64,000 nucleotides of DNA from Pyropia yezoensis (lineage: Eukaryota > Rhodophyta > Bangiophyceae > Bangiales > Bangiaceae): the NCBI GenBank assembly GCA_009829735.1, contig CM020620.1:19690020-19754019 (forward strand), given 5' to 3'. A model generated the notes under the pieces. That model did no database searches. It was given only the letters and a program-made list of their open reading frames with translations, and was not told where the DNA came from. Shown piece by piece: positions 1-64,000 of the stretch (within the stretch, counting starts at the first letter, position 1; each line of letters starts with the position of its first letter). A program made the position numbers and the translations under genes.

Positions 1-779
1 CTCCGTGGATGGTCCGCCAGTGGACGCCACGTTGGGCACGTCAGTACGCAGCAGTGCGCCAAGTTGATGGTGACGAGCAGCAGGTGCTTCACCTTTGCGG
101 CTTCCTCTGCCACTTGGCGGTTGAGGTCCTCCATCGCCCCACGACGCGCGCCCAAGCGTCTGCGACAAAGGAGTTGACTCTTTGTCACTCTGCCTGCGGG
201 GTCATCCCCTTCGGGGGCACTGCCAGCCTCTTTTTCCGGTAGGAAAAACCCGATGCGCGTCATCACTTGCGGGTTCCTAGCAAGGGGTGCGTCGTCGCGT
301 ACGGCGCCCGCCCCACCTGCCTCCCCCTCCTCCTCGTCATCGACGGCGACAGAGCGCGGGGGCAGCTGTGCCGGCACCGCACGTGATCCCCTGTCCGATG
401 CGCCGCCCGATGCGGCCGCGTCGGCGTCGGTGGCCCTCTCGCCTGCGCCCTTGGCCGAATCTGATGGCGCAAGCTTTCCGCGTGTCGTAGACGCCCGGGA
501 GGCCGCGCGCCGCAGAAAATCTAGCACTGCGTCCTTGACAGCCGTCGAAAGGTCGAACCGTCCCGGGTTCCTCAGCTCGACTTTACGTCGGGTCCTCGCC
601 GGACCTGCCTCGCTGCCGTCGTGCGCCAGACCATGGGCCTCGAGTGCCAGGCGCCGAAAAGACGCCACGGCTTCATCAGCAACGTCAAAGACAGTGCGGA
701 GTACATCTGGGTGCACATCACGCGCGACGGCCAGCCGGGCCTTGGCGGCCGAGACGCGGCGCGCAGCGCGCCGAGGCAT
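1..779 (-). CDS. Hypothetical protein, 3' end cut by window edge
   Basis: Read on the minus strand, an ATG at 779-777 opens a frame with no stop through to base 1, so at least 259 residues are coded and the C-terminus lies outside the window. The protein starts with a basic helix (MPRRAARRVSAAKARLAVAR). Two helical-looking stretches follow (around VLRTVFDVADEAVASFRRLA and DLSTAVKDAVLDFLRRAAS), then an acidic Ala/Asp/Glu linker, and near the edge another helical stretch containing EDLNRQVAEEAAKVKHLLL. No catalytic motif or known family is recognised. The alternating ordered and acidic segments, and the poor quality of the competing plus-strand readings, are why I accept it. It could be part of a mobile-element gene, given the helicase-like fragment and foldback element just upstream of its start. 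Confidence 0.5.
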   Translation of the reverse strand, partial: MPRRAARRVSAAKARLAVARDVHPDVLRTVFDVADEAVASFRRLALEAHGLAHDGSEAGPARTRRKVELRNPGRFDLSTAVKDAVLDFLRRAASRASTTRGKLAPSDSAKGAGERATDADAAASGGASDRGSRAVPAQLPPRSVAVDDEEEGEAGGAGAVRDDAPLARNPQVMTRIGFFLPEKEAGSAPEGDDPAGRVTKSQLLCRRRLGARRGAMEDLNRQVAEEAAKVKHLLLVTINLAHCCVLTCPTWRPLADHPR

Positions 780-1180
780 GTCTGCGTAGCAGGGCCCGCC
801 GCCGCCGCCGACGACCACACACCGGCAAACGGCGGGTCCAGGCAACGTTTGCCAGTTGCACACGAGCCAGCAGCCGCAGTGCGCCCGTCACTTCCCGCCT
901 GTCCACCTTCAAACACCCCTGCGGTCGCCGCGCACCCGTGGCGGCGGCGGCTACCGAACCTTAAACTTGGAGCGCCCCTGCTGTCGCCGCCACCTGTGGG
1001 GGCCGCGGCCAAGAACGTCCCGGGGGCCGCTCCCGCCCACCTGGCATATGCTGTATGTACGCGCAGGGGGTCGCAACCGCCCAAGCGCAACGGAAGAATA
1101 TATCGTCCACTTACCGCCGACAGGCCACCGGGCCAGGAATGCTCCGTGTCGGCCTGGTCTGGTCGGTGCATACACGCTCC

Positions 1181-1220
1181 TGTCGGCGCCGCCTGCTCGA
1201 AATGGCTGCGCGAGCACGGG
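1181..1220 (+). pseudogene. Fragment related to the helicase N-terminal region
   Basis: This 40-nt stretch matches 6886-6925 inside the large helicase gene with two mismatches and encodes the same motif in frame (VGAACSKWLREHG here, VGAVCSKWLRKHG there). The resemblance fades on both sides, and a foldback element starts 13 bases downstream. It is best read as a remnant of a paralogous copy. Confidence 0.5.
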
Positions 1221-1232
1221 CTTGACGTCTCA

Positions 1233-1385
1233 GCGCAGTGGGTCTAAGACCGAGTCCCTGCATTTCCGTACAAGATGGCCTTTACGGCCTCTGTGGGGGA
1301 GTCGGCTTCTGCAAGCAGGCCCTCACGACCCCCTGAGGGCCGTCTTGCACGGAAATGTAGGTACTCGGTTTTAGACCCACTGCGC
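1233..1385. mobile_element. Foldback/MITE-like element with 48-bp inverted arms
   Basis: The left arm (1233-1280) and right arm (1338-1385) are reverse complements with 43 of 48 positions matching, around a 57-nt centre. Each arm carries CAGTGGGTCTAARACCGAGT near its outer end. The same signature (CAGCGGRTCT then AAACCGTGTATCT) bounds the element at 12888-13540 next to a Tc1/mariner transposase relic, which suggests a non-autonomous Tc1/mariner-type element. No clear TA target duplication is visible. Confidence 0.6.
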
Positions 1386-1770
1386 CGGGCCGTCACAGGA
1401 AATGCGAATCAGAACAAAGCGATGTATTCCATGCTAAATAGCCACGGGTGTGTCCCGGCATGTGTCCGGTGGTCTATGCCAGGACGAAAATCCGGTAGTC
1501 TATGAGGTTTTGATTCTGCAGGCTTGTCCGGCGAGTATGGCACGTTGCACAAAAAAGATACATTGAGCATTATTTTCTTTTTTCTCCGGCGTTGTTCGGG
1601 CCACACCCCTCGGCCAATCAGGTGCCTCGGGAATTTGCCCCGGTGTAATGGACTGGTCCTGCTTGATGGTGGGCTCCTTTCGGGTGTGGTGTGCACGCTC
1701 ATGAGTGAGGCTTTTGGGAAAGTGTGCAGGGATTTGACGGCCGCCGCGGTGGCCACGCCAGGGGTGTCGC

Positions 1771-2090
1771 CGGTGCTGCGGTCGGCGTCGGCGACGGCCG
1801 TGGCGGTGGCGACGGTGGCGACGGGGGTGGCAGTAACGGCGGCGGCGTCGGTGGCGACGGCCGTGGCGGTGGCGACGGCGGTGGCGGTGGCGACGGCTGG
1901 GGCGACGGCCGTGCCGGTGGCGACGGCGGTGGCGACGCGGTGGTGGGGGCGACGGCCGTGGCGGTGGCGACGGCGGTGGCGGTGGCGACGGGGGTGGCGA
2001 CGCGGTGGCGGGGGCGACGGCCGTGGCGGAGGCGACGGCGGTGGCGACGGGCGTGGTGGTGGCGACGGGGTTATCCGTGGCGACGGGGGT
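1771..2090. repeat. GC-rich minisatellite (GGTGGCGACGGC-type)
   Basis: Imperfect head-to-tail copies of a 12-18 bp unit such as GGTGGCGACGGCCGTGGC. All six frames stay open here simply because of the composition (Val-Ala-Thr, Gly-Asp-Gly or Pro/Arg repeats), so open frames across it are not evidence for a gene. Confidence 0.75.
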
Positions 2091-3042
2091 GTTGGTAGCT
2101 TTGGCTGTGGAGTGGGGGGCTTGCGTTGGTGGCGGTGGAGACGGAGATCTTTTTCTGACGGTGGGGTCGGCCATGTGTTTGGGAGAGGGGGGGAGAGGTT
2201 GGCAGTATGCGGGGGGGGGGGGTCGTGGGCGGTGTGATTTATGTGACGGGATGGGAAGCGTAGGTGGTGGCGGTGTTGCTGGTGGGGTTGTTAGGGGCGG
2301 TGATGCCGCCAGCGCTGGGTGAATCGCCGTCGTCGGCACGATTGTTTTTTTATAGTAAAGGAGGGCGGTCATGGGTGTCTTGTCGACGATGTCATAGCCA
2401 GGCAAGGTATCCCAGAATGTCTCGTGCAGGAAATCGGTGGCGGGAGTGTGGGGCGCGGCGGAGCAACGCACAATGCATGCAGACTACCCCCTCTCTCGCA
2501 CCCCCGCGCAAAAGAGAACAGGCGCGTCTTTTCCCTATTTTCTTTTCTCTTTTGCGCCCCGGCCCTAGACCACAAGAGCCATGCAGACCGTCGCGTTCCC
2601 CCTTTTTTTTTTTTCCCTCCCGTCTGCCTCCCATTATCATCCCCCTCCTCCCGCCTCGCCCACACGCCCGGGGTGCGTTTTCCTCACCCTGGCACGCCCA
2701 CAACAGCTCATCTAACGTTGAGGCTGGCGGTACCTTCTCCCTGCTTACCCCGTCCCCCCATCCCCCGAGCCACGTTGGATGCACCGAGGCTGGCACCACT
2801 TAAGTCGCCAACAACGGACCTGTCGTGCCAGGCGGGAGGAAAGGGTGGAAGTGGTTGCTTCGCACTGGCTGGCGGGAGGGGCAGGACGATGAGAGGGAAC
2901 CATAAGGCGAGAGAGGCGCTCTCCGCTTCCTCATCGGGGACCGTCGGGGCGCACGCTAACGGTCTCGAAGCATGACTAACGCATGAGCACCAGTCTTCCT
3001 CATCGACCAATCACACGAGCGCATTGGTTGGAACTATTTTCT

Positions 3043-3071
3043 CTCGCGAGACCATTTTAAGGTCTCGCGAG
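3043..3071. repeat. Perfect inverted repeat with two TCTCGCGAG cores
   Basis: CTCGCGAGACC (3043-3053) is repeated in reverse complement as GGTCTCGCGAG (3061-3071) around a 7-nt AT-rich loop. Each arm also contains the self-complementary core CTCGCGAG. It could form a stem-loop or be a paired protein-binding site; the function is unknown. Confidence 0.6.
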
Positions 3072-3520
3072 CGAAAAAAGAATCTGAAAAAAGTGCCCTC
3101 CAGCTGTCCCCGCGAAGCTCCCCTATCTCGACTACCCCCCTTCCAAGCCTCAGTTAGCACATGGGCCCGAATCAGCCCCCGAGCAGTGCAAATCAATGCG
3201 AAAAGAAAGGCCCCATTTCAGGTTCGTCAGCACCTGGTCCACTCAGGGTGTCCCTCAGAGCGCTACACAAACCAGGAGACCCAAGGACCTCATTAGTTCG
3301 CAAGGACCTCTATGATCCTTCGGTCAGCATAGCGGCCGTGGACCCCGTCACGGCCGATGTCCTGCCCGGGCCCAAGCAGAGAAAAACCTCGATGTATCTT
3401 TTTTCTGCAACGGACCATAGTCTTATTGTCACTTCCTGTGACGACCGACGGCGGTCTATATGCATAATACCGGATACACCGCGTTTCCAAGTCCATTGAT
3501 CGATTGGAGTAGGGGTTACA

Positions 3521-3562
3521 CAAACTCCGCGCTTTTTCAGATGTCCGCGGACACGGAGTTTG
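3521..3562. repeat. Nested inverted repeat / cruciform
   Basis: CAAACTCCG (3521-3529) and CGGAGTTTG (3554-3562) are perfect reverse complements. Between them lies a perfect 12-nt palindrome, TGTCCGCGGACA (3542-3553). This looks like a remnant of a small foldback element. Confidence 0.5.
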
Positions 3563-3667
3563 CGCTACGATTTAGCCGTCTGTCGATCTTACGAACGATT
3601 CTCCATTGTGGGCCTACAGCTCACACCCGTACCACGAACCCTTCCCCCCCCCCCCCCCCCTAAAGGA

Positions 3668-3745
3668 ACCGCCCCCTCCTAATGAATCGCCCCTCCTAAT
3701 GAATCGCCCCTCCTAATGAACCGCCCCCTCCTAATGAACCGCCCC
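3668..3745. repeat. 17-bp tandem repeat, four copies
   Basis: CTCCTAATGAA begins at 3676, 3693, 3710 and 3728, giving a 17-18 bp unit (consensus GCCCCTCCTAATGAAYC). It directly follows a C homopolymer. Confidence 0.8.
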
Positions 3746-3899
3746 TCACTCTGTACATAATGAGGGACCTTTCCCGGCACGTAGATCTTGGGGGCGACGA
3801 CCGCTCAGGGATGTGCTGAACAGTCTTGTGGCTTTTCCGCAAACTGCCAGTGTGTAATACGCAGGACAACAATCGTCGGGACAAAAATCGTCGTTTCCC

Positions 3900-4045
3900 G
3901 GGGCGCGCGTCTCGCGGGCGTGCGCGCGCGAATGCATGCGCGCATGCGCGCGAACGCCCGCCCGCGCCCTCGCTCAACCGTGCGCGCGGACCATGCGCGT
4001 GTATCCTCGGGCATGCGCGCGCGCATGCGTGCACGCGCGGCCCCC
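3900..4045. repeat. Alternating purine-pyrimidine (CG/TG/CA) tract
   Basis: Dense runs such as GTGCGCGCGCGAATGCATGC and GCATGCGCGCGCGCATGCGT. Such tracts favour Z-DNA and hairpins. No coding signal is evident. Confidence 0.55.
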
Positions 4046-4063
4046 ACCCCCCACCGCCCTCTC

Positions 4064-4262
4064 CACGGTGTTCCGCGCCCCTTCCCTTCCCCCACCCCTC
4101 CCTTTCCCGGTTGTGCCGTGCCCTCTCCCCCATTCCCGACCACCCTCCCCACGGTGTGCCGCGCCCCCTCCCTTCCCCCACCCCTCCCTTTCCCGGTTGT
4201 GCCGTGCCCTCTCCCCCATTCCCGACCACCCTCCCCACGGTGTGCCGCGCCCCCTCCCTTCC
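4064..4262. repeat. 86-bp tandem repeat, about 2.3 copies
   Basis: The landmark CACGGTG occurs at 4064, 4150 and 4236, exactly 86 bp apart, and the sequence between is nearly identical (C-rich with a CCCGGTTGTGCCGTGCCC core). Confidence 0.85.
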
Positions 4263-4300
4263 CCCACCCCTCCCCCCCCCCTCCCCCCCCACACCCCCCG

Positions 4301-5344
4301 CAGGTGGCAGCGGCCAAGGCAGCGGGTGGTGTGGCGGTGGCGGCGACCGGACCGGTGCGTTTGTTTTTGGGGGGCGGGGCGTGAGGACGGGGGGAGATTG
4401 TGGGAGGGGCGGGGTGGAGGATCGGCGGCCGGCCGGGGGGGAGCACGGGCGCGGCGGCTCCGTTGGGAAAGGGGGGCGGGTCGCGCCAGCACCGGCGGCG
4501 CGGTTTCTTCGAGCCGCGCCGCCGCCGCTGCTGGTGGGCCGCTCCCGAGCCGCGCACCCACCCCACGGCCGCTGGTTCTCTGCCGTGCCTTCTTACCCTC
4601 TTTCCCCCCCCCCCCCCTCCCCCACCCCCCCCCCCCCCCCCCGCAGGTGGCAGCGGCCAAGGCGGCGGGTGGTGTGGCGGTGACGGCGAACGGACCGGTG
4701 CGTTTGTTGTGGGGGGGGGGGGCGTGAGGAGGGGGGGGCGTGAGGATGGGGGGAGAGGGTGGGAGGGGGGGAGAGTGTGGGAGGGGCGGCGGTGGAGGAT
4801 CGGCGGCCGGCCGGGGGGGAGCACGGGCGCGGCGGCTCTGTTGGGAGAGGGGGGCGGGTCGCGCCAGCACCGGCGGCGCGGTTTCTTCAAGCCGCGCCGC
4901 CGCCGCTGCTGGGGCGCCGCCCCCGAGCCGCGCCCCCACCCCACGGCCGCTGGTTCTCTGCCGTGCCTTTTTACCCTCTTTCCCCCCCCCCCCCCTCCCC
5001 CACCCCCCCCCCCCCCCCCCGCAGGTGGCAGCGGCCAAGGCAGCGGGTGGTGTGGCGGTGGCGGCGACCGGACCGGTGCGTTTGTTTTTGGGGGGCGGGG
5101 CGTGAGGACGGGGGGAGATTGTGGGAGGGGCGGGGTGGAGGATCGGCGGCCGGCCGGGGGGGAGCACGGGCGCGGCGGCTCCGTTGGGAAAGGGGGGCGG
5201 GTCGCGCCAGCACCGGCGGCGCGGTTTCTTCGAGCCGCGCCGCCGCCGCTGCTGGTGGGCCGCTCCCGAGCCGCGCCCCCACCCCACGGCCGCTGGTCCT
5301 TCCCCTCGCTCCTCATTCACCCTTTCCCCCGCCCGCCCCCCCCA
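4301..5344. repeat. About 320-380-bp tandem repeat, three copies, each led by a splice-acceptor-like tract
   Basis: Copies start at 4301, 4644 and 5022, and a related start lies at 5345. Each copy begins CAGGTGGCAGCGGCCAAGGC after a long poly-C/CT run ending in GCAG, exactly like a 3' splice site. Each then reads a GGTGTGGCGGTG block, a purine-rich block and a GCGCCGCCGCCGCTGCTG block. Length differences come mostly from the homopolymers. Long open frames on both strands here follow from composition. Confidence 0.8.
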
Positions 5345-5447
5345 CAGGTGGTGGCCCAGACGTTGGGAGGTGGCGGCCGCTGGTGCGTCTGGCGGCACAG
5401 CCCGCAGGTGGGGGGCGGCAACGAGGCCGGTGGGGCCGCTGGCGGCG

Positions 5448-8400
5448 ATGGCGGTCACACCACCGGCGGCCGAGCCGGTGGCTGACCCGGCGGCCGTGTC
5501 GGCAGCGGAATCGGTCGCGTCGCCGGTGGTCGTGCCCGCCGCGTCGGCGTCCGAGGTGGCTGACCCGGCGGCCGTGTCGGCAGCGGAATCGGTCGCGTCG
5601 CCTGTGGTCGTGCCCGCCGCGTCGGCGTCGGAGGTGGCTGACCCGGTGACCGGGCCGGTGGATGTGGCGGGTGCAGTGCCGACGGTCGTGGCTCCGGCGG
5701 CTCCGGCCGAGCCGCCGCCCGCGTCGGCGGGCATGTCAAGGGCGGCGTCGGCCGAGGCGTCGGCGGTCTCGCCGGCCGAGCCGGCCGTCGCGGTGTCGGG
5801 CACGTCGACGGCGGCGGCGTCGGCGGGCAAGTGGACGGTGCCGGCGGACACGGTTGCGGTCGCGGTGCCCGTCGTGTCGGCGGGCGCGGTGCCCGGGACG
5901 ATGGCCGCGTCGGCCGCACCCGCGGGTGCGGTGCCCGTCGTGTCGGCGGGCGCGGTGCCCGTCGTGTCTGTGGGCGCGGTGCCAGGGACGATGGCCGCGT
6001 CTGCAACTGAGCCGTTGGCGCGGCAGCAAGAGGTGCCCGTTGACGACGACGAAATCGTACCGGTGCGAACGGGCCGGTGTGCACCCATAATGGCGGACGA
6101 GCCGGTGTTGGAGATGCTTGACATCACAGGCCCTGAGGTGGGGCCAGCGGTAACGGGGACGGCTGTGGCGGTTGGCACCGACCAGTCAGGGGTTGCGGTG
6201 GCCAGGCGGGCACACAACACGGGTGCCCTCGGACTGGTGCATCAGTGCGACGCCCTCTTTGCTCGCGTCGGCCCTCGGGAGACGACCCAGGCCGACGCCC
6301 TGTGTGTGATCCAGGCCACGTGGACGCTTCTTCGTACGGACCAAGGTGTGCAGGTTGCCCAGGCCGCTGTTGCCCACCTGTCCCACTTGTATCTGCCACA
6401 CGCAGGCGACCCGGTCGTGGCACGAGAGATGGCAACCGCCGTTCGACATGCCCTTCGCGGCCCGTGTTTGGCAAACCTGCCTCGCGACAACCTCGAGGCA
6501 CTCGTGGACGTGATTCTCCTCCCCGTCATGGTTCCTGACGTGTGGCGGGCAAAAACGACGATCCACCGCCTGGCGGTGCGGGCGGCGGCGGTGGCGGCGC
6601 CCACACAGATGCTGGTGACCGGCCGGTCTGGGCGGAAGCGGCTGCGTCTCGCCGCCCCTGGTGGCCCTGCCGTCCCGGCCTTGGGCGGTCCTGGGGGCCC
6701 TGCGGGTCCGGCTGCGATGCCGTCTTCCCGTTCATTGACGTTGACCCCCCCCGCGCGGACTTTCGACACCCTAGGGCGGACGAGCCGCCGGCGACGCTTC
6801 CCCGGCAAGATGCGCATGTTGTAGCGGACGCTGGCAGTGGTGGTGGCCAGGAGCTCGCCCACTTCAGCCGCGAGATGGTCGCTGCTGTCGGCGCCGTCTG
6901 CTCGAAATGGCTGCGCAAGCACGGGCCGCTGGTCGATTCTCTTTCCTGGCCGGAACAAGTGCGGTTTTTCCGTACCGCCTGGTCCATGGGCGTCTGGCCA
7001 CCCGAGGCCCAGCGCTTCCTGCTCGACGCATGTGCGAGAGACACTGCCACCGTGCATCAGGCGGTGCTGGCGGGCAAGGGTGGTACTGGAGCGCCCCAAC
7101 AGCCGTTTAAACTGCACACCCGCCTGTGGTCGCATCTGGTCGAGTCGGTCTTCGTACCTGCCGTCGTGGAGCGGGGTGGCGGTGACGACGAGCCTGCCCC
7201 GGCCGGTGCGGGCAGCCCTGACGACGTTGCCCTGCTGATGTCCATGCCAGGGACGCTGGCAATGTTGCCGACGGACTTCTTCGATGCTTTTAAAGAAGTC
7301 AAGGCGTGGAGAACGGCCATATGTGACATGGCGGCTTTGCTCTTCCCAGCCGTTCTGGGACACCCGGGCGCTGCTGCTGCTGCCACCCCGGCTGCGGCCC
7401 TGTTTTCACGTTTAGCGAGGGTCACTGCCTCGGACACTGGCGTCGGGTGGCTGGTGGCGCCCAGCTCAAAGTTCCGACTGTCCGCCCGGGACGTCATCCG
7501 TCGCCTAGCCGGTGTGGGTGAGCGGGGGGGCGGTCGGTCTGATTCGTGGTCCGTCATGGACCTGTTGGATGGGTGCTCACCCGTCCTGCCCGACGGGGGG
7601 GGGCGCGGTGACTCCGCCTGCGAGACCACCAGCGCTGCTGCCCCGGGTCCGCCTTGTGGTGGCCCGCGACCTTTTGACGCCCTGCGCGTCATCCAAAACG
7701 CCGTGCACTTGCTGGATGTTAGTGCGCGCACTGCTCGTGCGGCTCGTCACTGGAACGGCATCCCCCTGCAGCTGTTTCCCGTAAGTACGGCGTTTGTGCG
7801 GGGCGGCCGACAGGTGCTGACGGACGTGAGCGCGGGGCCCCCGGCTGCGGCTGTGGGCTCTCAAGGCGATTCGGACAAAATGTCAGAGGGTGGGGCGCTC
7901 GCCCGTGTCCTGCACCTGCTCATGCGGCTGGGCATCCACCGAGACGTGTCGGAAGCACGGAGTGTCATCCGCTACGCGCTTGTCGGGTGCCTCGTCCGAT
8001 TCGCCGATCCCGCTGGGTGCTCCACCCATTTTGACATCTTGGACGCGGGACACATCGCCCCCGTTGTCAACGAGTGGGTTGACTCGCTGCCGAGCCTTTG
8101 GGAGGTTGCCGTCGGAAACGACAAGGCGGCGCGGACGCGATACAGCTGGGTGTACTATGCGGCCATTTACAACCTGGGGAGTATACCGCTTGCGTCTGGT
8201 GTGCGGGCATCTCGGAGGGCGCTGGCCAACGCAGCAATTGTCTGGTTGGCGTCCCCCTCGGGTATGTCGCCCTGGATCGGACGAGATTGCGAGAATACCT
8301 CCCAGGCCCTGCACAATCTGAGGAGTTTGCTCTGTCCGCCTGCCAAGCCTGGCAAGCGGGTCAGCCCCCTGGTCGAGCAACTTCGTCAGCGCATCGACGA

Positions 8401-10786
8401 ATTACTCGGCGGGTCTGCTGCGCCAGACGACACTGGGGCGGGTGCTGCGCCAGGCGACGCTGGGGCGGGGGCTGCTGCGCCAGACGACGCAGGGGCGGGG
8501 GCTGCCCCTGCCGATGAGGTAGGTGCCGGGTCAGGTGCCGACAAAGATGGGCGGCCTCCCCCAGCGCCCGATGCGACCATGGCGATTCCGTCCGGTGACG
8601 GTGACCCCGACGGCATTACCATTGGCGACGACACGGGGGACGAAGTCCTGTTTGTGTACTACCTGCCCGCGGTGGCGGTCCCAGACAATGTTTTGGCTGC
8701 GCAGGCCGTATCCCCTGCGTATGATGCGGAACCCTGCAACGTCATTTTGTTTGTTGACGACGACGATGACTGGCATGACGCAGAGAACGATGGCGTGACT
8801 GTCGTCAGTGTGGACCGGGTGGTCCGGGCCGGCCAACTGGTCGGGCAGCGGCGCACGTCCTCCGCCACTAGGGCGGCCGCCCATGTGGCAGTAGCTCAGA
8901 GTGCTGCCACCTCTGTCGCGACGGTAGCTGCCACCTCCTCCGCGACGGCAGCCGTCCCAGGCGGGCCCTCTACGCCCGAGGTTGCTGTCACCGCTGCTGC
9001 TCCCGATGCTCCATCGGCGGCGGGTATAGCCACAGGCGCGGTGGATGCTGTGGCTGTGGGTGCTCCTGGCGTTGGTGGGGCTCCTGCGGGCAAGGCGGCC
9101 GTGGCCGACGCGAGTGTTAGCGGAGGTGCACCTGCTGAACCTGGTACTGCTGCAGCAACCGACACCGCGGGGGTGGCTGCGGTGGGCACGGCAGTGGCTC
9201 GGGGGGAGGAGCCCTCTTCCGCTTTGCCTGCAGTTGCAGACACGGAAGCGGCTGTTGTTGGAGGTGGGACTGCCGGCGTGGGAGGTCCTTGTATCGGTTC
9301 CCCGGGTGGTGGGGGGGACGCGTCCTTCACTGCAGCACCACTGCCCGCGGCGGCGGTGGCGGCGGCGGGGGGTGGTGCCAGCCAGGCCAGTCCTCCCACA
9401 CTGTGTGGAGCGGATGGTGATCGGGTGGCGCTCGGTCAGCGGACGCTCTGTACGTCCGAGTCTGGGTGGACGGGTGTCCCAACCCACCTGCGCCCGTCCC
9501 CGTTGTACGCAAGAGGACCTGGGGGCCGCTGGCAGGCCATCGTTGTCGCCACCTTGTGCCAGCTAGCCGCCCGCGGTACAGATGCGGTGGAGCAGTCTAT
9601 CGAAGGGAGCAACAAGGGCCATGGCGGCGGCGGCGGACGCAGTGGGCGCGTGACCACGTCGTCACTGTGCTTCCGCTTTGGCGTGGCTCGCATCGACGCG
9701 CCCATAACCCTGTCGTCGCCGCAGGTGGGGGGGTCCATCTTGGACGACCCGCGGGCGTGTCGCATGTGCAACGTGCTCGTGCGTATGCCCGCCCCCCGGG
9801 GTGGTCCTCCCGGTGGGGGCGGCCGCCACCACCGCCGCCACAAGGACCGCGGGGGAGAGTGTCAAGTGGACCCCACAGACGCCACCCCGGGTGATTTGTG
9901 TGCCTTTTGGGTACCGGAACCCGTCGGCTCGGTGTGCAGCACCCCCGTGGACGCCGTGTTTATTGGCCGCTGCGAGGACAAGAAGGGGCAACCCGGCGGG
10001 GGGGTTGGTGGCCCACCGCTCGCGGGGGCAGGCCAGTGGTGGGTGGACAAGACGCCTGGCCCGGGGCTGGACGAGGGGGACGATGACACCGGCACGGCGC
10101 GCCACGGTGGCGCATCCAGTCCCCCCCGGCGGTGGTGGTTTGCGGTGCGTCGCTCAGACGTGCGGCGGATGCTCCATCGCCGGACGGCGAATGTGGTCGT
10201 CACACTGTCTCATAGTGTCCTGTCGGACAGCCGCGAGTTTGGCGGCCTCGGCCACTGGGACCTTTTTCCGCCAGTCATGCAAAGGGCGCTCGCCATCCAC
10301 GCAACGCCTCGGCACGGGAGACAGCAGGTGGTACCTGTACCGGCACCGGGGCCTCCCCCCCTGCAGAGCGCTCCTTCACGCTACGCCCACGTGGACGAGT
10401 TCCAGTGGCGCGCAGTCGATTGCATGCGCCGGGGGCTGTTGTCGGACGAGTGTGACGTGCAGCTGGTGACGGGCCCCCCCGGGACGGGCAAGACACGCGC
10501 CATTGTCTCCATGGTGGACATGGTACTTGGGACCCTGCCAGACGGGCGGGTGCTGCTGACGTCGCGCACCAACACGGCGTGCGACGAGCTGTTGGACGCA
10601 GTGCGCGAGTTGTTCTGTCCGTCGGGGGATGCCAGTCGACACGGCGTCGCGAAACCCGATGCCGTGACGCTCCTCCGTGTGGGTGAATCCCCTCCGGATG
10701 GCCACCGTGCCAAGACAACGCACATTGACGCCGTGGCGGACGAGCGCCTTCCTGTCGCCTACCCGTCCGTGACAGTCGCGGTGTAA
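5448..10786 (+). CDS. UPF1-like SF1 helicase, N-terminal and Walker A part, ends at in-frame TAA
   Basis: The likely start is ATG 5448. The frame from there codes a disordered Ala/Val/Ser region, then globular sequence (around HQCDALFARVGPRETTQADA), until TGA 6824. The protein continues in another frame, open 6542-10786 with no ATG near its beginning, so a short intron or an indel must lie at about 6560-6830. This second frame codes a large helical region, a Gly/Ala-rich linker, then a helicase domain. The domain has an N-terminal Gln-motif-like segment (YAHVDEFQWRAVDCM), Walker A GPPGTGKT (10472-10495) and motif Ia SRTNTACDEL. Translation then meets TAA at 10784-10786, before the remaining helicase motifs, which continue in the same frame downstream. 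Family knowledge: these are RNA/DNA-translocating NTPases related to UPF1, senataxin and ZNFX1. The N-terminal about 1,200 residues are unlike any I recognise. Confidence 0.65.
5481..5714 (+). repeat. 78-nt (26-residue) in-frame tandem repeat
   Basis: GCTGACCCGG occurs at 5481, 5559 and 5637, a 78-nt period, and encodes repeats of the type ADPAAVSAAESVASPVVVPA. The third copy diverges after its first residues. It lies inside the disordered N-terminus of the helicase-linked reading frame. Confidence 0.75.
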
Positions 10787-11938
10787 CGGGCAAGGGCACG
10801 GGTGGCCGATGTGGGCCGTCGTGTGGATCGTTTCCGCGCCCAGGGTGCAGAGCCGGGCGCGGGTGGGTCACAAAACCTCCTTGAGGAATGTGCCGATGCG
10901 GAGCAAGCCCTGGAGGCTGCCTTGCGTCGCCAGCAGCGTGCGGAACGGGAGCTCCGCAAGCGCATCGTGGGCGGCGCGTCCGTCATTGTCACAACCACGT
11001 CAACGTCGACGGGGGCGCTCGTGGGGGGTCAAGGCTTTGACGCCATTATCATTGACGAGGGTGCGGCAACAAGCGTCCCTGCGTCTGTCGCCGCCATTGT
11101 TCGCGCCAAGCGGGCGGGGCGTGCGGGTGGCTCGTCTAATGAAGAAGAGGACGGTCACCCGGCAGAGCGGACCAAGTGCATTTTCCTTGTTGGCGACAAT
11201 GCCCAGCTGAGGCCGAACGCCGACATGGAGTACAGGGGCGAGACACGGCCGATGGCATCCAGCGTTGTTGAGCGGCTCGCCAGGTTTCTGTCCGCTTGCG
11301 TCATCCTCTCCGTGCAGTACCGCATGCGGCCGCTGTTATGGTCCCTCCTCCGACAAGTCTTTTACCGGCACATTGGCATATGGTCGGGCGGGCGCGGGCC
11401 CAAGGCCCGCCATGAGGAGGGGTTTGGAACACCCGCGTGGCTAAACCATCCGGGACAGCCTATTCGCTTTGGAGGGCTGCAAGTGACAGACACCTCCCGC
11501 CTGCCGGCCGACGATCGGGCGCACAAGACGGGTTCCACCACCCCCAACAACAAGAGCCTGATTAACGTTGCAGAGCTTCGGTTGGTCGAGATGGCTCTTA
11601 CGGATCTACTGCGGGCGTGGGCGACGTCCAGCGGGGCTACCGAGCTCAAGGTGATGCTCATCACCCCGTACACTGCGCAGCGGAACAAACTGAATGAGGT
11701 GGTGCAGTCGATGAGAGACAGCAGGCGGCTGCCCCGCAGACCGTGTGCCGACGTCAGGGTGTCCACCGTGGATGGCTGTCAAGGCGCTTCTGTGGACTGT
11801 GTCATACTCCCCCTCGTGCGGTCAGAGCCTGGGGCGCCACCCGGCGGGAGCACCGACTTTTTGTCCGACGAGCGGCGCGTGAACGTCATGATGTCGCGGG
11901 CACAGAGCCATCTCCACGTGATTGGTGACATGGACTAG
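10787..11938 (+). CDS. C-terminal half of the UPF1-like helicase, same frame, downstream of TAA
   Basis: This continues the upstream frame directly after the TAA, with no shift, and ends at TAG 11936-11938. Motifs appear in the expected order: Walker B IIIDEGAAT (Asp codon 11054), motif III VGDNAQLRP, motif IV QYRMRP, motif V VSTVDGCQGASVD, and motif VI DERRVNVMMSRAQSHL, then the terminal HVIGD. Motif II reads DEGAAT where UPF1 relatives usually have DEA(T/G)Q. The first codons after the TAA encode an Arg-rich helix and a coiled coil (CADAEQALEAALRRQQRAE) that sits where other family members have their 1B/stalk insertion. So the two parts are one gene interrupted by a nonsense codon or needing readthrough, not two genes. 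Alone, this half lacks Walker A and could not hydrolyse ATP. Confidence 0.7.
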   Translation, partial: RARARVADVGRRVDRFRAQGAEPGAGGSQNLLEECADAEQALEAALRRQQRAERELRKRIVGGASVIVTTTSTSTGALVGGQGFDAIIIDEGAATSVPASVAAIVRAKRAGRAGGSSNEEEDGHPAERTKCIFLVGDNAQLRPNADMEYRGETRPMASSVVERLARFLSACVILSVQYRMRPLLWSLLRQVFYRHIGIWSGGRGPKARHEEGFGTPAWLNHPGQPIRFGGLQVTDTSRLPADDRAHKTGSTTPNNKSLINVAELRLVEMALTDLLRAWATSSGATELKVMLITPYTAQRNKLNEVVQSMRDSRRLPRRPCADVRVSTVDGCQGASVDCVILPLVRSEPGAPPGGSTDFLSDERRVNVMMSRAQSHLHVIGDMD

Positions 11939-12239
11939 CTTTCAAGCTCTGGGGGTGTGTGGAAGAGCTGGTGGGACAACGTCCGCCGTAGGTGGAGCCG
12001 TCCAGATCGACGGGACCGCGAGCACATCAACATTGTGGCTCCCGACAGGGTGTACTAGTCGGGAATATCTTTTGTTTCTGGGGGGGAAGTGGGGGGGGGG
12101 GGGGGGGCTGTACGGCACCCCCTCTTTTTTATGCTTTGAAGGTGTCGCTTTTCATGTGGTGGTCGGTTGTTCCCCAGTGTTGTTCCAAACTGCTGTCGTT
12201 GATGTTTTGAGTTGCGTGACCAGTTGGACAAAGACTCAT

Positions 12240-12902
12240 ATGGCAAGGTCGCGCCCAAGTGCCACAGCACCGTCCGTGTATGTGGGCCCACAGCTCAGCA
12301 CCCAGGACTCCACCGTGGTCGGCAGGCACGATGGCGGGCTCATCGCGTCGCTCTCTGTCCGACGGTGGGCGCGCGGGGTCATCACTGGCCTCCTCCAACA
12401 GAAGAGGTCCTTCCGGGCCATCGGTACGGATTTGGGGCGCTCCAAGCGCACCATCGCCTACGCAGCTATGGGCCATCCGCACGGAGTCCGCCCGCGCCAG
12501 GGTGGACAAGCGGGGTCGCCCCAAGGTTTTGACGGACCGTGAGCTCTGTAACGTCAAGCGGGCGCTTGACACTGACGGGTTTTCCTCTGTGGCATCCCTG
12601 AAGGAGATGGTGAATACCACGCGCACCCAAGCGACCAGAGGGCCCGAGAAGGGACCAGTGTCAGTCTCCGCTGTCCGCAGGGCCGTCTGGAGCTTGGGTT
12701 TTCACTCCAGGGGGAAGCGGCCAAGAAACCCTTCCTGTCTGCCAAGAACGTCGCCAAGCGCCTTGTGTGGGCCACAGCGCACCGCGGCTGGATGGCTCTG
12801 CGCGACGGGTGGGACGCCATTCCTGCTTCGTTTTTCAAGTCTCTCGTGGAGTCGATGCCCTGTCATGTGGGGGGTGTGATAGCCGCTGCGCAGCGGATCT
12901 AA
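12240..12902 (+). pseudogene. Tc1/mariner transposase relic lacking its DDE core
   Basis: ATG 12240 opens a frame with a helix-turn-helix (ITGLLQQKRSFRAIGTDLGR, then SKRTIAYAA). Near 12475-12490 the sense switches frame to RVDKRGRPKVLTDRELCNVK and a second helix-turn-helix-like region (PVSVSAVRRAVWSLGFHSR). Near 12715 it returns to the first frame with KKPFLSAKNVAKRLVWATAH, the conserved sequence just before the catalytic domain of Tc1-type transposases. It then jumps within a few residues (GWMALRDGWD) to the extreme C-terminal pattern of the family, AIPASFFKSLVESMPCHVGG, and stops at TAA 12900-12902. The roughly 150 residues that would carry the catalytic acidic triad are missing, and two frame changes are present. 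It cannot be active. Confidence 0.75.
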
Positions 12903-13540
12903 AACCGTGTATCTTATTTTCCGTGCATCGGGCCCAAACAGGCGGGCAATGGATTGCAGGGGGGCGCCCAGGGGCCCCGTAAAGCCCGATTTCCGCGTGC
13001 GAGAGCGCACACGGCCGCGTTGCGACCGTGCTTCCCACTCTTTTTTTTTTTTTCTCTCGTCGACGACCGTCATCAGGGAGGCAGGGCCTAATTTCCCACG
13101 GCCTGTGTGCGTCTCGCCAGAGGGGCGTGCCGCGGGGCGCACAACGAGGCGACCGTGACCCGAGAGTACGTGTCTATGCAGCAATATCCACGTTTCATGA
13201 CGTGCCCGAATGGTGTCAGTCGCTGGTGCTGCACTGCTGCACTGCTGTGCAGGCTTCCTCACGTGACCGCGCAATGCAATGCATGCGACGGGCACGGCAT
13301 TCACGTGTTTGTGAATGTTGCTGCAGGCACGGTGTTTTGCGCGACCAGGGCCGCACTTCAAATTGTGCATGCCCTGCAGCGTTTTACATGATGCCAAGGC
13401 GTGCACCGCTGACAATGTGAAATTTTACGGCTTTGCAGAAGCGGCGACGCCCGGGCCCGCGGGGCGTGCAAACAGGCATTCGACAGTGCGCGCACGTGCC
13501 GGCACGGAAAAAAAGATACACGGTTTAAGACCCGCTACGC
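12888..13540. mobile_element. TIR-bounded non-autonomous element (Tc1/mariner-like ends)
   Basis: Left end 12888-12926 and right end 13502-13540 are inverted repeats matching at 35 of 39 positions (core AAACCGTGTATCTT then TTTCCGTGC). The left TIR overlaps the last codons of the transposase relic, whose stop lies inside it. The roughly 575 bp interior has no recognisable gene. The ends resemble those of the foldback element at 1233-1385. Confidence 0.65.
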
Positions 13541-15148
13541 TGGGGGTGCTAGCACGAGGTATTGTCCAGCCCAGGGCCTGGATTTGATGGGTGGCCTGTT
13601 GTCAAATCGATCCGTACGAATCTCGTTTTTCGCCGTACGGATAATATTGGGATAATATTGGGTACCGACTGTACGTAACGCTCTTCGGATCTTTGTAGAC
13701 ATTGTTCGCCAGAGCTGACGTATCGCGTTTGGTGCATAACGGAACGAGCTGGGCGGTCACATAGTTGTTCTATTGTGTGGGCGCGTGAATTAGTGTCTTC
13801 CGATTGCGTCATGGTGGGGGGGGAAACCATAAAGAGAGGGCGACGGGCGGGGGAGGGGGGGCGAATTGAATTTCGATATCTGAGATCCCCGACCACCGGC
13901 TGACACCGACGCGGATCGAACGGGAGGGGAGGGGATTTGGGCGGCGGCGCGAGATGATGTTGAATTGGACGGTGACGGGGGTGTCCGGGGATGGGTGCTC
14001 TCATCCGTCGGCCGCACGTTCAGCCACAGGCAGGTCCGGTCAGTCGCTTCCCTCGGCGCCCCCCGGGTCTGACGAGAGCCGTAGGTCCACGCGGCCCGCG
14101 CGGTGTCGTGTGCTGGTGACAGGCATTTGGAGGCACCGCGCGGTGAGCTCGCAGCATGGCAATGCCGTCTGTGGCGGTGGGTTTGAGGTACACGACTGCC
14201 CCCCCTCCCCCCCCACCAAGACGTCCAGGATGATATTTTTCCCAAACGGTGCTCGTAATGCATTGCAAGCGGACGGGGCCTGCCGGAAGCACCAAAAGGC
14301 TGGGTGCCCGCGTCCCAACACGCCGCCCCACATGCACCGTGGCGAGCAGGCAGTGCCGAGGGTGGGTTCAATTGCAGTGTTGTTATTGTCCCGCAGCACG
14401 GTGGCGGTCACTCTCCCAATACGTGCCGTCGGGAGCGGGGTGGGGGGGGGGGGGGGGGGGGGGGCGCTCGCTCGCCATGGTTGGGCGAGCCGCACGGATG
14501 CTGGCGTGTCAGTTGGCTCAAATGCCGCAGTGCATGCGGTGCACTCCGTCCCGCACCCACCGTCGTGCTACTGGCGGCTGCCATGAGCACAGCGTCTGTG
14601 CGCGGTCTGCAATTGGGCCGCCAACCCCATCACCACCACCGCCGCCGCCACACCACCACCGCCAGCCCCACCACCGCCACCGCGAGCTCTTCCACCACCA
14701 CCGCCGCCGCGCCACAGGACACTCTCACGGCAGCCACTGTCGGCCACGGGTGCCTCGGCGATGAGAAGGATATTTAATTTCCGGGGCGGTGAGCTAAGGC
14801 CACGCGACAGCCCACAGGGGCACGTGGCGGTGCGAGCATCCTCCGCTATGCCCCCTGCCCGAGAGGTAGCGTCGGTTTGGGGGTGGCGGGGGGCGGGCGG
14901 CGGGGGGGAGAGGAGGGGGGCGGGGGGGGGGGCGGGGGCGGGGGGGCGGGGGGGGGGGGGCGGGGGGGGGGGGGGCGGGGGGGGGGGGGCGGGGGGGGGG
15001 GGGGCGGGGGGGGGGGCGGGGGGGGGGGGGGGGTTGGGAGGACCTGGACCGCAGGCATACTGACGGCCCGTGTAGCCCATCGCCAGCGTCTCCAGCACGC
15101 GTACGGCAGCGAGTGAGGACCCCGGCCCGCATGGTGCCTTGCCAGACG
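13541..15148. other. No supportable gene; simple repeats and long G runs
   Basis: This stretch holds two direct GGATAATATT copies (about 13638-13660) and a G run of about 20 at 14441-14462. It also has CCACCACCGCC-type simple sequence (14634-14720) and a very long G-rich tract just upstream of the Fanzor gene. Open frames on both strands are short and low-complexity. Confidence 0.4.
14879..15033 (+). repeat. About 155-bp nearly pure G tract (G-quadruplex prone)
   Basis: Runs of 5-20 G separated by single C residues on the plus strand, about 280-430 bp upstream of the Fanzor start codon. Length is uncertain because such runs are hard to sequence. Several G-quadruplexes are possible. Confidence 0.8.
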
Positions 15149-15156
15149 ATAAATAG
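15149..15156 (+). promoter_or_regulatory. TATA-like box upstream of the Fanzor gene
   Basis: ATAAATAG stands out in GC-rich sequence 153 bp before the chosen start codon. Between them lies a C/T-rich leader resembling the leaders before other ATGs in this window (for example before 20762). Confidence 0.35.
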
Positions 15157-15308
15157 GGCGGTAGGTGGTGCCCCGTGGTTCCCCATCTTTGCCGACCCCA
15201 TCAGCCACCGTCGACAATCCCACCCACCCACCCTCCCCCCAGTCGTTCCCACACCCCCAACCCGCTCTTCCGCCTCCACCCCCCCCCCCCCCCCGCCCCG
15301 GATTCACG

Positions 15309-18300
15309 ATGAACGATGATGACGACGGCAGCGACCAAGACATTGGCGTCGACGGGCTGGACGGCGACACCACCTCAGACGAGGAGTGGGACCCGGCACA
15401 AGAGCAGGCGTACGTTCAAGACGCACGCAACGTGGTGACGCTCAAGCGGGCGGTGCTCGCCGCCAACCTGAGCCGCCTGCAGGGCGTGTCAGCACCCCAC
15501 GGGGGCGACGCGGCCTCGTCGGCCGACTGGTCTGCCGCCGTCGCGCAGTTGCAGCAGGCGGCCAAGGATGAGGAGGCGGCGGGCCCCCTCGACGGCGCCG
15601 GCGAGGACCTCGTCGCGGCCATCACAGACGCGGCAGGGGCGGTCAGCGTGTACTGTGGTGGTCGGGCGGCGCCAAGCGAGGCCGAGGTGGAGCTCGCCGC
15701 ACGCGCCAAGATGGCCGCTGGGCTGATTGGCGTGGCCGCCGCGGGCTTGCCCCGGCGCGAGGCTGCCACTGACGCACCGCCCGCCCGCAAGGGGCGGACG
15801 CAAAAGTGTAGCGGATGTGGCGAGTCCGGGCACAAGGTCACCTCTTGCAAGGCCCCGGCTGGTGCAGGGCCGGCAGCCGCTGCCGCTGCCGCCGCCGTCC
15901 CGGCGGCGGCGGCGGCGGCCGCGTCCAAGTGTCGCGACTGCCTCGGAGGGGGCCACAGCAGCGGGGACGCCGCCTGCCCGGTGCAGCGGCACTGTGGGGG
16001 CGTGTCAGCGGCCTACAACCGCGGTGTCAACCCCGACTGCAAGGACCCGCTTCAGAGCACTGGACGGCAGACGCGGGCGTGTACCGTGCCGGTGGGCGTC
16101 CTCGCGAGGGCGGTGTTTGGGGACGACAAGGACGACGCCGACATGCGCGCGGCGGTGGAGACGGCGCTGCAAGCAGAGCTGGAGGACCTCTCTGGGGCGG
16201 CTACCAAGCTCCGCTTCCTCATGCTCCGCGTCCTCGACGTGGCATTGCGCCGCCTGGTGTCGACCGTCGCGGACGCAGCCGCCGACGACGCCGACTGGAC
16301 GGGGGCCGTGCCCGCAAACTGGGCGCCCGTCTGGCTGTGGTTGGCCTACGCCTGCGGCTGCGAGGGTGTGTCTCGCAGTCCCCTGCAGGCGGGCACCGTG
16401 TGTGCGGGCTGTGGCAAGGGGCGGGCCAACACGCGGATGGCGCGCGCCCGCTCTGTGGTGACAACGAGCCACCCGCTGCTGGCAGAGGCGCTCTCCTACG
16501 CCCTGACGCAGGTGATGGCCGTCACGGCAGCTGCGTGCGACCGGTATCTTCCAGCGAGCAACAACACGGCACGATGGGAGCCCGTCGCCACCATCGTGGC
16601 CACCCACGCCGGGCGGTGTGTGGACGCGGCGTGTCGCAAGCTGGGCGCCAAGGCGGCCAAGGACGCGCTGGCCACCCCCCCCGCTGCCACGGCTGCTCCA
16701 GCGGGCGGCTCTGCCTGGGACACGGAGCGGCGGCTGACGCGGTGGGCGGCCGCGCGCTTCCGCGCGGGTATCGCGGACAAGGCAACGCCGGGCCGGCGGG
16801 GCCTCGACGGCGTCCCCCAGCACCTGGTCCAGGCGCTGGCGCAACGGGTAGCCGTCATGCGGGCGGCCATGCCACCCTCTGTGGCGGGCCTCTTTCCAGC
16901 AACGCCTGTGAAGAAGCGCCGCTGGAGGGCGTACGTGCCGTTTCTCCTCCAAGTCCTGAATATGGGTGTGGGGAGCCCGTACGCCCTCATCCCTGGCGCC
17001 CGAGCGGTGCTCCACGGTCACGGCACGCTGGTGCCGGACAAGATGCTCGCCCTGTTGCGGGCAGTTTCGGCCGCCACTGGCGTAGGGGTGCGTGGCCACC
17101 CCAGTCTTCGGGCATGGCCAGAGCTGCGAACGGGCGGTGCAGCGGTGCTGGCCGCCATGGCTGGTGTCGGTGGCCGCGCCAACCGGGCCGCCTCCCAGCT
17201 GTCTACCGACGGCGTGGCGGTGACGTTTTTTCTGTCTCGACCCGACACGGCCGCAGAGGCCGAGGCGCGGGCGGTGGCCTGGGCCAAGAAGCTGGACGGC
17301 GGTGGACATGCGCGGGACCGCGGCGGCAAAGGCTTTGCGTCCCGGGCGGGGGTACTGACGCAGCTCGAGCGGGCTGGCCTGCCGTTGGCGCGCGTCCGGT
17401 GGCTCCAGATGGTCGGCGGAGACCCGGGACGGTCTGCCGTACTGTCGGCAGCACCGGGTGAGCGCGTGGCGACGGCGGACCTCCCAGCCCGCCCCGCTGT
17501 GGCCGCAATGCGCGCCGCGTGGGCCCGCCACATGGGCTTGGACGCGCTCAACCGGGCGGCCGTGGCGCTCCTGCGTGGGGCGGGCGTCCAAGACGGGGTG
17601 GCGGCAGCCGCAACCACGCCCGAGGGCCACCCACCGGGGGGGTCTAGGAAGCGGGCGGCGGCGGGCACCCCGGCTGCAGGGGTGGGAACAGGGGGGGGCC
17701 GCTCCAAGCGACAAGCGCGGCGGTCGTCACCCGAGGGGAGCGACGATGATGCGGCGGCGGTGGCTCCGGCGGCGGCGGGTGGGACGACGCCCCCCGAGGC
17801 AAGGACCTACCAGGCGGCGAGCCCCGGCGGTGGCCACGGGCGCGTGCGGCGTGGGCCGCAGGCGTCCATCCGACGGGCCCGCCGCACCCAGCTCGCCACC
17901 TCGGTGCGGCGTGTGCTGCGTCGCACGCGCCTGTCCCGGTGGACTGTGCCCCGTCACGAGGCGGAAAAGGTGGCACGGTGGCTGGTGGACCCCACTGCCG
18001 CGGCGGGCAACAGTGCCAGCGGCACCATCCCAGACGCGCCGCTGCTGGACCGGGTGGACGCGCTGCCCCGGCGCAGGGGGTGTCGTCGACTGGCACCCGT
18101 CCCCGGCCTTCGCTACAGCCTGAGTGCCGCCCACTTTCGCGAGGCCAGCGGCGGTAACTTTTTGGCCCGTGCGTGGAAGCAGTGGCGGGCACGCAGCGGT
18201 ACTGAGTCGGGACCGGTGGCGGTGGCGGTGGCGGGACTGGTGGCGGCGGCGGCGGGTGACGGAGGCGGCGTCGCTGGCCACCTACCACCCGTCGACTTGG

Positions 18301-19502
18301 CAGCAGCACACGGCACGATGCGTACCGGCGACGACGGCAAGCACCTGCAGGCAACGCTCGAGTGGGCCGCCCGTCGCGACACGGCCGCGTACGGCCAGCA
18401 ATTTGGCGCGCAAGCCACGCGACACCTGCGGACGGCGCGTATGCACAAGGCCATCCAACGCGGCCACTTTGCTGCCTCGGTGGCGCGGGACCTGACCGGC
18501 GGCCTCCTTCGCCAGGTCCGTGGCGGCGGCGCGGTCGTCGTGGCCATGGGCACCGCGCGCGTGCGCGGGGGGGACGCCTGGCTCCGCAGCCACCTCCGAC
18601 GGCTGTGCTGGTTTTTCGACCAGGACGAGTTCAACACCAGCCAGGCGTGCTCCGAGTGTCACGACAAGATGGTGCTCATATACCCGACGGGCAACCCCCC
18701 CCCCAAGATTCCAAGAGAGCTGAATGGGCCGCCGGCTGGCCCTCTGCCGTCGACACGGCGTGTGCGGATGGCGGCTGGGTCGCGTCGGGGGCGGCCAAAG
18801 CGGGCCCTCCCCTCTGCTACCCACGTGACGCGCCGAGGGCCAGACCCCGACGCCTACCGGGAGGCCGTCCGAGCCACTGCCCGTGCTGCTGCTGTGGCGC
18901 AGAGCGCGGCCGCGCTGGCCGCCTGTGCCGTCGAGGACCGCGCCGTCTATGCCGACCCGAGGCGGCTGAGCGAGTGGGCGGCCAAGGGCTGCTACACGTG
19001 CTCTCTCGCGGCCCCACAAGGCCCCGGTCACCCAGCGCCACACCCGCCCGTGATTCGCAATCGGGACGACGTTGCGGCCCGCAATATGGCGTGGGTGGCC
19101 GCTCGTCGTCTCACGGGTACCAACGTGTGGCCTTTCAAGCGCCCTTTTGGTATGAGGTGGGCCTGGACGACCAAGCGTCCTCCCAGTGGTGTTCCCGTCC
19201 CGCCTGTGCGTCGCACCCGTGCGACTACGCGGGTCGATGTATGGCCCGTACTCGCTGCAGTGGACACTGTCGTCGACGGTGGTGGTGTTGGTGGCGGTGG
19301 CGGTGGTGGTGGCGGTGGCGGTGGCGGTGGCGGTAGGAGCGTTGTCGACGGCGACGCGACGGCGGCGTCCTGTACGACGCGACGCGGTGGTCCTGGTGGG
19401 GAACGGGTGGCGGGGGCCGGCAGTTCCATGGACGGGGTACGTCGGGCGGAGACGGGGGCGAGAGACGCATTCCGTGGTCTGGTGAACACTGCAAGACGCT
19501 AA
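15309..19502 (+). CDS. Fanzor: eukaryotic TnpB-like RuvC RNA-guided endonuclease
   Basis: Start ATG 15309 follows a C/T-rich leader and begins an acidic N-terminus (MNDDDDGSDQD); the frame is open upstream to ATG 15165 but looks untranslated. Length 1,397 residues, one exon. Order of features: a CCHC zinc knuckle (C167, C170, H175, C180); a second knuckle-like CX2CX4HX6C (C208-C223); a helical domain with RAYVPFLLQVLNMG; the Fanzor hallmark QLSTDGVAVTFFLSRP (D634); RuvC-I VGGDPGRSAVLSA (D705); a basic disordered insert (about 760-880); and YSLSAAHFREASGG. RuvC-II VVVAMG (1076-1081) lacks the usual Glu. Next come DQDEFNTSQACSECHDK (E1107; zinc ribbon C1114/C1117), a long insert, C1228/C1231, and RuvC-III RNRDDVAARNM (D1253). 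Family knowledge: Fanzors cut DNA guided by an RNA encoded at the element's 3' end, and travel in several DNA transposon types. All catalytic positions seem present and no stop interrupts the frame. Confidence 0.85.
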   Translation: MNDDDDGSDQDIGVDGLDGDTTSDEEWDPAQEQAYVQDARNVVTLKRAVLAANLSRLQGVSAPHGGDAASSADWSAAVAQLQQAAKDEEAAGPLDGAGEDLVAAITDAAGAVSVYCGGRAAPSEAEVELAARAKMAAGLIGVAAAGLPRREAATDAPPARKGRTQKCSGCGESGHKVTSCKAPAGAGPAAAAAAAAVPAAAAAAASKCRDCLGGGHSSGDAACPVQRHCGGVSAAYNRGVNPDCKDPLQSTGRQTRACTVPVGVLARAVFGDDKDDADMRAAVETALQAELEDLSGAATKLRFLMLRVLDVALRRLVSTVADAAADDADWTGAVPANWAPVWLWLAYACGCEGVSRSPLQAGTVCAGCGKGRANTRMARARSVVTTSHPLLAEALSYALTQVMAVTAAACDRYLPASNNTARWEPVATIVATHAGRCVDAACRKLGAKAAKDALATPPAATAAPAGGSAWDTERRLTRWAAARFRAGIADKATPGRRGLDGVPQHLVQALAQRVAVMRAAMPPSVAGLFPATPVKKRRWRAYVPFLLQVLNMGVGSPYALIPGARAVLHGHGTLVPDKMLALLRAVSAATGVGVRGHPSLRAWPELRTGGAAVLAAMAGVGGRANRAASQLSTDGVAVTFFLSRPDTAAEAEARAVAWAKKLDGGGHARDRGGKGFASRAGVLTQLERAGLPLARVRWLQMVGGDPGRSAVLSAAPGERVATADLPARPAVAAMRAAWARHMGLDALNRAAVALLRGAGVQDGVAAAATTPEGHPPGGSRKRAAAGTPAAGVGTGGGRSKRQARRSSPEGSDDDAAAVAPAAAGGTTPPEARTYQAASPGGGHGRVRRGPQASIRRARRTQLATSVRRVLRRTRLSRWTVPRHEAEKVARWLVDPTAAAGNSASGTIPDAPLLDRVDALPRRRGCRRLAPVPGLRYSLSAAHFREASGGNFLARAWKQWRARSGTESGPVAVAVAGLVAAAAGDGGGVAGHLPPVDLAAAHGTMRTGDDGKHLQATLEWAARRDTAAYGQQFGAQATRHLRTARMHKAIQRGHFAASVARDLTGGLLRQVRGGGAVVVAMGTARVRGGDAWLRSHLRRLCWFFDQDEFNTSQACSECHDKMVLIYPTGNPPPKIPRELNGPPAGPLPSTRRVRMAAGSRRGRPKRALPSATHVTRRGPDPDAYREAVRATARAAAVAQSAAALAACAVEDRAVYADPRRLSEWAAKGCYTCSLAAPQGPGHPAPHPPVIRNRDDVAARNMAWVAARRLTGTNVWPFKRPFGMRWAWTTKRPPSGVPVPPVRRTRATTRVDVWPVLAAVDTVVDGGGVGGGGGGGGGGGGGGGRSVVDGDATAASCTTRRGGPGGERVAGAGSSMDGVRRAETGARDAFRGLVNTARR

Positions 19503-19760
19503 GACAGCGCACATCTTGCCCGTGACCCTCACCTACCACGGGGTGCGTCAGCCGCCCCCTTTTTCGCCGACGAGCCAATTATGGGTAATTGTCGGCCGTT
19601 CACTAGTAGGTTAGACGCCGGCTTTTCCCGGGGCAGGATGAGTCGGATGTTTCCCGGAGGGGTTTAACCGATAGTTACTCCGTGCGAGACAGCCTTTAAA
19701 CTTTCAAACTCGTCACATGGACCGGCCATCCGCAGCCGATGTAATTACGCCACTTTGAGA
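19503..19760 (+). other. Candidate guide (omega/fRNA) region 3' of Fanzor
   Basis: This 3' flank is less GC-rich than the genes on either side and contains at least one strong stem-loop (19566-19596). In known Fanzor and TnpB loci the guide RNA overlaps or follows the 3' end of the nuclease gene, so this is where it would be expected. No direct evidence of transcription; inference only. Confidence 0.3.
19566..19596 (+). ncRNA. Stem-loop in the Fanzor 3' flank
   Basis: CAATTA (19576-19581) pairs with TAATTG (19586-19591) around a 4-nt loop. The outer GCCGA (19566-19570) pairs with TCGGC (19592-19596), leaving a 5-nt bulge on the 5' side. It starts 64 nt after the Fanzor stop. It could be part of a guide RNA, a 3'-UTR structure or a remnant of a transposon end. 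Confidence 0.35.
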
Positions 19761-20761
19761 CTTGGAGTCGTCTGGTACTGCGGTGAACAACAAGGAGAGC
19801 CGCGGTGACCCATTTCCTCTCCCGCGCCACAGTCACTCGAGCGGCGACGCGTGGAATCCGTTCTCTCGTTTTGCCACCCCTCCCGCCGCGCGCGAGGCAG
19901 GAGCGCGGCACGTCCCAGATCTGCCCAATGGGGCGCCTCCCCCTCCCCAGCGAACCGTTTCGGGCCGATTTGAACTGGCACCCCTTCCCGCTTCACCCCC
20001 ACCACCACCACCAGGAAAGGGCGGAGGAGGGGGAAAGAAATTTTGCCAGACACAGGCCGCGTTCGCGAGCCGCCTTCGATGCCCCACCCCCGCGTCCCCT
20101 GCCAGCGCCGTCTCCCCCATGCTGCTGTGCCCACGGGCCCACCGCCCCCCCCGTGCGAGCGAGCACCCTTTCGATTGGGGTCCACGCGCCGCAGCCGCCT
20201 GCCCTTCCCTACCAGCCCGCCGCAGAGACAGACACGACGCGAGTGTCGCGTCGGCCGCCGGGTGACTCGGCGGGCCCAAGTCTGCCTGGCCGCGCCCCCA
20301 CCCCCCGCGACCGCCCTGGTCCGGGCCTGGGACGGCACGCGAGACCACAGCGGCCAAGTACTGTAGTGGGCATGCGCCCTCCCACCCTCTCCGGGAGCTC
20401 CCCCCCCCCCCATCTTCTCATCCTCCTTGCGCGGCCTGCACGTGTCACGTTCCCCCTCCTCCCCCACTGCCACTGGCGGCGCTTCGTCGCTAGGAGAGTG
20501 GTAGTGGGACCGCGCCCGACCCGTCGCACCCACACGGGCCTCTGCCGCGCTCGCCCGTTTGTTTTTGGGTGGCGCCCGCTGCCGCTTCGCATCTCTGGGT
20601 GGTCTCGCCTGGTTGCCCGCCACGGTCGATTCCACTGTGCTTCTCTTTGTCTTTTTCTTTTTTTGTTTGTCACACCGGTGCGGTTCGCCCCTGCCGACTC
20701 GCCGACGGACTCCCCTGATTCCGACCGTCCCCCCCCGCCCCCTTCCCCCTCCCCCTTCACC

Positions 20762-21026
20762 ATGGACGTGACGTCGCCTCAGGAAGAGGGCGCAGCGCCC
20801 TCCTCCCTCCTCGGTGGCGAGGACCTGGCGTGGGACACTGGTGACGATGGCGAGTGGACCGAGGGTGGACACTACCGCCGCGACCGCGACGGCGGGGGAC
20901 CACAGGTGGTGGCGGCGGCTGAGTCGGCTGCGGGGGCGGCGGGGTCCAAGGTGGGAGCCGGGGGCGGTGGCGTCAGTGCGGCACCGCCCCCTCCCAGCTG
21001 GCGGAATGACTTGGATTGCTCTCCAG

Positions 21027-21060
<34 letters not shown>

Positions 21061-23656
21061 CGGCGGCATCGGCGGCAGCGGCGGTGTCTCTGCCCCGCCC
21101 GACAGCCTTGCCGCGGCGTCGACCGTCTCGTCGGGCTCATCTGCAGCGACGTCACCGCGGGCGGGTGTCGGGCGGGTGGCGGGGGAAGGCGTTTTTGGTG
21201 CGCCACCGACGCTGCCACCGCTCGTAGTGACGGCAGCGGCGACGACGACAGCGGTAACTGCGGCGGGCGCAAGCCCTGGCAGCAGCCGCCCCCCGCGTCG
21301 GCTCCCCGTCCTTGTGCGGCAACCATCGCGGTCACGGCACTCCCTTGACGCGACTGCGGGCGGCGGCGGCGGCAGCGGCAGCCGTGGTCGGTCACCCCTG
21401 CTACCCGTGTCACCACAACCACCACGCCGGCGGGCGTCGTATGCATCTTCGGCTGGAGGCGGCGGTGGTGGCGGCGGTGGGGCGGGGGTTTTGCCTTTTG
21501 CCGGTGCGGCGGCGCCTGCGCTGTCCAAACTGGACGAGCTGGTGACCGCCCTCGGCTCGGGGCCGCTGCAAGCGGCCGACGTGGATGCTCTTCGGGGGGA
21601 GCTCCTCTCCGTGCGGTCCTTGGTGCGGGGGGAAGCGGCAGCGGCAGGGTCTGCCGCCGCGGCCGGCGGCGGCGGCGGCGCTTGGACAGACGCTGGCTGT
21701 GGCGCGTCGTCACCAACGCGGGCGGGCCGCCGGCGGTCGTCGCTCGGGTGGAGCCTGCCCCTGCCAGTTGACGCTGGGGTAGACCCGCTGGGCTGGACTG
21801 ACGGAGCGACTGGCGCCTTGTCGCCAGCGCTGTTGCTAGGCGGTACTGACTGGGCATCGGCCGCCGGCAACGGCAATGGGAGCGGCGGTGGGGGCGGGGG
21901 TGGCAGCGGCGGCGGCAGTGGCGGTGTGGTGCCGTCCTCCCCTGCCACGCGCGCGCGTGCGCGGTCGGTGGCAGCGGCGGCGGCGTCTGCGTCGACGATT
22001 GCGACACTCGAGGGCCGCCTCCACGCGTCGCTGGTGGACGGCGCCGCCGCGACTCGGCGCATCCACGCGCTCGAGGGCGCCCTCGCCCTCCACGCGGGCG
22101 CGGGGGAAGAGCTTGCGGACGCCATGGCCACCCTGGCCGCGTTGGAACGCGCGCTGGCCGACGGGGATGCGGAGCGGACAGCTCTGCGAAGGGCGGTGGA
22201 TGCGGCACGGGTAGCCACGTCCGCCGCTGATGCGGCTGCGACTGCTGAGCGGGAGCGCGCAGAGAGGTTGGCCGCGGGCGTCAGCGGCCTGCTGACCTCC
22301 CTTCCTCCCCCCGCTGGGGCGGGGGAGGGTGGTGCCCACGCTGGCGGGGACGGACACGCGGGTATCCCCGCCAGCTCCGACACGGACCCGGATATGGCTG
22401 CCACTCTGGCACGCGTCGGCCTGCGGGTGGCTCGTGCGGAGGCGTCGGTCGCATCCCTCACTGCCAGTCTGGCCGATGAGCGGACGGGGGCGGCCGCTGC
22501 GGCGGCCGCCGCCGCCGCGCACATTGCCTCACTCACGACCGCCGCGTCGACCGCCTCGTCGTCCGCGGCGGCGGCCGACACGCGCGCCGCAGAGGCCACC
22601 GCCTATGCGAACCGGTCGGCCGCGCACGAGGCGCGGGCGCGGTCCGAGGCAGCCGCTCTCCGGGCCGCCCTCGACGCGGCCGCGGCGGGTCAGGCCGCAG
22701 CCGAGGGCGCCGCCGACGATGCTACGGCCGCCGCCCGAGAGGCTGTCGCGGCGGCAGACGCGCGGGCCGACGCGGCGACCGCCGCTGCGGCGGCGGCGTC
22801 CGCTGCCCGCGACGACGCGGTCGCTGCGTTGGCGGTGACCAAGGAGCGCGCTGCGGCGCGGGAGGCCGCTCTGTCTGCGTCCGTGGCCGACAGTGACGCC
22901 GCACGGCGGGCGGCGGTTGAAGCGGCCGCGGCCACTGCCGAGGCCGCCGCGGCTGCCGATGCGCGCGCGTCGGCGGCGGCGGCCGCTGCAGCGGCCGCTG
23001 CGGCGGCCGCCGATGACCGTGTGGCAGCTGCTGCGGCCGCCGCCCGTACTGCCGCCGAGACGGACCTCAGTGGCGAGATGGACCGCCTCACCGCCGATGC
23101 CGAGGCCCTTCTTGCCGAGATGGAGGCCGCCGACGTGCGCGTTGCGGTAGGCGCAGCGGTGGCACCAGGGGTTGCTGCCGTTGCGGCGGGTGCTCCGTCG
23201 GGGCCCGCCCGCTCCCTCCTCCGCCTGTGCAGTGACGCGGTGGCGGCGGCGGCGGAAGGGCGGGTGACGGCCGACGGCGTGGAAGGGCTGCGCGCCGCCA
23301 TTACCACCGGCGTGCGGCGACTGCAAGGCGACGCCTCGGAGGCGCCCCGCATTTCCGAGCGCGCCGCCGAAGGGAGTGCCACTGGCGGGGTACCCTCGGA
23401 CGAAAGGGGGGGGGGGGGCAAGGCCGCGGTTGTGAGCGTCGAGGCCAGCGGGGATGACGCCTCTGAATCATTCGACGACGACGCGGCAGACTCGGGCGGC
23501 TTTCACGCGGGCGTAGAGAGCGATGATGATGCCCGCGATGGGGGTGCCGCTGGCGGCGTCGACCCGGACGAGGAGGATAACAGAGTGGGGCCACCCCCAA
23601 CTGGAGTCTTGCGTGCGTTGGCAGCCATCGTCACCCCCTCCCGTGGGTGGATGTGA
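20762..23656 (+). CDS. Alanine-rich coiled-coil protein, function unknown
   Basis: ATG 20762 (context CACCATGG) follows a long C/T-rich leader; the frame is also open for about 950 bp upstream, but that sequence is low-complexity and looks non-coding. The product is 964 residues. It begins with an acidic segment (MDVTSPQEEGAAPSSLLGGE), then Gly/Ser/Ala-rich disorder with glycine runs and an SRSRHSLDATAG-type basic patch. About residues 390-830 show heptad-like coiled coil (for example TIATLEGRLHASLVDGAAA and LAALERALADGDAERTALRR). The C-terminus is acidic (DDASESFDDDAADSGG). No enzyme motif is seen. A structural or scaffold role is plausible, but composition bias makes remote homology calls unsafe. 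Confidence 0.6.
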
Positions 23657-24500
23657 ATGCTTGCCGCATCCAAGGCTGGAGGAGGCGGGCGGCACGTGCG
23701 GGGTACTCTGCGGTTCCCGCCCCACCGTGGTGCAACCGATGGAAGCTCAAGGGCGGCACGCCCTGCGCCGCCCGCCGTACGGCAGCACGCCTGCACTCAC
23801 TAATTCGTGTTGTGTTCTGTTTGTTCTTCCCACGATGGCGCAGACGGCGCCCATTGCGACGACCGCTCACGGGTCCGGAACGTGCGCGGACAAGTGCCCC
23901 AGCTATCCCCAATGCCGCTACGCGGTTGCGGCCCCGTTGACGTGTGCTCTTGGAATACGCGCGTGGGCAGGCAGGGCGGCAGTGCCTCACTATCTCTCCA
24001 CCACCCCGGCGGAGGGGGGGAGGGGGGGAAGGAGGGGGATGGCAGGCTCCCCTACGGCCACACCCGCGCGGAGCTTTGCGTGCCGCGGCCTCGGGGGTAG
24101 CAGGCGTCACCGCCAGTTGACCACCTCTCCCAAGCAACTCGAAAGGAAAAAAGAAAACAGGCAAAGGCCCCCAACGTCGGAGGGAGTGGCGTCCCCCTCG
24201 CCACCCACCAGTCCGCCCCGAACATGGGAGGTCAGCCTTCCCCCCACCCCAACAAAGGAACACTCACGTTGGCGAGCGGCGCCCACCGCGCGGTCCTGCT
24301 CCCGCAGCAGCGTGGTAACCAGGCGCATGAACTCGATCAATCGGGCGAGTACTCTCCCACCGCCCCTCTTGGCGCCCACACTTCACAATTGCCGCCTTCT
24401 CTCGCTCCCCTCCCTAGCCCCACCCCTCCTCCCACAGCGCCACCGACCCAACCCCTCCCTCCTCCCTTCCATCCTGCATCCCAGGCACCGCCCAAACCCC
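23657..24500. other. Intergenic / 3' UTRs of convergent genes
   Basis: This lies between the convergent coiled-coil and zinc-ribbon genes. Open frames exist on both strands but show neither a recognisable domain nor stable composition, and the part nearest 24500 is C-rich, as expected of an untranslated region. Confidence 0.4.
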
Positions 24501-25262
24501 TCAGCTCACGTCCACGTCAATCACATCCGTTGCCTGCACGTCCACTGTCGCCTGCGTTGGGTCGTTCAACCCAAACGAGCCTGCCCGGTCCGCCTTGATG
24601 ACCTGCCCACAGCTCATGCACTGGAACGGCTGCGCCTTGATGCCCGTCACCGCCGACCCACAGTTGGGGCACACCCCCTCTGAGATGTTGCTGCTCACCC
24701 ACCATCGGAAGAGCAGCAGGCCCACCACGGGGACCACCGACAGGACCGCAAAGATAATGAGAAAGGAGTCGAAAATAAAGCCAATGCGCCCAGTAATGAC
24801 AAGCCACACGAGGACGCCCCAGACGGCGAGCTGGCCATTGCTGCTCTTGGCAAACCGGCCAGCTTTGAGCGCCACGTCCACGAGGCGCTCCTGCGGGCTC
24901 CGGGACATGCGCAGACCACCCGCCGTGGAGCCGTGGGGGCCGCCGTCGGCCGAGTCAGAAGGAGAGGGGGGTGGGGCAGACAGGTGGCGACCCGTGCGGC
25001 AGCCTCGTTGCCGCCACCGCAGCGACAGCATGGACGGGGCGCCCGCCCAGGGAGTCGTGACCGCCGTGCCAGCCGCCATAACCGACGCCCACCGCGGCAG
25101 CCGCACTGTGCCACCGCCGCCGCCGCCGCCGCTGCATCCGCCGCCACCGCTGCGGATCCAACTCGCCCGCGGGGGAGTTGTGCAGGCAACGGTAGCTGAG
25201 GCGAGCCGCTGCGGCGGTGGCCGGACAGCACCCGCCGCACCCACGGCAATGCAAAACGCCAT
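24501..25262 (-). CDS. Small membrane protein with C-terminal zinc ribbon, probably organelle-targeted
   Basis: The preferred start is ATG 25262-25260 (GCCATGG context), giving 253 residues; the frame stays open upstream to 25442. The first about 125 residues are rich in Ala, Arg, Ser and Thr with few acidic residues, as in plastid or mitochondrial presequences. The mature part begins near SRSPQERLVDVALKAGRFAK. Two hydrophobic segments follow (LAVWGVLVWLVITGRIGFIF and FLIIFAVLSVVPVVGLLLF). A four-cysteine ribbon comes next, CPNCG then CMSCG, 18 residues between pairs. The tail is acidic (VQATDVIDVDVS). Similar two-helix plus zinc-ribbon proteins occur in algae and plants, but I cannot name the family. 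Orientation is opposite to the neighbours on both sides. Confidence 0.7.
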   Translation of the reverse strand: MAFCIAVGAAGAVRPPPQRLASATVACTTPPRASWIRSGGGGCSGGGGGGGTVRLPRWASVMAAGTAVTTPWAGAPSMLSLRWRQRGCRTGRHLSAPPPSPSDSADGGPHGSTAGGLRMSRSPQERLVDVALKAGRFAKSSNGQLAVWGVLVWLVITGRIGFIFDSFLIIFAVLSVVPVVGLLLFRWWVSSNISEGVCPNCGSAVTGIKAQPFQCMSCGQVIKADRAGSFGLNDPTQATVDVQATDVIDVDVS

Positions 25263-26522
25263 GGCCCCACCGGCAGGAACGCCAGCGGTGGTTGACCGGC
25301 AAGGACCGCAGTAGCAAGACGAATGCAGCAACAGGGGAGCACGGGGGGGAGGAGCCACCCGGAGTGTGTCGAAAAGGGGGTCGGCGGCTGACGCCACGAG
25401 CCAGGATGATGCAGCGTGTGGGGGGTGTGGGGGGGGGAGCATAGAGTAGGCGCTCGTGGCGGAACTTCGTGCCTCACAGCTCGATGAGCGGCAGCGAGCA
25501 GGAGCCGTCGTGATGAGCAGCGGTCGGTAGTCGGCAAGGCGGGAAGAGTGAAGGGTGCTGGGCAGTCTGAGTAGCTGTGCCGCGCGGCAAATGCCGCGGC
25601 CGAGACACGGGCAGCGGGCGGGTTGCGAGGGCAGAAGGTGGCGGCGTCTGCTAGAGAGGACCGTAGCCGCGCGAGGTTCGGTGAGATACGCACCACGGAC
25701 ACGCGCTTACCAATCCGCCGGGTGGAGGGTTGTTGCCAATTCCGGGTGGAAGAGCACACGGTGGAGTATTTGTTTGCCCGACCGCACTGTAAATATGGCT
25801 GGGGGGACAGGCCATACACTGCGAGCAGCACAGTGCAAACGCCGGTTTTCCGTGTAACTCCTCTCCTCATTCTGTCTGAATCAACCCCGCTGGTCGCTCT
25901 TGTCGCGCGACCGCACACCCACCCGTACAAAGTGACCAGGCCCCGAGCCGAAAAGCAGCTGTGGAGGGAGGGGGTGGGGGAGTCCCACAGACTGTGCCGG
26001 AGGGGGCTTCGACGCCCACGGGTGCGTCCCTCGGGGGCTGCTCGTCGCGCTGCTGCCGGTGGCGCTCGCCGCCGTGGCTCCCACGGCGACGTAAGCCCAC
26101 CGGCGGCTCCCCCTCCCCCTTCCCCCGCACGGCGGGGCGCTGCGGCTCGACGGGCAACGCCAGCCATCGCTGCGCAGGCCCCCCCCCCCGCCTCGGCCGG
26201 CAGCGCCGCCGCCACGCGTCACCACACCTCCATGCGGGTGCGCCCCCGCCGCGGGGGTGTGCGCGCCGGCGGGCGGGCGGCGGGCCGGGCGGTCGTGGCA
26301 GCGTCGGCCGCGGTGAGCACCACGCCTTTCTTTGTCTCTCCCCTCCTGAGGTCACCCTCTCACGGGGTGGCCACCCGTTTCCGCCTCTGCCCCGCCGCGC
26401 CCTCGACACTGCGCCGCTCGCACGTTCCCCTCGGGTGCACCTCCCCTCACCCCTCCTCCCAATTCTACCCCTGTCCTCTCCCCGCGCCGCACCCTTTCCT
26501 GCCCCCCCTACCGCGCGTCGCA

Positions 26523-28336
26523 CAGCGCCGCGGTTGCCAACGGGCCTGCGCTGCCTTGCAGCGTCGGCGGCGGCGGCCGCGGCCACGCCGACGACGAGGA
26601 CCCCGACGCGGCGGTGGCGATGCCGCCGCCGCCACCGCCGCCCGGCCGGGCGGCACCGCCCTCGCGGCGGCGGTGGGCGTGGCGCTCGCCGACGCGGCGG
26701 GGGCGGGGGCGTCGGCGGCGGCGGCGGCGGCGGCGGTGGCGCCGCTCCCCGCCCTGGCCGCCGCCCTTGGCAGCGACGCGTCGGCGGCGGTGGGCGCTCT
26801 CCGCGGCCGCCTTCTGGCGCTCCTCCGCACCCCGCAGGGGCGGGTGCCGCCGATGGTGACGGCGCTCGCAGAGCTGGGCGCCGCCGCCGACGCCGACGCG
26901 GCGCTGCGGCGCTGCGGGCGCTGGCGTCTGAGCAGGCGGCGGGAGGGGTGGCCGACGGGGAGGCGTCTGCCGCCGACGGGCCGCCGCCGGGGGGGGGGGG
27001 GGGGGGTGCCGCGGGGGGGGGGGGGGGGCTCAAGCGCCCGCGCCCGCTGCCGCCCGCGGGAGGGCTTCCGCCGCCGCCACGGCGGCCACCGCCGCCAGCG
27101 GCGGAGCTGGGGGGCGGGCTGCAGCCGCCGGCCCTCCCCCCCCCCCCCCCCCCTCGCGTCGGGGAGTCGGTGCCCGGTCCCCCCCCCCCACCGCCGCCCC
27201 CCCCTTGCTCCCGCTGCCGTCGCGGGAGGTGGCCGCCGCCGCGGCGTGGATGCTCGTCGCGTCGCTGCCGCTGGAGGGGTGGGTGGACCTGCTGCTGGGC
27301 GCCCTCGCCGCCACCCCCGCCGACCTACCCGCCGTTGCCGCTGCAGCCGACGCGGGCGGCGGCGGCGGTGAGAGCGGGGGGGGGGGCGCCAGTGGCGGTA
27401 GCCGCGGCGACCCGCGGCTGGCTGCCCGCGCCGCGCGGGCGGCGGCGGTGGCGCCCACCTAGGGGGCGCCCCCCGACGCCGCCGCGGCCGCCGGCGCCAC
27501 TGCCGGCGGGCCCCGTGGGGCGGCGGCGGCGGGGGTGGGGGCGCCTGCACCGCTGCCCCCCCCCGCTCCGCCTTCCCCCCCGGCGGTGGCCCTCCTCCCC
27601 GCCGTGGTCCTCGCGGCGGCCCCGCGGGCGGCCCCCCCCGACTTGGCCGACGACGCCGGCGGGGCGCTGGCCGACGTGGCCGTCGGCCGCGTCCTCCACG
27701 CCGACGCCCGCGGCGGCCGTGGCGGCGGCGGCCGCCTGCGGCTGCTGCTGGCGGGCCGCCTGCTCGCCGCGTCGCCCGGCCCCGCGGCGGGAGGCAGCGT
27801 CAGCGGCAGCGGCACGGGGGGCGTGAGGGGCGACGCCCTCCGCCTCGTCGCCGCCGACCTGGGGGGGGAGGTGGAGCTGGCGCTCTCGTGGCTCCACGCA
27901 GAGGCCGCAGCCGCAGAGGGGCGGCGGCTGGGGCTGGCCATTGCGCTGGGCGTGCCCCCCGGGGAAGAGGGGCGGGGGCAGAGTGGGGGGGGGGGAAGGG
28001 CGGGTGGCACCGACGCTGCCACCGCCGCCGCGGGGGGGTGGGGGGGGGGCGGGCCCGCCAAGGGCAGCCGCAAGGACGAGCCGCGGCCGCTGTCCCTGGC
28101 GGTCCGCACCCCGTCGGCCGACGGCGGCGCCGGGGACGATGAGTGCTACGACGCGCCCGCGCTGACGCCGTCGGGCGCCGCCCTCCCCCCGGCCTACGCG
28201 CGGTACGTGACGCTGCTCCTCTTTCTCCTGTCCGCGGCGGTGGCCATCCCCCCCCCGCCCCCCCCCCGAGCCGGTGGTGGCGGTGGCCGCCACCGCGGGC
28301 GGGGCGGGTGGGGCGGCGGCGGCGGTGTCCTCGCCG

Positions 28337-28369
<33 letters not shown>

Positions 28370-28693
28370 CTGGTGGTGACCCTCGTCGCCGGCGCGCCCG
28401 TCCTCCCCGCGCCCGCCCTGGCGAAGGGGCGAAGGCAGAGGGGGGGGCGCATAGCGTGCCGCCCCCGCCACCCGCGGCGGCCGGGGGTGCCCCCGCGCCG
28501 ACGGCCGGCGGCGCGGCCATCACCGCCGTGGCCACCGCCCCCCCCACCGCCGTGGCCACCCCCCCTACCGCCTCCACCGCCGCCGCCTTCGGCGGCCCCG
28601 TTGCCGGCGCGGACGCGGCCGACGCGGCGGCGGGGGCGCCCACGGGCGCTTAAGCGCCCGCCCCTGCCCCGCTGGCACCCCCGCCGCCGCCGC

Positions 28694-28759
<66 letters not shown>

Positions 28760-28864
28760 TGCCAGCCGCACCGCCGGCGGCGGTGGCAGCCGCAGCCGCA
28801 CCGCCAGCGGGCGCTTGAGCGCCCGCCCGGCCCCCGCCGCCGGCCGCGCCACGCGCCACGGCGG

Positions 28865-28895
<31 letters not shown>

Positions 28896-29170
28896 AGCCG
28901 CCGTGGCGGCAGCGACGGCGGTGGTGGCGGCGGCGGGGCGGGGGGCACGGCCGGCCGGCCGGCCGGGGCGGGCGTCCCTACGGGTGGCGGTGGCGGCAGG
29001 GGCGGTGACGGGGCGGCGGCGCGGGCGCCCGCCCGCCGATCCACGGGGTGCAGCAGCGCTGACGGCGGCGGCAGCGGCGGCAGCGGCGGCGGCGGCGGCG
29101 GCAGCAGCGGCGGTGGGGGGGGGAGCGCCTCCCTCGCAGGCGCTTCCCCGCCCGCCATGGCTGGCGGCGA

Positions 29171-29202
<32 letters not shown>

Positions 29203-29925
29203 GCGACGGCGACGGCGACGGCGGGGCAGGCCCCCTGCCGGCAGCGGCGGCCCGTCTGGCCGGTGGAGGCGTCGCCGGCAGTGGCGACGGCGGAGGCGGC
29301 GTCGGCGTTGCCGGCAGCGACCGCTTCAGGGGCGACCGCGGTGACCGCGGCGACGGCGGCGACGGCGGCAGCAGCACTACCAGAGGCGGTGGCGGCCGGG
29401 GGGGGGTCGCCCCCCCCGCAGACGCCCCCCCCCGCACCACGGAGAGGAGCGGCGGCGGCGGCGGCGACGACGGCAGCGGCAACGGCAGCGGCGACGGCGG
29501 CGGCGGGGTAGCCCCCCCGCCGGCGGCGGCGGCCCGCCTGGCCAGTGGGGGCGTCGGCGGTCGCGGGAGCAGCGGCGGCGTCGCTGCTGCCGGCAGCGAC
29601 GGCGTCAGCGATGGCGGCGGCGCCGGCGTCAGCGACGGCAGCGGCGCCGGCGTCAGCGACGGCAGCGGCAACGGCGTCAGCGACGGCGGCGGCGACAGCG
29701 GCGACGGCGGTGCCGGCGGTGACGACGGCGGCGGCGGCGGTGGCGACGACGGCGGCGGCGGTGGCGTCGGCGGCACAACGGGGTGCACGGTGGCCACGGC
29801 GGGGTGGCCGCGGCGCGGCTGGCCGCCGCCGCTGCTGCTGGCGGGGGAGGCGGGCGGCGGCCCCAGCCGCCGCCGCCGCCAGTCGTCGCGCCGCCGCCGC
29901 CGTTTCACCATCGCCGCCGCCGCCG

Positions 29926-29976
<51 letters not shown>

Positions 29977-30218
29977 TGTCTGCGTCCGCGTCTGCGTCCG
30001 CGTCTGCGTCTGCGTCCGCGGCCGCGGCCGCGTCGGCGGCCGCCACCAGCGGCGGTCCCGGCCGCGACGGCGGCGGCGGCGGCGGCGGCGAGAGGGGGGA
30101 CTGTGAGGGGGGGGAGCCCCCCACGCCGAGCACCTCCACCCCCGCCGCCCACCGGACCGTCCGCACCGTCCGCGGCGGCGGCGGCGGCGACGGCGCGGCG
30201 CGCGACGCGGCGCGCGGC

Positions 30219-30279
<61 letters not shown>

Positions 30280-30940
30280 CCGCCCCCCGCGGAGGCGGCG
30301 GCGTCAGCGGCAGCACCGAGTGGCGGCGCCGCGGCCGGCAACCGCTGCCGCCGCGCCGCCGCCGCCACCGCCGCCACCGCCGCCGCCCATTGCGTACGTG
30401 ATGCGGTTGGCTGCGCCGCCGCAGCGCGCGGGGGGGGAGCCGTGGGAGGGGGAGTGGTGGGGAGAACGGAGGGGGGGGAGCAGGGGGGGGAGGGCATTGG
30501 TGGCCAGGCCGTCGGCGGGGGAAGGGGGGGGGGGGGGGACGGCGGGGCGGTGAGGGAGCGGCGGCGGCCGGCGGGCGCGTCAGTGGGTGGCCCCTGCCGG
30601 CGGCGGCGGCGGCGGCGCAGCCGGCGGAGCTGGGCGGCGGGCGGGGTACGCCCTCCCCGCCCCCCCTCCCCCCGCTTGCCCTCACTACCCTCCCCACAGC
30701 TCCCCTTCTCCCCCCCCCCGCGCTGCCGTCGCGGCCCCCCCCTGCGGGGGCCGCCCCGCGGCGGCGGCCACGCGTGGCCGCCGCGGTCGGCCAGACGTAC
30801 CTCGAAAGACGACGGGCGCCGCTGCCGCCGCCGCCGCCGCCGGTGCCATGGCCGGTGGGCCCCCCCCCCCCGCCGCTGCCACCGTCGCCGCTGTCGCCGC
30901 CGCCACCGCTGTCGCTGCCGCCGCCGCCACCGCTGTCGCT

Positions 30941-30978
<38 letters not shown>

Positions 30979-31530
30979 TGCCCCTTCCCCTGGATGGAAC
31001 CCGCGTCTTCCCCACCGCCTCCCCCGCGTGGCCGTCCCACCGCCGTCGCCCACTGCTGCCGCCGCTGCCGCCGTCGCCGCCGCCAGTGGCGGTGTCCCCC
31101 TGGCGCCCCCCCGCGGGGGTGACCCCGCGTCGCCCGCAGCGCGCCTGCGCAGGCGACCAGCGGCGCGGCGGCGGCGGCGGCGGCGGCAGCGGCGGTGGCG
31201 GCAGCGCCAGCAGCGGCAGCAGCAGCGGCGGCGGCAACGGCGGCGGCGCCCCCCCCCCCTGGTTGCCACGCCCGCCGGCCGGCCACCCGCCGGCGGCGTT
31301 GCGGCGGGTTGGGGAGCGGGGGCAGGGGGCCCCCCCGTGGGCAGCGGGCGGGAGCGCGCGCGCAAGCGCGCGCGGGTGTGGGGAGGGGGGAGCGGGGGGG
31401 GGGGAGGCGCGCGCTTCCTCATGACCGTCCTCGGCACCTTTACCCGCCGTGAGGTGCTCCGGCTGCTGCCGGTGCTCGTCGCCCACCCGCCGGCGGCGGC
31501 GGTCACCGCTGCCGTATTTTCGGCGGAAGC
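26523..31530 (+). CDS. Symplekin/Pta1-like protein gene, fragmented across frames and 3'-truncated
   Basis: Three separated segments recall symplekin, the scaffold of the mRNA 3'-end cleavage and polyadenylation machinery. First (about 26770-26920): VGALRGRLLALLRTPQGRVP, then MVTALAELGAAADADAALR, like the end of the N-terminal HEAT domain. Second (27205-28230, two stretches in one frame): VASLPLEGWVDLLLGALAA, and further on LGGEVELALSWLHAEAAA and YARYVTLLLFLLSAA. Third (31420-31521): ARFLMTVLGTFTRREVLRLL, then PVLVAHPPAAAVTAAVF, close to the start of the Symplekin_C domain. The rest of that domain is absent downstream. The pieces lie in different plus-strand frames separated by long C/G runs and Pro/Gly/Ala simple sequence, so introns, indels or sequencing errors in homopolymers must be invoked. 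GTGAGC at 26310 and CAG near 26525 or 26558 could be splice sites. Exon boundaries cannot be fixed by eye. Confidence 0.45.
28676..28765. repeat. (CCG)n trinucleotide repeat
   Basis: Nearly uninterrupted GCC/CCG triplets, following a GGGCGCTTAAGCGCCC near-palindrome at 28643-28658. Confidence 0.85.
29926..30024. repeat. (GTCTGC)n hexanucleotide repeat
   Basis: About fourteen copies of GTCTGC/GTCCGC in tandem, encoding Ser-Ala repeats in one frame. Part of the low-complexity middle of the symplekin-like locus. Confidence 0.85.
30211..30280. repeat. (GGC)n trinucleotide repeat
   Basis: About 20 consecutive GGC triplets, reading as poly-Ala, poly-Arg or poly-Gly depending on frame. Confidence 0.85.
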
Positions 31531-31936
31531 GGCGGGGGGCCCGGTGGGCGGGGGGGAAGGGGCGGGCAGATGCAGCCGCTGGTGGGGGGCCTGGCGGGGG
31601 GAAGGGGGGGCGGGAGGGCCCAGAGAGCCGCAGTCAATGCCTAGGCTGAATACAGCATGGTATCCGCTGCCTTCCTCAGCAGGCGCAAATTGTAGGGTGT
31701 GGGTGGCAGAGGACGCCGCTGTCATTTGCTGGGCGGGTGCAATGGCGGGTGGGAGGGGAAATGCCGTGGCTTGCGGTGGAAGCTGAGTGAAGGGTGAGGA
31801 AGGCGGCAGACGGCACCATTGGCCGGAAAAAAGGGCAAGAGAAAAAAAGGGCAAGAGAAAAATAAATGTTGGTGTTTTGATGAGCGCTGTCAAGGCGAAT
31901 AAAGCAATGATATTTTTCCTCTTCACAGCAACGTGT

Positions 31937-32290
31937 TTACTTTTTCCCGTTTTTGGCCGCCGCTTCTTTCTCCAAGAGAACGCGGATTCCCTTCAGCGTG
32001 CGGGGTTTGCCCGAGGGATCCATCTCATAGTCAACTCGAAACTGTTCACGTCCCACCCCCGCGACACCGTCCCCCCCCAAAACCTTCACAGCAATACGGC
32101 GGTGGTCGCCCAACTGCTTCCGCTCGTTACGGCCCAGCTTGAATGTAGGGTGCTTGTTACCGACAAACACGGACATCGGCAGCAGCCCATCAATACCGAC
32201 CTCCCATGCGGTCAGCACTGCGTCAACGGTAGTCATGCCTTTCGGCAGCTTCTGCTTCTGCAGGATGACAGCGGGCGCAGAGAGGGACGG
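31937..32290 (-). pseudogene. C-terminal half of a GCR1_C-like DNA-binding ORF split by the chromovirus
   Basis: This is the downstream half of a minus-strand ORF whose upstream half is 39745-40190. Including one copy of the GACGG duplication at 32286-32290, the frame runs straight into LSAPAVILQKQKLPKG and ends with a Lys-rich tail at TAA 31937-31939. The segment KGMTTVDAVLTAWEVGIDGL, then a basic NERKQLGDHRR, resembles the GCR1_C DNA-binding domain pattern (TV-x-WxEW-x-G ... ER-x-RR-x-I). In fungal Cryptons that domain accompanies the tyrosine recombinase. Domain assignment is tentative; the frame continuity is directly visible. Confidence 0.5.
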
Positions 32291-33137
32291 TGTGAGGAAC
32301 CACCCACACTTGGGCAGCCCTCAACGTACTCGTGATGGTGTCAGCGACCCGTGCCAGCCAATAGCGCGACAGAGTGCGGGGAAGAGGATGGAGGTGGTGA
32401 CGGTGGTGGGTCTGGGGAAGAGGACGGCGCGACGTCGGTGGTGATCGAGAGGGTTCAAAGGGTGAAGGTCGTCTTTGGTCTGTGTCTGTGGTTGCCCTTC
32501 CGGTCTCTCCCGGTGGCGCCGACACTCACGCACTATATACTCGCGTCGGGGCACCCGAGGTGCCCCAAAGCATGCGTTTCCCCGTCGCTCCACCGGTAGG
32601 CACAAAACGGCCCAAAAACAAAGCATGGCTCTCAGAACAAAGCATGGGCGGGCGGGCGCACTAAAGGAGTGCAGCCCCAGTTTGCCCCAAACGAAGGGGT
32701 CCGGCGTGCGGCGCCTAGGGCGCCGCCCCAGCCGGCTCCAGACGCCAGTCGGCCCGAAGGTCCGAGAGGCGTGTAAGCACGATTCGATCGAGTCGGCCGA
32801 ATCGGCCAGCCGGCTAGCCAGTCACATCGCTGCAATGCTGCAGCGAGGACATTTTAACGGACTCGCCAGCTGTGGCAGATGTGGCTCGTCATGGGTGCTG
32901 ACGGTGGCGCCTTTCGACAGGCCATGATGGGCTGTCGATGGCTGCTGTCGTGCGGCCGGCAGACACCGTGAGACAGCGGCTGACTCATCTTGCGTCTGGA
33001 AGGTACACCGCGTCATGCCCCACAATACAAGGAGTTGATCCAGGTTGCCAGGAGTTGATTCGGCAGGATCTGTAAGGAGAGGTCCCAGATATTATCCCTG
33101 AAGTATTAGGCATGGGATTAGGGGGGAAATCCTTACA
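32291..33137 (-). repeat. 3' LTR of the chromovirus
   Basis: An 847-bp direct repeat of 38898-39744. It contains a TATA box (TATATAGTGCGTG on the minus strand, about 32528-32540) and the usual TG...CA ends. The polypurine tract abuts it at 33138. Confidence 0.93.
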
Positions 33138-33149
33138 CCTCCCCCCCTT
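33138..33149 (-). other. Polypurine tract
   Basis: On the minus strand AAGGGGGGGAGG sits immediately before the 3' LTR, the expected place for plus-strand DNA priming in LTR retrotransposons. Confidence 0.8.
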
Positions 33150-36087
33150 AGGACGTGCGTCGAAGGAAGGCGTCGAGAACCTCAGGTGCGTTGTCGAGGT
33201 CTTGCGTGGTTAGCCAGGTGTTCTCACTGACATCGCAGCCTTTCCACTTGACCAGGTACTGCAGTCGTCCACGGCGTTTTCGTGACCGAATAATGGAGTC
33301 CACTTCGTACTCAACCGATCCGTCCGGAAATGCTACCGGAGCTGGAGCGGGAGGAAGTCGACCATACGGATCAGCGTTGTACGGCTTGAGTAGACTGGCG
33401 TGAAAGGCGTTGTGCACCTTTCGATCAAGGACTGCTTGAGGCAGATCCAGACGGAACGTAACATCATTGATGTTTTCAGTGACTCGGTATGGTCCCGAAA
33501 ACTTGGGCATCAACTTGCGAGCGCCCTGGAAGGCGTCCGGCATAAGGTTCTTGGTGCTCAGGAGCACGAGGTCGTCGACAGCGATCGTACATGGTCGGCG
33601 TCGACGGTTAGCGTACGCCGAGCGCGTCTCATTGGCCTTCTTGATAGCGGTAATAGCAGTCTCCTGAGCTTTTTGCAGACTGCTTAGCCAATCTGAGACT
33701 GCTGGTAGTTTCGATTCCTTGCTCTCGACGATGTTGACAGGTACTGTCCTTGGTTCAAAGCCGTAGTTCAGGAAGAATGGGGAGTACGTCGTGACCGCAT
33801 TGGGTGACCGGTTGTAAGCTACTTCTGCAGCAACAAGGAAGAGGTCCCAATCACCCTGATGATGGTTCACGAAGTTTCGCAGGATTTCTTCAATCTTCTT
33901 GTTCATGACCTCGGTTTGTCCGTCCGTCTGGGGATGATAGGCTGAAGATGCCTTGATCTTGACCTTGAGAATTTCGGTGAGCGACTGCCAGAAGTTGGAG
34001 AAGAAGATACGGTCTCGGTCGCAGACGACGTCGGATGGTAGACCGTGATGACGGTAGACGTGATCATGGTAGAGTTGCGCTACGACTGGTGCAGTACAGT
34101 CGGGCTTCATTGGTGCTAGTCGAATCATCTTCGACAGTCTGTCCACAATGACGTAAATGCCATTGTGGCCCCTTTGGGTCAGTGGAAGAGGGGTGATAAA
34201 GTCCATGGAGACACTTGCCCATCGTTGGTTCGGTGGATCTAGTGGTTTGAGGTGACCCAGAGGTGAATGGGTGCCAGCTTTGTTCCGCTGGCACAAATCA
34301 CATGATTGTACGTATCTTTGGATGTCCTTCCGCATTGTCTTCCAGTAGTATTTGGAAGCAATAGCGTTGGTGGTTTTCTTAACTCCCATATGTCCTTGGC
34401 TTGGGATGTCGTGGTAGTCATGGAGTAGTCTTTGGCGTAGAGTACCAACGGGGATGCACGTACGGTCACCTCGTTTCAACAACCTCATGTGAAGCCGGTA
34501 GGGAGATACCGGGTCTTTGACTAGGTCGGCAAACTCGGGATCCGCGTTGTACTCTTGGTCTAGGGTGGCAAGGTCTTGATCACTTTGGCTTATGGTCATG
34601 AGGTTGTTGATTTCAGTTTTCTTGGGTAGGCTTTCGATGGTCTTGGTTAGCACGCGACTAAGGAGATCTTGATTGGGAGCGTGCTTATCGGGGGCGTCTT
34701 GTGGTTGCCTTGAAAGAGCATCAGCTACGGGGTTGGAAGTGCCCTTGATGGGGATGATCTTGAAATCGAATTGCTCCAACAGCTCTAGCCACTTGACTTG
34801 GCGGTCGTTGAGCTTCTCTTGGGTTTTCAAGTACCTTAGGGACTCATGGTCGGTGTGCACCTCGAACGACCTTCCATGGAGGTAGCAGCGCCAGTGTCGA
34901 ATGGCTTGTACAACTGCGAGCAGTTCGCGCTCACGGATACTGTAGCGCTGTTCGTGGATGTTCAGCGTCAATGAGAAGTAGGCCACTGGGCGTCGTCCTT
35001 TTCCGTCATCTTGTTCAAGGACAGCGCCAACAGCATACCCACTGGCATCTGTGGAGACGAAGATTGGGTACCTCTTGTCGAATGGCCTCAGTACTGGTGC
35101 ACTTGTCGTCAGGGTTTGTAGTTGCTCAAAAGCCTTCTGGGCGTCAGAGTTCCATTCGAAGTCGACGTTTCCAGTAAGCCTCGTGAGGGGTGCAGCCACG
35201 GATGCCATTCCCTTAATAAATCGACGATAGAAGTTGACCATGCCGAGGAAAGATTGCACATCTTTTTTGCTCTGTGGCGTTGCCCATGATCGAATGGCTT
35301 GGACCTTGTAGTCCTCCATAGAGAAGCCTTCGTTGGAAATGACATGGCCGAGGTAGTCCACAGTTGTTCGCGCAAATTGGCATTTGCTGAGTTTGGCGTA
35401 GAGCTTATGCTCTCGCAGCTTGTCCAGGGCTTGCCTTAGGTGCTTTAGATGATCTTCGTAAGCTTCACTGTAGACCAGGATGTCGTCGAGGTAGACGCAG
35501 ATAAACTCGTAGAGATAGGGTCGGAAGACGTCATTCATTAGGTTCATGAAGACCGCGGGGGCATTTGTTAGCCCAAAGGGTAGCACGGTAAATTCGTAGA
35601 ACCCGTATTTTGTTCGGAACGCCGTCAGTTGGATAGTATCAGGGTCAAGCCGGATCTGGTGGTAACCTGATCGGAGGTCGATCTTCGTGAAGTACTTGGC
35701 CTTTCGCAGTTGGTCGAAGATGTCGTCAATTCTTGGTAAGGGATATGCGTTCTTGATAGTGGCTTTGTTCAATGCTCGATAATCGATGCACATTCGCCAG
35801 CCACCGTCCTTCTTTGCGGCAAAGAGTACAGAAGAGCCCCACGGTGAGGCACTTGGTTGGATGAACCCCTTTCGTATGAGGGTTGCAAGTTGTGTCTTGA
35901 GTTCATCGAGTTCCCATTCAGATAGGCGATAAATGCCACTGCGACGTGGTTGAGCGTCCTCCGTAAGCTTGACGCTAAACTTGTGACTGCGTTCAGGAGG
36001 AAGTCCATCGGGAAGCTCTTCCGGGAAGACGTCGGCGTACTCGTTGAGAATCTCTTGGACGTCATTCTTGTCTTCAGCTTCTCCCAT
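33148..36087 (-). CDS. Chromovirus pol: reverse transcriptase, RNase H, integrase, chromodomain
   Basis: 979 codons from ATG 36087; the same frame is open upstream to a TGA at 36304-36306, so the real polyprotein probably starts in gag. RT domain: residues about 60-240, with SASPWGSSVLFAAKKDGGWR, RMCIDYRALN, LPFGLTNAPA and the catalytic YLDDI (about 197-201). RNase H begins FVSTDASGYAVGAVLEQ (about 343). Integrase has an HHCC zinc finger (HGHMGVKK-type, then CDLCQRN, about 565-605). Its catalytic residues are the Asp in SMDFITPLP (about 626), the Asp in VVCDRDRIFF (about 690), and the Glu in HPQTDGQTEVMNKKIEE (about 725). A C-terminal chromodomain (EYEVDSIIRSRK, LQYLVKWKGCDVSENTWLT) assigns it to the chromovirus clade. 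All catalytic residues are present. Confidence 0.95.
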   Translation of the reverse strand: MGEAEDKNDVQEILNEYADVFPEELPDGLPPERSHKFSVKLTEDAQPRRSGIYRLSEWELDELKTQLATLIRKGFIQPSASPWGSSVLFAAKKDGGWRMCIDYRALNKATIKNAYPLPRIDDIFDQLRKAKYFTKIDLRSGYHQIRLDPDTIQLTAFRTKYGFYEFTVLPFGLTNAPAVFMNLMNDVFRPYLYEFICVYLDDILVYSEAYEDHLKHLRQALDKLREHKLYAKLSKCQFARTTVDYLGHVISNEGFSMEDYKVQAIRSWATPQSKKDVQSFLGMVNFYRRFIKGMASVAAPLTRLTGNVDFEWNSDAQKAFEQLQTLTTSAPVLRPFDKRYPIFVSTDASGYAVGAVLEQDDGKGRRPVAYFSLTLNIHEQRYSIRERELLAVVQAIRHWRCYLHGRSFEVHTDHESLRYLKTQEKLNDRQVKWLELLEQFDFKIIPIKGTSNPVADALSRQPQDAPDKHAPNQDLLSRVLTKTIESLPKKTEINNLMTISQSDQDLATLDQEYNADPEFADLVKDPVSPYRLHMRLLKRGDRTCIPVGTLRQRLLHDYHDIPSQGHMGVKKTTNAIASKYYWKTMRKDIQRYVQSCDLCQRNKAGTHSPLGHLKPLDPPNQRWASVSMDFITPLPLTQRGHNGIYVIVDRLSKMIRLAPMKPDCTAPVVAQLYHDHVYRHHGLPSDVVCDRDRIFFSNFWQSLTEILKVKIKASSAYHPQTDGQTEVMNKKIEEILRNFVNHHQGDWDLFLVAAEVAYNRSPNAVTTYSPFFLNYGFEPRTVPVNIVESKESKLPAVSDWLSSLQKAQETAITAIKKANETRSAYANRRRRPCTIAVDDLVLLSTKNLMPDAFQGARKLMPKFSGPYRVTENINDVTFRLDLPQAVLDRKVHNAFHASLLKPYNADPYGRLPPAPAPVAFPDGSVEYEVDSIIRSRKRRGRLQYLVKWKGCDVSENTWLTTQDLDNAPEVLDAFLRRTS

Positions 36088-36303
36088 TTTGATCGCATTG
36101 ATGTCAAAGGTGCTGGAAGGATCTTCGGATTGCAGGTAAATGGCGAAGACAGGAACTTTTTGAATAAGGTCCTTGGCGAAGCGTTGCCTACTAATCAGGC
36201 CATGGGGTTTCTTGAGGGAGGCAGTGATGGAGATGTTCTTTTGGTTAAACTTGAAGGAGATCTTGTTCTTCTTGTTGTTGATTTTGGCGTCCTTGTCGTC
36301 ACG

Positions 36304-36639
36304 TCATTTCTTTCCGAGGATGATGTCGTACGCACTTAGGTCGCATACAGCAAACCGAAGACGTTCTTGGTATGGGCCGATGTGAATCTCTAAGGGTTCA
36401 ATGGTCTCTGCGAGGACGTGGGAGCGACCATCGGGCATGTTAGCCGCGAAGTCCGTTTCTTTCGTGGTCACATTCAGGGTATTAACGAGGCGCCTTGATA
36501 CGACGTTAATGGGAGATCCGTCGTCAAACAGCACCTTAACAAGATGTCCATTGACAGAGGCAGTAGAAAGCAGAAGCCCGAGACGCGGGCCTTCAAATGG
36601 TGACGACATGTTTTCAGGAACCGAAGAAGGGTCTGGCAC
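36304..36639 (-). CDS. Chromovirus aspartic protease region, ends at in-frame TGA
   Basis: Open in the same frame as pol but closed by TGA at 36304-36306, directly after ILGKK, where gypsy proteases normally continue with a short hydrophobic motif into RT. The catalytic motif reads LFDDGSPINVVS, whereas the family usually has D(S/T)G, so the second position is unusual. YDIILGKK is the conserved C-terminal motif. There is no ATG near its start; expression is expected by -1 frameshifting from gag. The TGA, if not read through, would block synthesis of RT and integrase. Confidence 0.8.
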   Translation of the reverse strand: MPDPSSVPENMSSPFEGPRLGLLLSTASVNGHLVKVLFDDGSPINVVSRRLVNTLNVTTKETDFAANMPDGRSHVLAETIEPLEIHIGPYQERLRFAVCDLSAYDIILGKK

Positions 36640-36662
36640 CGGTTTTGATGACGGTTGCTGCT

Positions 36663-37532
36663 TCAGTTCCGCTGGCCTTTTGGGCAGTCCTTGGCCATAT
36701 GTCCTTTCTCACGGCAGCGGAGGCAGAGGCCTTCACGCATGCAGCGCTGACGCTCTTCAGGCGTGAGTTTCTCGACTTTGATGCTGGATATTTCCATGGG
36801 AATGACACCCGTCGTGGATGGCCTCGCAGATGTGCCGCCGAGGTGCGTCGAGGCACCAGCCTTGGCAGCCTCCACGCGCAGAGCGTCAGTCATGACAGAT
36901 TCAAGATCCGAGTAGGTCTTGAGACAAAGAGCCTGCCAGATGTCCCGCTTCAAGCCTCGGGTGTAGCGGTCAATCTTCTCGGCTTCCGTGATGTCAGGGA
37001 TGTCCAAGAGGACGCTCAGAAACGTCCTGTTGAACGTTCCGACGTCTTTGATTTGGCGCCACGAGTGCAGCTTGTCTCGTGCCGCTTGTGTCTTGTTCAG
37101 TGGACTGAAGCGGCGAATTAGAGCAGAACGGAAGGATTCCCAGTTCGGGACAGCTGTAGTCTGACTGTAGACCTTCCACCAGTCGAACGCTTCGCCGTCG
37201 AGGAAGGTGCAAGCAATACTGCATGCATCGTCGGGGTCACTCAGTCGCACATAGAAATCCATATGCGAGCACCACGCTTCAACCGTCCCAGGTTTACCGG
37301 AGAAAGCCACGGGTTTGTTCGGCCTCGCGGATTTCATGCCACTAGTAGTGGCCCTGGCCTTGGCTTCGGACAGTTGCTGCTTAGCGTCGGCTAGTTCCAT
37401 CTTATGAGCCTCGAGTTGTTCGCTCATTTGCGCGACAAACGCTGTAAGCTGGGTCCAGGCTTCCATGGTCGGTGCGTTCGAGCCCGAGCCCGGATTGGCC
37501 GGGTTGACACCCCCTGGGATTGGTGCATCCAT
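36663..37532 (-). CDS. Chromovirus gag with CCHC zinc knuckle
   Basis: ATG 37532-37530, 289 codons, TGA 36663-36665. There is an N-terminal coiled coil (MSEQLEAHKMELADAKQQLS). The capsid-like retrotransposon gag domain carries AFSGKPGTVEAWCSHMDFYV, FLDGEAFDWWKVY and NWESFRSALIRRFSP. A CCHC knuckle, CLRCREKGHMAKDC, sits near the C-terminus. Packages the element RNA in virus-like particles. The pro-pol frame lies at -1 relative to gag. Confidence 0.93.
   Translation of the reverse strand: MDAPIPGGVNPANPGSGSNAPTMEAWTQLTAFVAQMSEQLEAHKMELADAKQQLSEAKARATTSGMKSARPNKPVAFSGKPGTVEAWCSHMDFYVRLSDPDDACSIACTFLDGEAFDWWKVYSQTTAVPNWESFRSALIRRFSPLNKTQAARDKLHSWRQIKDVGTFNRTFLSVLLDIPDITEAEKIDRYTRGLKRDIWQALCLKTYSDLESVMTDALRVEAAKAGASTHLGGTSARPSTTGVIPMEISSIKVEKLTPEERQRCMREGLCLRCREKGHMAKDCPKGQRN
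36678..36684 (-). promoter_or_regulatory. -1 programmed frameshift heptamer C CCA AAA
   Basis: In gag phase the minus strand reads TGC CCA AAA GGC, containing the canonical slippery heptamer C_CCA_AAA four codons before the gag stop. After a -1 slip the frame reads without stops into the protease, so this is the likely gag to pro-pol switch. I did not establish a downstream pseudoknot. Confidence 0.7.
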
Positions 37533-37878
37533 GGTGTCTTGGGTTCAAGTCCGAGGCAAACAAACTTACAACCCAGATTTCACAAGACTTGCTTGGGGAG
37601 GACCCCAAGGAAGATCTCGGAGATGTGGGATAGGAGTTTGTCTGCAGCAGTAGTGGTGTACACGATTTGGATAAGTGCTGCGCTAGTTGCTGCAACGTTC
37701 CAAGTGATGTACAGCACTACTTCGAGAAGCACAAGAAATTCGGTTGAAATCACACAAACGGATTATTCAGAAGCGTCCGTGCACAGGCCCGAGTCGGGTC
37801 GTGTCGGATTTCCAAGCGGGGGGATCAATGGGGGAAAATCGGGCTCCTAGGCCAGATCCAGGGGCGCGTCAACAGGTG

Positions 37879-38658
37879 TCAATCGGTGCGGCGCGCCAGC
37901 GTGCGGTGATGATCCTTGCCACGTGTGTGCCGCTCGAAATGTTCCACCGACTCAAATTCGCGACCGCAGGGTTCGCAACGGGGAAGGGTGTCCGGGCGGT
38001 TAATTACGTATCGGTGGCGACGGGATCCGCGGTGATCACGCAGCACAGTGAGGCTGTTGACCCGCACACCGCACGGATTGCAAAGGAATTTCCGTTGCGC
38101 CCCACGGTGGCTCTTGGCAATTCGGCGTTGCTCACGCTGCTCAACCGCGCGCGCGGTGGTTGGCTTGATGTGACCAATCACCGGTGGCGGCGGGGCGGTG
38201 TAACGGCGCCCCGATTCTTGGGGGGGCAGTAACAGGCGACGGTTGACGCGGGCTGCCGTGTCCTTGGTGGCAGGGCCCTTGCCCTTGCCCGAGAGGGGGG
38301 GCTTGGGTGCGGCCCGGCCCGCCGAGGCGAGGCGGACTGGGACCGCCGGGGTAGGAATCGAGTGGGCGCCCGCCGGGGGGTTGTGTGCCCTCGGGCGGGC
38401 GTGTGCCTGCGGGGAGCCGCGTGCCGACGGGGGGCCGCGTGCCGACGGGGGGCCGCGTGCCGACGGACCGTGGGCCGTGAAGGCGCCACGGGTCGTCGGG
38501 GGTGCGCGGACCGTCGGGGGTGCGCGGATCGTCGAGGGTGTGCGTACCGGGGGGGTGCCACGGGACGTGGACCCGGTATCGCGCGCCGAGGCCGCCGAGG
38601 ATGTCGGGCCGGCCGCCAGTGCTGAGGAAGAGTATTCCGAATCTGATGTGGATTTCAC
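37879..38658 (-). CDS. Extra 5' ORF of the chromovirus with two C2H2-type zinc fingers
   Basis: A 259-codon frame lies between the 5' LTR and gag, in the same orientation. The N-terminal half is a Pro/Ala/Arg/Thr-rich disordered region with short repeats (RAPPTVRAPPTTRG; ARGPPSARGPPS). The C-terminal part has two fingers, CNPCGVRVNSLTVLRDHRGS and CEPCGREFESVEHFERHTRG, each followed by a His (CX2CX12HX5-6H, matrin/JAZ-like spacing). These fingers usually bind RNA or DNA. There is no in-frame ATG before the fingers: the frame opens after a TGA, with a CCAG that could be a splice acceptor just upstream. So translation may use a spliced leader exon or a non-AUG start. Standard chromoviruses have no such ORF. 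Confidence 0.6.
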   Translation of the reverse strand: MKSTSDSEYSSSALAAGPTSSAASARDTGSTSRGTPPVRTPSTIRAPPTVRAPPTTRGAFTAHGPSARGPPSARGPPSARGSPQAHARPRAHNPPAGAHSIPTPAVPVRLASAGRAAPKPPLSGKGKGPATKDTAARVNRRLLLPPQESGRRYTAPPPPVIGHIKPTTARAVEQREQRRIAKSHRGAQRKFLCNPCGVRVNSLTVLRDHRGSRRHRYVINRPDTLPRCEPCGREFESVEHFERHTRGKDHHRTLARRTD

Positions 38659-38879
38659 TGGGATTCAACAATCGGTTGACGAAAAGAAAAATTCCGTGAA
38701 AAAAAAACCACAAGGGTTGTGTCAGGAAATTGTTCGTTCGGTGTGATTCGTGGAACCCGCTACGTTCGTATTACAATGCCCGTGGCAAGCCGAACGTAGG
38801 GGGCAACACGACTGCACAATCGCAGGGAGAGCCAAATCAAAAACGGAATCGCAAGTCACCGCCAGGTAGAAAAGCCAAA

Positions 38880-38897
38880 CTATCTGAAGCTACCACA
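38880..38897 (-). other. Primer-binding site candidate
   Basis: Just inside the 5' LTR the minus strand reads TGTGGTAGCTTCAGATAG. TGGTAGC two bases from the LTR matches the complement of a tRNA 3' end (GCTACCA), similar to the initiator-Met site used by many Ty elements. The tRNA identity is not certain. Confidence 0.55.
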
Positions 38898-39744
38898 TGT
38901 GAGGAACCACCCACACTTGGGCAGCCCTCAACGTACTCGTGATGGTGTCAGCGACCCGTGCCAGCCAATAGCGCGACAGAGTGCGGGGAAGAGGATGGAG
39001 GTGGTGACGGTGGTGGGTCTGGGGAAGAGGACGGCGCGACGTCGGTGGTGATCGAGAGGGTTCAAAGGGTGAAGGTCGTCTTTGGTCTGTGTCTGTGGTT
39101 GCCCTTCCGGTCTCTCCCGGTGGCGCCGACACTCACGCACTATATACTCGCGTCGGGGCACCCGAGGTGCCCCAAAGCATGCGTTTCCCCGTCGCTCCAC
39201 CGGTAGGCACAAAACGGCCCAAAAACAAAGCATGGCTCTCAGAACAAAGCATGGGCGGGCGGGCGCACTAAAGGAGTGCAGCCCCAGTTTGCCCCAAACG
39301 AAGGGGTCCGGCGTGCGGCGCCTAGGGCGCCGCCCCAGCCGGCTCCAGACGCCAGTCGGCCCGAAGGTCCGAGAGGCGTGTAAGCACGATTCGATCGAGT
39401 CGGCCGAATCGGCCAGCCGGCTAGCCAGTCACATCGCTGCAATGCTGCAGCGAGGACATTTTAACGGACTCGCCAGCTGTGGCAGATGTGGCTCGTCATG
39501 GGTGCTGACGGTGGCGCCTTTCGACAGGCCATGATGGGCTGTCGATGGCTGCTGTCGTGCGGCCGGCAGACACCGTGAGACAGCGGCTGACTCATCTTGC
39601 GTCTGGAAGGTACACCGCGTCATGCCCCACAATACAAGGAGTTGATCCAGGTTGCCAGGAGTTGATTCGGCAGGATCTGTAAGGAGAGGTCCCAGATATT
39701 ATCCCTTAAGTATTAGGCATGGGATTAGGGGGGAAATCCTTACA
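38898..39744 (-). repeat. 5' LTR of the chromovirus
   Basis: 847-bp partner of 32291-33137. On the minus strand it begins TGTAAGGATTTCCCC and ends GGTTCCTCACA, with a TATA box TATATAGTGCGTG (about 39135-39147) that should drive element transcription. Confidence 0.93.
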
Positions 39745-40190
39745 GACGGGCCGGCCGGCCCAGGGGAAACGTGGCCGTTCTCGGCAAGAGCGGCCTGCCG
39801 CGGCCGCGATGCGGTGCCGCAGGTCAAGTTGGGCGCAGATAATGCCGTTGGCGGTGGAGATAGGCCGGGATGACCCCCGTCCAGGACAAGCGCGTTGAGA
39901 GCTGCTGCGTTGACAGGCGCTGCTTCAAACACAGCGAGTGAAAAGTCGTTGAGCCACTCGTCCGTGGAGGCATCGGCCCCAGCCTCGTACATGCCGCGAT
40001 ATAGCTGTAGTGTTGCGTCAGGAATGGGGGAGCGTGTGTACAAACGGGCAGCCACTTTATCGTCCAAGTGGCTGCCCTCCCACCGGAAGGCCATGTTCGC
40101 CTGCGAGATGGGTTCAACCACAGGACAGCCCGCTGCCCTTGCGATACAGGCGGGGCAGGCGGGCCTTGGGAACGGCGCTGACTGCGACAC
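39745..40190 (-). pseudogene. N-terminal half of the GCR1_C-like ORF split by the chromovirus
   Basis: The minus-strand frame is open from a TGA at about 40191-40193 down to the LTR. It includes SQANMAFRWEGSHLDDKVAA, YRGMYEAGADASTDEWLNDF and a Pro-rich stretch. The codon split by the insertion is restored in frame when the retrotransposon and one GACGG copy are removed. Joined, the ORF would have about 264 codons. The frame has no ATG before Met33 (MAFRWEGS), and GTGAGT at its start looks like a splice donor, so a 5' exon is possible. It is divergent from the tyrosine recombinase gene that begins about 460 bp away. Confidence 0.5.
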
Positions 40191-40648
40191 TCACGGAAAA
40201 GGCCGCACACGGCGAGAGGACCGTGACGTAATGTGCTCGGGAGAAGCACCACCGCACAGAGTACGAGCAGTTCCTGGAAAGTTCCTGTCCGCCGCAACAA
40301 CTCCATTTATTAATGAACAAATCTGACGAAATTCTCTTTTCTAAGCATAGCGGCACTGCACTCAGACATATGGTGCAGAGGCACTGCTGCAGCAGCCATG
40401 GCGAGCGCCACAGATGCTCGCTGTCAAAGTCGCGAGCTCAACCACATATGGCTCATAGATGTAAATATTGTTGAACTCATGTTACACGTTTTTGTAAATA
40501 CCTGCAAGAGTTACGCTATGGTCAGTAACTGTTTTGCCACTTACGGTCACGTGGCTGTTCTACCTGGATGTCGCGGTGGCCCCGTGTGCAACGGCAGACC
40601 TGCGTCCCGTCTCCTGGTGTCAACGTGCTCGCACCCACCTTGACCACG

Positions 40649-41955
40649 ATGGGTCGCAAGCAGCACCGACATGGGTCCGTTCACTCCGGCCGGGTGCAGA
40701 AGCCTTCCATCTCGGAGAGCATCAACACTGATGACGTGATCCAGGCATCGCAGGCAGTCGCAACCAAGGTTGCCTACAGCAGGTATACCACTGGGAAGCG
40801 AGGTTGGCTGGAGTGGACCGCGGCGCAGGGGTGTAGCAGCACTGGGCTGGATGAGCACGCCGCGAAGAGAGTGGCTGAGTATATGTATTATCGCACGGAT
40901 GCATTTACTTTGATGGGCTCCACGGCCAGCCAGCTTTTGGCGGCCGTGGCGCAGTACTACACTTCAAACACCTCGTGTGGCGAGAGCGAGTGGCCTGTCG
41001 TTGCTCCGACTGGGGGCGCAACCTCTACATCTGGGAATCCTGTGAACTCCTCGATGGTGAAGAAGGCGAGAGATGCCCACAAAAAGGCGCTTGTGCGGGC
41101 CGGAAATGCATCAAGTGACTCCGTTGACGTGATTGAGCCGGTCCACATTCGCGTTTTTTTTTCCATGTACCTCTCTGGCCGTGATTTGGGTGCATGTGAC
41201 CCGTGCGGCGTGATGCTTCACGCGACCCTTCTCATGGGCATGTCCCTAATGCTTCGGTTCAATGAGCTCGCAGCCCTCCATACTGATCATTTAGGGCGCG
41301 GCGAAGTCAACCTCACCTTCAGCATACCAACTGGGACCAAGAATTTCTTCCAGAAGAAGTACTACAGCCTGACGCCTTGGCCAACGACCGTCAAACTGGA
41401 CCCTCGGTACGTGTGCGCGCTTATTCTGACACTTGTGCCACTCTAGCTGCTTCTGATTGTGTCCTGATACAGGCTGTGAAGCGCAGACCTGTCTTGCATT
41501 CATTGTTTTTCTGACGCGATCGTCTTTTTTGTTTCTTACCACGGAGCCACGATCGTTTCCTCCCTCCATATTATCTTTTTCCACGCAGCCTTGACCCACT
41601 GCTTGCATTTTGTACCTGGATGCGACTCCGAGGCAGAACGCCCGGGTTTATACTTTTCCTGGTCAAGGAGGTCGGGGGGCGCGTCAGATTCTACGAGAAG
41701 GAGCCCATGAGTGGGGACGCCCTGGTCGCTCTTATGCGCTAGTTCTACCAGCCGTGCGGCGTGCTAGACGCTATGGAGCTGGCAACACATTCCGCCAAGC
41801 GCTCGGGTGTGCAGCTCTACGAGGCCCTGCACCAGACGCCATCCTGGATAATGGAGAAGGGAGGATGGACCGACCCTGCCTCTTTTATGCGGTACCGCGC
41901 GCTGTGCAACAGACCTGAACAGCCGTTCGCTATGACCCGTCCTGAGTATTGGTAG
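40649..41955 (+). pseudogene. Crypton-like tyrosine recombinase, one intron, one in-frame TAG
   Basis: ATG 40649 (MGRKQHRHGSVHSG). Exon 1 runs to 41406 and exon 2 from 41589; the intron 41407-41588 has GTACGT and a TTTTTCCACGCAG acceptor, and joining keeps the frame (KLDPR/LDPLL). Residues about 30-140 look like the SAM-like core-binding domain. Catalytic residues are visible: Arg in LMLRFNELAAL (CGG 41255), His and Arg in HSAKRSG (41788, 41800), Trp in EKGGWTD, and Tyr in SFMRYRA (41893). These match tyrosine recombinases of Crypton/DIRS type. No reverse transcriptase accompanies it, which favours Crypton. TAG 41740-41742 interrupts exon 2 between the first Arg and the His, so the product as sequenced lacks the nucleophile. 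Final stop TAG 41953. Confidence 0.75.
41407..41588 (+). other. Spliceosomal intron in the recombinase gene
   Basis: 182 nt, donor GTACGT, T-rich tract (ATTATCTTTTTCCACGCAG) and AG acceptor. Splicing joins two conserved recombinase parts in frame. It is T-rich compared with its exons. Confidence 0.7.
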
Positions 41956-42220
41956 AGGTACGTTCTGGTCAGAGTATATGCGTTAGTCTCCACCCCGTGT
42001 GCAGAGAACGGTTGGCGGCGAGGTACATGCGTCTTCTGATATGATAACGTGCGGTCCCCATCCCACATACTGCAGATACTGACCGCATCTGGAGTACCTT
42101 CTTCAAGAGCAACTGCCAACTGCTCCACCTTCCCCCATCCCACTCATGTGTCCCTCAAAACTTCTGCAGGTGCAAAGCAAAATCGGCCGCGCAGAATTCG
42201 AGAAGATGATTTTCTTCCTT

Positions 42221-43120
42221 CTGGTATGTACACTGGAGCTGGTGAGATGGGGCATCTTTTGGTGTGTCTGGGTGGGTGGGGCGGCCATGTGGTTTTGTGG
42301 GAGGAGGTGCTGGACGCGGGGGGAGGTGGCTGAATAGGGGGGGAGGCATGCCATTTTTTCGCGCAGCGGCGGCGGTGCTGGGAGGGTGGGTCGAGAAGAC
42401 CAGGCTCGTGCGCCTTTCGGAGAGCTTCTGTGGTCACCCCGTGGCCTCTTGGCCTGGGATATGTCTGACAGGTTGTGTTTGACCCGGTTTGAGCGCCCAT
42501 CATCTTCGCAGGCGTCCACCGCCCCCCTCCCCTATCGGTCGATTGCAACCTTGATTTTTCTGTGCAAACGGAAATTGCTCCCCAGTGGTCTGAGGTGGTG
42601 ATGTTTTTTTTTTCTGGTATGTACACTGGAGCTGGTGAGATGGGGCATCTTTTTGTGTGTCTGGGTGGGTGGGGCGGCCATGTGGCTGTGTGGGAGGAGG
42701 TGCTGGACGCGGGGGGAGGTGGCTGAATAGGGGGGGAGGCATGCCATTTTTTCGCGCAGCGGCGGCGGTGCTGGGAGGGTGGGTCGAGAAGACCAGGCTC
42801 GTGCGCCTTTCGGAGAGCTTCTGTGGTCACCCCGTGGCCTCTTGGCCTGGGATATGTCTGACAGGTTGTGTTTGACCCGGTTTGAGCGCCCGTCATCTTC
42901 GCTGGCGTCCACCGCCCCCCTCCCCTATCGGTCGATTGCAACCTTGATTTTTCTGTGCAAACGGAAATTGCTCCCCAGTGGTCTGAGGTGGTGATGTTTT
43001 TTTTTTCTCGTATGTATACTGGAGCTGGTGAGATGGGGCATCTTTTTGTGTGTCTGGGTGGGTGGGGCGGCCATGTGGTTGTGTGGGAGGAGGTGCTGGA
43101 CGCGGAGGGAGGTTGCTGAG
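42221..43120. repeat. 393-bp tandem repeat, about 2.3 copies
   Basis: The landmark TATGTACACTGGAGCTGGTG starts a copy at about 42221 and 42614, and a slightly changed copy at 43007, spacing 393 bp each time. The copies differ at scattered positions. Each carries CTGGTATGT, which looks like a splice donor. The third copy breaks off near 43120. Confidence 0.9.
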
Positions 43121-43159
43121 TTCGTGTGGGCGCGTTCCTTTTTGTTCGATCTTCGGCGG

Positions 43160-43560
43160 GGGCGCTGTGAGGGTGACAGGTGATGGAGTGGTTTTGCCTC
43201 TTCGTTTTTTTCTCGTGGGCGCCACTTCCCCGCGCACTCCGTGTCGGCCGCCGACGCTGGCCCGCCGCCAAAAGCGGCCACCACCCCCTCGTACGCACCC
43301 AGGGCGGCGGAGTAGGTAGCCACCCACGGAGCCACCCCCCCCCCCCCCTCCCCCCCGGCGGGTCGCCCACCCCCCCGTCCGCCTTTCTCACCACCGCCGC
43401 CCACACCGCCCAGTCGGTCGCCAGCCGCACGCCCCCGCCCCCTCTCATATTGACGAGCGCGTCGGCCTCGTAGGACACGGCGGCGGCGCCCGCCCCCCCC
43501 CTGCGACGGTGGCGGCCAGGGCGGGCGTACAGCCACCGTGTGCTCCGCAGCAGCGGCGGG
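43160..43560 (-). CDS. Possible coding fragment, unrecognised
   Basis: Two minus-strand stretches look protein-like: VSYEADALVNMRGGGGVRLA followed by TDWAVWAAVVRKADGG (about 43370-43480), and WVATYSAALGAYEGVVAAFG followed by GGPASAADTECAGKW (about 43220-43330). They lie in different frames on either side of a C homopolymer (about 43335-43352) where an indel or intron could sit. No family is recognised. Confidence 0.3.
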
Positions 43561-43561
43561 A

Positions 43562-44260
43562 CGGAGGAAGGGGGGGGGGGGGAGCCCCGCCGCCGCCGCG
43601 CCACTGACGGCAGCGGCGCCAAGGGGGGGGCAGGGGCGACCATCGGGGTCGCTCCCCCCCAGAGGGCTCGCCCAGAAGGCAATCGGGGGAGGGGGGTGGG
43701 GAAAGGAGGTGTTCGGGAGGTGGGGGGGGGGGGGAGGGGGACCCGTCCACCGTGGGCAGCGTTGGGGAACAGGGGGGGAAGGAAGGGAGTCGGGGGGCGG
43801 GCGTGCGGTTGTGGGCGGCGGGTACGGACAGCGTCGGGAGGGGAGCCAGATCGGGGAGCCACACGGGGGCGGGGGGTGCCCTCTGCGGGTTGGTGGTCAG
43901 GCGAGACGCACCACCCTGCAGCGTCGATGGCGGGGTACTTTGTTCACTCCAAGAGGAATGACGGGTCCGCGGGCGCTCAGACCGTGAGGTTTCTTTAATC
44001 ATGCCTCCATATTCACCATATATATTCCCAACCTTAGCAAAATCCTGGGGGGACCGCTGAAGCTGGGGGGACCGGGGGGACCCCCTCCAGAGACGCAATT
44101 TGAGGGGGTCGCGGTCCCCCTAGGCCGAATGAGGGTAGGGTCTCTGGGACCTTTTCATTAATGTATTAATTGACTGATTAATTAATAAAATAAAAAATGA
44201 ATTCATTGAACCTCGTAACAACCGTGCCGCCCCCCCCGTCTCGGGATGCGCGGCCGCCTG
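43562..44260. other. No supportable gene; G-rich and AT-rich spacer
   Basis: Very G-rich up to about 43990 with low-complexity frames only. It then carries GGGGGGACC direct repeats (about 44046-44085) and an AT-rich block around 44155-44215 (TTAATTAATAAAATAAAAAA). Confidence 0.4.
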
Positions 44261-44848
44261 CGCTGTGATCCTTGAACCGGGATCCTCGACAAGCCTGTTT
44301 TTTGCCGTTACGCTTGTCCGCGACTTGTCAAGTGGCCCCCTGAACCCCCCTCCGCACCCCCATACGGGCCGACTTTTTATTGTCCTTTTCTTTGAGGCTT
44401 GTGGAGTGCCCCCAGCGTCTATTCTACTGGGAAAGAGGATTAATTAACCCTGTCCTGAGGATTAATTAATCCTCAGTGAAACTTGCGTTTCTGACCCAGT
44501 GAAGGCCCGAAGGATGGCCCAAATCCATGGTGATCCTGGTCGTTGATTGCGTGTCGCTGGCGGAGCAGCCCCACGAAGCGCTCCTAGCCGCTCAAAGCTG
44601 CGTCGTGCATCCCAGGGGTTAACAAAATGCCCTGGTTCCAATGCTGTTTACAGAATGAGCATGCGATCTTGGGAAGCATCCAAAAAGAAGCATCCGAAAA
44701 TCGAATAAATTAATCCGAAAAGGATTAATTAGTCCGGTCAGCAGAATAGACACTAGATGTCTCGTTCCCACCAATATGATGGTATATCACAGAAGCGTAA
44801 CAGCAGAAAAACAGGCTTGTCGAGGATCCCGGTTTAAGGATCACTGCG
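44261..44848. mobile_element. 588-bp TIR element (MITE-like)
   Basis: The left end 44261-44313 and right end 44794-44848 are inverted repeats of about 52 bp with few mismatches (GTGATCCTTRAACCGGGATC, CTCGACAAGCCTGTTTTT, GTTACGCTT). The inside has no gene, but holds three copies of AGGATTAATTA, one within a perfect palindrome. The ends (CAGTGATCCTTAAACC on the right) have a Tc1/mariner look but differ from the other two TIR elements here. Confidence 0.7.
44455..44476. repeat. Perfect 22-bp palindrome
   Basis: CTGAGGATTAA followed by its exact reverse complement, in the centre of the TIR element. Confidence 0.85.
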
Positions 44849-44855
44849 CTGGGCC

Positions 44856-45504
44856 TTGAGGCAGAGGGAGCCTTCGCTAGCGAGAGCTACTGTACACTGT
44901 ACAGTACAGTACCCCGCCCTCCCAGCCCTCGCCAGCGATGGCTCTCTAGAAAGCAGAGAGCTCTCTGCTATCGAGGGCTCTCTATGCAGAGCGCGCTCTG
45001 GCCGCTGGTCTGCAACACCGCTGGTCTACGGCAACATGATCCTGTGCTCCTACTTAGGAGCTGATGTTGCTGCGCCGCACAGGACTTCCGTCTGAGTCGG
45101 TGGCGTCCCGTTTGCAGTGGCAGATCCCATGCTGGGTGGTGCCGCGGCGGCCGTACAGTCGTCGCGCAGCGGCTTCACAAGGGGGGGCGCTCGCGGAGGC
45201 CGGCGCCACATCCGGCGCGTGGGCGCCGGCCGCCGGGACCTCCCCGCGGTTGACCTTTGTTTGGCAGGGAGCGCTGGCGCCGCCGAGGTAGTGGGTGTGG
45301 CCACCCTCCTCCACATGGTGGCGTTTGTCACTCGCGGGAAGCGAGTATTGAGGTTCGCTTGTATCGCGTTGTGGGTCTGTCACGGTGAAATCCTTTCCCA
45401 ACGGCATCTCTAGTCTAGGTTACGTTAACATCTCTGTCAACGCCCACCGCGCCCCGCCCGCCACACGAAGCTGCCCGCCACGATGGCCAGCCCCCCTCCC
45501 AGCA
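44856..45504. other. No supportable gene
   Basis: This contains a CTGTAC-rich palindromic stretch (about 44891-44912) and GC-rich sequence with competing short frames on both strands. A plus-strand frame at 45117-45413 has a hydrophobic stretch (VVGVATLLHMVAFVTRG), but nothing recognisable. Confidence 0.35.
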
Positions 45505-47727
45505 TCACTTCTTGCCATTGTGGAAAGTCCAGATCCATGCAAAGGTCGCCGTGCGGTAGAACACGAGCATGGCGACTAAGGCACCACAAGCCACAAAGCG
45601 GCTGAGCGTGGGGAACTCAAATGTAGCAAGAACCACATCGCCGTCCACGTCTGCGGGGTAGGGTGGCCAGGTATTTGGCGAAGCTGCAAAGGTGCGACCG
45701 TGCAACTCGTTGGAGAACAGGGCGCTCAATGCGTAGCCGTTCAGGCTCACCCACCGAAGCACGCGCAGCGGCCCGAGGTGCTCCATCTTGATGACGAAGC
45801 CTTGGACGACAGTAAAGAGCGCCAAAACGAACGCAGCCGACGCCAAGCCGACCAGCGAAACGGGGGTCACGGCCGCAATGAAAAGAATAAGAGACTCAGT
45901 GGTCAAGAGGGAGATCCATTGCATCCCCACAAAGAAGACGTAGCGCTCAAAGTGCGAATTCAGTCCACAGAGGAAGAAGATGATGGTGCTACTGACGGAG
46001 GACAAGAAGAACAGGAAAGTCGCTTCAACAAACAGATGCGCCGCCGTGTAGGCGACCAGTCCGTACACTTGATTGGCCCTTTCGCGCGCCACAATCTCCT
46101 TCTCCTCAACGTAAATGGGCAGCACCGACAGGGAAGCCTGAACGTAGAAGGTCTGAATGAAGAAGAGGAGCCCGAGGAGATCAAACAGGTGCGCCGCTGT
46201 AGTCGTCCGGCGCCGGAACCAGGCCAGACCAATGATGACAGCCAACCCCAGATGGACGACCAGCCGTATCCACACGACGCCGGGGTTGCGCAGCGCGTCG
46301 ACAAGGCTCCTCTTTGTCAGCAACCATGTCTGCCGCCCAATTCCGCACGCGCAGCCCTGGCGCAGCTCTGCAACGGTCGCCATGTCAGGCGCCGACGCCA
46401 GGTCCAAATTCTCCAACGGGTCTGGAATAGTCGTCGAAGATGAGCGCACAGCCGTCTCCCACAGCGCGCTTACGTCCCGCCCAGCGATGCGTGAGAGCAG
46501 ACGCACCCGCGCGTCGCTGTCGGGCCAGGCGCTGCAAATCGTATCCGCCAAGGACGCGCTGCTGGCCGAGAAGTCTGGGTTGCAGAGCGAGATGACCCAC
46601 TCAGCAACAGACTGCCGCGGCGGCAACGTCATGCCCAGCTTTTCAGTAAAGTAGGCGTCCACCTCGGCAGACGGCCCAAAGTAGGCGACGCGGCCGCGAC
46701 TGAGCAGACAGAGGCTGTCACTCAAAGCAAACATTGCGGCCGACGGTGTGTGAACCGAACATATGACAGCCGAGCCGGCGTCGGCAACCTCTCGCAGGTG
46801 CTCCATTACCCGCAACGCCGCAGTCGAGTCCAGTCCGCTCATGACCTCGTCGCACAGAAGCAGGGTTGGCTTACTGACCAGCTGGCAGCCAACCGAGAGG
46901 CGACGCCGCTGGCCTCCAGACAGTCCACGAAAAAACCGACCTCCGACGCGAATATTCGCGGCAGTCTCCAGGCCCAGCACTTGCAGTGCCTTGTCCACCA
47001 CCTCGCGTAGCTTGGTGGACGGCACGCCCGCAAAAGAGGCCGCGTACTCCAGCGTCTCCTTCGTCGTCAGAGAAGCATACATGACATCGTCTTGTTGCAC
47101 GTACCTGGCCATGCCTCGGAAGCGCTCTGACGCCTTGGGCAAGCCAAACAGGTGCACCTGCCCTCGAACAGGCATGCTCAGTCGGTCTGCTAGCGCGTCG
47201 AGAAGCATAGACTTTCCCGCACCGCTGCCACCCATGATAAACAGCACCTCGCCAGACGACACGGCCCCCTCGACCGCCGACAACAGCGGCTTGAACTGCA
47301 GGGCGTCGTCCTCGGCACTGCTGCCTAACTCCGAGTCGCGCAGGCAACCCCCTCCACCTCGGGGATTGCCCCGCCAAGCGCAAAACAACCGCGACAGCCA
47401 CTGCCGCGGGCCCTGCTTCACGGGCACCGACACGGACAAGCCCAGCCACGAGAGCGCCGGGACCGGCTGTTGGTGATATGCCAACTTCTTCGACGATGGC
47501 ACCTCGGAGAGGGCGCTATCGCGGGCCGTGTCGCCTGAGCGCGCCGTGCTGGCGGCCGGCACCGGCAGCAGTGCATCCTCCATGTCCATCGGTGGGCAAA
47601 CCACCGCACAATAACAATGGGCATCAACGCGCGGACGCAGCGGGAAAGACGGCAGTCGCGGCAGCAACGGGAGAAGCTGCACGGGCGGGTGTCCAGGAGC
47701 GTGGGTGAGCGCCAAGCAGCGCCACAA
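45505..47727 (-). CDS. Half-size ABCG (white/BCRP-type) ABC transporter
   Basis: 740 codons from 47727, or about 694 from ATG 47589 (MDMEDALLPVP), which better fits the usual 600-700 residues; no intron. ATP-binding domain first, as in ABCG proteins: Walker A GGSGAGKS (about 165-172), Q-loop YVQQDD, signature LSGGQRRRLSVG (about 269), Walker B TLLLCDE followed by the D-loop SGLD (about 290-300), switch His in SVHTPS. A membrane domain follows (about 445-735) with six hydrophobic helices, including WIRLVVHLGLAVIIGLAWF, FVGMQWISLLTTESLILFI and FVACGALVAMLVFY. The family exports lipids, sterols or xenobiotics and works as a dimer; the substrate here is unknown. All nucleotide-binding motifs are intact. 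Confidence 0.95.
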   Translation of the reverse strand: MWRCLALTHAPGHPPVQLLPLLPRLPSFPLRPRVDAHCYCAVVCPPMDMEDALLPVPAASTARSGDTARDSALSEVPSSKKLAYHQQPVPALSWLGLSVSVPVKQGPRQWLSRLFCAWRGNPRGGGGCLRDSELGSSAEDDALQFKPLLSAVEGAVSSGEVLFIMGGSGAGKSMLLDALADRLSMPVRGQVHLFGLPKASERFRGMARYVQQDDVMYASLTTKETLEYAASFAGVPSTKLREVVDKALQVLGLETAANIRVGGRFFRGLSGGQRRRLSVGCQLVSKPTLLLCDEVMSGLDSTAALRVMEHLREVADAGSAVICSVHTPSAAMFALSDSLCLLSRGRVAYFGPSAEVDAYFTEKLGMTLPPRQSVAEWVISLCNPDFSASSASLADTICSAWPDSDARVRLLSRIAGRDVSALWETAVRSSSTTIPDPLENLDLASAPDMATVAELRQGCACGIGRQTWLLTKRSLVDALRNPGVVWIRLVVHLGLAVIIGLAWFRRRTTTAAHLFDLLGLLFFIQTFYVQASLSVLPIYVEEKEIVARERANQVYGLVAYTAAHLFVEATFLFFLSSVSSTIIFFLCGLNSHFERYVFFVGMQWISLLTTESLILFIAAVTPVSLVGLASAAFVLALFTVVQGFVIKMEHLGPLRVLRWVSLNGYALSALFSNELHGRTFAASPNTWPPYPADVDGDVVLATFEFPTLSRFVACGALVAMLVFYRTATFAWIWTFHNGKK

Positions 47728-47954
47728 CCTTCGCGCCCGTGACGTGCGGGCTGGCGCGCCTCACCCTGGTACCTCAACGGCGGGGGTGAGCCAAGCAGGC
47801 AGGTATCAGAGAGAAAGGGCCATCGGCGCAACAGTATGAGTGCGGACACCTGCATCGCGGGTCGCCGCCCCACGTTGCATCTGTACAGCAGAAAGCTCTC
47901 CCCCCGGTACGAGAGGGGAGAGGATGCCAATTGTCGGCCAGGTACGGCGACACA

Positions 47955-50804
47955 CAAGACGTGCTGCTGCTTTGGCACCTGCAGGGCGATCCCACGACGA
48001 GCGCGCGAGAGAAGCGTGGGTCACGATTGTCAGTCGGCATGTGCTAAAGAATTAAGTCAATGGAAGCCCCCCCCCCTACAGTAGTACTGTACAGTCTGTA
48101 TTGGGTATTGTCCGACTGGATACTGTCACATGCGTGACAATACTCAGTCACGATCGATCGACTGTCATAGTCTTACACATGGATCTACATTGCGAGAATC
48201 GCCGATCGTAGCTAAGAGTAGCAGAGGCCGCGGCAAGTCCTACAGTTTTGTCAGCCGAACCACAGCCCGTGACAATGCCCAATACGACTGTAGAGGTGGC
48301 CGGTAGCAAAGCCCTACGAGAAGTGAAGCAATCGTGGCCCTTTATCTACTTCGGACGACATAGAGAGATATATGTAGTATGGATGTATTATATGTTTTGT
48401 CGTGCTCGAGCTTTTCAGGTGCTGCTTCCTGAACTCAGTTCTGGCAGACCAAGATCGAGACAGAAAGACAGTTTCTTAATAATAAAGGCACCCCATTGGC
48501 TAAAAGCTGCTACCAGCTGCTGGAACGACCCACTATTGTCTGATAAAGACGGCCAAAGAGTACATACCGCAACTGTTTTTTATCAGTAGCTGCGGTTTTC
48601 TTACCGTCAGCAGCCCCATTCCAGGAGATCTCGGCATAACTACTGGTTTCCATGGAGGTGTGAGAAGCTGCAAGGGCGATTCTAGCCTGTGAAGGCACGT
48701 CGGTCGGGGAGTCGGTCCCACGGGCGACTCTGATTGGCTGAGAGCCTCTCTGGGTGAGCCAGTCTCAGTCCCGCACGACAGAATTCAGAAATCAGCAAGA
48801 CCCGTATACTACACTGGTATTGCTGATGTATGCAACTCGATGAGCTCTTTTTGTTGCTATGCTCCTTCTCCTCTTGTCCCTCCTCTTAATCATCGCTCGC
48901 TGCCCATTCTCTTCAGAAGCGAATGTCACGTACGTTCCAACGAGAACTCAGACAGTGTCGAGCACTATAGATAGGCTAGCGGCGGATTGTGTACTTCCCA
49001 TTGCATTACTTCCATTCAAGCTACTGGAGTAAGCGTTGTGCTGACAGGCTGCACACGAGGGGCGTCAGTCCCGCAAATCGACAGCCACCATGTGAGGGTA
49101 GAGCATATGCCATAAGACGCTCGGTGATGCAGTTCCCAAATACTCAAATGTCATGACAGCTTGGGACTTCCCCCAGATATCACACATGCACACGGTGCTC
49201 TGGAAAGACCAATCAAAATAACTATCACCAGGAACTGTCGTCAAGCAGTTTATAAACTGTTTAGCGATGGCGAGCAAAATATGCAGTGAAAGTATTCCAA
49301 AAGAGCAGATTATTGCAAACAGCTCTCACATATGTGAGCTAAATTGGCGAATGATCGCTTAACGAGATGTTCGCCAAATAATTCTTACTGCCCAAAAGAT
49401 AAATTGTCTGAATCACAGTTCTTGTACATTCTATGACTGGCCTGAAAAGTGCAGTAATGGTATTGAAAGACCCTTGGAAAAGTTCTGAGGGGTGCTCCGG
49501 ACATTTCTTGAAGATTAGTTTAAGATAGCATACTACATTTATAACAAGTGATTGGGCACATAGGACTACAGCATATTCAGGAGTTTTCGCTTGTCATTAA
49601 GAAATACATGTTTCGATACTTTCAGGGATGTTCTTCAATGATTATACAGAGTTGTAGACGCTAGCGACTGAGAAATCTGTTGATGAATTACATGTATCCT
49701 ATTTTGTGCCGGGAAGCATCAGTTTTGGTATGATGCACAGGGGGTATGGAGGTCAAGGTGTATCGTTTCAGTATCTACTCCTGGCAATTTATGCATGTTG
49801 CTTCTGAAGTCATGCGGAAGGTAACCGTGCGCTGCGTCATGGTTGAAACCAGTGAAACAAGTGAACCAGACAGGGTTCATTAGGGAGCGAAGGCTACTGT
49901 GTATCACTCTACATGTATCTTCAAACTACTCCTCTCAGCCTTGACTTGCCCGAGACGCCGTGTTCGACTTGCATTTCAAACAGGTCCTTACAACAAGAAA
50001 TTGCACGACGTACATGTTTGTTGTTTCGGTGCATTAGGATTGTGTGCCCTTCTGAACTTAATCTCCAAGTCGACCTCGTTAAGGATTCGGCTTGGCCGCA
50101 GGCAGCGGGGGAATGGAGATGGCGACGGCAGTGAGAGCGGGGTCGTGGACATGATGGGGGAGGGTGGCAGTGGCCGAGGCAGCACCAGACCCCAATGAGG
50201 GAGAGGGCGAGTGGAGAAGACCTGACCGCCTCGCAAACGAGGCGCGACAGCCGTGGCCAAGCACAAGCCGCAGTGGCGGGGGGGGGGAGGGGGGGATGAA
50301 AAGGTGGAGAAGAGGCTACCTGAAATACGAATAGCATTGGTAAGGGCCGAGAAGGAAGCACTCTACTTTTACACACACAGAAGCGCATCCGTGAAAGGAT
50401 CCTTAACCGCTAGCGTGCTGTAAAGCAATCTCTCACCAGTGTACTTGTCCTGAGGGAGGTCTCCCGGAAAACCCACGGAGTCAATTTAGAGACCATTTTG
50501 GACTAATCCGCAAGCACACCACGTGCTTTATTGGGGAAAGCTTCTACCATCGTTCCCGGAGCGGTCCATGGAACGATTCCTAAAGAACGTCAGCAAGCGC
50601 GAGTAACTTGGGACGTTGTTTTTATGTGCTGCAGCCATGTGATTCACAAAGAATTGCTCAAACTCGTTGTTATCCTCGGAAAATGAACTATTAGGCGCTA
50701 ATGCTTTTCGACGGTCTCACACCCTGTGGAGAATCTGAGTCAATGAAGTCTCTGAGCAGTCGCTTCTTAAAAAAAATCGTTTCCTGTTGTTAGATTGGCC
50801 CTGG
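47955..50804. repeat. Diverged tandem duplication, copy 1 (period about 2.85 kb)
   Basis: GAGAAGCGTGGGTCACGATT occurs at 48005 and again at 50853, and flanking similarity starts about 50 bp earlier. Collinear blocks follow in both copies: the block around CCCCATTCCAGGAGRTCTCG (48614/51145), the block TGATTGGCTGAGAGCCTCTC (48731/51259), an AGTTCTTGTAC/CAGTTCTGGTAC block (49417/52278), and CGTGCGCTGCGT plus TCTTCAAACTACT blocks (49828, 49918/53066, 53147). The unit has lower GC than the window's genes and no convincing ORF. Confidence 0.65.
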
Positions 50805-53800
50805 CGCAAGGCGTGCTGCAGCTACACTTACAGGGCGCACAAACGAATAGCGGGCGAGAGAAGCGTGGGTCACGATTGTCAGTCGGCATGTACTAAAGAA
50901 GAAAATCCATGGAAGCATCCCCGCCCTGAATCAGGAGAAGTGGCCGGAAGCGAAGCTCTGCTGACCTTTTGTGGCTCTGTAAGTATTTCTGACGACTCAT
51001 GCTTGCTCGCGTTCGCGTTTGGCCGATACGCATACAGTGCAACCACTCACTTGGCCGCCCCGCAGTTGTGTTAAAAACAGCCACGGCGTACCTACCTGAA
51101 CTGTTTTTTATCAGAAGCTGAAGTTTTCTTGCTGTCAGAAGCCCCATTCCAGGAGGTCTCGGCATAACCACTGGTTTCCGTGGAGGTGTGAGAAAATGCA
51201 AGGGCGATTCCAGCCTGTGGGGGCACGTCGGTCGGGGAGTCGGTCCCACTGGCCACTCTGATTGGCTGAGAGCCTCTCAGAGCGACAGTTTCAATCCCTT
51301 AGAAGATATTTTAGAAATCAGCAAGACCCGTATGTGCAGCTCGACCAGCCCTCTCTTGCCTTGCTCCTTCTTCCCTTGTCCCTTCTCTTGGTCATCGCTC
51401 GCCGCGCTTTCTCTTCATACATAAATGTGACGTACGTTCTAGCGAAACGCAGACAGTGTCGAGCACGATAGGTAGATAGGATCGCGGTGGAGTTTGAACT
51501 TTCCATTGAATAAAAATGTTCCAACCAAGGTACCGGAATTAACACTGCACTCAACAGCTGCACGCGAAGCGTCAGTCGGCCATATCGAGTGTCAAAATTT
51601 GACGGAAGAGCATGCAATATGACGCTCGGTGCTGATGTAGCGAAGTACTCAGAAAATCATGTGAGCTTGGTTCTTTCACTCTCCCACATGTACACCGCGC
51701 TCAGAAATGTCAATTAAAGCAAATGTCGCCAAGCCATCAATAACCTAACAAACGAAAAAGAGCAATAGATAACAGAGATATGGTTGAGTTCTGAATTATG
51801 TCATGGGGGACAGACACTCGCTCTCTGTGACTGACTCTCAGCCAATCTGATACGCCGCTGGGACGGACTCCAGGGCCGATGTGCCCACACAGGCTGGAAT
51901 CGCCTATACATTTCTTCACATCTCTGGGGAGCCAAGTGATTCGGCCAAGATCTCCGAATAAAGTGCTCCTGACAGTGCTAAAATCAAGCCTCTGGGGAGA
52001 CATATCTAGTGAGCAACAATTGAGGTACTTTCCGGCCTGGCATATGACACATGATCATGTTGTCAAGCAGGTGCTGGCGCTGTTCAGCCATTGCGGTGTC
52101 CGTCAGTCTCAGAAACTGACTCTATGCCTCAGTCTCAGGTCACCAGGACGAGATTCAGCGAGCAGCCGTAGTACGGCGAAAAGTCCTCACATCTGTAAGA
52201 CAAATTAATGAATGATCGTTCATGAAGAAGCTACAAAAGAGTTCCATGAGACCATGAGATAATCGATCAGAAACACAGTTCTGGTACTGCTCTACGGCTG
52301 GCCTGAAAAACAATGATGTACGAAAGCTTGATTCGCCGAGGGAAAGATTCCTAAGAAAGCTCCGAATACTGCATGAAAAATTGCTTTATAAAGACAGCCT
52401 TAAAGTGTTTGTAAGCAGTAACCGCGGAACAATGTACACCCGCAAGTTTAGGGATTATTGCGGGACAGTAAGGTATATGTTAAGGGAATTTACTGAATTC
52501 TGAAATCTGTCTTGGTGAGCCGAGACTGACTCTCTCAGTCAGGATCTGTCAGCCAATGAGATACGCCGCTGGGAACGACTCTCAGGCCGATGTGCCTCCA
52601 TCAGCTGGAATTGCCTCTACTTCTCTTCACATCTCCGGAAAATCCAGTAGTTCTGCCAAGATCTCCCGGGAGAGTGTTCCTGACAGTAGAAAACTTCAAG
52701 CTTCTGAGAAGAACTTGTGATAAGCAGTTGCTGCCCTCTCCGGCCCGGCGTACGACAACATGACTGGGTTGTCAGGCCTCTGATAGCGCTGTACAGCAAA
52801 TGCGGTGCCCATAAAGTTCAGAATTGACTTAATGCCTCGGTCTCGGGTCAGCAGGAATGAATTCAACAAGCAGGAATAGTCCCACTCACGTATTTTTTAT
52901 CATATTATGTGGTGAACATGAGCGACTGAGAATTAATGGGATTGTTCACATGTCGCCGACTTCATGTCGGGATAAATGAGCTCAGGCGTGATGCAGAGAG
53001 GATCTTGGAGCAAGGAGTATCTGTGTAGTATTGAATCCTGGCTATCTATGCATGTTGTAGTACCCGTGCGCTGCGTTATGACAGGAACGACTGAGACAGA
53101 CACGGTTTTTTTGGAAAGAAGGTCACTGTTCCTGGCCGTAATTCCATCTTCAAACTACTGCTCTCCGCTTTTTCTTGCCCAAGGCGCCGTGTTCGACAAG
53201 CCAAATGTGCATGCATGTCCTTACAATGAGAAAGTGCACGACATACCTATTCAGCGACAGAAGCATGCACATAGTGCTTGCTGATGACAGTGCCGTGGTC
53301 AATGAGGTGGTGCGCCCAAGCTGATCTGATCCACTGCAGTGCCATGTTAGAGAGTCCTCGGCAGCGAGGTGAGTCTGGGAGGCAGTGAAGACAGGGTCAT
53401 TGACCACCTCCTGTAATTGCAATAAATCGGTCGATACATGATGAAAACCTATACAGTGTTCCGGACAGCAAAAATCATCAAGCTGTTGAGAAGAAGTAGT
53501 GAGAAACAGTCGCCGCTCTCTTTGGCCCAGCACTGACTCCACGTCACAGTCTCTGGTCACCAGGACCGGCTTCAGCAAGGAGAAATCGTTTGGGATAAGA
53601 CTTCTCTGCGTTTCTGCCGCATGGTTTACATGAACACTTCTTGAATTCTTCTTCATCTTCGGCAAATAAACTGTGAGGCATCAATACCGGGGTATCAGTC
53701 TCGTACCCTGTAATGGGTCGGAGTCACTGGAGTCTCTGAACAGCCAGTTTTATATCTTCAGTTTTCTTCTTGTCGTTAGAGCGGTCCCGGCGCTGAGATA

Positions 53801-53810
53801 TTTCTTTTCA
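50805..53810. repeat. Diverged tandem duplication, copy 2, with two inverted insertions
   Basis: This is collinear with copy 1 but carries two extra segments in reverse orientation (about 51778-51990 and 52510-52700). Each reads, in reverse complement, like the block at 51140-51290 (for example GGCTGGAATCGCCTATACAT). So the same sub-repeat is present here three times in both orientations, plus once in copy 1. Confidence 0.6.
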
Positions 53811-54976
53811 CTCGCAGGAGCGACTTTCCCGCTGGAGCTTCCACGACGGACATGTGCTGAACGTGCGTCAACTGCTCCGTACGAGCACCACGGTGTGTGT
53901 GTGATCGATTCCACTTTACATGGCTGCCACAATCATAACTACTCGCAGTCACACCCCGACTGGGTTCCGATATTTTTTTCTCGAGAACATTATCTGTCCT
54001 TTCCAACGGACTCGAGGAAAGTGTCTAGTCCCACAGAATCCTGGAGGACTACTTCCCCGACCATTCGTTGGTTTTGCAGTACTAGAGATCGCGCTTCCGA
54101 CACCAGTTTGCCAGTTTCTTCGCCGTTTGGGACCACGGTGCGTTTGTTCAGACGCACTTATAGGCGCCAATGCCATGATTGTAGCTTAGGGTGAAACGGG
54201 AGTATATCAACTCTCCAGACACAGCAGATTGCGTCGCGAACGGCAATCTGTTCGCTTCCGATGGAAGCTGACCCGGTCCCGAATAACTTCGAAGACCCAA
54301 TTTGGCCCATTGCGGACGAGAGCAACTGTCGGATTTTCAAGACTGTGCCAGCCATTGATTGAGCCGGACACTGTCCAGCCCATGGGATGTTGTGCAGCAA
54401 CGTTCTTGTTCTAGTCCACATCGTTTATGATTAGGAAAACCTCAGTGCTTTTATTTGAGACTTTCAGCAGATACAGATCTCGTTACAGATCTCGGCATTT
54501 TCTCGGTGACGTGGCAACAGGATTCCCTTACCGAGCTTTTAGCGCTCGGACCTTCAGCAGGTAGCAAACCTCGCTACGGAAAGGTCGACCTGCAGTCCAC
54601 AGAAATTATTGAACTCGTGGTGGGGTGTCGGCGTTCTTTGCCGCGGATGGGTGTAGGTGCACCTGGGCAGCGGGGGGGGCTGGATGGAAGGGAGGAAAAT
54701 TGTACTATTACTCGTCCGCCAAAAAGGATACATGCCAAGAGTCACCTCTCCGCCCCGATGCCTCGCCATCCGCGAGCGAGGCGAAACTTGTCTTAAATCT
54801 GCAGACTACCTCGCAGTCTCTATGCACATGAGTGGGCCCCCCAGCCTAACCATTGTCCTGTGCGCCCCTGGGGGGAGACGGCTGTGATTAGGACCGGAGC
54901 CGAGAGAGAAATTTTCAGAAAATATTGCTCCTCGAGCAATGAGCCACCGGGGCATGTCCTAATCCTACCTTGGACT
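53811..54976. other. No supportable gene
   Basis: Intermediate GC, short frames only. A splice-acceptor-like TTTCTTTTCACTCGCAG at about 53802-53818 is followed by a weakly protein-like stretch, but nothing recognisable. Confidence 0.35.
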
Positions 54977-55321
54977 TAGGGTTGTGCAACACGCCCCTTG
55001 TTGCCAGGCATGTCGACGTGACACGCTACAACACGGCACAACACGTCTTCTCGCGCCGACCACGCCCAACACGCCCGAAGTGACCCCCCTACATTTGGCC
55101 AACTAACTCTAATTGATGTCCCTTTTGCTGATTGAGCGAATTATTCTGGCCTCATGCGACACAGAAGGACAACTCTCGCCCAATCTGTCGCATCAAAACT
55201 CTCACACGCCCCAACACGCCCTTCTAATTGGCGGGCGTGTCGGCGTAAAACGCCTAAAACACGATTTAGACTATTCTGGGGCGTGTTTGTGTAAACGCCC
55301 CAGGCGTGTTGCACATCCCTA
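54977..55321. mobile_element. hAT-like MITE, 345 bp
   Basis: The ends are TAGGGTTGTGCAACACGCC and, inverted, GGCGTGTTGCACATCCCTA: a terminal inverted repeat of the TAGGG(A/T)TGTGCAA type seen in hAT transposons. The flanking 8-mers CTTGGACT and CTTAGACA share 6 of 8 bases, consistent with an aged 8-bp target duplication. Interior AACACGCC-like motifs recur in both orientations, like hAT subterminal transposase-binding sites. No coding capacity. Confidence 0.7.
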
Positions 55322-57579
55322 CTTAGACAGGGGCGGGGTTCGACTTTCGCTCGCCGGGCCGAACACGGGGACCCATGTTTTTCAGGAAGAATTGTGGGAC
55401 CTGGGTTAACGTGGAGGGTGATTTTTTTTCAGGGAAGTGCTGAGGGGCCTGATAAATTGCAGGGGTGCTTCTCATTGGTGCGACGGCAATTGGTGGATCT
55501 GCATGGTAATTTGTGCCAAGAAAAGCTCGCAAAAGATACTCCTGTAACTGTTTTGCATGGTGCTTGTGGCAATCCCAGAATCTGCACAGACAGTTTCTCA
55601 AGAACATCGTCACGACTCTTCTAAGTCGGTCAATATCATTGTCCAGGAAGCGCAAAAAACATCTGAGAAAGGTAGCAGGTTCGCGGAAAACACGCATTGA
55701 TGGCACTTAAATCTGACCTATCCTTTTCGGCTCGCAGATATTTTGTTCTTAATGTTGTATCATTTAAAAGCTATGGTTTCACATACTTCTATTGTGCATA
55801 AAATTGAGACAGTTTAATGATCAGGTTTTTCATAGTGCACATATGACGTAAAGCATGCCTGATATATTTGTACTAAAGGTCTATCTCATTTATTACGGCT
55901 CGCGGCCAAGGTCCATCTTCACTGACGCGCACTTTCGAAGCCACGTACCCCAATGAGGAAAACACAGCTGCAGTAGAGAGAGCAGCTCACGGACTGTCGT
56001 TTGGCGTCAAGACATTGCTCATCAGGGTCATCCTCGACCGCATCATGGCTGAAGCCAAAAGTATTGGGTCCAGTCTTTCAGGGCTTCTCAGACCTCTCTG
56101 TGCTCTCAAGGAGACAGGGAGAGAGCCGTCTGCGACTTCTTCGCGCGTGAAGGTCGCATTCTGCATGCTTCACAAGTAGGGTCACAAAAAACCGACCAAA
56201 CAATGCGTGCACTAGTAGATATCTAGGATGTCGAAACGTGAAGCGTCCGCCAGTTGCCACTTTGAACACTATAGCGTGCGCTTCTTTCGAGCTCTCTTCG
56301 CTCTCGCACAGGGGCTTTCGGAGACTCTTCATTATTTTTCTTATGTCCGCTGCACAAGTGGGAAAACGATGGACCGGCTTCCAGCGTGGAGTCGCATGCG
56401 TACGGCCGGGAAAAGAAATCTCACGTGGCTTATTATATGAGATAGACCTTTAGTTTTGCAGTTCTCTGAAATTTGTCTCATGGCGACAGCAGCAACAGCG
56501 CCACAACAGGACAATAGGAATGCGTTGTTGTTGAACTGACGCACTCCTGTCGCCGACACTATGCACGAGAATCTACATATATAAACACTGTTTGCATTTA
56601 ACGAGTACTCTACCTGCTTTCGCGACAACTTCGTGACTCGGCTAGGGAGATGACACGTAGTGGGGTTGCTCCTGTCCGCCCACAATTGGTTCCCCGCTCG
56701 TGTGAAGGGGTAGCCCGCAGTCACACCTAGTTAAGGTGTGAATCTTGGGTTTTCATTACACCCTCTTTTCATGCCTACGTGGACCCCTCTCAGTGGCTCA
56801 GAGAAAGTTGGTGATAAAAGGCTTGTTACCAATTATGTCCCTACGCCACAGGGCCCATCCGAGGGGTGCCGTCGCAGCGCGCACCAGCCGGCGTGCGGAG
56901 CGCCGCGAGCCGGCCCAGGTCTCCAACCCAACGTCGACAGCCGACCACACAATCTTGCGCGCATCGCACGGCGCCCGCTTCGTCCTCACCACGTTCGGCG
57001 GCTGCAATTTCCATCCCCATCTCTCACCACTTCCCAAATTTTACATTCCCACCCTATCCGCGCTCCACATCCCCTCTCGCGGCACCCGCACGCATCCCTT
57101 ACAGCCCGAATAGTGTGTTCATGGAGGCTGATGACTCTGCACCCTCGTCATAACTTCCAAGGTGAGCCATTCACTCGGCTCGTTGATGGGGGGTTGCATG
57201 TTCATCTCTATCTATCTACATCTACATACGTGCGCGTTCTTCTTGTTCCATAGATTGCTGACACGCTGGGCGCTTTGCTCCGATTTTTTTTTTCTATTAT
57301 GTTTGTACAGCTTGACCCTCGGCAGATGTTATTGGGGTGTTCCCCGACAGATTCCATTCTTTTTTTTTTTGTCCGTTTTGCGCTGGCTTCTTCCTGAAGA
57401 ATAGACAGGGCCTATCGGCCTGGCTATCAGCTGATGATGGAAATGTGCGGACGGCCTCGGCCTCCGTCGTGGCCGCCCTGCCCATTGAAAAATGCAAAAG
57501 GAACATGGGGGTGGACAGTGTGGGAATGCCCGCAGGGGCCTGTGAGAGGTGCTGCCGCTCTCACAGGGGCATGTGAGAG
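55322..57579. other. No supportable gene; low-GC spacer
   Basis: Frames are short on both strands. T-rich stretches followed by AG (for example about 57275-57395) and a GTGAGCC at 57163 could be introns of a 5' extension of the transposase gene. At 57536-57597 a roughly 31-bp direct repeat (GTGAGAGGTGCTGCCGCTC twice) is seen. Confidence 0.35.
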
Positions 57580-59700
57580 GTGCTGCCGCTCCGGGTTGCG
57601 CTCCTCTGCCCCCCTTGGGCCCCGTCCCCACCTGCACCAATCCCATTTCACACAGATTCCCCGGCTTCCGCCTCCTACCCTCCCTCTTGCGCTGATTGTG
57701 CGCCGTCAGCACGCAAAATTCAAACGCTGCAAGGCCAGGTTGCTCGCCTAGAGCGCCTGTTGGTGCTGGAGCGCGCAGGGGCAGACGCGCTGGAGCAGCA
57801 AGTGGCGGTCGCACTGTCTGTGTCGACCCCTTCAGCGTTAAGCGCAAGAATGTCGACAGGTGACGGAGGCGAATACAATCGTTTGCCTATTGTCATTCAA
57901 TTTCTGAAGGAATTGAAGTCTAGCAAGTATTCGAGTGAGGCGAACTTACCTCACCTGCAATTGACTGCGGCGACGGTTATGCAGTGGACGACTCTCAATG
58001 AGATTTGGGTCAAGCGTCGCAATGGGCGCCTCATCCACTATGTGAAGGTAATTGTGCCGCAAGAAGCCAAGTTCAAAACGCGCCTAGCGTATGAGCGCCT
58101 GAAGCAGCGAGCCCTCCATGCTGGTGGGGTACCTGACGCTTCCGTCTTTCTCAAAGCACGCAAGACAAGAAAGCGTCTCCCTGCTCATCTCCCTGTGGGC
58201 AAGCATGTAGGGACGATTGCCGACAATGGGATCAGCTCCACCCAGTACAAAAAGATTCGCAGAGGCTTTGGAGGCTCTGAGAGCGGACTGGCAAGCCTTC
58301 CTGCCATTCGCGCGAAGAGACGCAGGCTAGAGACCTTGGAGTCGAAGATAGTCGGAGTAAACACCTCTGGCGCCCATCTGGAGGGTCTTCGAGACGCGGT
58401 GCAAGAAAAAGTTGCAGCGTTATGGGACGCTCGTGCATTCGTTGAGAGGCTTCAATCGGACAAGGACTTCAAGCCTATCAAACCGAACGACGACTTCGTG
58501 GTGCGAGAACAAGGAGAGGAAAGTGTATGGTCGCACAGCCATCCTGCCAGTGTGAAAAGCATCTAGTTGACGTTTGGAATCGACAAGGGCAGCGACCCAA
58601 GTTCAGTCAAGATTGTTGTCGGCGTCATCAACCAACTGCAGCCGAACAATTTGGGCAACACTATCCTGGTGGCAGTTTGTCCAGCGGGCAAAGACAAGCA
58701 GGAACAGGTGTCCTAAGTGCTGAACAGCCACCTTCAGCAACTGGAGTTGCTGTTGAAGGATGCGGTAATGGTCAGGGGATGCCGACGCGCAGTGCGACTC
58801 TTTGTTTCAGGGGACTACGAGGCGCTCTGTACCCTGCATGGTCACAAAGGCCCTAGTGCCACAATGCCTTGCCTTTGGTGCTGCAGTACCAAGGCTCCAA
58901 GCGCGGCAGACGCCGTTCTGGATGAAAAGTACGGGACACTGCAAGACGTGGAGGGTGACCGACACCAGCGTTCGAGCTCCCACCTGCTGGAAATCGAAGC
59001 AGCTCACGGGGGACCGGCGCCATCACCTCCGGAGCAGCACGTGTCCGAGCATTTGCCTATTGAACGAATGCCGCTGCTGAAGAGTGACCCGTAACAAGTT
59101 GAGCCGATTCCTCTGCACCTCACGCTTGGTGAAAATCTGCGTTTTCTACAATTGTGTGTGGTGGTCGTGATTATGTGCCGAAGTGAGGACGAAGGCAAGA
59201 CGTACGCCCTTGGACTGGCAGACGCGTTGAGGCGGTATGTGCGCGCTCTTTCCGTTCCATATCACGGGGGCGTCTTCATGGGCAGAGGTTGTCACACGAT
59301 CGCGTCAAGGAAGGAGGTCATGACTCGTACGCTGCTGTGAATCTTGCCTGCATCGAACTACGAGGCGGTTAAGATGGTCGGGGTCCTTAAGGACGTAATC
59401 AGGACGACGCTGAACAGGGCTGAGATGATCGGCGAGGAGGAGGCAAAAGCCTTTCGATCGAACACGCGCACCCTCGTGGCATGGTTGAAGAACAAGTTCC
59501 CCTGGTTCAAAATCTCTCCCACGATGCACGTCCTCCTCGTCCATGCACCTGACTTTTTGGACCGGTTTGAGAGTCTGGAGCTGTATATCGAGCAAGGTAA
59601 CGAGGCCTGGCATGGTCATTACAATCAGAACGCGAAGCAGTATACGGCTTCTGATGTTCAGTCCGCCGCCAACTTGGTGCGTGCCAAAGCACTTGCTTGA
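57580..59700 (+). pseudogene. DDE transposase (RAG1/CMC-like layout), one frame with four stops
   Basis: A single reading frame spans about 707 codons with no shift, but carries TAG 58564, TAA 58714, TAA 59092 and TGA 59338. The N-terminal part has a coiled coil (RKIQTLQGQVARLERLLVLE) and a basic region. The catalytic part shows LTFGIDKGSDPSSVKIVV (first Asp, GAC 58582), RLFVSGDYEALCTLHG (second Asp, 58813), a PCLWC zinc motif (58867-58881), PYHGGVFMGRGCH, then KISPTMHVLLVHAPDF and YIEQGNEAWHGHYNQ (Glu 59602). Asp-Asp-CxxC-His-Glu in this order, with Glu far downstream on a helix, is the arrangement of transposases such as Transib/RAG1, CMC and hAT. The exact superfamily is not assigned. It ends right at the LTR at 59702, so its own C-terminus may be cut. 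Confidence 0.65.
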
Positions 59701-59701
59701 G

Positions 59702-60550
59702 TGTAAGGATTTCCCCCCTAACCCCATGCCTCATACCTAAGGGATACCGTCTGGGACCTCTCCTTACAGATCCTGCCGAACCAACTCCTGGCAACATGGA
59801 TCAGTTCCTTGTATTGTGGGGCATGACGCGGTGTACCTTCCAGACTCATGATGAGTCAGCCGCTGTCTCACGGTGTCTGCTGGCCGCACGACAGCGGCCA
59901 TTGACAACGCATCATGGCCTGTCGAAAGGCGCCACCGTCAGCAGCCATGACGAGCCACATCTGCCACAGCTGGCGAGTCCGTTAGAATGTTCTCGCTGCA
60001 GCATTACAGCGATGTGATTGGCTAGCCGGCTGGCCAATTCGGTCGACTCGATCGAACCGTGCTTACACGCCTCTCGGACCTTCGAACCGACTGGCGTCTG
60101 GGGCCGGCTGGGGCAGCGCACTAGGCGCCGCACGCCGGACCCCCTCGTTTGGGGCAAACTGGGGCTGCTCTCCTTTAGTGTGCACGCCCGCTCATGCTTT
60201 GCTCTGAGAGCCATGCTTTGTTTTTGGGCCGTTTTGTGCCTACCGGTGACGCGACGGGGAAGCGCATGCTTTGGGGCACCTCGGGTGCCCCGACGCGAGT
60301 ATATAGTGCGTGGGTGTCGGCGCCACAGGGGGAGACCGGAGCGGCAACCACAGACACAGACCAAAGACGACCTTAACCCTTTGAGCCCCCCTCGATCACC
60401 ACCGACGTCGCGCCATCCTCTTCCCCAGACCCACCACCGTCACCACCCCCATCCTGTTCCCTGCACCCTGTCACCCTATTGGCTGGTACAGGTCCCTGAC
60501 ACCCATCACGAGTACGTTGAGGGCTGCCCAAGTGTGGGTGGTTCCTCACA
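59702..60550 (+). repeat. Third copy of the chromovirus LTR, opposite orientation
   Basis: Plus-strand TGTAAGGATTTCCCCCCTAA to GTGGGTGGTTCCTCACA, the same sequence as the minus strand of the LTRs at 32291 and 38898, with visibly more substitutions. The TATA box is near 60298-60310. The flanks (TTGAG left, GTATC right) do not match, so it is not a simple solo LTR with target duplication. The right side abuts a truncated gag of another element. Confidence 0.88.
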
Positions 60551-60828
60551 GTATCCAACCCGGAGAACCGTGCTTCGATGCGCGCCAACGATGCCATCAC
60601 GGAATCCCCTGGTGACGGTGGAGGCGGAGTAATTTCTGACGACGAGAGGCGAGGCGGGCCCCCGACTCCTGCCTTCCGTGCCATCCCGAACGTCGATCCG
60701 GCACCGGATGGCAGCGGCTTCTCGTTTGTGTCGTTCGGAGTCCCGGTTCCGGGTCCCGAGGTCTCCTCCGGGGTCGGTGTCGACCCCGGTCCGTCATCTT
60801 TCTCGTTCCTTGCCCATTGCGTAGACAT
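60551..60828 (-). CDS. Truncated gag N-terminus of a second LTR retrotransposon
   Basis: ATG 60828-60826 starts MSTQWARNEKDDGPGSTPTP. Disordered Pro/Gly/Ser sequence follows, then PGDSVMASLARIEARFSGLD, where it is broken by the chromovirus LTR at 60550. Its position downstream of an LTR and primer-binding site on the same strand identifies it as a probable gag start; the sequence itself shows no capsid domain. Confidence 0.5.
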
Positions 60829-61392
60829 AGTCTCAATCAGTTAACCGACGCAACGGTCACCACAAAATAAATCGCGAAAGGGTAGAATAGGAGACGTACC
60901 AACTCAACACGTTCAATCAGATCGTAACACCAAGGATACAAGAAAGGGACCGTCTCCTTATCCGTGTGCTAGGGCCGAAGACGGCGCCACCAGAAGGGTG
61001 ACGGAAGCCCGTTCCCTGCTTCTCCACCAATGTAGCAAAATAGGGATCCGTTATCCGTCCAATCTCAGGGAACCCTCACCAGGGGGTATCGGCACCAGAG
61101 TCAGCGGGAGTCCATGGTTTCCGTCCTTGAAGCGCAAGCCACGGGACCAAGATGGAAGCCCAAATGGGAGGGGTTTGTTGTTCTACCATTGCCGGCGGTG
61201 GATCCGCCGCCGGCCCCTCGTTACTTACCCGCGGATACACTCGCTACATACCCTCCACCCCAAGATGCAAGTCCCTCTCGCCTTACGTAACCCGTAGATA
61301 CCGTAACCATAATGAACCTCCAAACACGAAGCTAAGTATGAGAAGTAGTCCCCCTATGTAAGGGTCGCAATACGGGTTCCCATATTGGTACA
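60551..61392 (-). mobile_element. 5' end of a second, smaller-LTR retrotransposon
   Basis: In the minus direction: a 362-bp LTR-like segment (61392 to 61031, ends TGTA and TACA), one spacer base, a primer-binding-site-like TGGTGGAGAAGCAGGGA (61029-61013), a leader, and the gag start at 60828. The rest of the element is missing, replaced by the chromovirus LTR. Confidence 0.55.
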
Positions 61393-62140
61393 GAAAGGCA
61401 CCGACGCGCCACGCCGTCAGCCGCACCGTCGGGCGGCTGACAGGCGAGCATGGGGGGACGACCCCTCAGGAGGTCGTCGATGGGAGAAGCCACGAACAGC
61501 ATGGTGAGCGAACGCACTGTGGGAGGGGGAAGAGGAGGGATGGAAGGCGGTGATGGGGCGGGTGGCAGGGCGGCGGGGGCGAGGCAGCGGGGTGAAGAGA
61601 AATCGCGCTCGCGCCGGCGCTGGCTGCTTTCGCCTTCACGCGGCATCCCAGCCAGCCAGCCCACCCCGCCCTCTTCTTGACCCCGGCGGCACGGAATCAT
61701 GCCCGCCGCGGCGGCGCCCTCAGAAGTTTGTTGAGGACCCCGGAAGAATGGTCCCCAGTCACGCCCCAGGCCCCGTCCGTCACCAGTGCCAGGCGGGCCT
61801 CCACACCGCCACTCGCCTTGAATGGCCACCTGGCCTGGAGGGGGGGGGGGGGGGGCCGACCAACCGCTCGCCCTGTGGGAAAAGCACCCAGGCTGCGCTG
61901 TCCGCCCTGCCTCATAGGCGAGCACTCCCCGCCGGCAATGTAGCTTGTCTGTCCCAATGAAGGGCCACTGCCCTTAAACGAGTCACACCACATGGCCCAC
62001 GTGTACCCCCAAAAAAGACCCCTGAGGCAACGATCTCTCCTACTGGGCCGCGGTTTGTGCGCACCGGTCACCCATCTATGTCTTCGTCCACTCCTCCTAT
62101 CTCACATACTGCCCCGCCAGGATCTTTTTCTTAACCTTAT
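61393..62140. other. No supportable gene
   Basis: GC-rich, with frames on both strands that lack domains; a G run lies at 61837-61857. Confidence 0.35.
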
Positions 62141-62582
62141 CATGCCGCTATCAGTGAGCCCGGAAGCGTCGCTGCAATTGCCAGTGGACCTGTTGTGGCG
62201 ACGCAGCAGGTAGCTTCTTCTTGCGGGGGCGCGGCGAGTCGGGCACTACCTCAGCGGGCTCCTCCCTCCGCGGACCCGCTACTGCGCGTCTGCGAGCTGT
62301 TTCCTGCTTTGACTGGAAAAAACCTGTTTTCTCAACTTTTGTCTCTTGTACCTGGCCTGGCTTGCAAGAGTGGTCGGAACGTGGTGAAGAATGCTGGCAC
62401 GCTCCGCACGCGCGGGCGACAGCCGTTCTTCACAGCCGACGAGGAAGACGCCATCAAAGACGCCATGGATACCTGGGCGGCCCAGGGTCTACTGCTGACC
62501 GCAGATGCCCTGCGGCTGTTGCTGACGGACTACATCAAGGCAGCGATGCACACTGAAAGAATTCCCGTAGTAGAAGGGGAAG
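62141..62582 (+). CDS. Partial transposase-like N-terminal ORF
   Basis: A frame open from a TAA just upstream (about 62132) has no ATG before VVATQQVASSCGGAA, so a 5' exon is likely. It codes LFPALTGKNLFSQLLSLVPG, then RGRQPFFTADEEDAIKDAMD and LLLTADALRLLLTDYIKAA. The pattern 'RGR-x-F-T-x-EE-x-x-I ... T-x-x-x-L-x-x-L-x-x-YI' is typical of the DNA-binding N-terminus of pogo/Tigger- and Harbinger-type eukaryotic transposases. GGTGAGG at 62581 could be a splice donor. No DDE domain follows within the window. Confidence 0.4.
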
Positions 62583-62659
62583 GTGAGGGAAGAGTAATTG
62601 TGGTCGTGCTATTTCTCTTGACACGTAGCGCACTCGGGACAGGCCCTGGATGCCTCTAG

Positions 62660-64000
62660 CAGAGCTGGACCGTTTAGGGGCAATAAACGTGGCAGCCCCT
62701 TTTTGAACGTGGTGCTACGAGACACCAGTGTTGGCCAAAAACATTGTTCCGGCTTTGATTAATCTTGATGTTAATTCAGCATATTTTGATTATATATGTG
62801 AGCTTCTCATTATATGGGCAGATTTGTACATGCCTGACGACTTATGCAAGCTTTGGTGTGCCAACTGTCGCCGTCACATCAAATGCCAGGTGGGCGACCG
62901 CCGCCTCGGCGGTGGTGGCGCGCAGCTGAAGCCAAACACGCCGCCATTCACGCTGACGTGGCGGCCGCCGCCGCCGCCACCGACGACGACGACGGCACGA
63001 CCGACGCCCAGCCGCATGGCCGCATGCGTGGCCGGTCACGGCCGTCGCCGCCATCGCTGCCGCCAGCGCCGCCGTGTCGATGTTTTCAGCGCATCCGCCT
63101 CGTTGGCCGCCATCGTCGCAACGATGCCGAAGAAGGTGCCAGCCGCAGCCACAGTCGTTCCTGATGTGGGACAGGAAAGAAGGCGCCCCCGCTACCGCCG
63201 CCACTCTCAGCGCTTATGCTCGTTAGCACACAGGCGTGCGGTGGAAGGTGAGGAAGGGGGGGGTGCTGTCCAGCAGAGTGCACGAGGGGGGGAGGGGGGT
63301 AAATGGGGAGCGCTTGAGGCAACCCGAGGCGCCGACGGACCAGGGAATGGTGGAAGCCGCCGTCAATCAACCCCCGGACAGCCACTCGCCGGCACAAGCC
63401 GCCCCCCCCTCCCGACTTCTCGGCTGCCAATGCAACTCCCCACGATAGTATACTTGCGAAGATAGTAGCGCATTTACACAACAAGTACGCGATAGATCAA
63501 TCGAAAGGATTCTTTTTGCTATCGATTAATCTATAGATTAATGATAACTAATTTTTAATTGATGATAAGGTATACATTATATTGTTGCCAACCCTGCGAG
63601 ACACGCGCTCACGAGAAAAAGAACACCATGAGAACGTGCTCACGCTCTCGTCTACATAGGTGTATGTTTCTGAATGAGACAGAGAGAACGACCTCGGCCG
63701 GCAAGGTGGCCCTTTCTTGGGCCAGACAGGCTATGTCCTCCCAGACACGCATGGAACGCATGGTCACGGCCGAAAGTGCTGCCGCAGCTTGCTGGTGGAC
63801 TCATTGGTGCCATGGACAGTCAGCATCGGAGGCGTGCGGGGTCTGACCGTGGCTTTCGGGGATCTCGTGCCTGTGCTGAGGGCACGTCGGCCTTTTCACC
63901 CTTGTCGGACCACACCTCTCTAACTACTCTGCAGATTACAATCGTGAATATTCTCTGTCTCGAGATGTGTCGAACGCGTCGCATTGAGACAGGGAAAGCC
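62660..64000. other. No supportable gene
   Basis: Alternates AT-rich (about 62745-62830 and 63480-63590) with GC-rich low-complexity sequence (62930-63400). A plus-strand stretch around AIHADVAAAAAATDDDDGTT could be coding but is too biased to call. The AT block 63520-63560 contains ATCGATTAATCTATAGATTA, a near palindrome. Confidence 0.3.

Follow-up and report, generated by a model that had tools for sequence, protein, structure and literature searches.

A probable oversized Fanzor1-like open reading frame in DNA of a Pyropia-like red alga

The open reading frame and its motifs

The locus comprises a single open reading frame of 1,397 codons on the forward strand of the window, the term used here for the whole 64,000-nucleotide stretch of DNA that was analysed. 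It begins with the ATG at 15309 and ends with the stop codon at 19500-19502; upstream, the frame is already open from 15165. Its start methionine and N-terminus (MNDDDDGSDQD) are shared with a Pyropia yezoensis protein, I4F81_002529 (P0002), which is 96% identical. Other relatives are likewise given below by P numbers.

15309..19502, +, Fanzor1-like ORF; single open frame, 1,397 aa
15807..15848, +, CCHC zinc knuckle C-x2-C-x4-H-x4-C, residues 167-180; kept exactly in all three family members covering it in full (P0001, P0002, P0003)
15930..15977, +, second knuckle-like site C-x2-C-x4-H-x6-C, residues 208-223; retained in P0002, P0003
16353..16412, +, cysteine cluster C349, C351, C365, C368, possibly a further zinc site; 4/4 cysteines retained in P0002, P0003, P0010
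16920..17108, +, conserved helical block ahead of TDG, residues 538-600; probably REC/WED part, from its place relative to TDG and its conservation
17205..17213, +, TDG motif T633-D634-G635, the Fanzor1 WED hallmark; motif reading and conservation
17415..17432, +, RuvC-I GGDPGR with predicted catalytic D705; motif reading and hhalign alignment
17601..18308, +, low-complexity stretch inserted between RuvC-I and RuvC-II, around residues 765-1000; 402 residues from D705 to E1107
18528..18659, +, RuvC-II strand with the displaced, predicted catalytic E1107 (18627-18629) and the first zinc half CSEC 1114-1117 (18648-18659); motif and hhalign
18660..18989, +, 110-residue spacer within the zinc ribbon; distance between zinc halves
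18990..19001, +, second half-site of the zinc ribbon, CYTC 1228-1231; C-x2-C not retained in relatives
19059..19088, +, RuvC-III NRDDVAARNM with R1252 and predicted catalytic D1253; motif, hhalign and MAFFT
19191..19499, +, Gly-rich C-terminal tail, residues 1295-1397; third-position GC

The earlier note had claimed a 1,397-codon frame carrying, in order, TDG (D634), GGDPGR (D705), E1107, CSEC, CYTC and NRDDVAARNM (D1253), and each of these was found again, in the same order and at the same residues. Length alone speaks weakly for the frame, because the window sequence is stop-poor: in 300 order-2 Markov sequences of 13 kb the longest open run averaged 677 codons with a maximum of 1,360, and 1,445 codons was reached in none (0/300). 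The ordered motif pattern occurred in 0/20,000 residue shuffles of the protein, and a six-frame scan of the 64 kb window found E-x2-[TS]-S-x2-CxxC once, inside this frame. GC at the third codon position was 0.592 in the C-terminal tail versus 0.842 and 0.788 in two body segments.

The motifs correspond to those described for Fanzor1. TDG, a hallmark of the Fanzor1 WED domain in the available text of PMC10711439, is present at D634, and RuvC-I has the DPG form (GVDPGR in the full-length relative P0003). The glutamate stands six residues before the first zinc half (E1107-x6-CSEC), as it does in P0003, P0009 and P0012, while P0011 has lysine. DPG together with the displaced glutamate is described as exceedingly rare among TnpB homologues (PMC10711439, in the text available). 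The RuvC-III RD (R1252-D1253) is retained in P0003 and is PE in P0012. Both CxxC halves of the zinc ribbon are present in the window protein; the second reads KACVSA in P0003 and KGCTTGC in P0012, the two relatives that cover it. The spacing pattern given for Fanzor1 in the accessible part of PMC3627910, D-x(125,275)-[TS][TS]-x2-C4-x(5,50)-RD, did not match, with 402 residues separating D705 from E1107 and 110 the zinc halves; the latter distance is put at 12-18 in the available portion of PMC10711439.

Outside the RuvC motifs, the CCHC knuckle pattern arose in 2/20,000 shuffles, and library searches gave nothing significant for it (zf-CCHC_6, E=3.6; HIV-1 nucleocapsid, E=4.6). In the insertion region a bipartite basic pattern is present in P0003 and P0010 and absent from the window protein, and such basic clusters may be nuclear-targeting. 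Similar basic runs were noticed by eye in the insertion of the window protein.

Relatives and homology to TnpB and Fanzor proteins

Protein searches returned 15 rows representing ten distinct relatives, six Pyropia yezoensis proteins and four others. Scoring in each search was confined to the 8,000 candidates with the most shared words, and distant relatives may therefore be missing. The six P. yezoensis proteins, I4F81_002529 included, are unnamed, 87-96% identical to the window protein and encoded on three chromosome-sized contigs, while a second, diverged group is 53-61% identical. The window ORF is therefore one copy of a multicopy family from a Pyropia-like red alga, and the algal host proposed in the earlier note is borne out by these database relatives. 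As modelled, the six P. yezoensis genes encode shorter proteins (434-1,108 aa), each leaving at least one of the three catalytic positions uncovered. P0003 is full-length (1,347 aa, 61% identical) and keeps TDG, DPG, E-x6-CxxC and RD. Identity to it was 88% in the TDG block and 80% in both the RuvC-I and RuvC-II blocks, compared with 28-36% in three linker blocks; residues 601-650, around TDG, were the most conserved block of 50 residues.

Homology to the TnpB/Fanzor superfamily was detected over the region from RuvC-II to the zinc ribbon. In local mode, from which the hhalign figures cited here are taken, the long profile matched 67 TnpB-like ORFs with probability 73.6 and score 46.4, whereas 30 column shuffles peaked at 22.8 and the reversed profile reached 19.3; of its four sub-hits, one broke the order by matching the cysteines of residues 349-368 to the zinc ribbon. 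An initial profile comparison with other settings had given probabilities of 0.0-0.1. Segment 1070-1130 (RuvC-II and first zinc half) gave probability 86.7 and score 37.4 (at most 19.8 in 60 shuffles). As single segments, RuvC-I (probability 0.9) and RuvC-III (8.8) were not significant; RuvC-I was aligned to the TnpB VGID-x-G, but with a score inside the shuffled range. All six MAFFT runs matched E1107 to a column in which 36 of 65 TnpB-like ORFs have glutamate, and D1253 to the aspartate of RD; D705 was not registered in any of the runs. C1228 fell on a cysteine column and C1231 on a non-cysteine column.

The earlier note had looked to a profile search for confirmation, and the outcome was divided: the local alignments to TnpB-like ORFs rose above their controls, whereas the Pfam PF07282 match stayed below the cut-off (14.2 against 26.3 bits), so that this model does not place the protein in Fanzor1, and NCBIfam gave no match. 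In the PDB, no TnpB or Fanzor chain was among the 60 matches listed for the whole protein, and a search with the core gave no match. The structure prediction that the earlier note also named gave AlphaFold2 models of residues 250-1290 and 535-1294, each from nine alignment rows, that had no confidence (mean pLDDT 32.8 and 31.2). Searches elsewhere yielded no further example: degenerate-DNA searches of viral contigs for known Fanzor1 gave 0 and 0 matches, seven further stretches had no in-frame motif in any open frame of at least 80 codons, and a pattern scan of prokaryote genomes found one locus, where no open frame of 100 codons carrying the motif was listed and which was left out of the comparisons.

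Membership of the superfamily, with the marks of Fanzor1, thus finds support in the motif shuffles and hhalign controls, as the earlier note had proposed, and on sequence grounds the window protein is called a divergent, oversized Fanzor1-like variant. The favoured explanation, which we consider likely, is that Pyropia-like red algae carry a multicopy family of oversized Fanzor1-like RuvC nucleases, probably borne by mobile elements, and that the ORF is one of its copies. RNA-guided cutting and mobility of the element are inferred. By homology, the element would supply the guide RNA that its protein binds, the WED/REC part around TDG would open a DNA target adjoining a short motif, and the target would be cut by a RuvC site of D705, D1253 and the displaced E1107. 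Binding of RNA or single-strand DNA is the most likely contribution of the zinc knuckle or knuckles at the N-terminus, and a nuclear-targeting or partner-binding sequence may lie in the RuvC insertion.

State of the copy and its genomic context

In the earlier note the openness of the frame was taken to suggest a functional copy, a view that the conservation data do not sustain. Replacements private to the window copy affect 12/406 conserved and 8/257 variable positions (p=1), and since they fall equally on both, openness of the frame does not speak for activity; a drifting copy of equal divergence would be free of stops with a probability of about 0.09-0.27. The copy looks recent and already drifting. 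It may be a dying one, from a family that is or was a working Fanzor, the insertion being recent, unconstrained, and open only because it is young and stop-poor. Consistent with this, strictly conserved positions are changed at 20/556 in the window protein versus 5/488 in P0002, and other members have lost hallmark or catalytic residues (TDG to TNG in P0006, DPG to DTG in P0010, E to K in P0011, RD to PE in P0012). However, TDG and all three catalytic residues are intact in the window protein, its 3.6% of changed conserved positions is the third lowest among seven P. yezoensis-type copies (1.0-7.0%), and the counts are small and based on gene models of uneven quality. The chances for and against a dying copy appear evenly balanced. 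This question concerns the copy, not the family, and a dying copy is compatible with the favoured explanation of a Fanzor1-like family.

An unlikely alternative is that the protein is Fanzor-derived and has lost RNA-guided cutting while keeping nucleic-acid binding, with its target-nucleic-acid-binding (zinc ribbon) domain remodelled. The ribbon split by 110 residues and the second half not conserved in P0003 and P0012 would fit, but D, E and D are retained in both sequences that span all three positions (the window protein and P0003), and conservation is highest in the TDG, RuvC-I and RuvC-II blocks.

Upstream, on the same strand, lies what we take, from reading its translation, to be a Tc1/mariner-type transposase remnant (about 12240-12880). 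The Fanzor1-like gene could be cargo of that element, and Fanzor1 within Tc/mariner elements has been published (PMC3627910, in the part available), yet we judge this improbable. The central part of the remnant seems to be missing, a separate small element interrupts the remnant, the break and the ORF are 2.4 kb apart, and a search for terminal inverted repeats between 11901-14900 and 19503-20300 gave a best score of 23 in each of four comparisons, against shuffled maxima of 24-34. A small element at 12883-13545 has inverted-repeat ends of its own, and the other long inverted repeats listed were low-complexity matches. As to a guide RNA made at the element, Rfam gave no match over 12000-21000, and the 300 nt downstream of the stop showed no folding signal (z -0.06). 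No recombinase was among the Pfam matches of the 17 other window ORFs scanned, the Fanzor2 context being IS607-type with a serine recombinase.

Elsewhere in the window, a PF07282 match at 24504-25706 (-) (E=0.0019) was rejected as a short zinc-ribbon-like stretch after hydrophobic segments, with no RuvC motif seen. The neighbouring mobile genes had been said mostly to carry stops, which is right in part; at 33151-36303 (-), a Ty3/gypsy pol frame runs through 1,051 codons without a stop.

That the protein is unrelated to TnpB and Fanzor, a large Ala/Gly/Arg-rich protein with coincidental motifs, would suit the sub-threshold library models and failed structure predictions, but is very improbable given the motif shuffles, the profile match above its controls, and the high conservation on the motifs.

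Comparison with known systems

Pyropia is a group of farmed seaweeds. Chromosome-sized assemblies are public, and therefore copies, expression and guide RNA could be examined from existing data. We suggest, tentatively and with some doubt, that the Bangiales red algae have a distinct lineage of giant Fanzor1-like nucleases, well above the maximum of roughly 800 residues described, in which zinc knuckles of retroviral type were gained and the target-binding domain was rebuilt and split. Guide RNA or target might then be handled in a manner not seen in other Fanzors. If true, such a lineage, its proteins some 1,350-1,400 aa long and with additional zinc sites, would broaden the range tolerated by the Fanzor fold and point to new accessory nucleic-acid-binding modules.

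Prokaryotic TnpB proteins with a glutamate before the zinc motif align from RuvC-II to the first zinc half, with glutamate in 36/65. In contrast, these TnpB-like ORFs are 340-480 aa long with a compact ribbon, and of 53 ORFs with the E motif none has DPG. The Fanzor1 element CMe-1A of the red alga Cyanidioschyzon merolae, compared by its description in the available part of PMC3627910, is also red algal and multicopy (~150 copies) and has no terminal inverted repeats, none having been found around the window ORF either, but the whole element, at about 3 kb, is smaller than the 4.2 kb window ORF. The FRI-bearing system likewise has an extra segment within the RuvC domain; FRI, a cyclophilin binder, measures about 100 aa (PMC11423790, in the part available), whereas the D-E stretch of the window protein is about 244 aa longer than that of SpuFz1.

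Fanzors are eukaryotic RNA-guided DNA nucleases (PMC10432273), with sizes of about 500-800 aa given in the accessible text of PMC10711439. Fanzor1 proteins (SpuFz1, GtFz1, PpFz1) are mostly 600-700 aa, up to about 800, by the group's description in the text available, and at 1,397 aa the window protein is roughly twice the normal size, in keeping with the earlier claim that it exceeds most Fanzors. From D to E there are 158 residues in SpuFz1 (D383 to E541) and 402 here (D705 to E1107), and from E to D 65 and 146; the N-terminal zinc knuckles and split zinc ribbon also set the window protein apart from Fanzor1. Judged from the same description, what it has in common with Fanzor1 is TDG, DPG, RD and a glutamate placed six residues ahead of the first CxxC, in a family that is likewise eukaryotic and multicopy.

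A Fanzor1-like reading frame and its relatives

Translation bore out the open frame described in the earlier note, and the TDG, GGDPGR, CSEC, CYTC and NRDDVAARNM motifs that it had read there:

15309-19502 (+): Fanzor1-like ORF, single open frame, 1,397 codons
D634: TDG
D705: GGDPGR (RuvC-I)
E1107: displaced RuvC-II glutamate
Residues 1114-1117: first zinc half, CSEC
Residues 1228-1231: second zinc half, CYTC
D1253: NRDDVAARNM (RuvC-III)

This ordered motif set was found in none of 20,000 protein shuffles. Among 300 Markov sequences, each 13 kb long, no open run reached 1,445 codons; the longest run averaged 677 codons, with a maximum of 1,360. Because the sequence is stop-poor, ORF length alone is weaker evidence. 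Third-position GC was 0.842 over residues 1-530, 0.788 over 531-1294, and 0.592 over the last 103 codons, so this tail looks less constrained than the ORF body.

The nearest database relatives are six unnamed Pyropia yezoensis (Rhodophyta, Bangiales) proteins, 87-96% identical to the window protein and located on three contigs (43.6, 34.3, and 29.4 Mb); they point to a Pyropia-like host. A second, diverged set of four (P0003, P0010, P0011, and P0012) shows 53-61% identity. With the window protein included, the family has 11 members (P0001-P0003 and P0005-P0012; P0004, an unrelated ORF, was left out), a minimum copy number counted from protein models. All three catalytic positions are covered only by the window protein and P0003, and all are kept in both. 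Hallmark losses were seen in P0006 (TDG to TNG), P0010 (DPG to DTG), P0011 (E to K), and P0012 (RD to PE). Compared in 50-residue blocks, the window protein and P0003 are most alike at TDG (88% identity); the figure is 80% at both RuvC-I and RuvC-II, 66% at RuvC-III, and lowest in three linker blocks (28-36%). Residues 401-450 (16509-16658), ahead of the REC-like block, are 78% identical to P0003 and, to our knowledge, contain no known motif.

Comparison with TnpB-like proteins

Library searches by themselves did not establish TnpB/Fanzor homology of the window protein: PF07282 gave 14.2 bits, below its cut-off of 26.3, NCBIfam gave no match, the PDB matches listed for the whole protein included no TnpB or Fanzor chain (those aligned were Gly-rich linkers), and the protein core had no PDB match. 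A comparison set was therefore gathered by scanning viral contigs with a DNA pattern for RDVNAARNI, giving at least 80 ORFs no shorter than 330 aa (67 distinct), which were called TnpB-like from the motif and not from annotation. In local profile-profile mode, a window-family profile spanning residues 536-1290 (6 rows, of which filtering left 3) matched the 67 ORFs over residues 992-1117 with a probability of 73.6 and a score of 46.4, against at most 22.8 for 30 column shuffles and 19.3 for the reversed profile. Residues 1040-1290 (probability 73.3, score 40.8; 60 shuffles up to 24.2) and 1070-1130 alone (86.7 and 37.4; 60 shuffles up to 19.8) also matched. RuvC-I and RuvC-III gave correctly ordered sub-hits, though with scores of about 18-23 that fell inside the shuffled range, and one further long-profile sub-hit was out of order, aligning the cysteine cluster at 349-368 to the zinc ribbon. 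An earlier profile comparison under different settings gave no match.

For unguided MAFFT alignment, the 65 distinct ORFs (out of 67) that are 340-480 aa long were used, and in all six runs E1107, T1110, S1111, C1114, C1117, C1228, R1252, D1253, and N1259 each landed on a matching column. The column of E1107 holds E in 36/65 ORFs; the RD column is invariant because the set was selected by that motif. D705 was not registered with the TnpB-like ORFs, and C1231 fell on a non-cysteine column.

By analogy with the family, a guide RNA would be produced from the protein's own element, the target would be recognised via WED/REC, and DNA would be cut at the D705-E1107-D1253 RuvC site. Structure predictions of the window protein gave no usable model, Rfam and folding gave no guide RNA candidate, and no element ends were found.

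State of the copy and its neighbours

The earlier note took openness to suggest a functional copy. Private replacements were scored relative to the residue found in most other P. yezoensis copies, at clade-conserved and variable positions, a comparison of small numbers that used gene models. The window copy had 12/406 conserved and 8/257 variable (p=1), P0002 (I4F81_002529) 5/406 and 9/259 (p=0.057), P0005 5/286 and 5/146, P0006 9/213 and 10/122, P0007 15/234 and 29/161 (p=0.0005), P0008 13/211 and 10/154, and P0009 17/238 and 17/139, with p below 0.05 in one of the seven. On a stricter count, over positions identical in all other covering copies, 20/556 were changed in the window copy (3.6%, third lowest among the seven; range 1.0-7.0%) and 5/488 in P0002. 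For a drifting ORF of this divergence, taken as about 42 missense changes with only point changes considered, the chance of staying stop-free was about 0.09-0.27, depending on the substitution model. These replacement and drift numbers provide no grounds for reading the openness of this copy as a sign of function.

Elsewhere in the window, a helicase-like gene (AAA_11/AAA_12; 6539-11935, +) occupies one frame that only one stop codon, at 10784-10786, interrupts. A small element at 12883-13545, with 44-nt inverted ends (86% complementary) and TA at 12880-12881 and 13550-13551, is apparently inserted in the end of what we take, from reading its translation, to be a Tc1/mariner-type transposase remnant (about 12240-12880); a relative of the element's end lies at 1346-1397 (-). 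A Ty3/gypsy element (33151-37544, -) has a chromodomain-bearing pol with an open stretch of 1,051 codons; its gag, which carries a zinc knuckle, lies at 36666-37544 (-). The ABC transporter at 45508-47760 (-), with ABC_tran and ABC2_membrane domains in a 751-codon open frame, is probably a host gene. The region 24504-25706 (-) was considered as a Fanzor and rejected: the PF07282 match was weak (E=0.0019), and in a frame with hydrophobic segments its CPNC...CMSC was judged a generic zinc ribbon.

Size and relation to described Fanzor1s

Most Fanzor1s have 600-700 aa (PMC11423790), and some reach about 800 aa (PMC10711439); at 1,397 aa the window protein is larger than most Fanzors, as had been claimed, and P0003 has 1,347 aa. 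The extra length comprises:

(i) N-terminal part: perfect CCHC zinc knuckle, residues 167-180 (2/20,000 shuffles), and a knuckle-like site, residues 208-223
(ii) D-to-E stretch: low complexity, about 244 residues longer than in SpuFz1, a described Fanzor1
(iii) split zinc ribbon
(iv) Gly-rich tail

P0002 and P0003, which alone among the other members cover both knuckle sites in full, retain them; no library model supports them, and no literature on a Fanzor with a zinc knuckle was found. A bipartite basic pattern in the D-to-E insertion matches P0003 and P0010 and not the window protein, where similar basic runs were judged by eye. P0003 and P0010 retain the four-cysteine cluster (349-368). 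What roles the knuckles, insertion, split ribbon, tail, and cysteine cluster may have we can only infer.

A literature search found no paper on Fanzor in Pyropia or Porphyra, though these Pyropia proteins may appear in supplementary tables; a published red algal Fanzor1 family is that of C. merolae, with about 150 copies (PMC3627910). According to PMC10711439, nearly all Fanzors carry DPG together with a glutamate six residues ahead of the zinc motif, a pairing seen in fewer than 1% of TnpB homologues, and TDG is characteristic of Fanzor1s; the window protein has all three. A similar glutamate motif (E-x2-[TS][TS]-x2-CxxC, before the zinc motif) occurs in 53/97 TnpB-like virus-contig ORFs (loci L001-L120), with DPG in 0/53, and therefore the glutamate alone is no Fanzor mark. 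The distance from D to E is 402 residues, compared with 158 in SpuFz1 (positions from PMC10432273), and 110 residues separate the two zinc halves, compared with 12-18 in the expression published in PMC10711439. Since the window protein lacks the strict Fanzor1 spacing of PMC3627910, and neither P0003 nor P0012 preserves the second zinc half, we place the window protein outside the canonical Fanzor1s, as a divergent Fanzor1-like variant in the TnpB/Fanzor superfamily.
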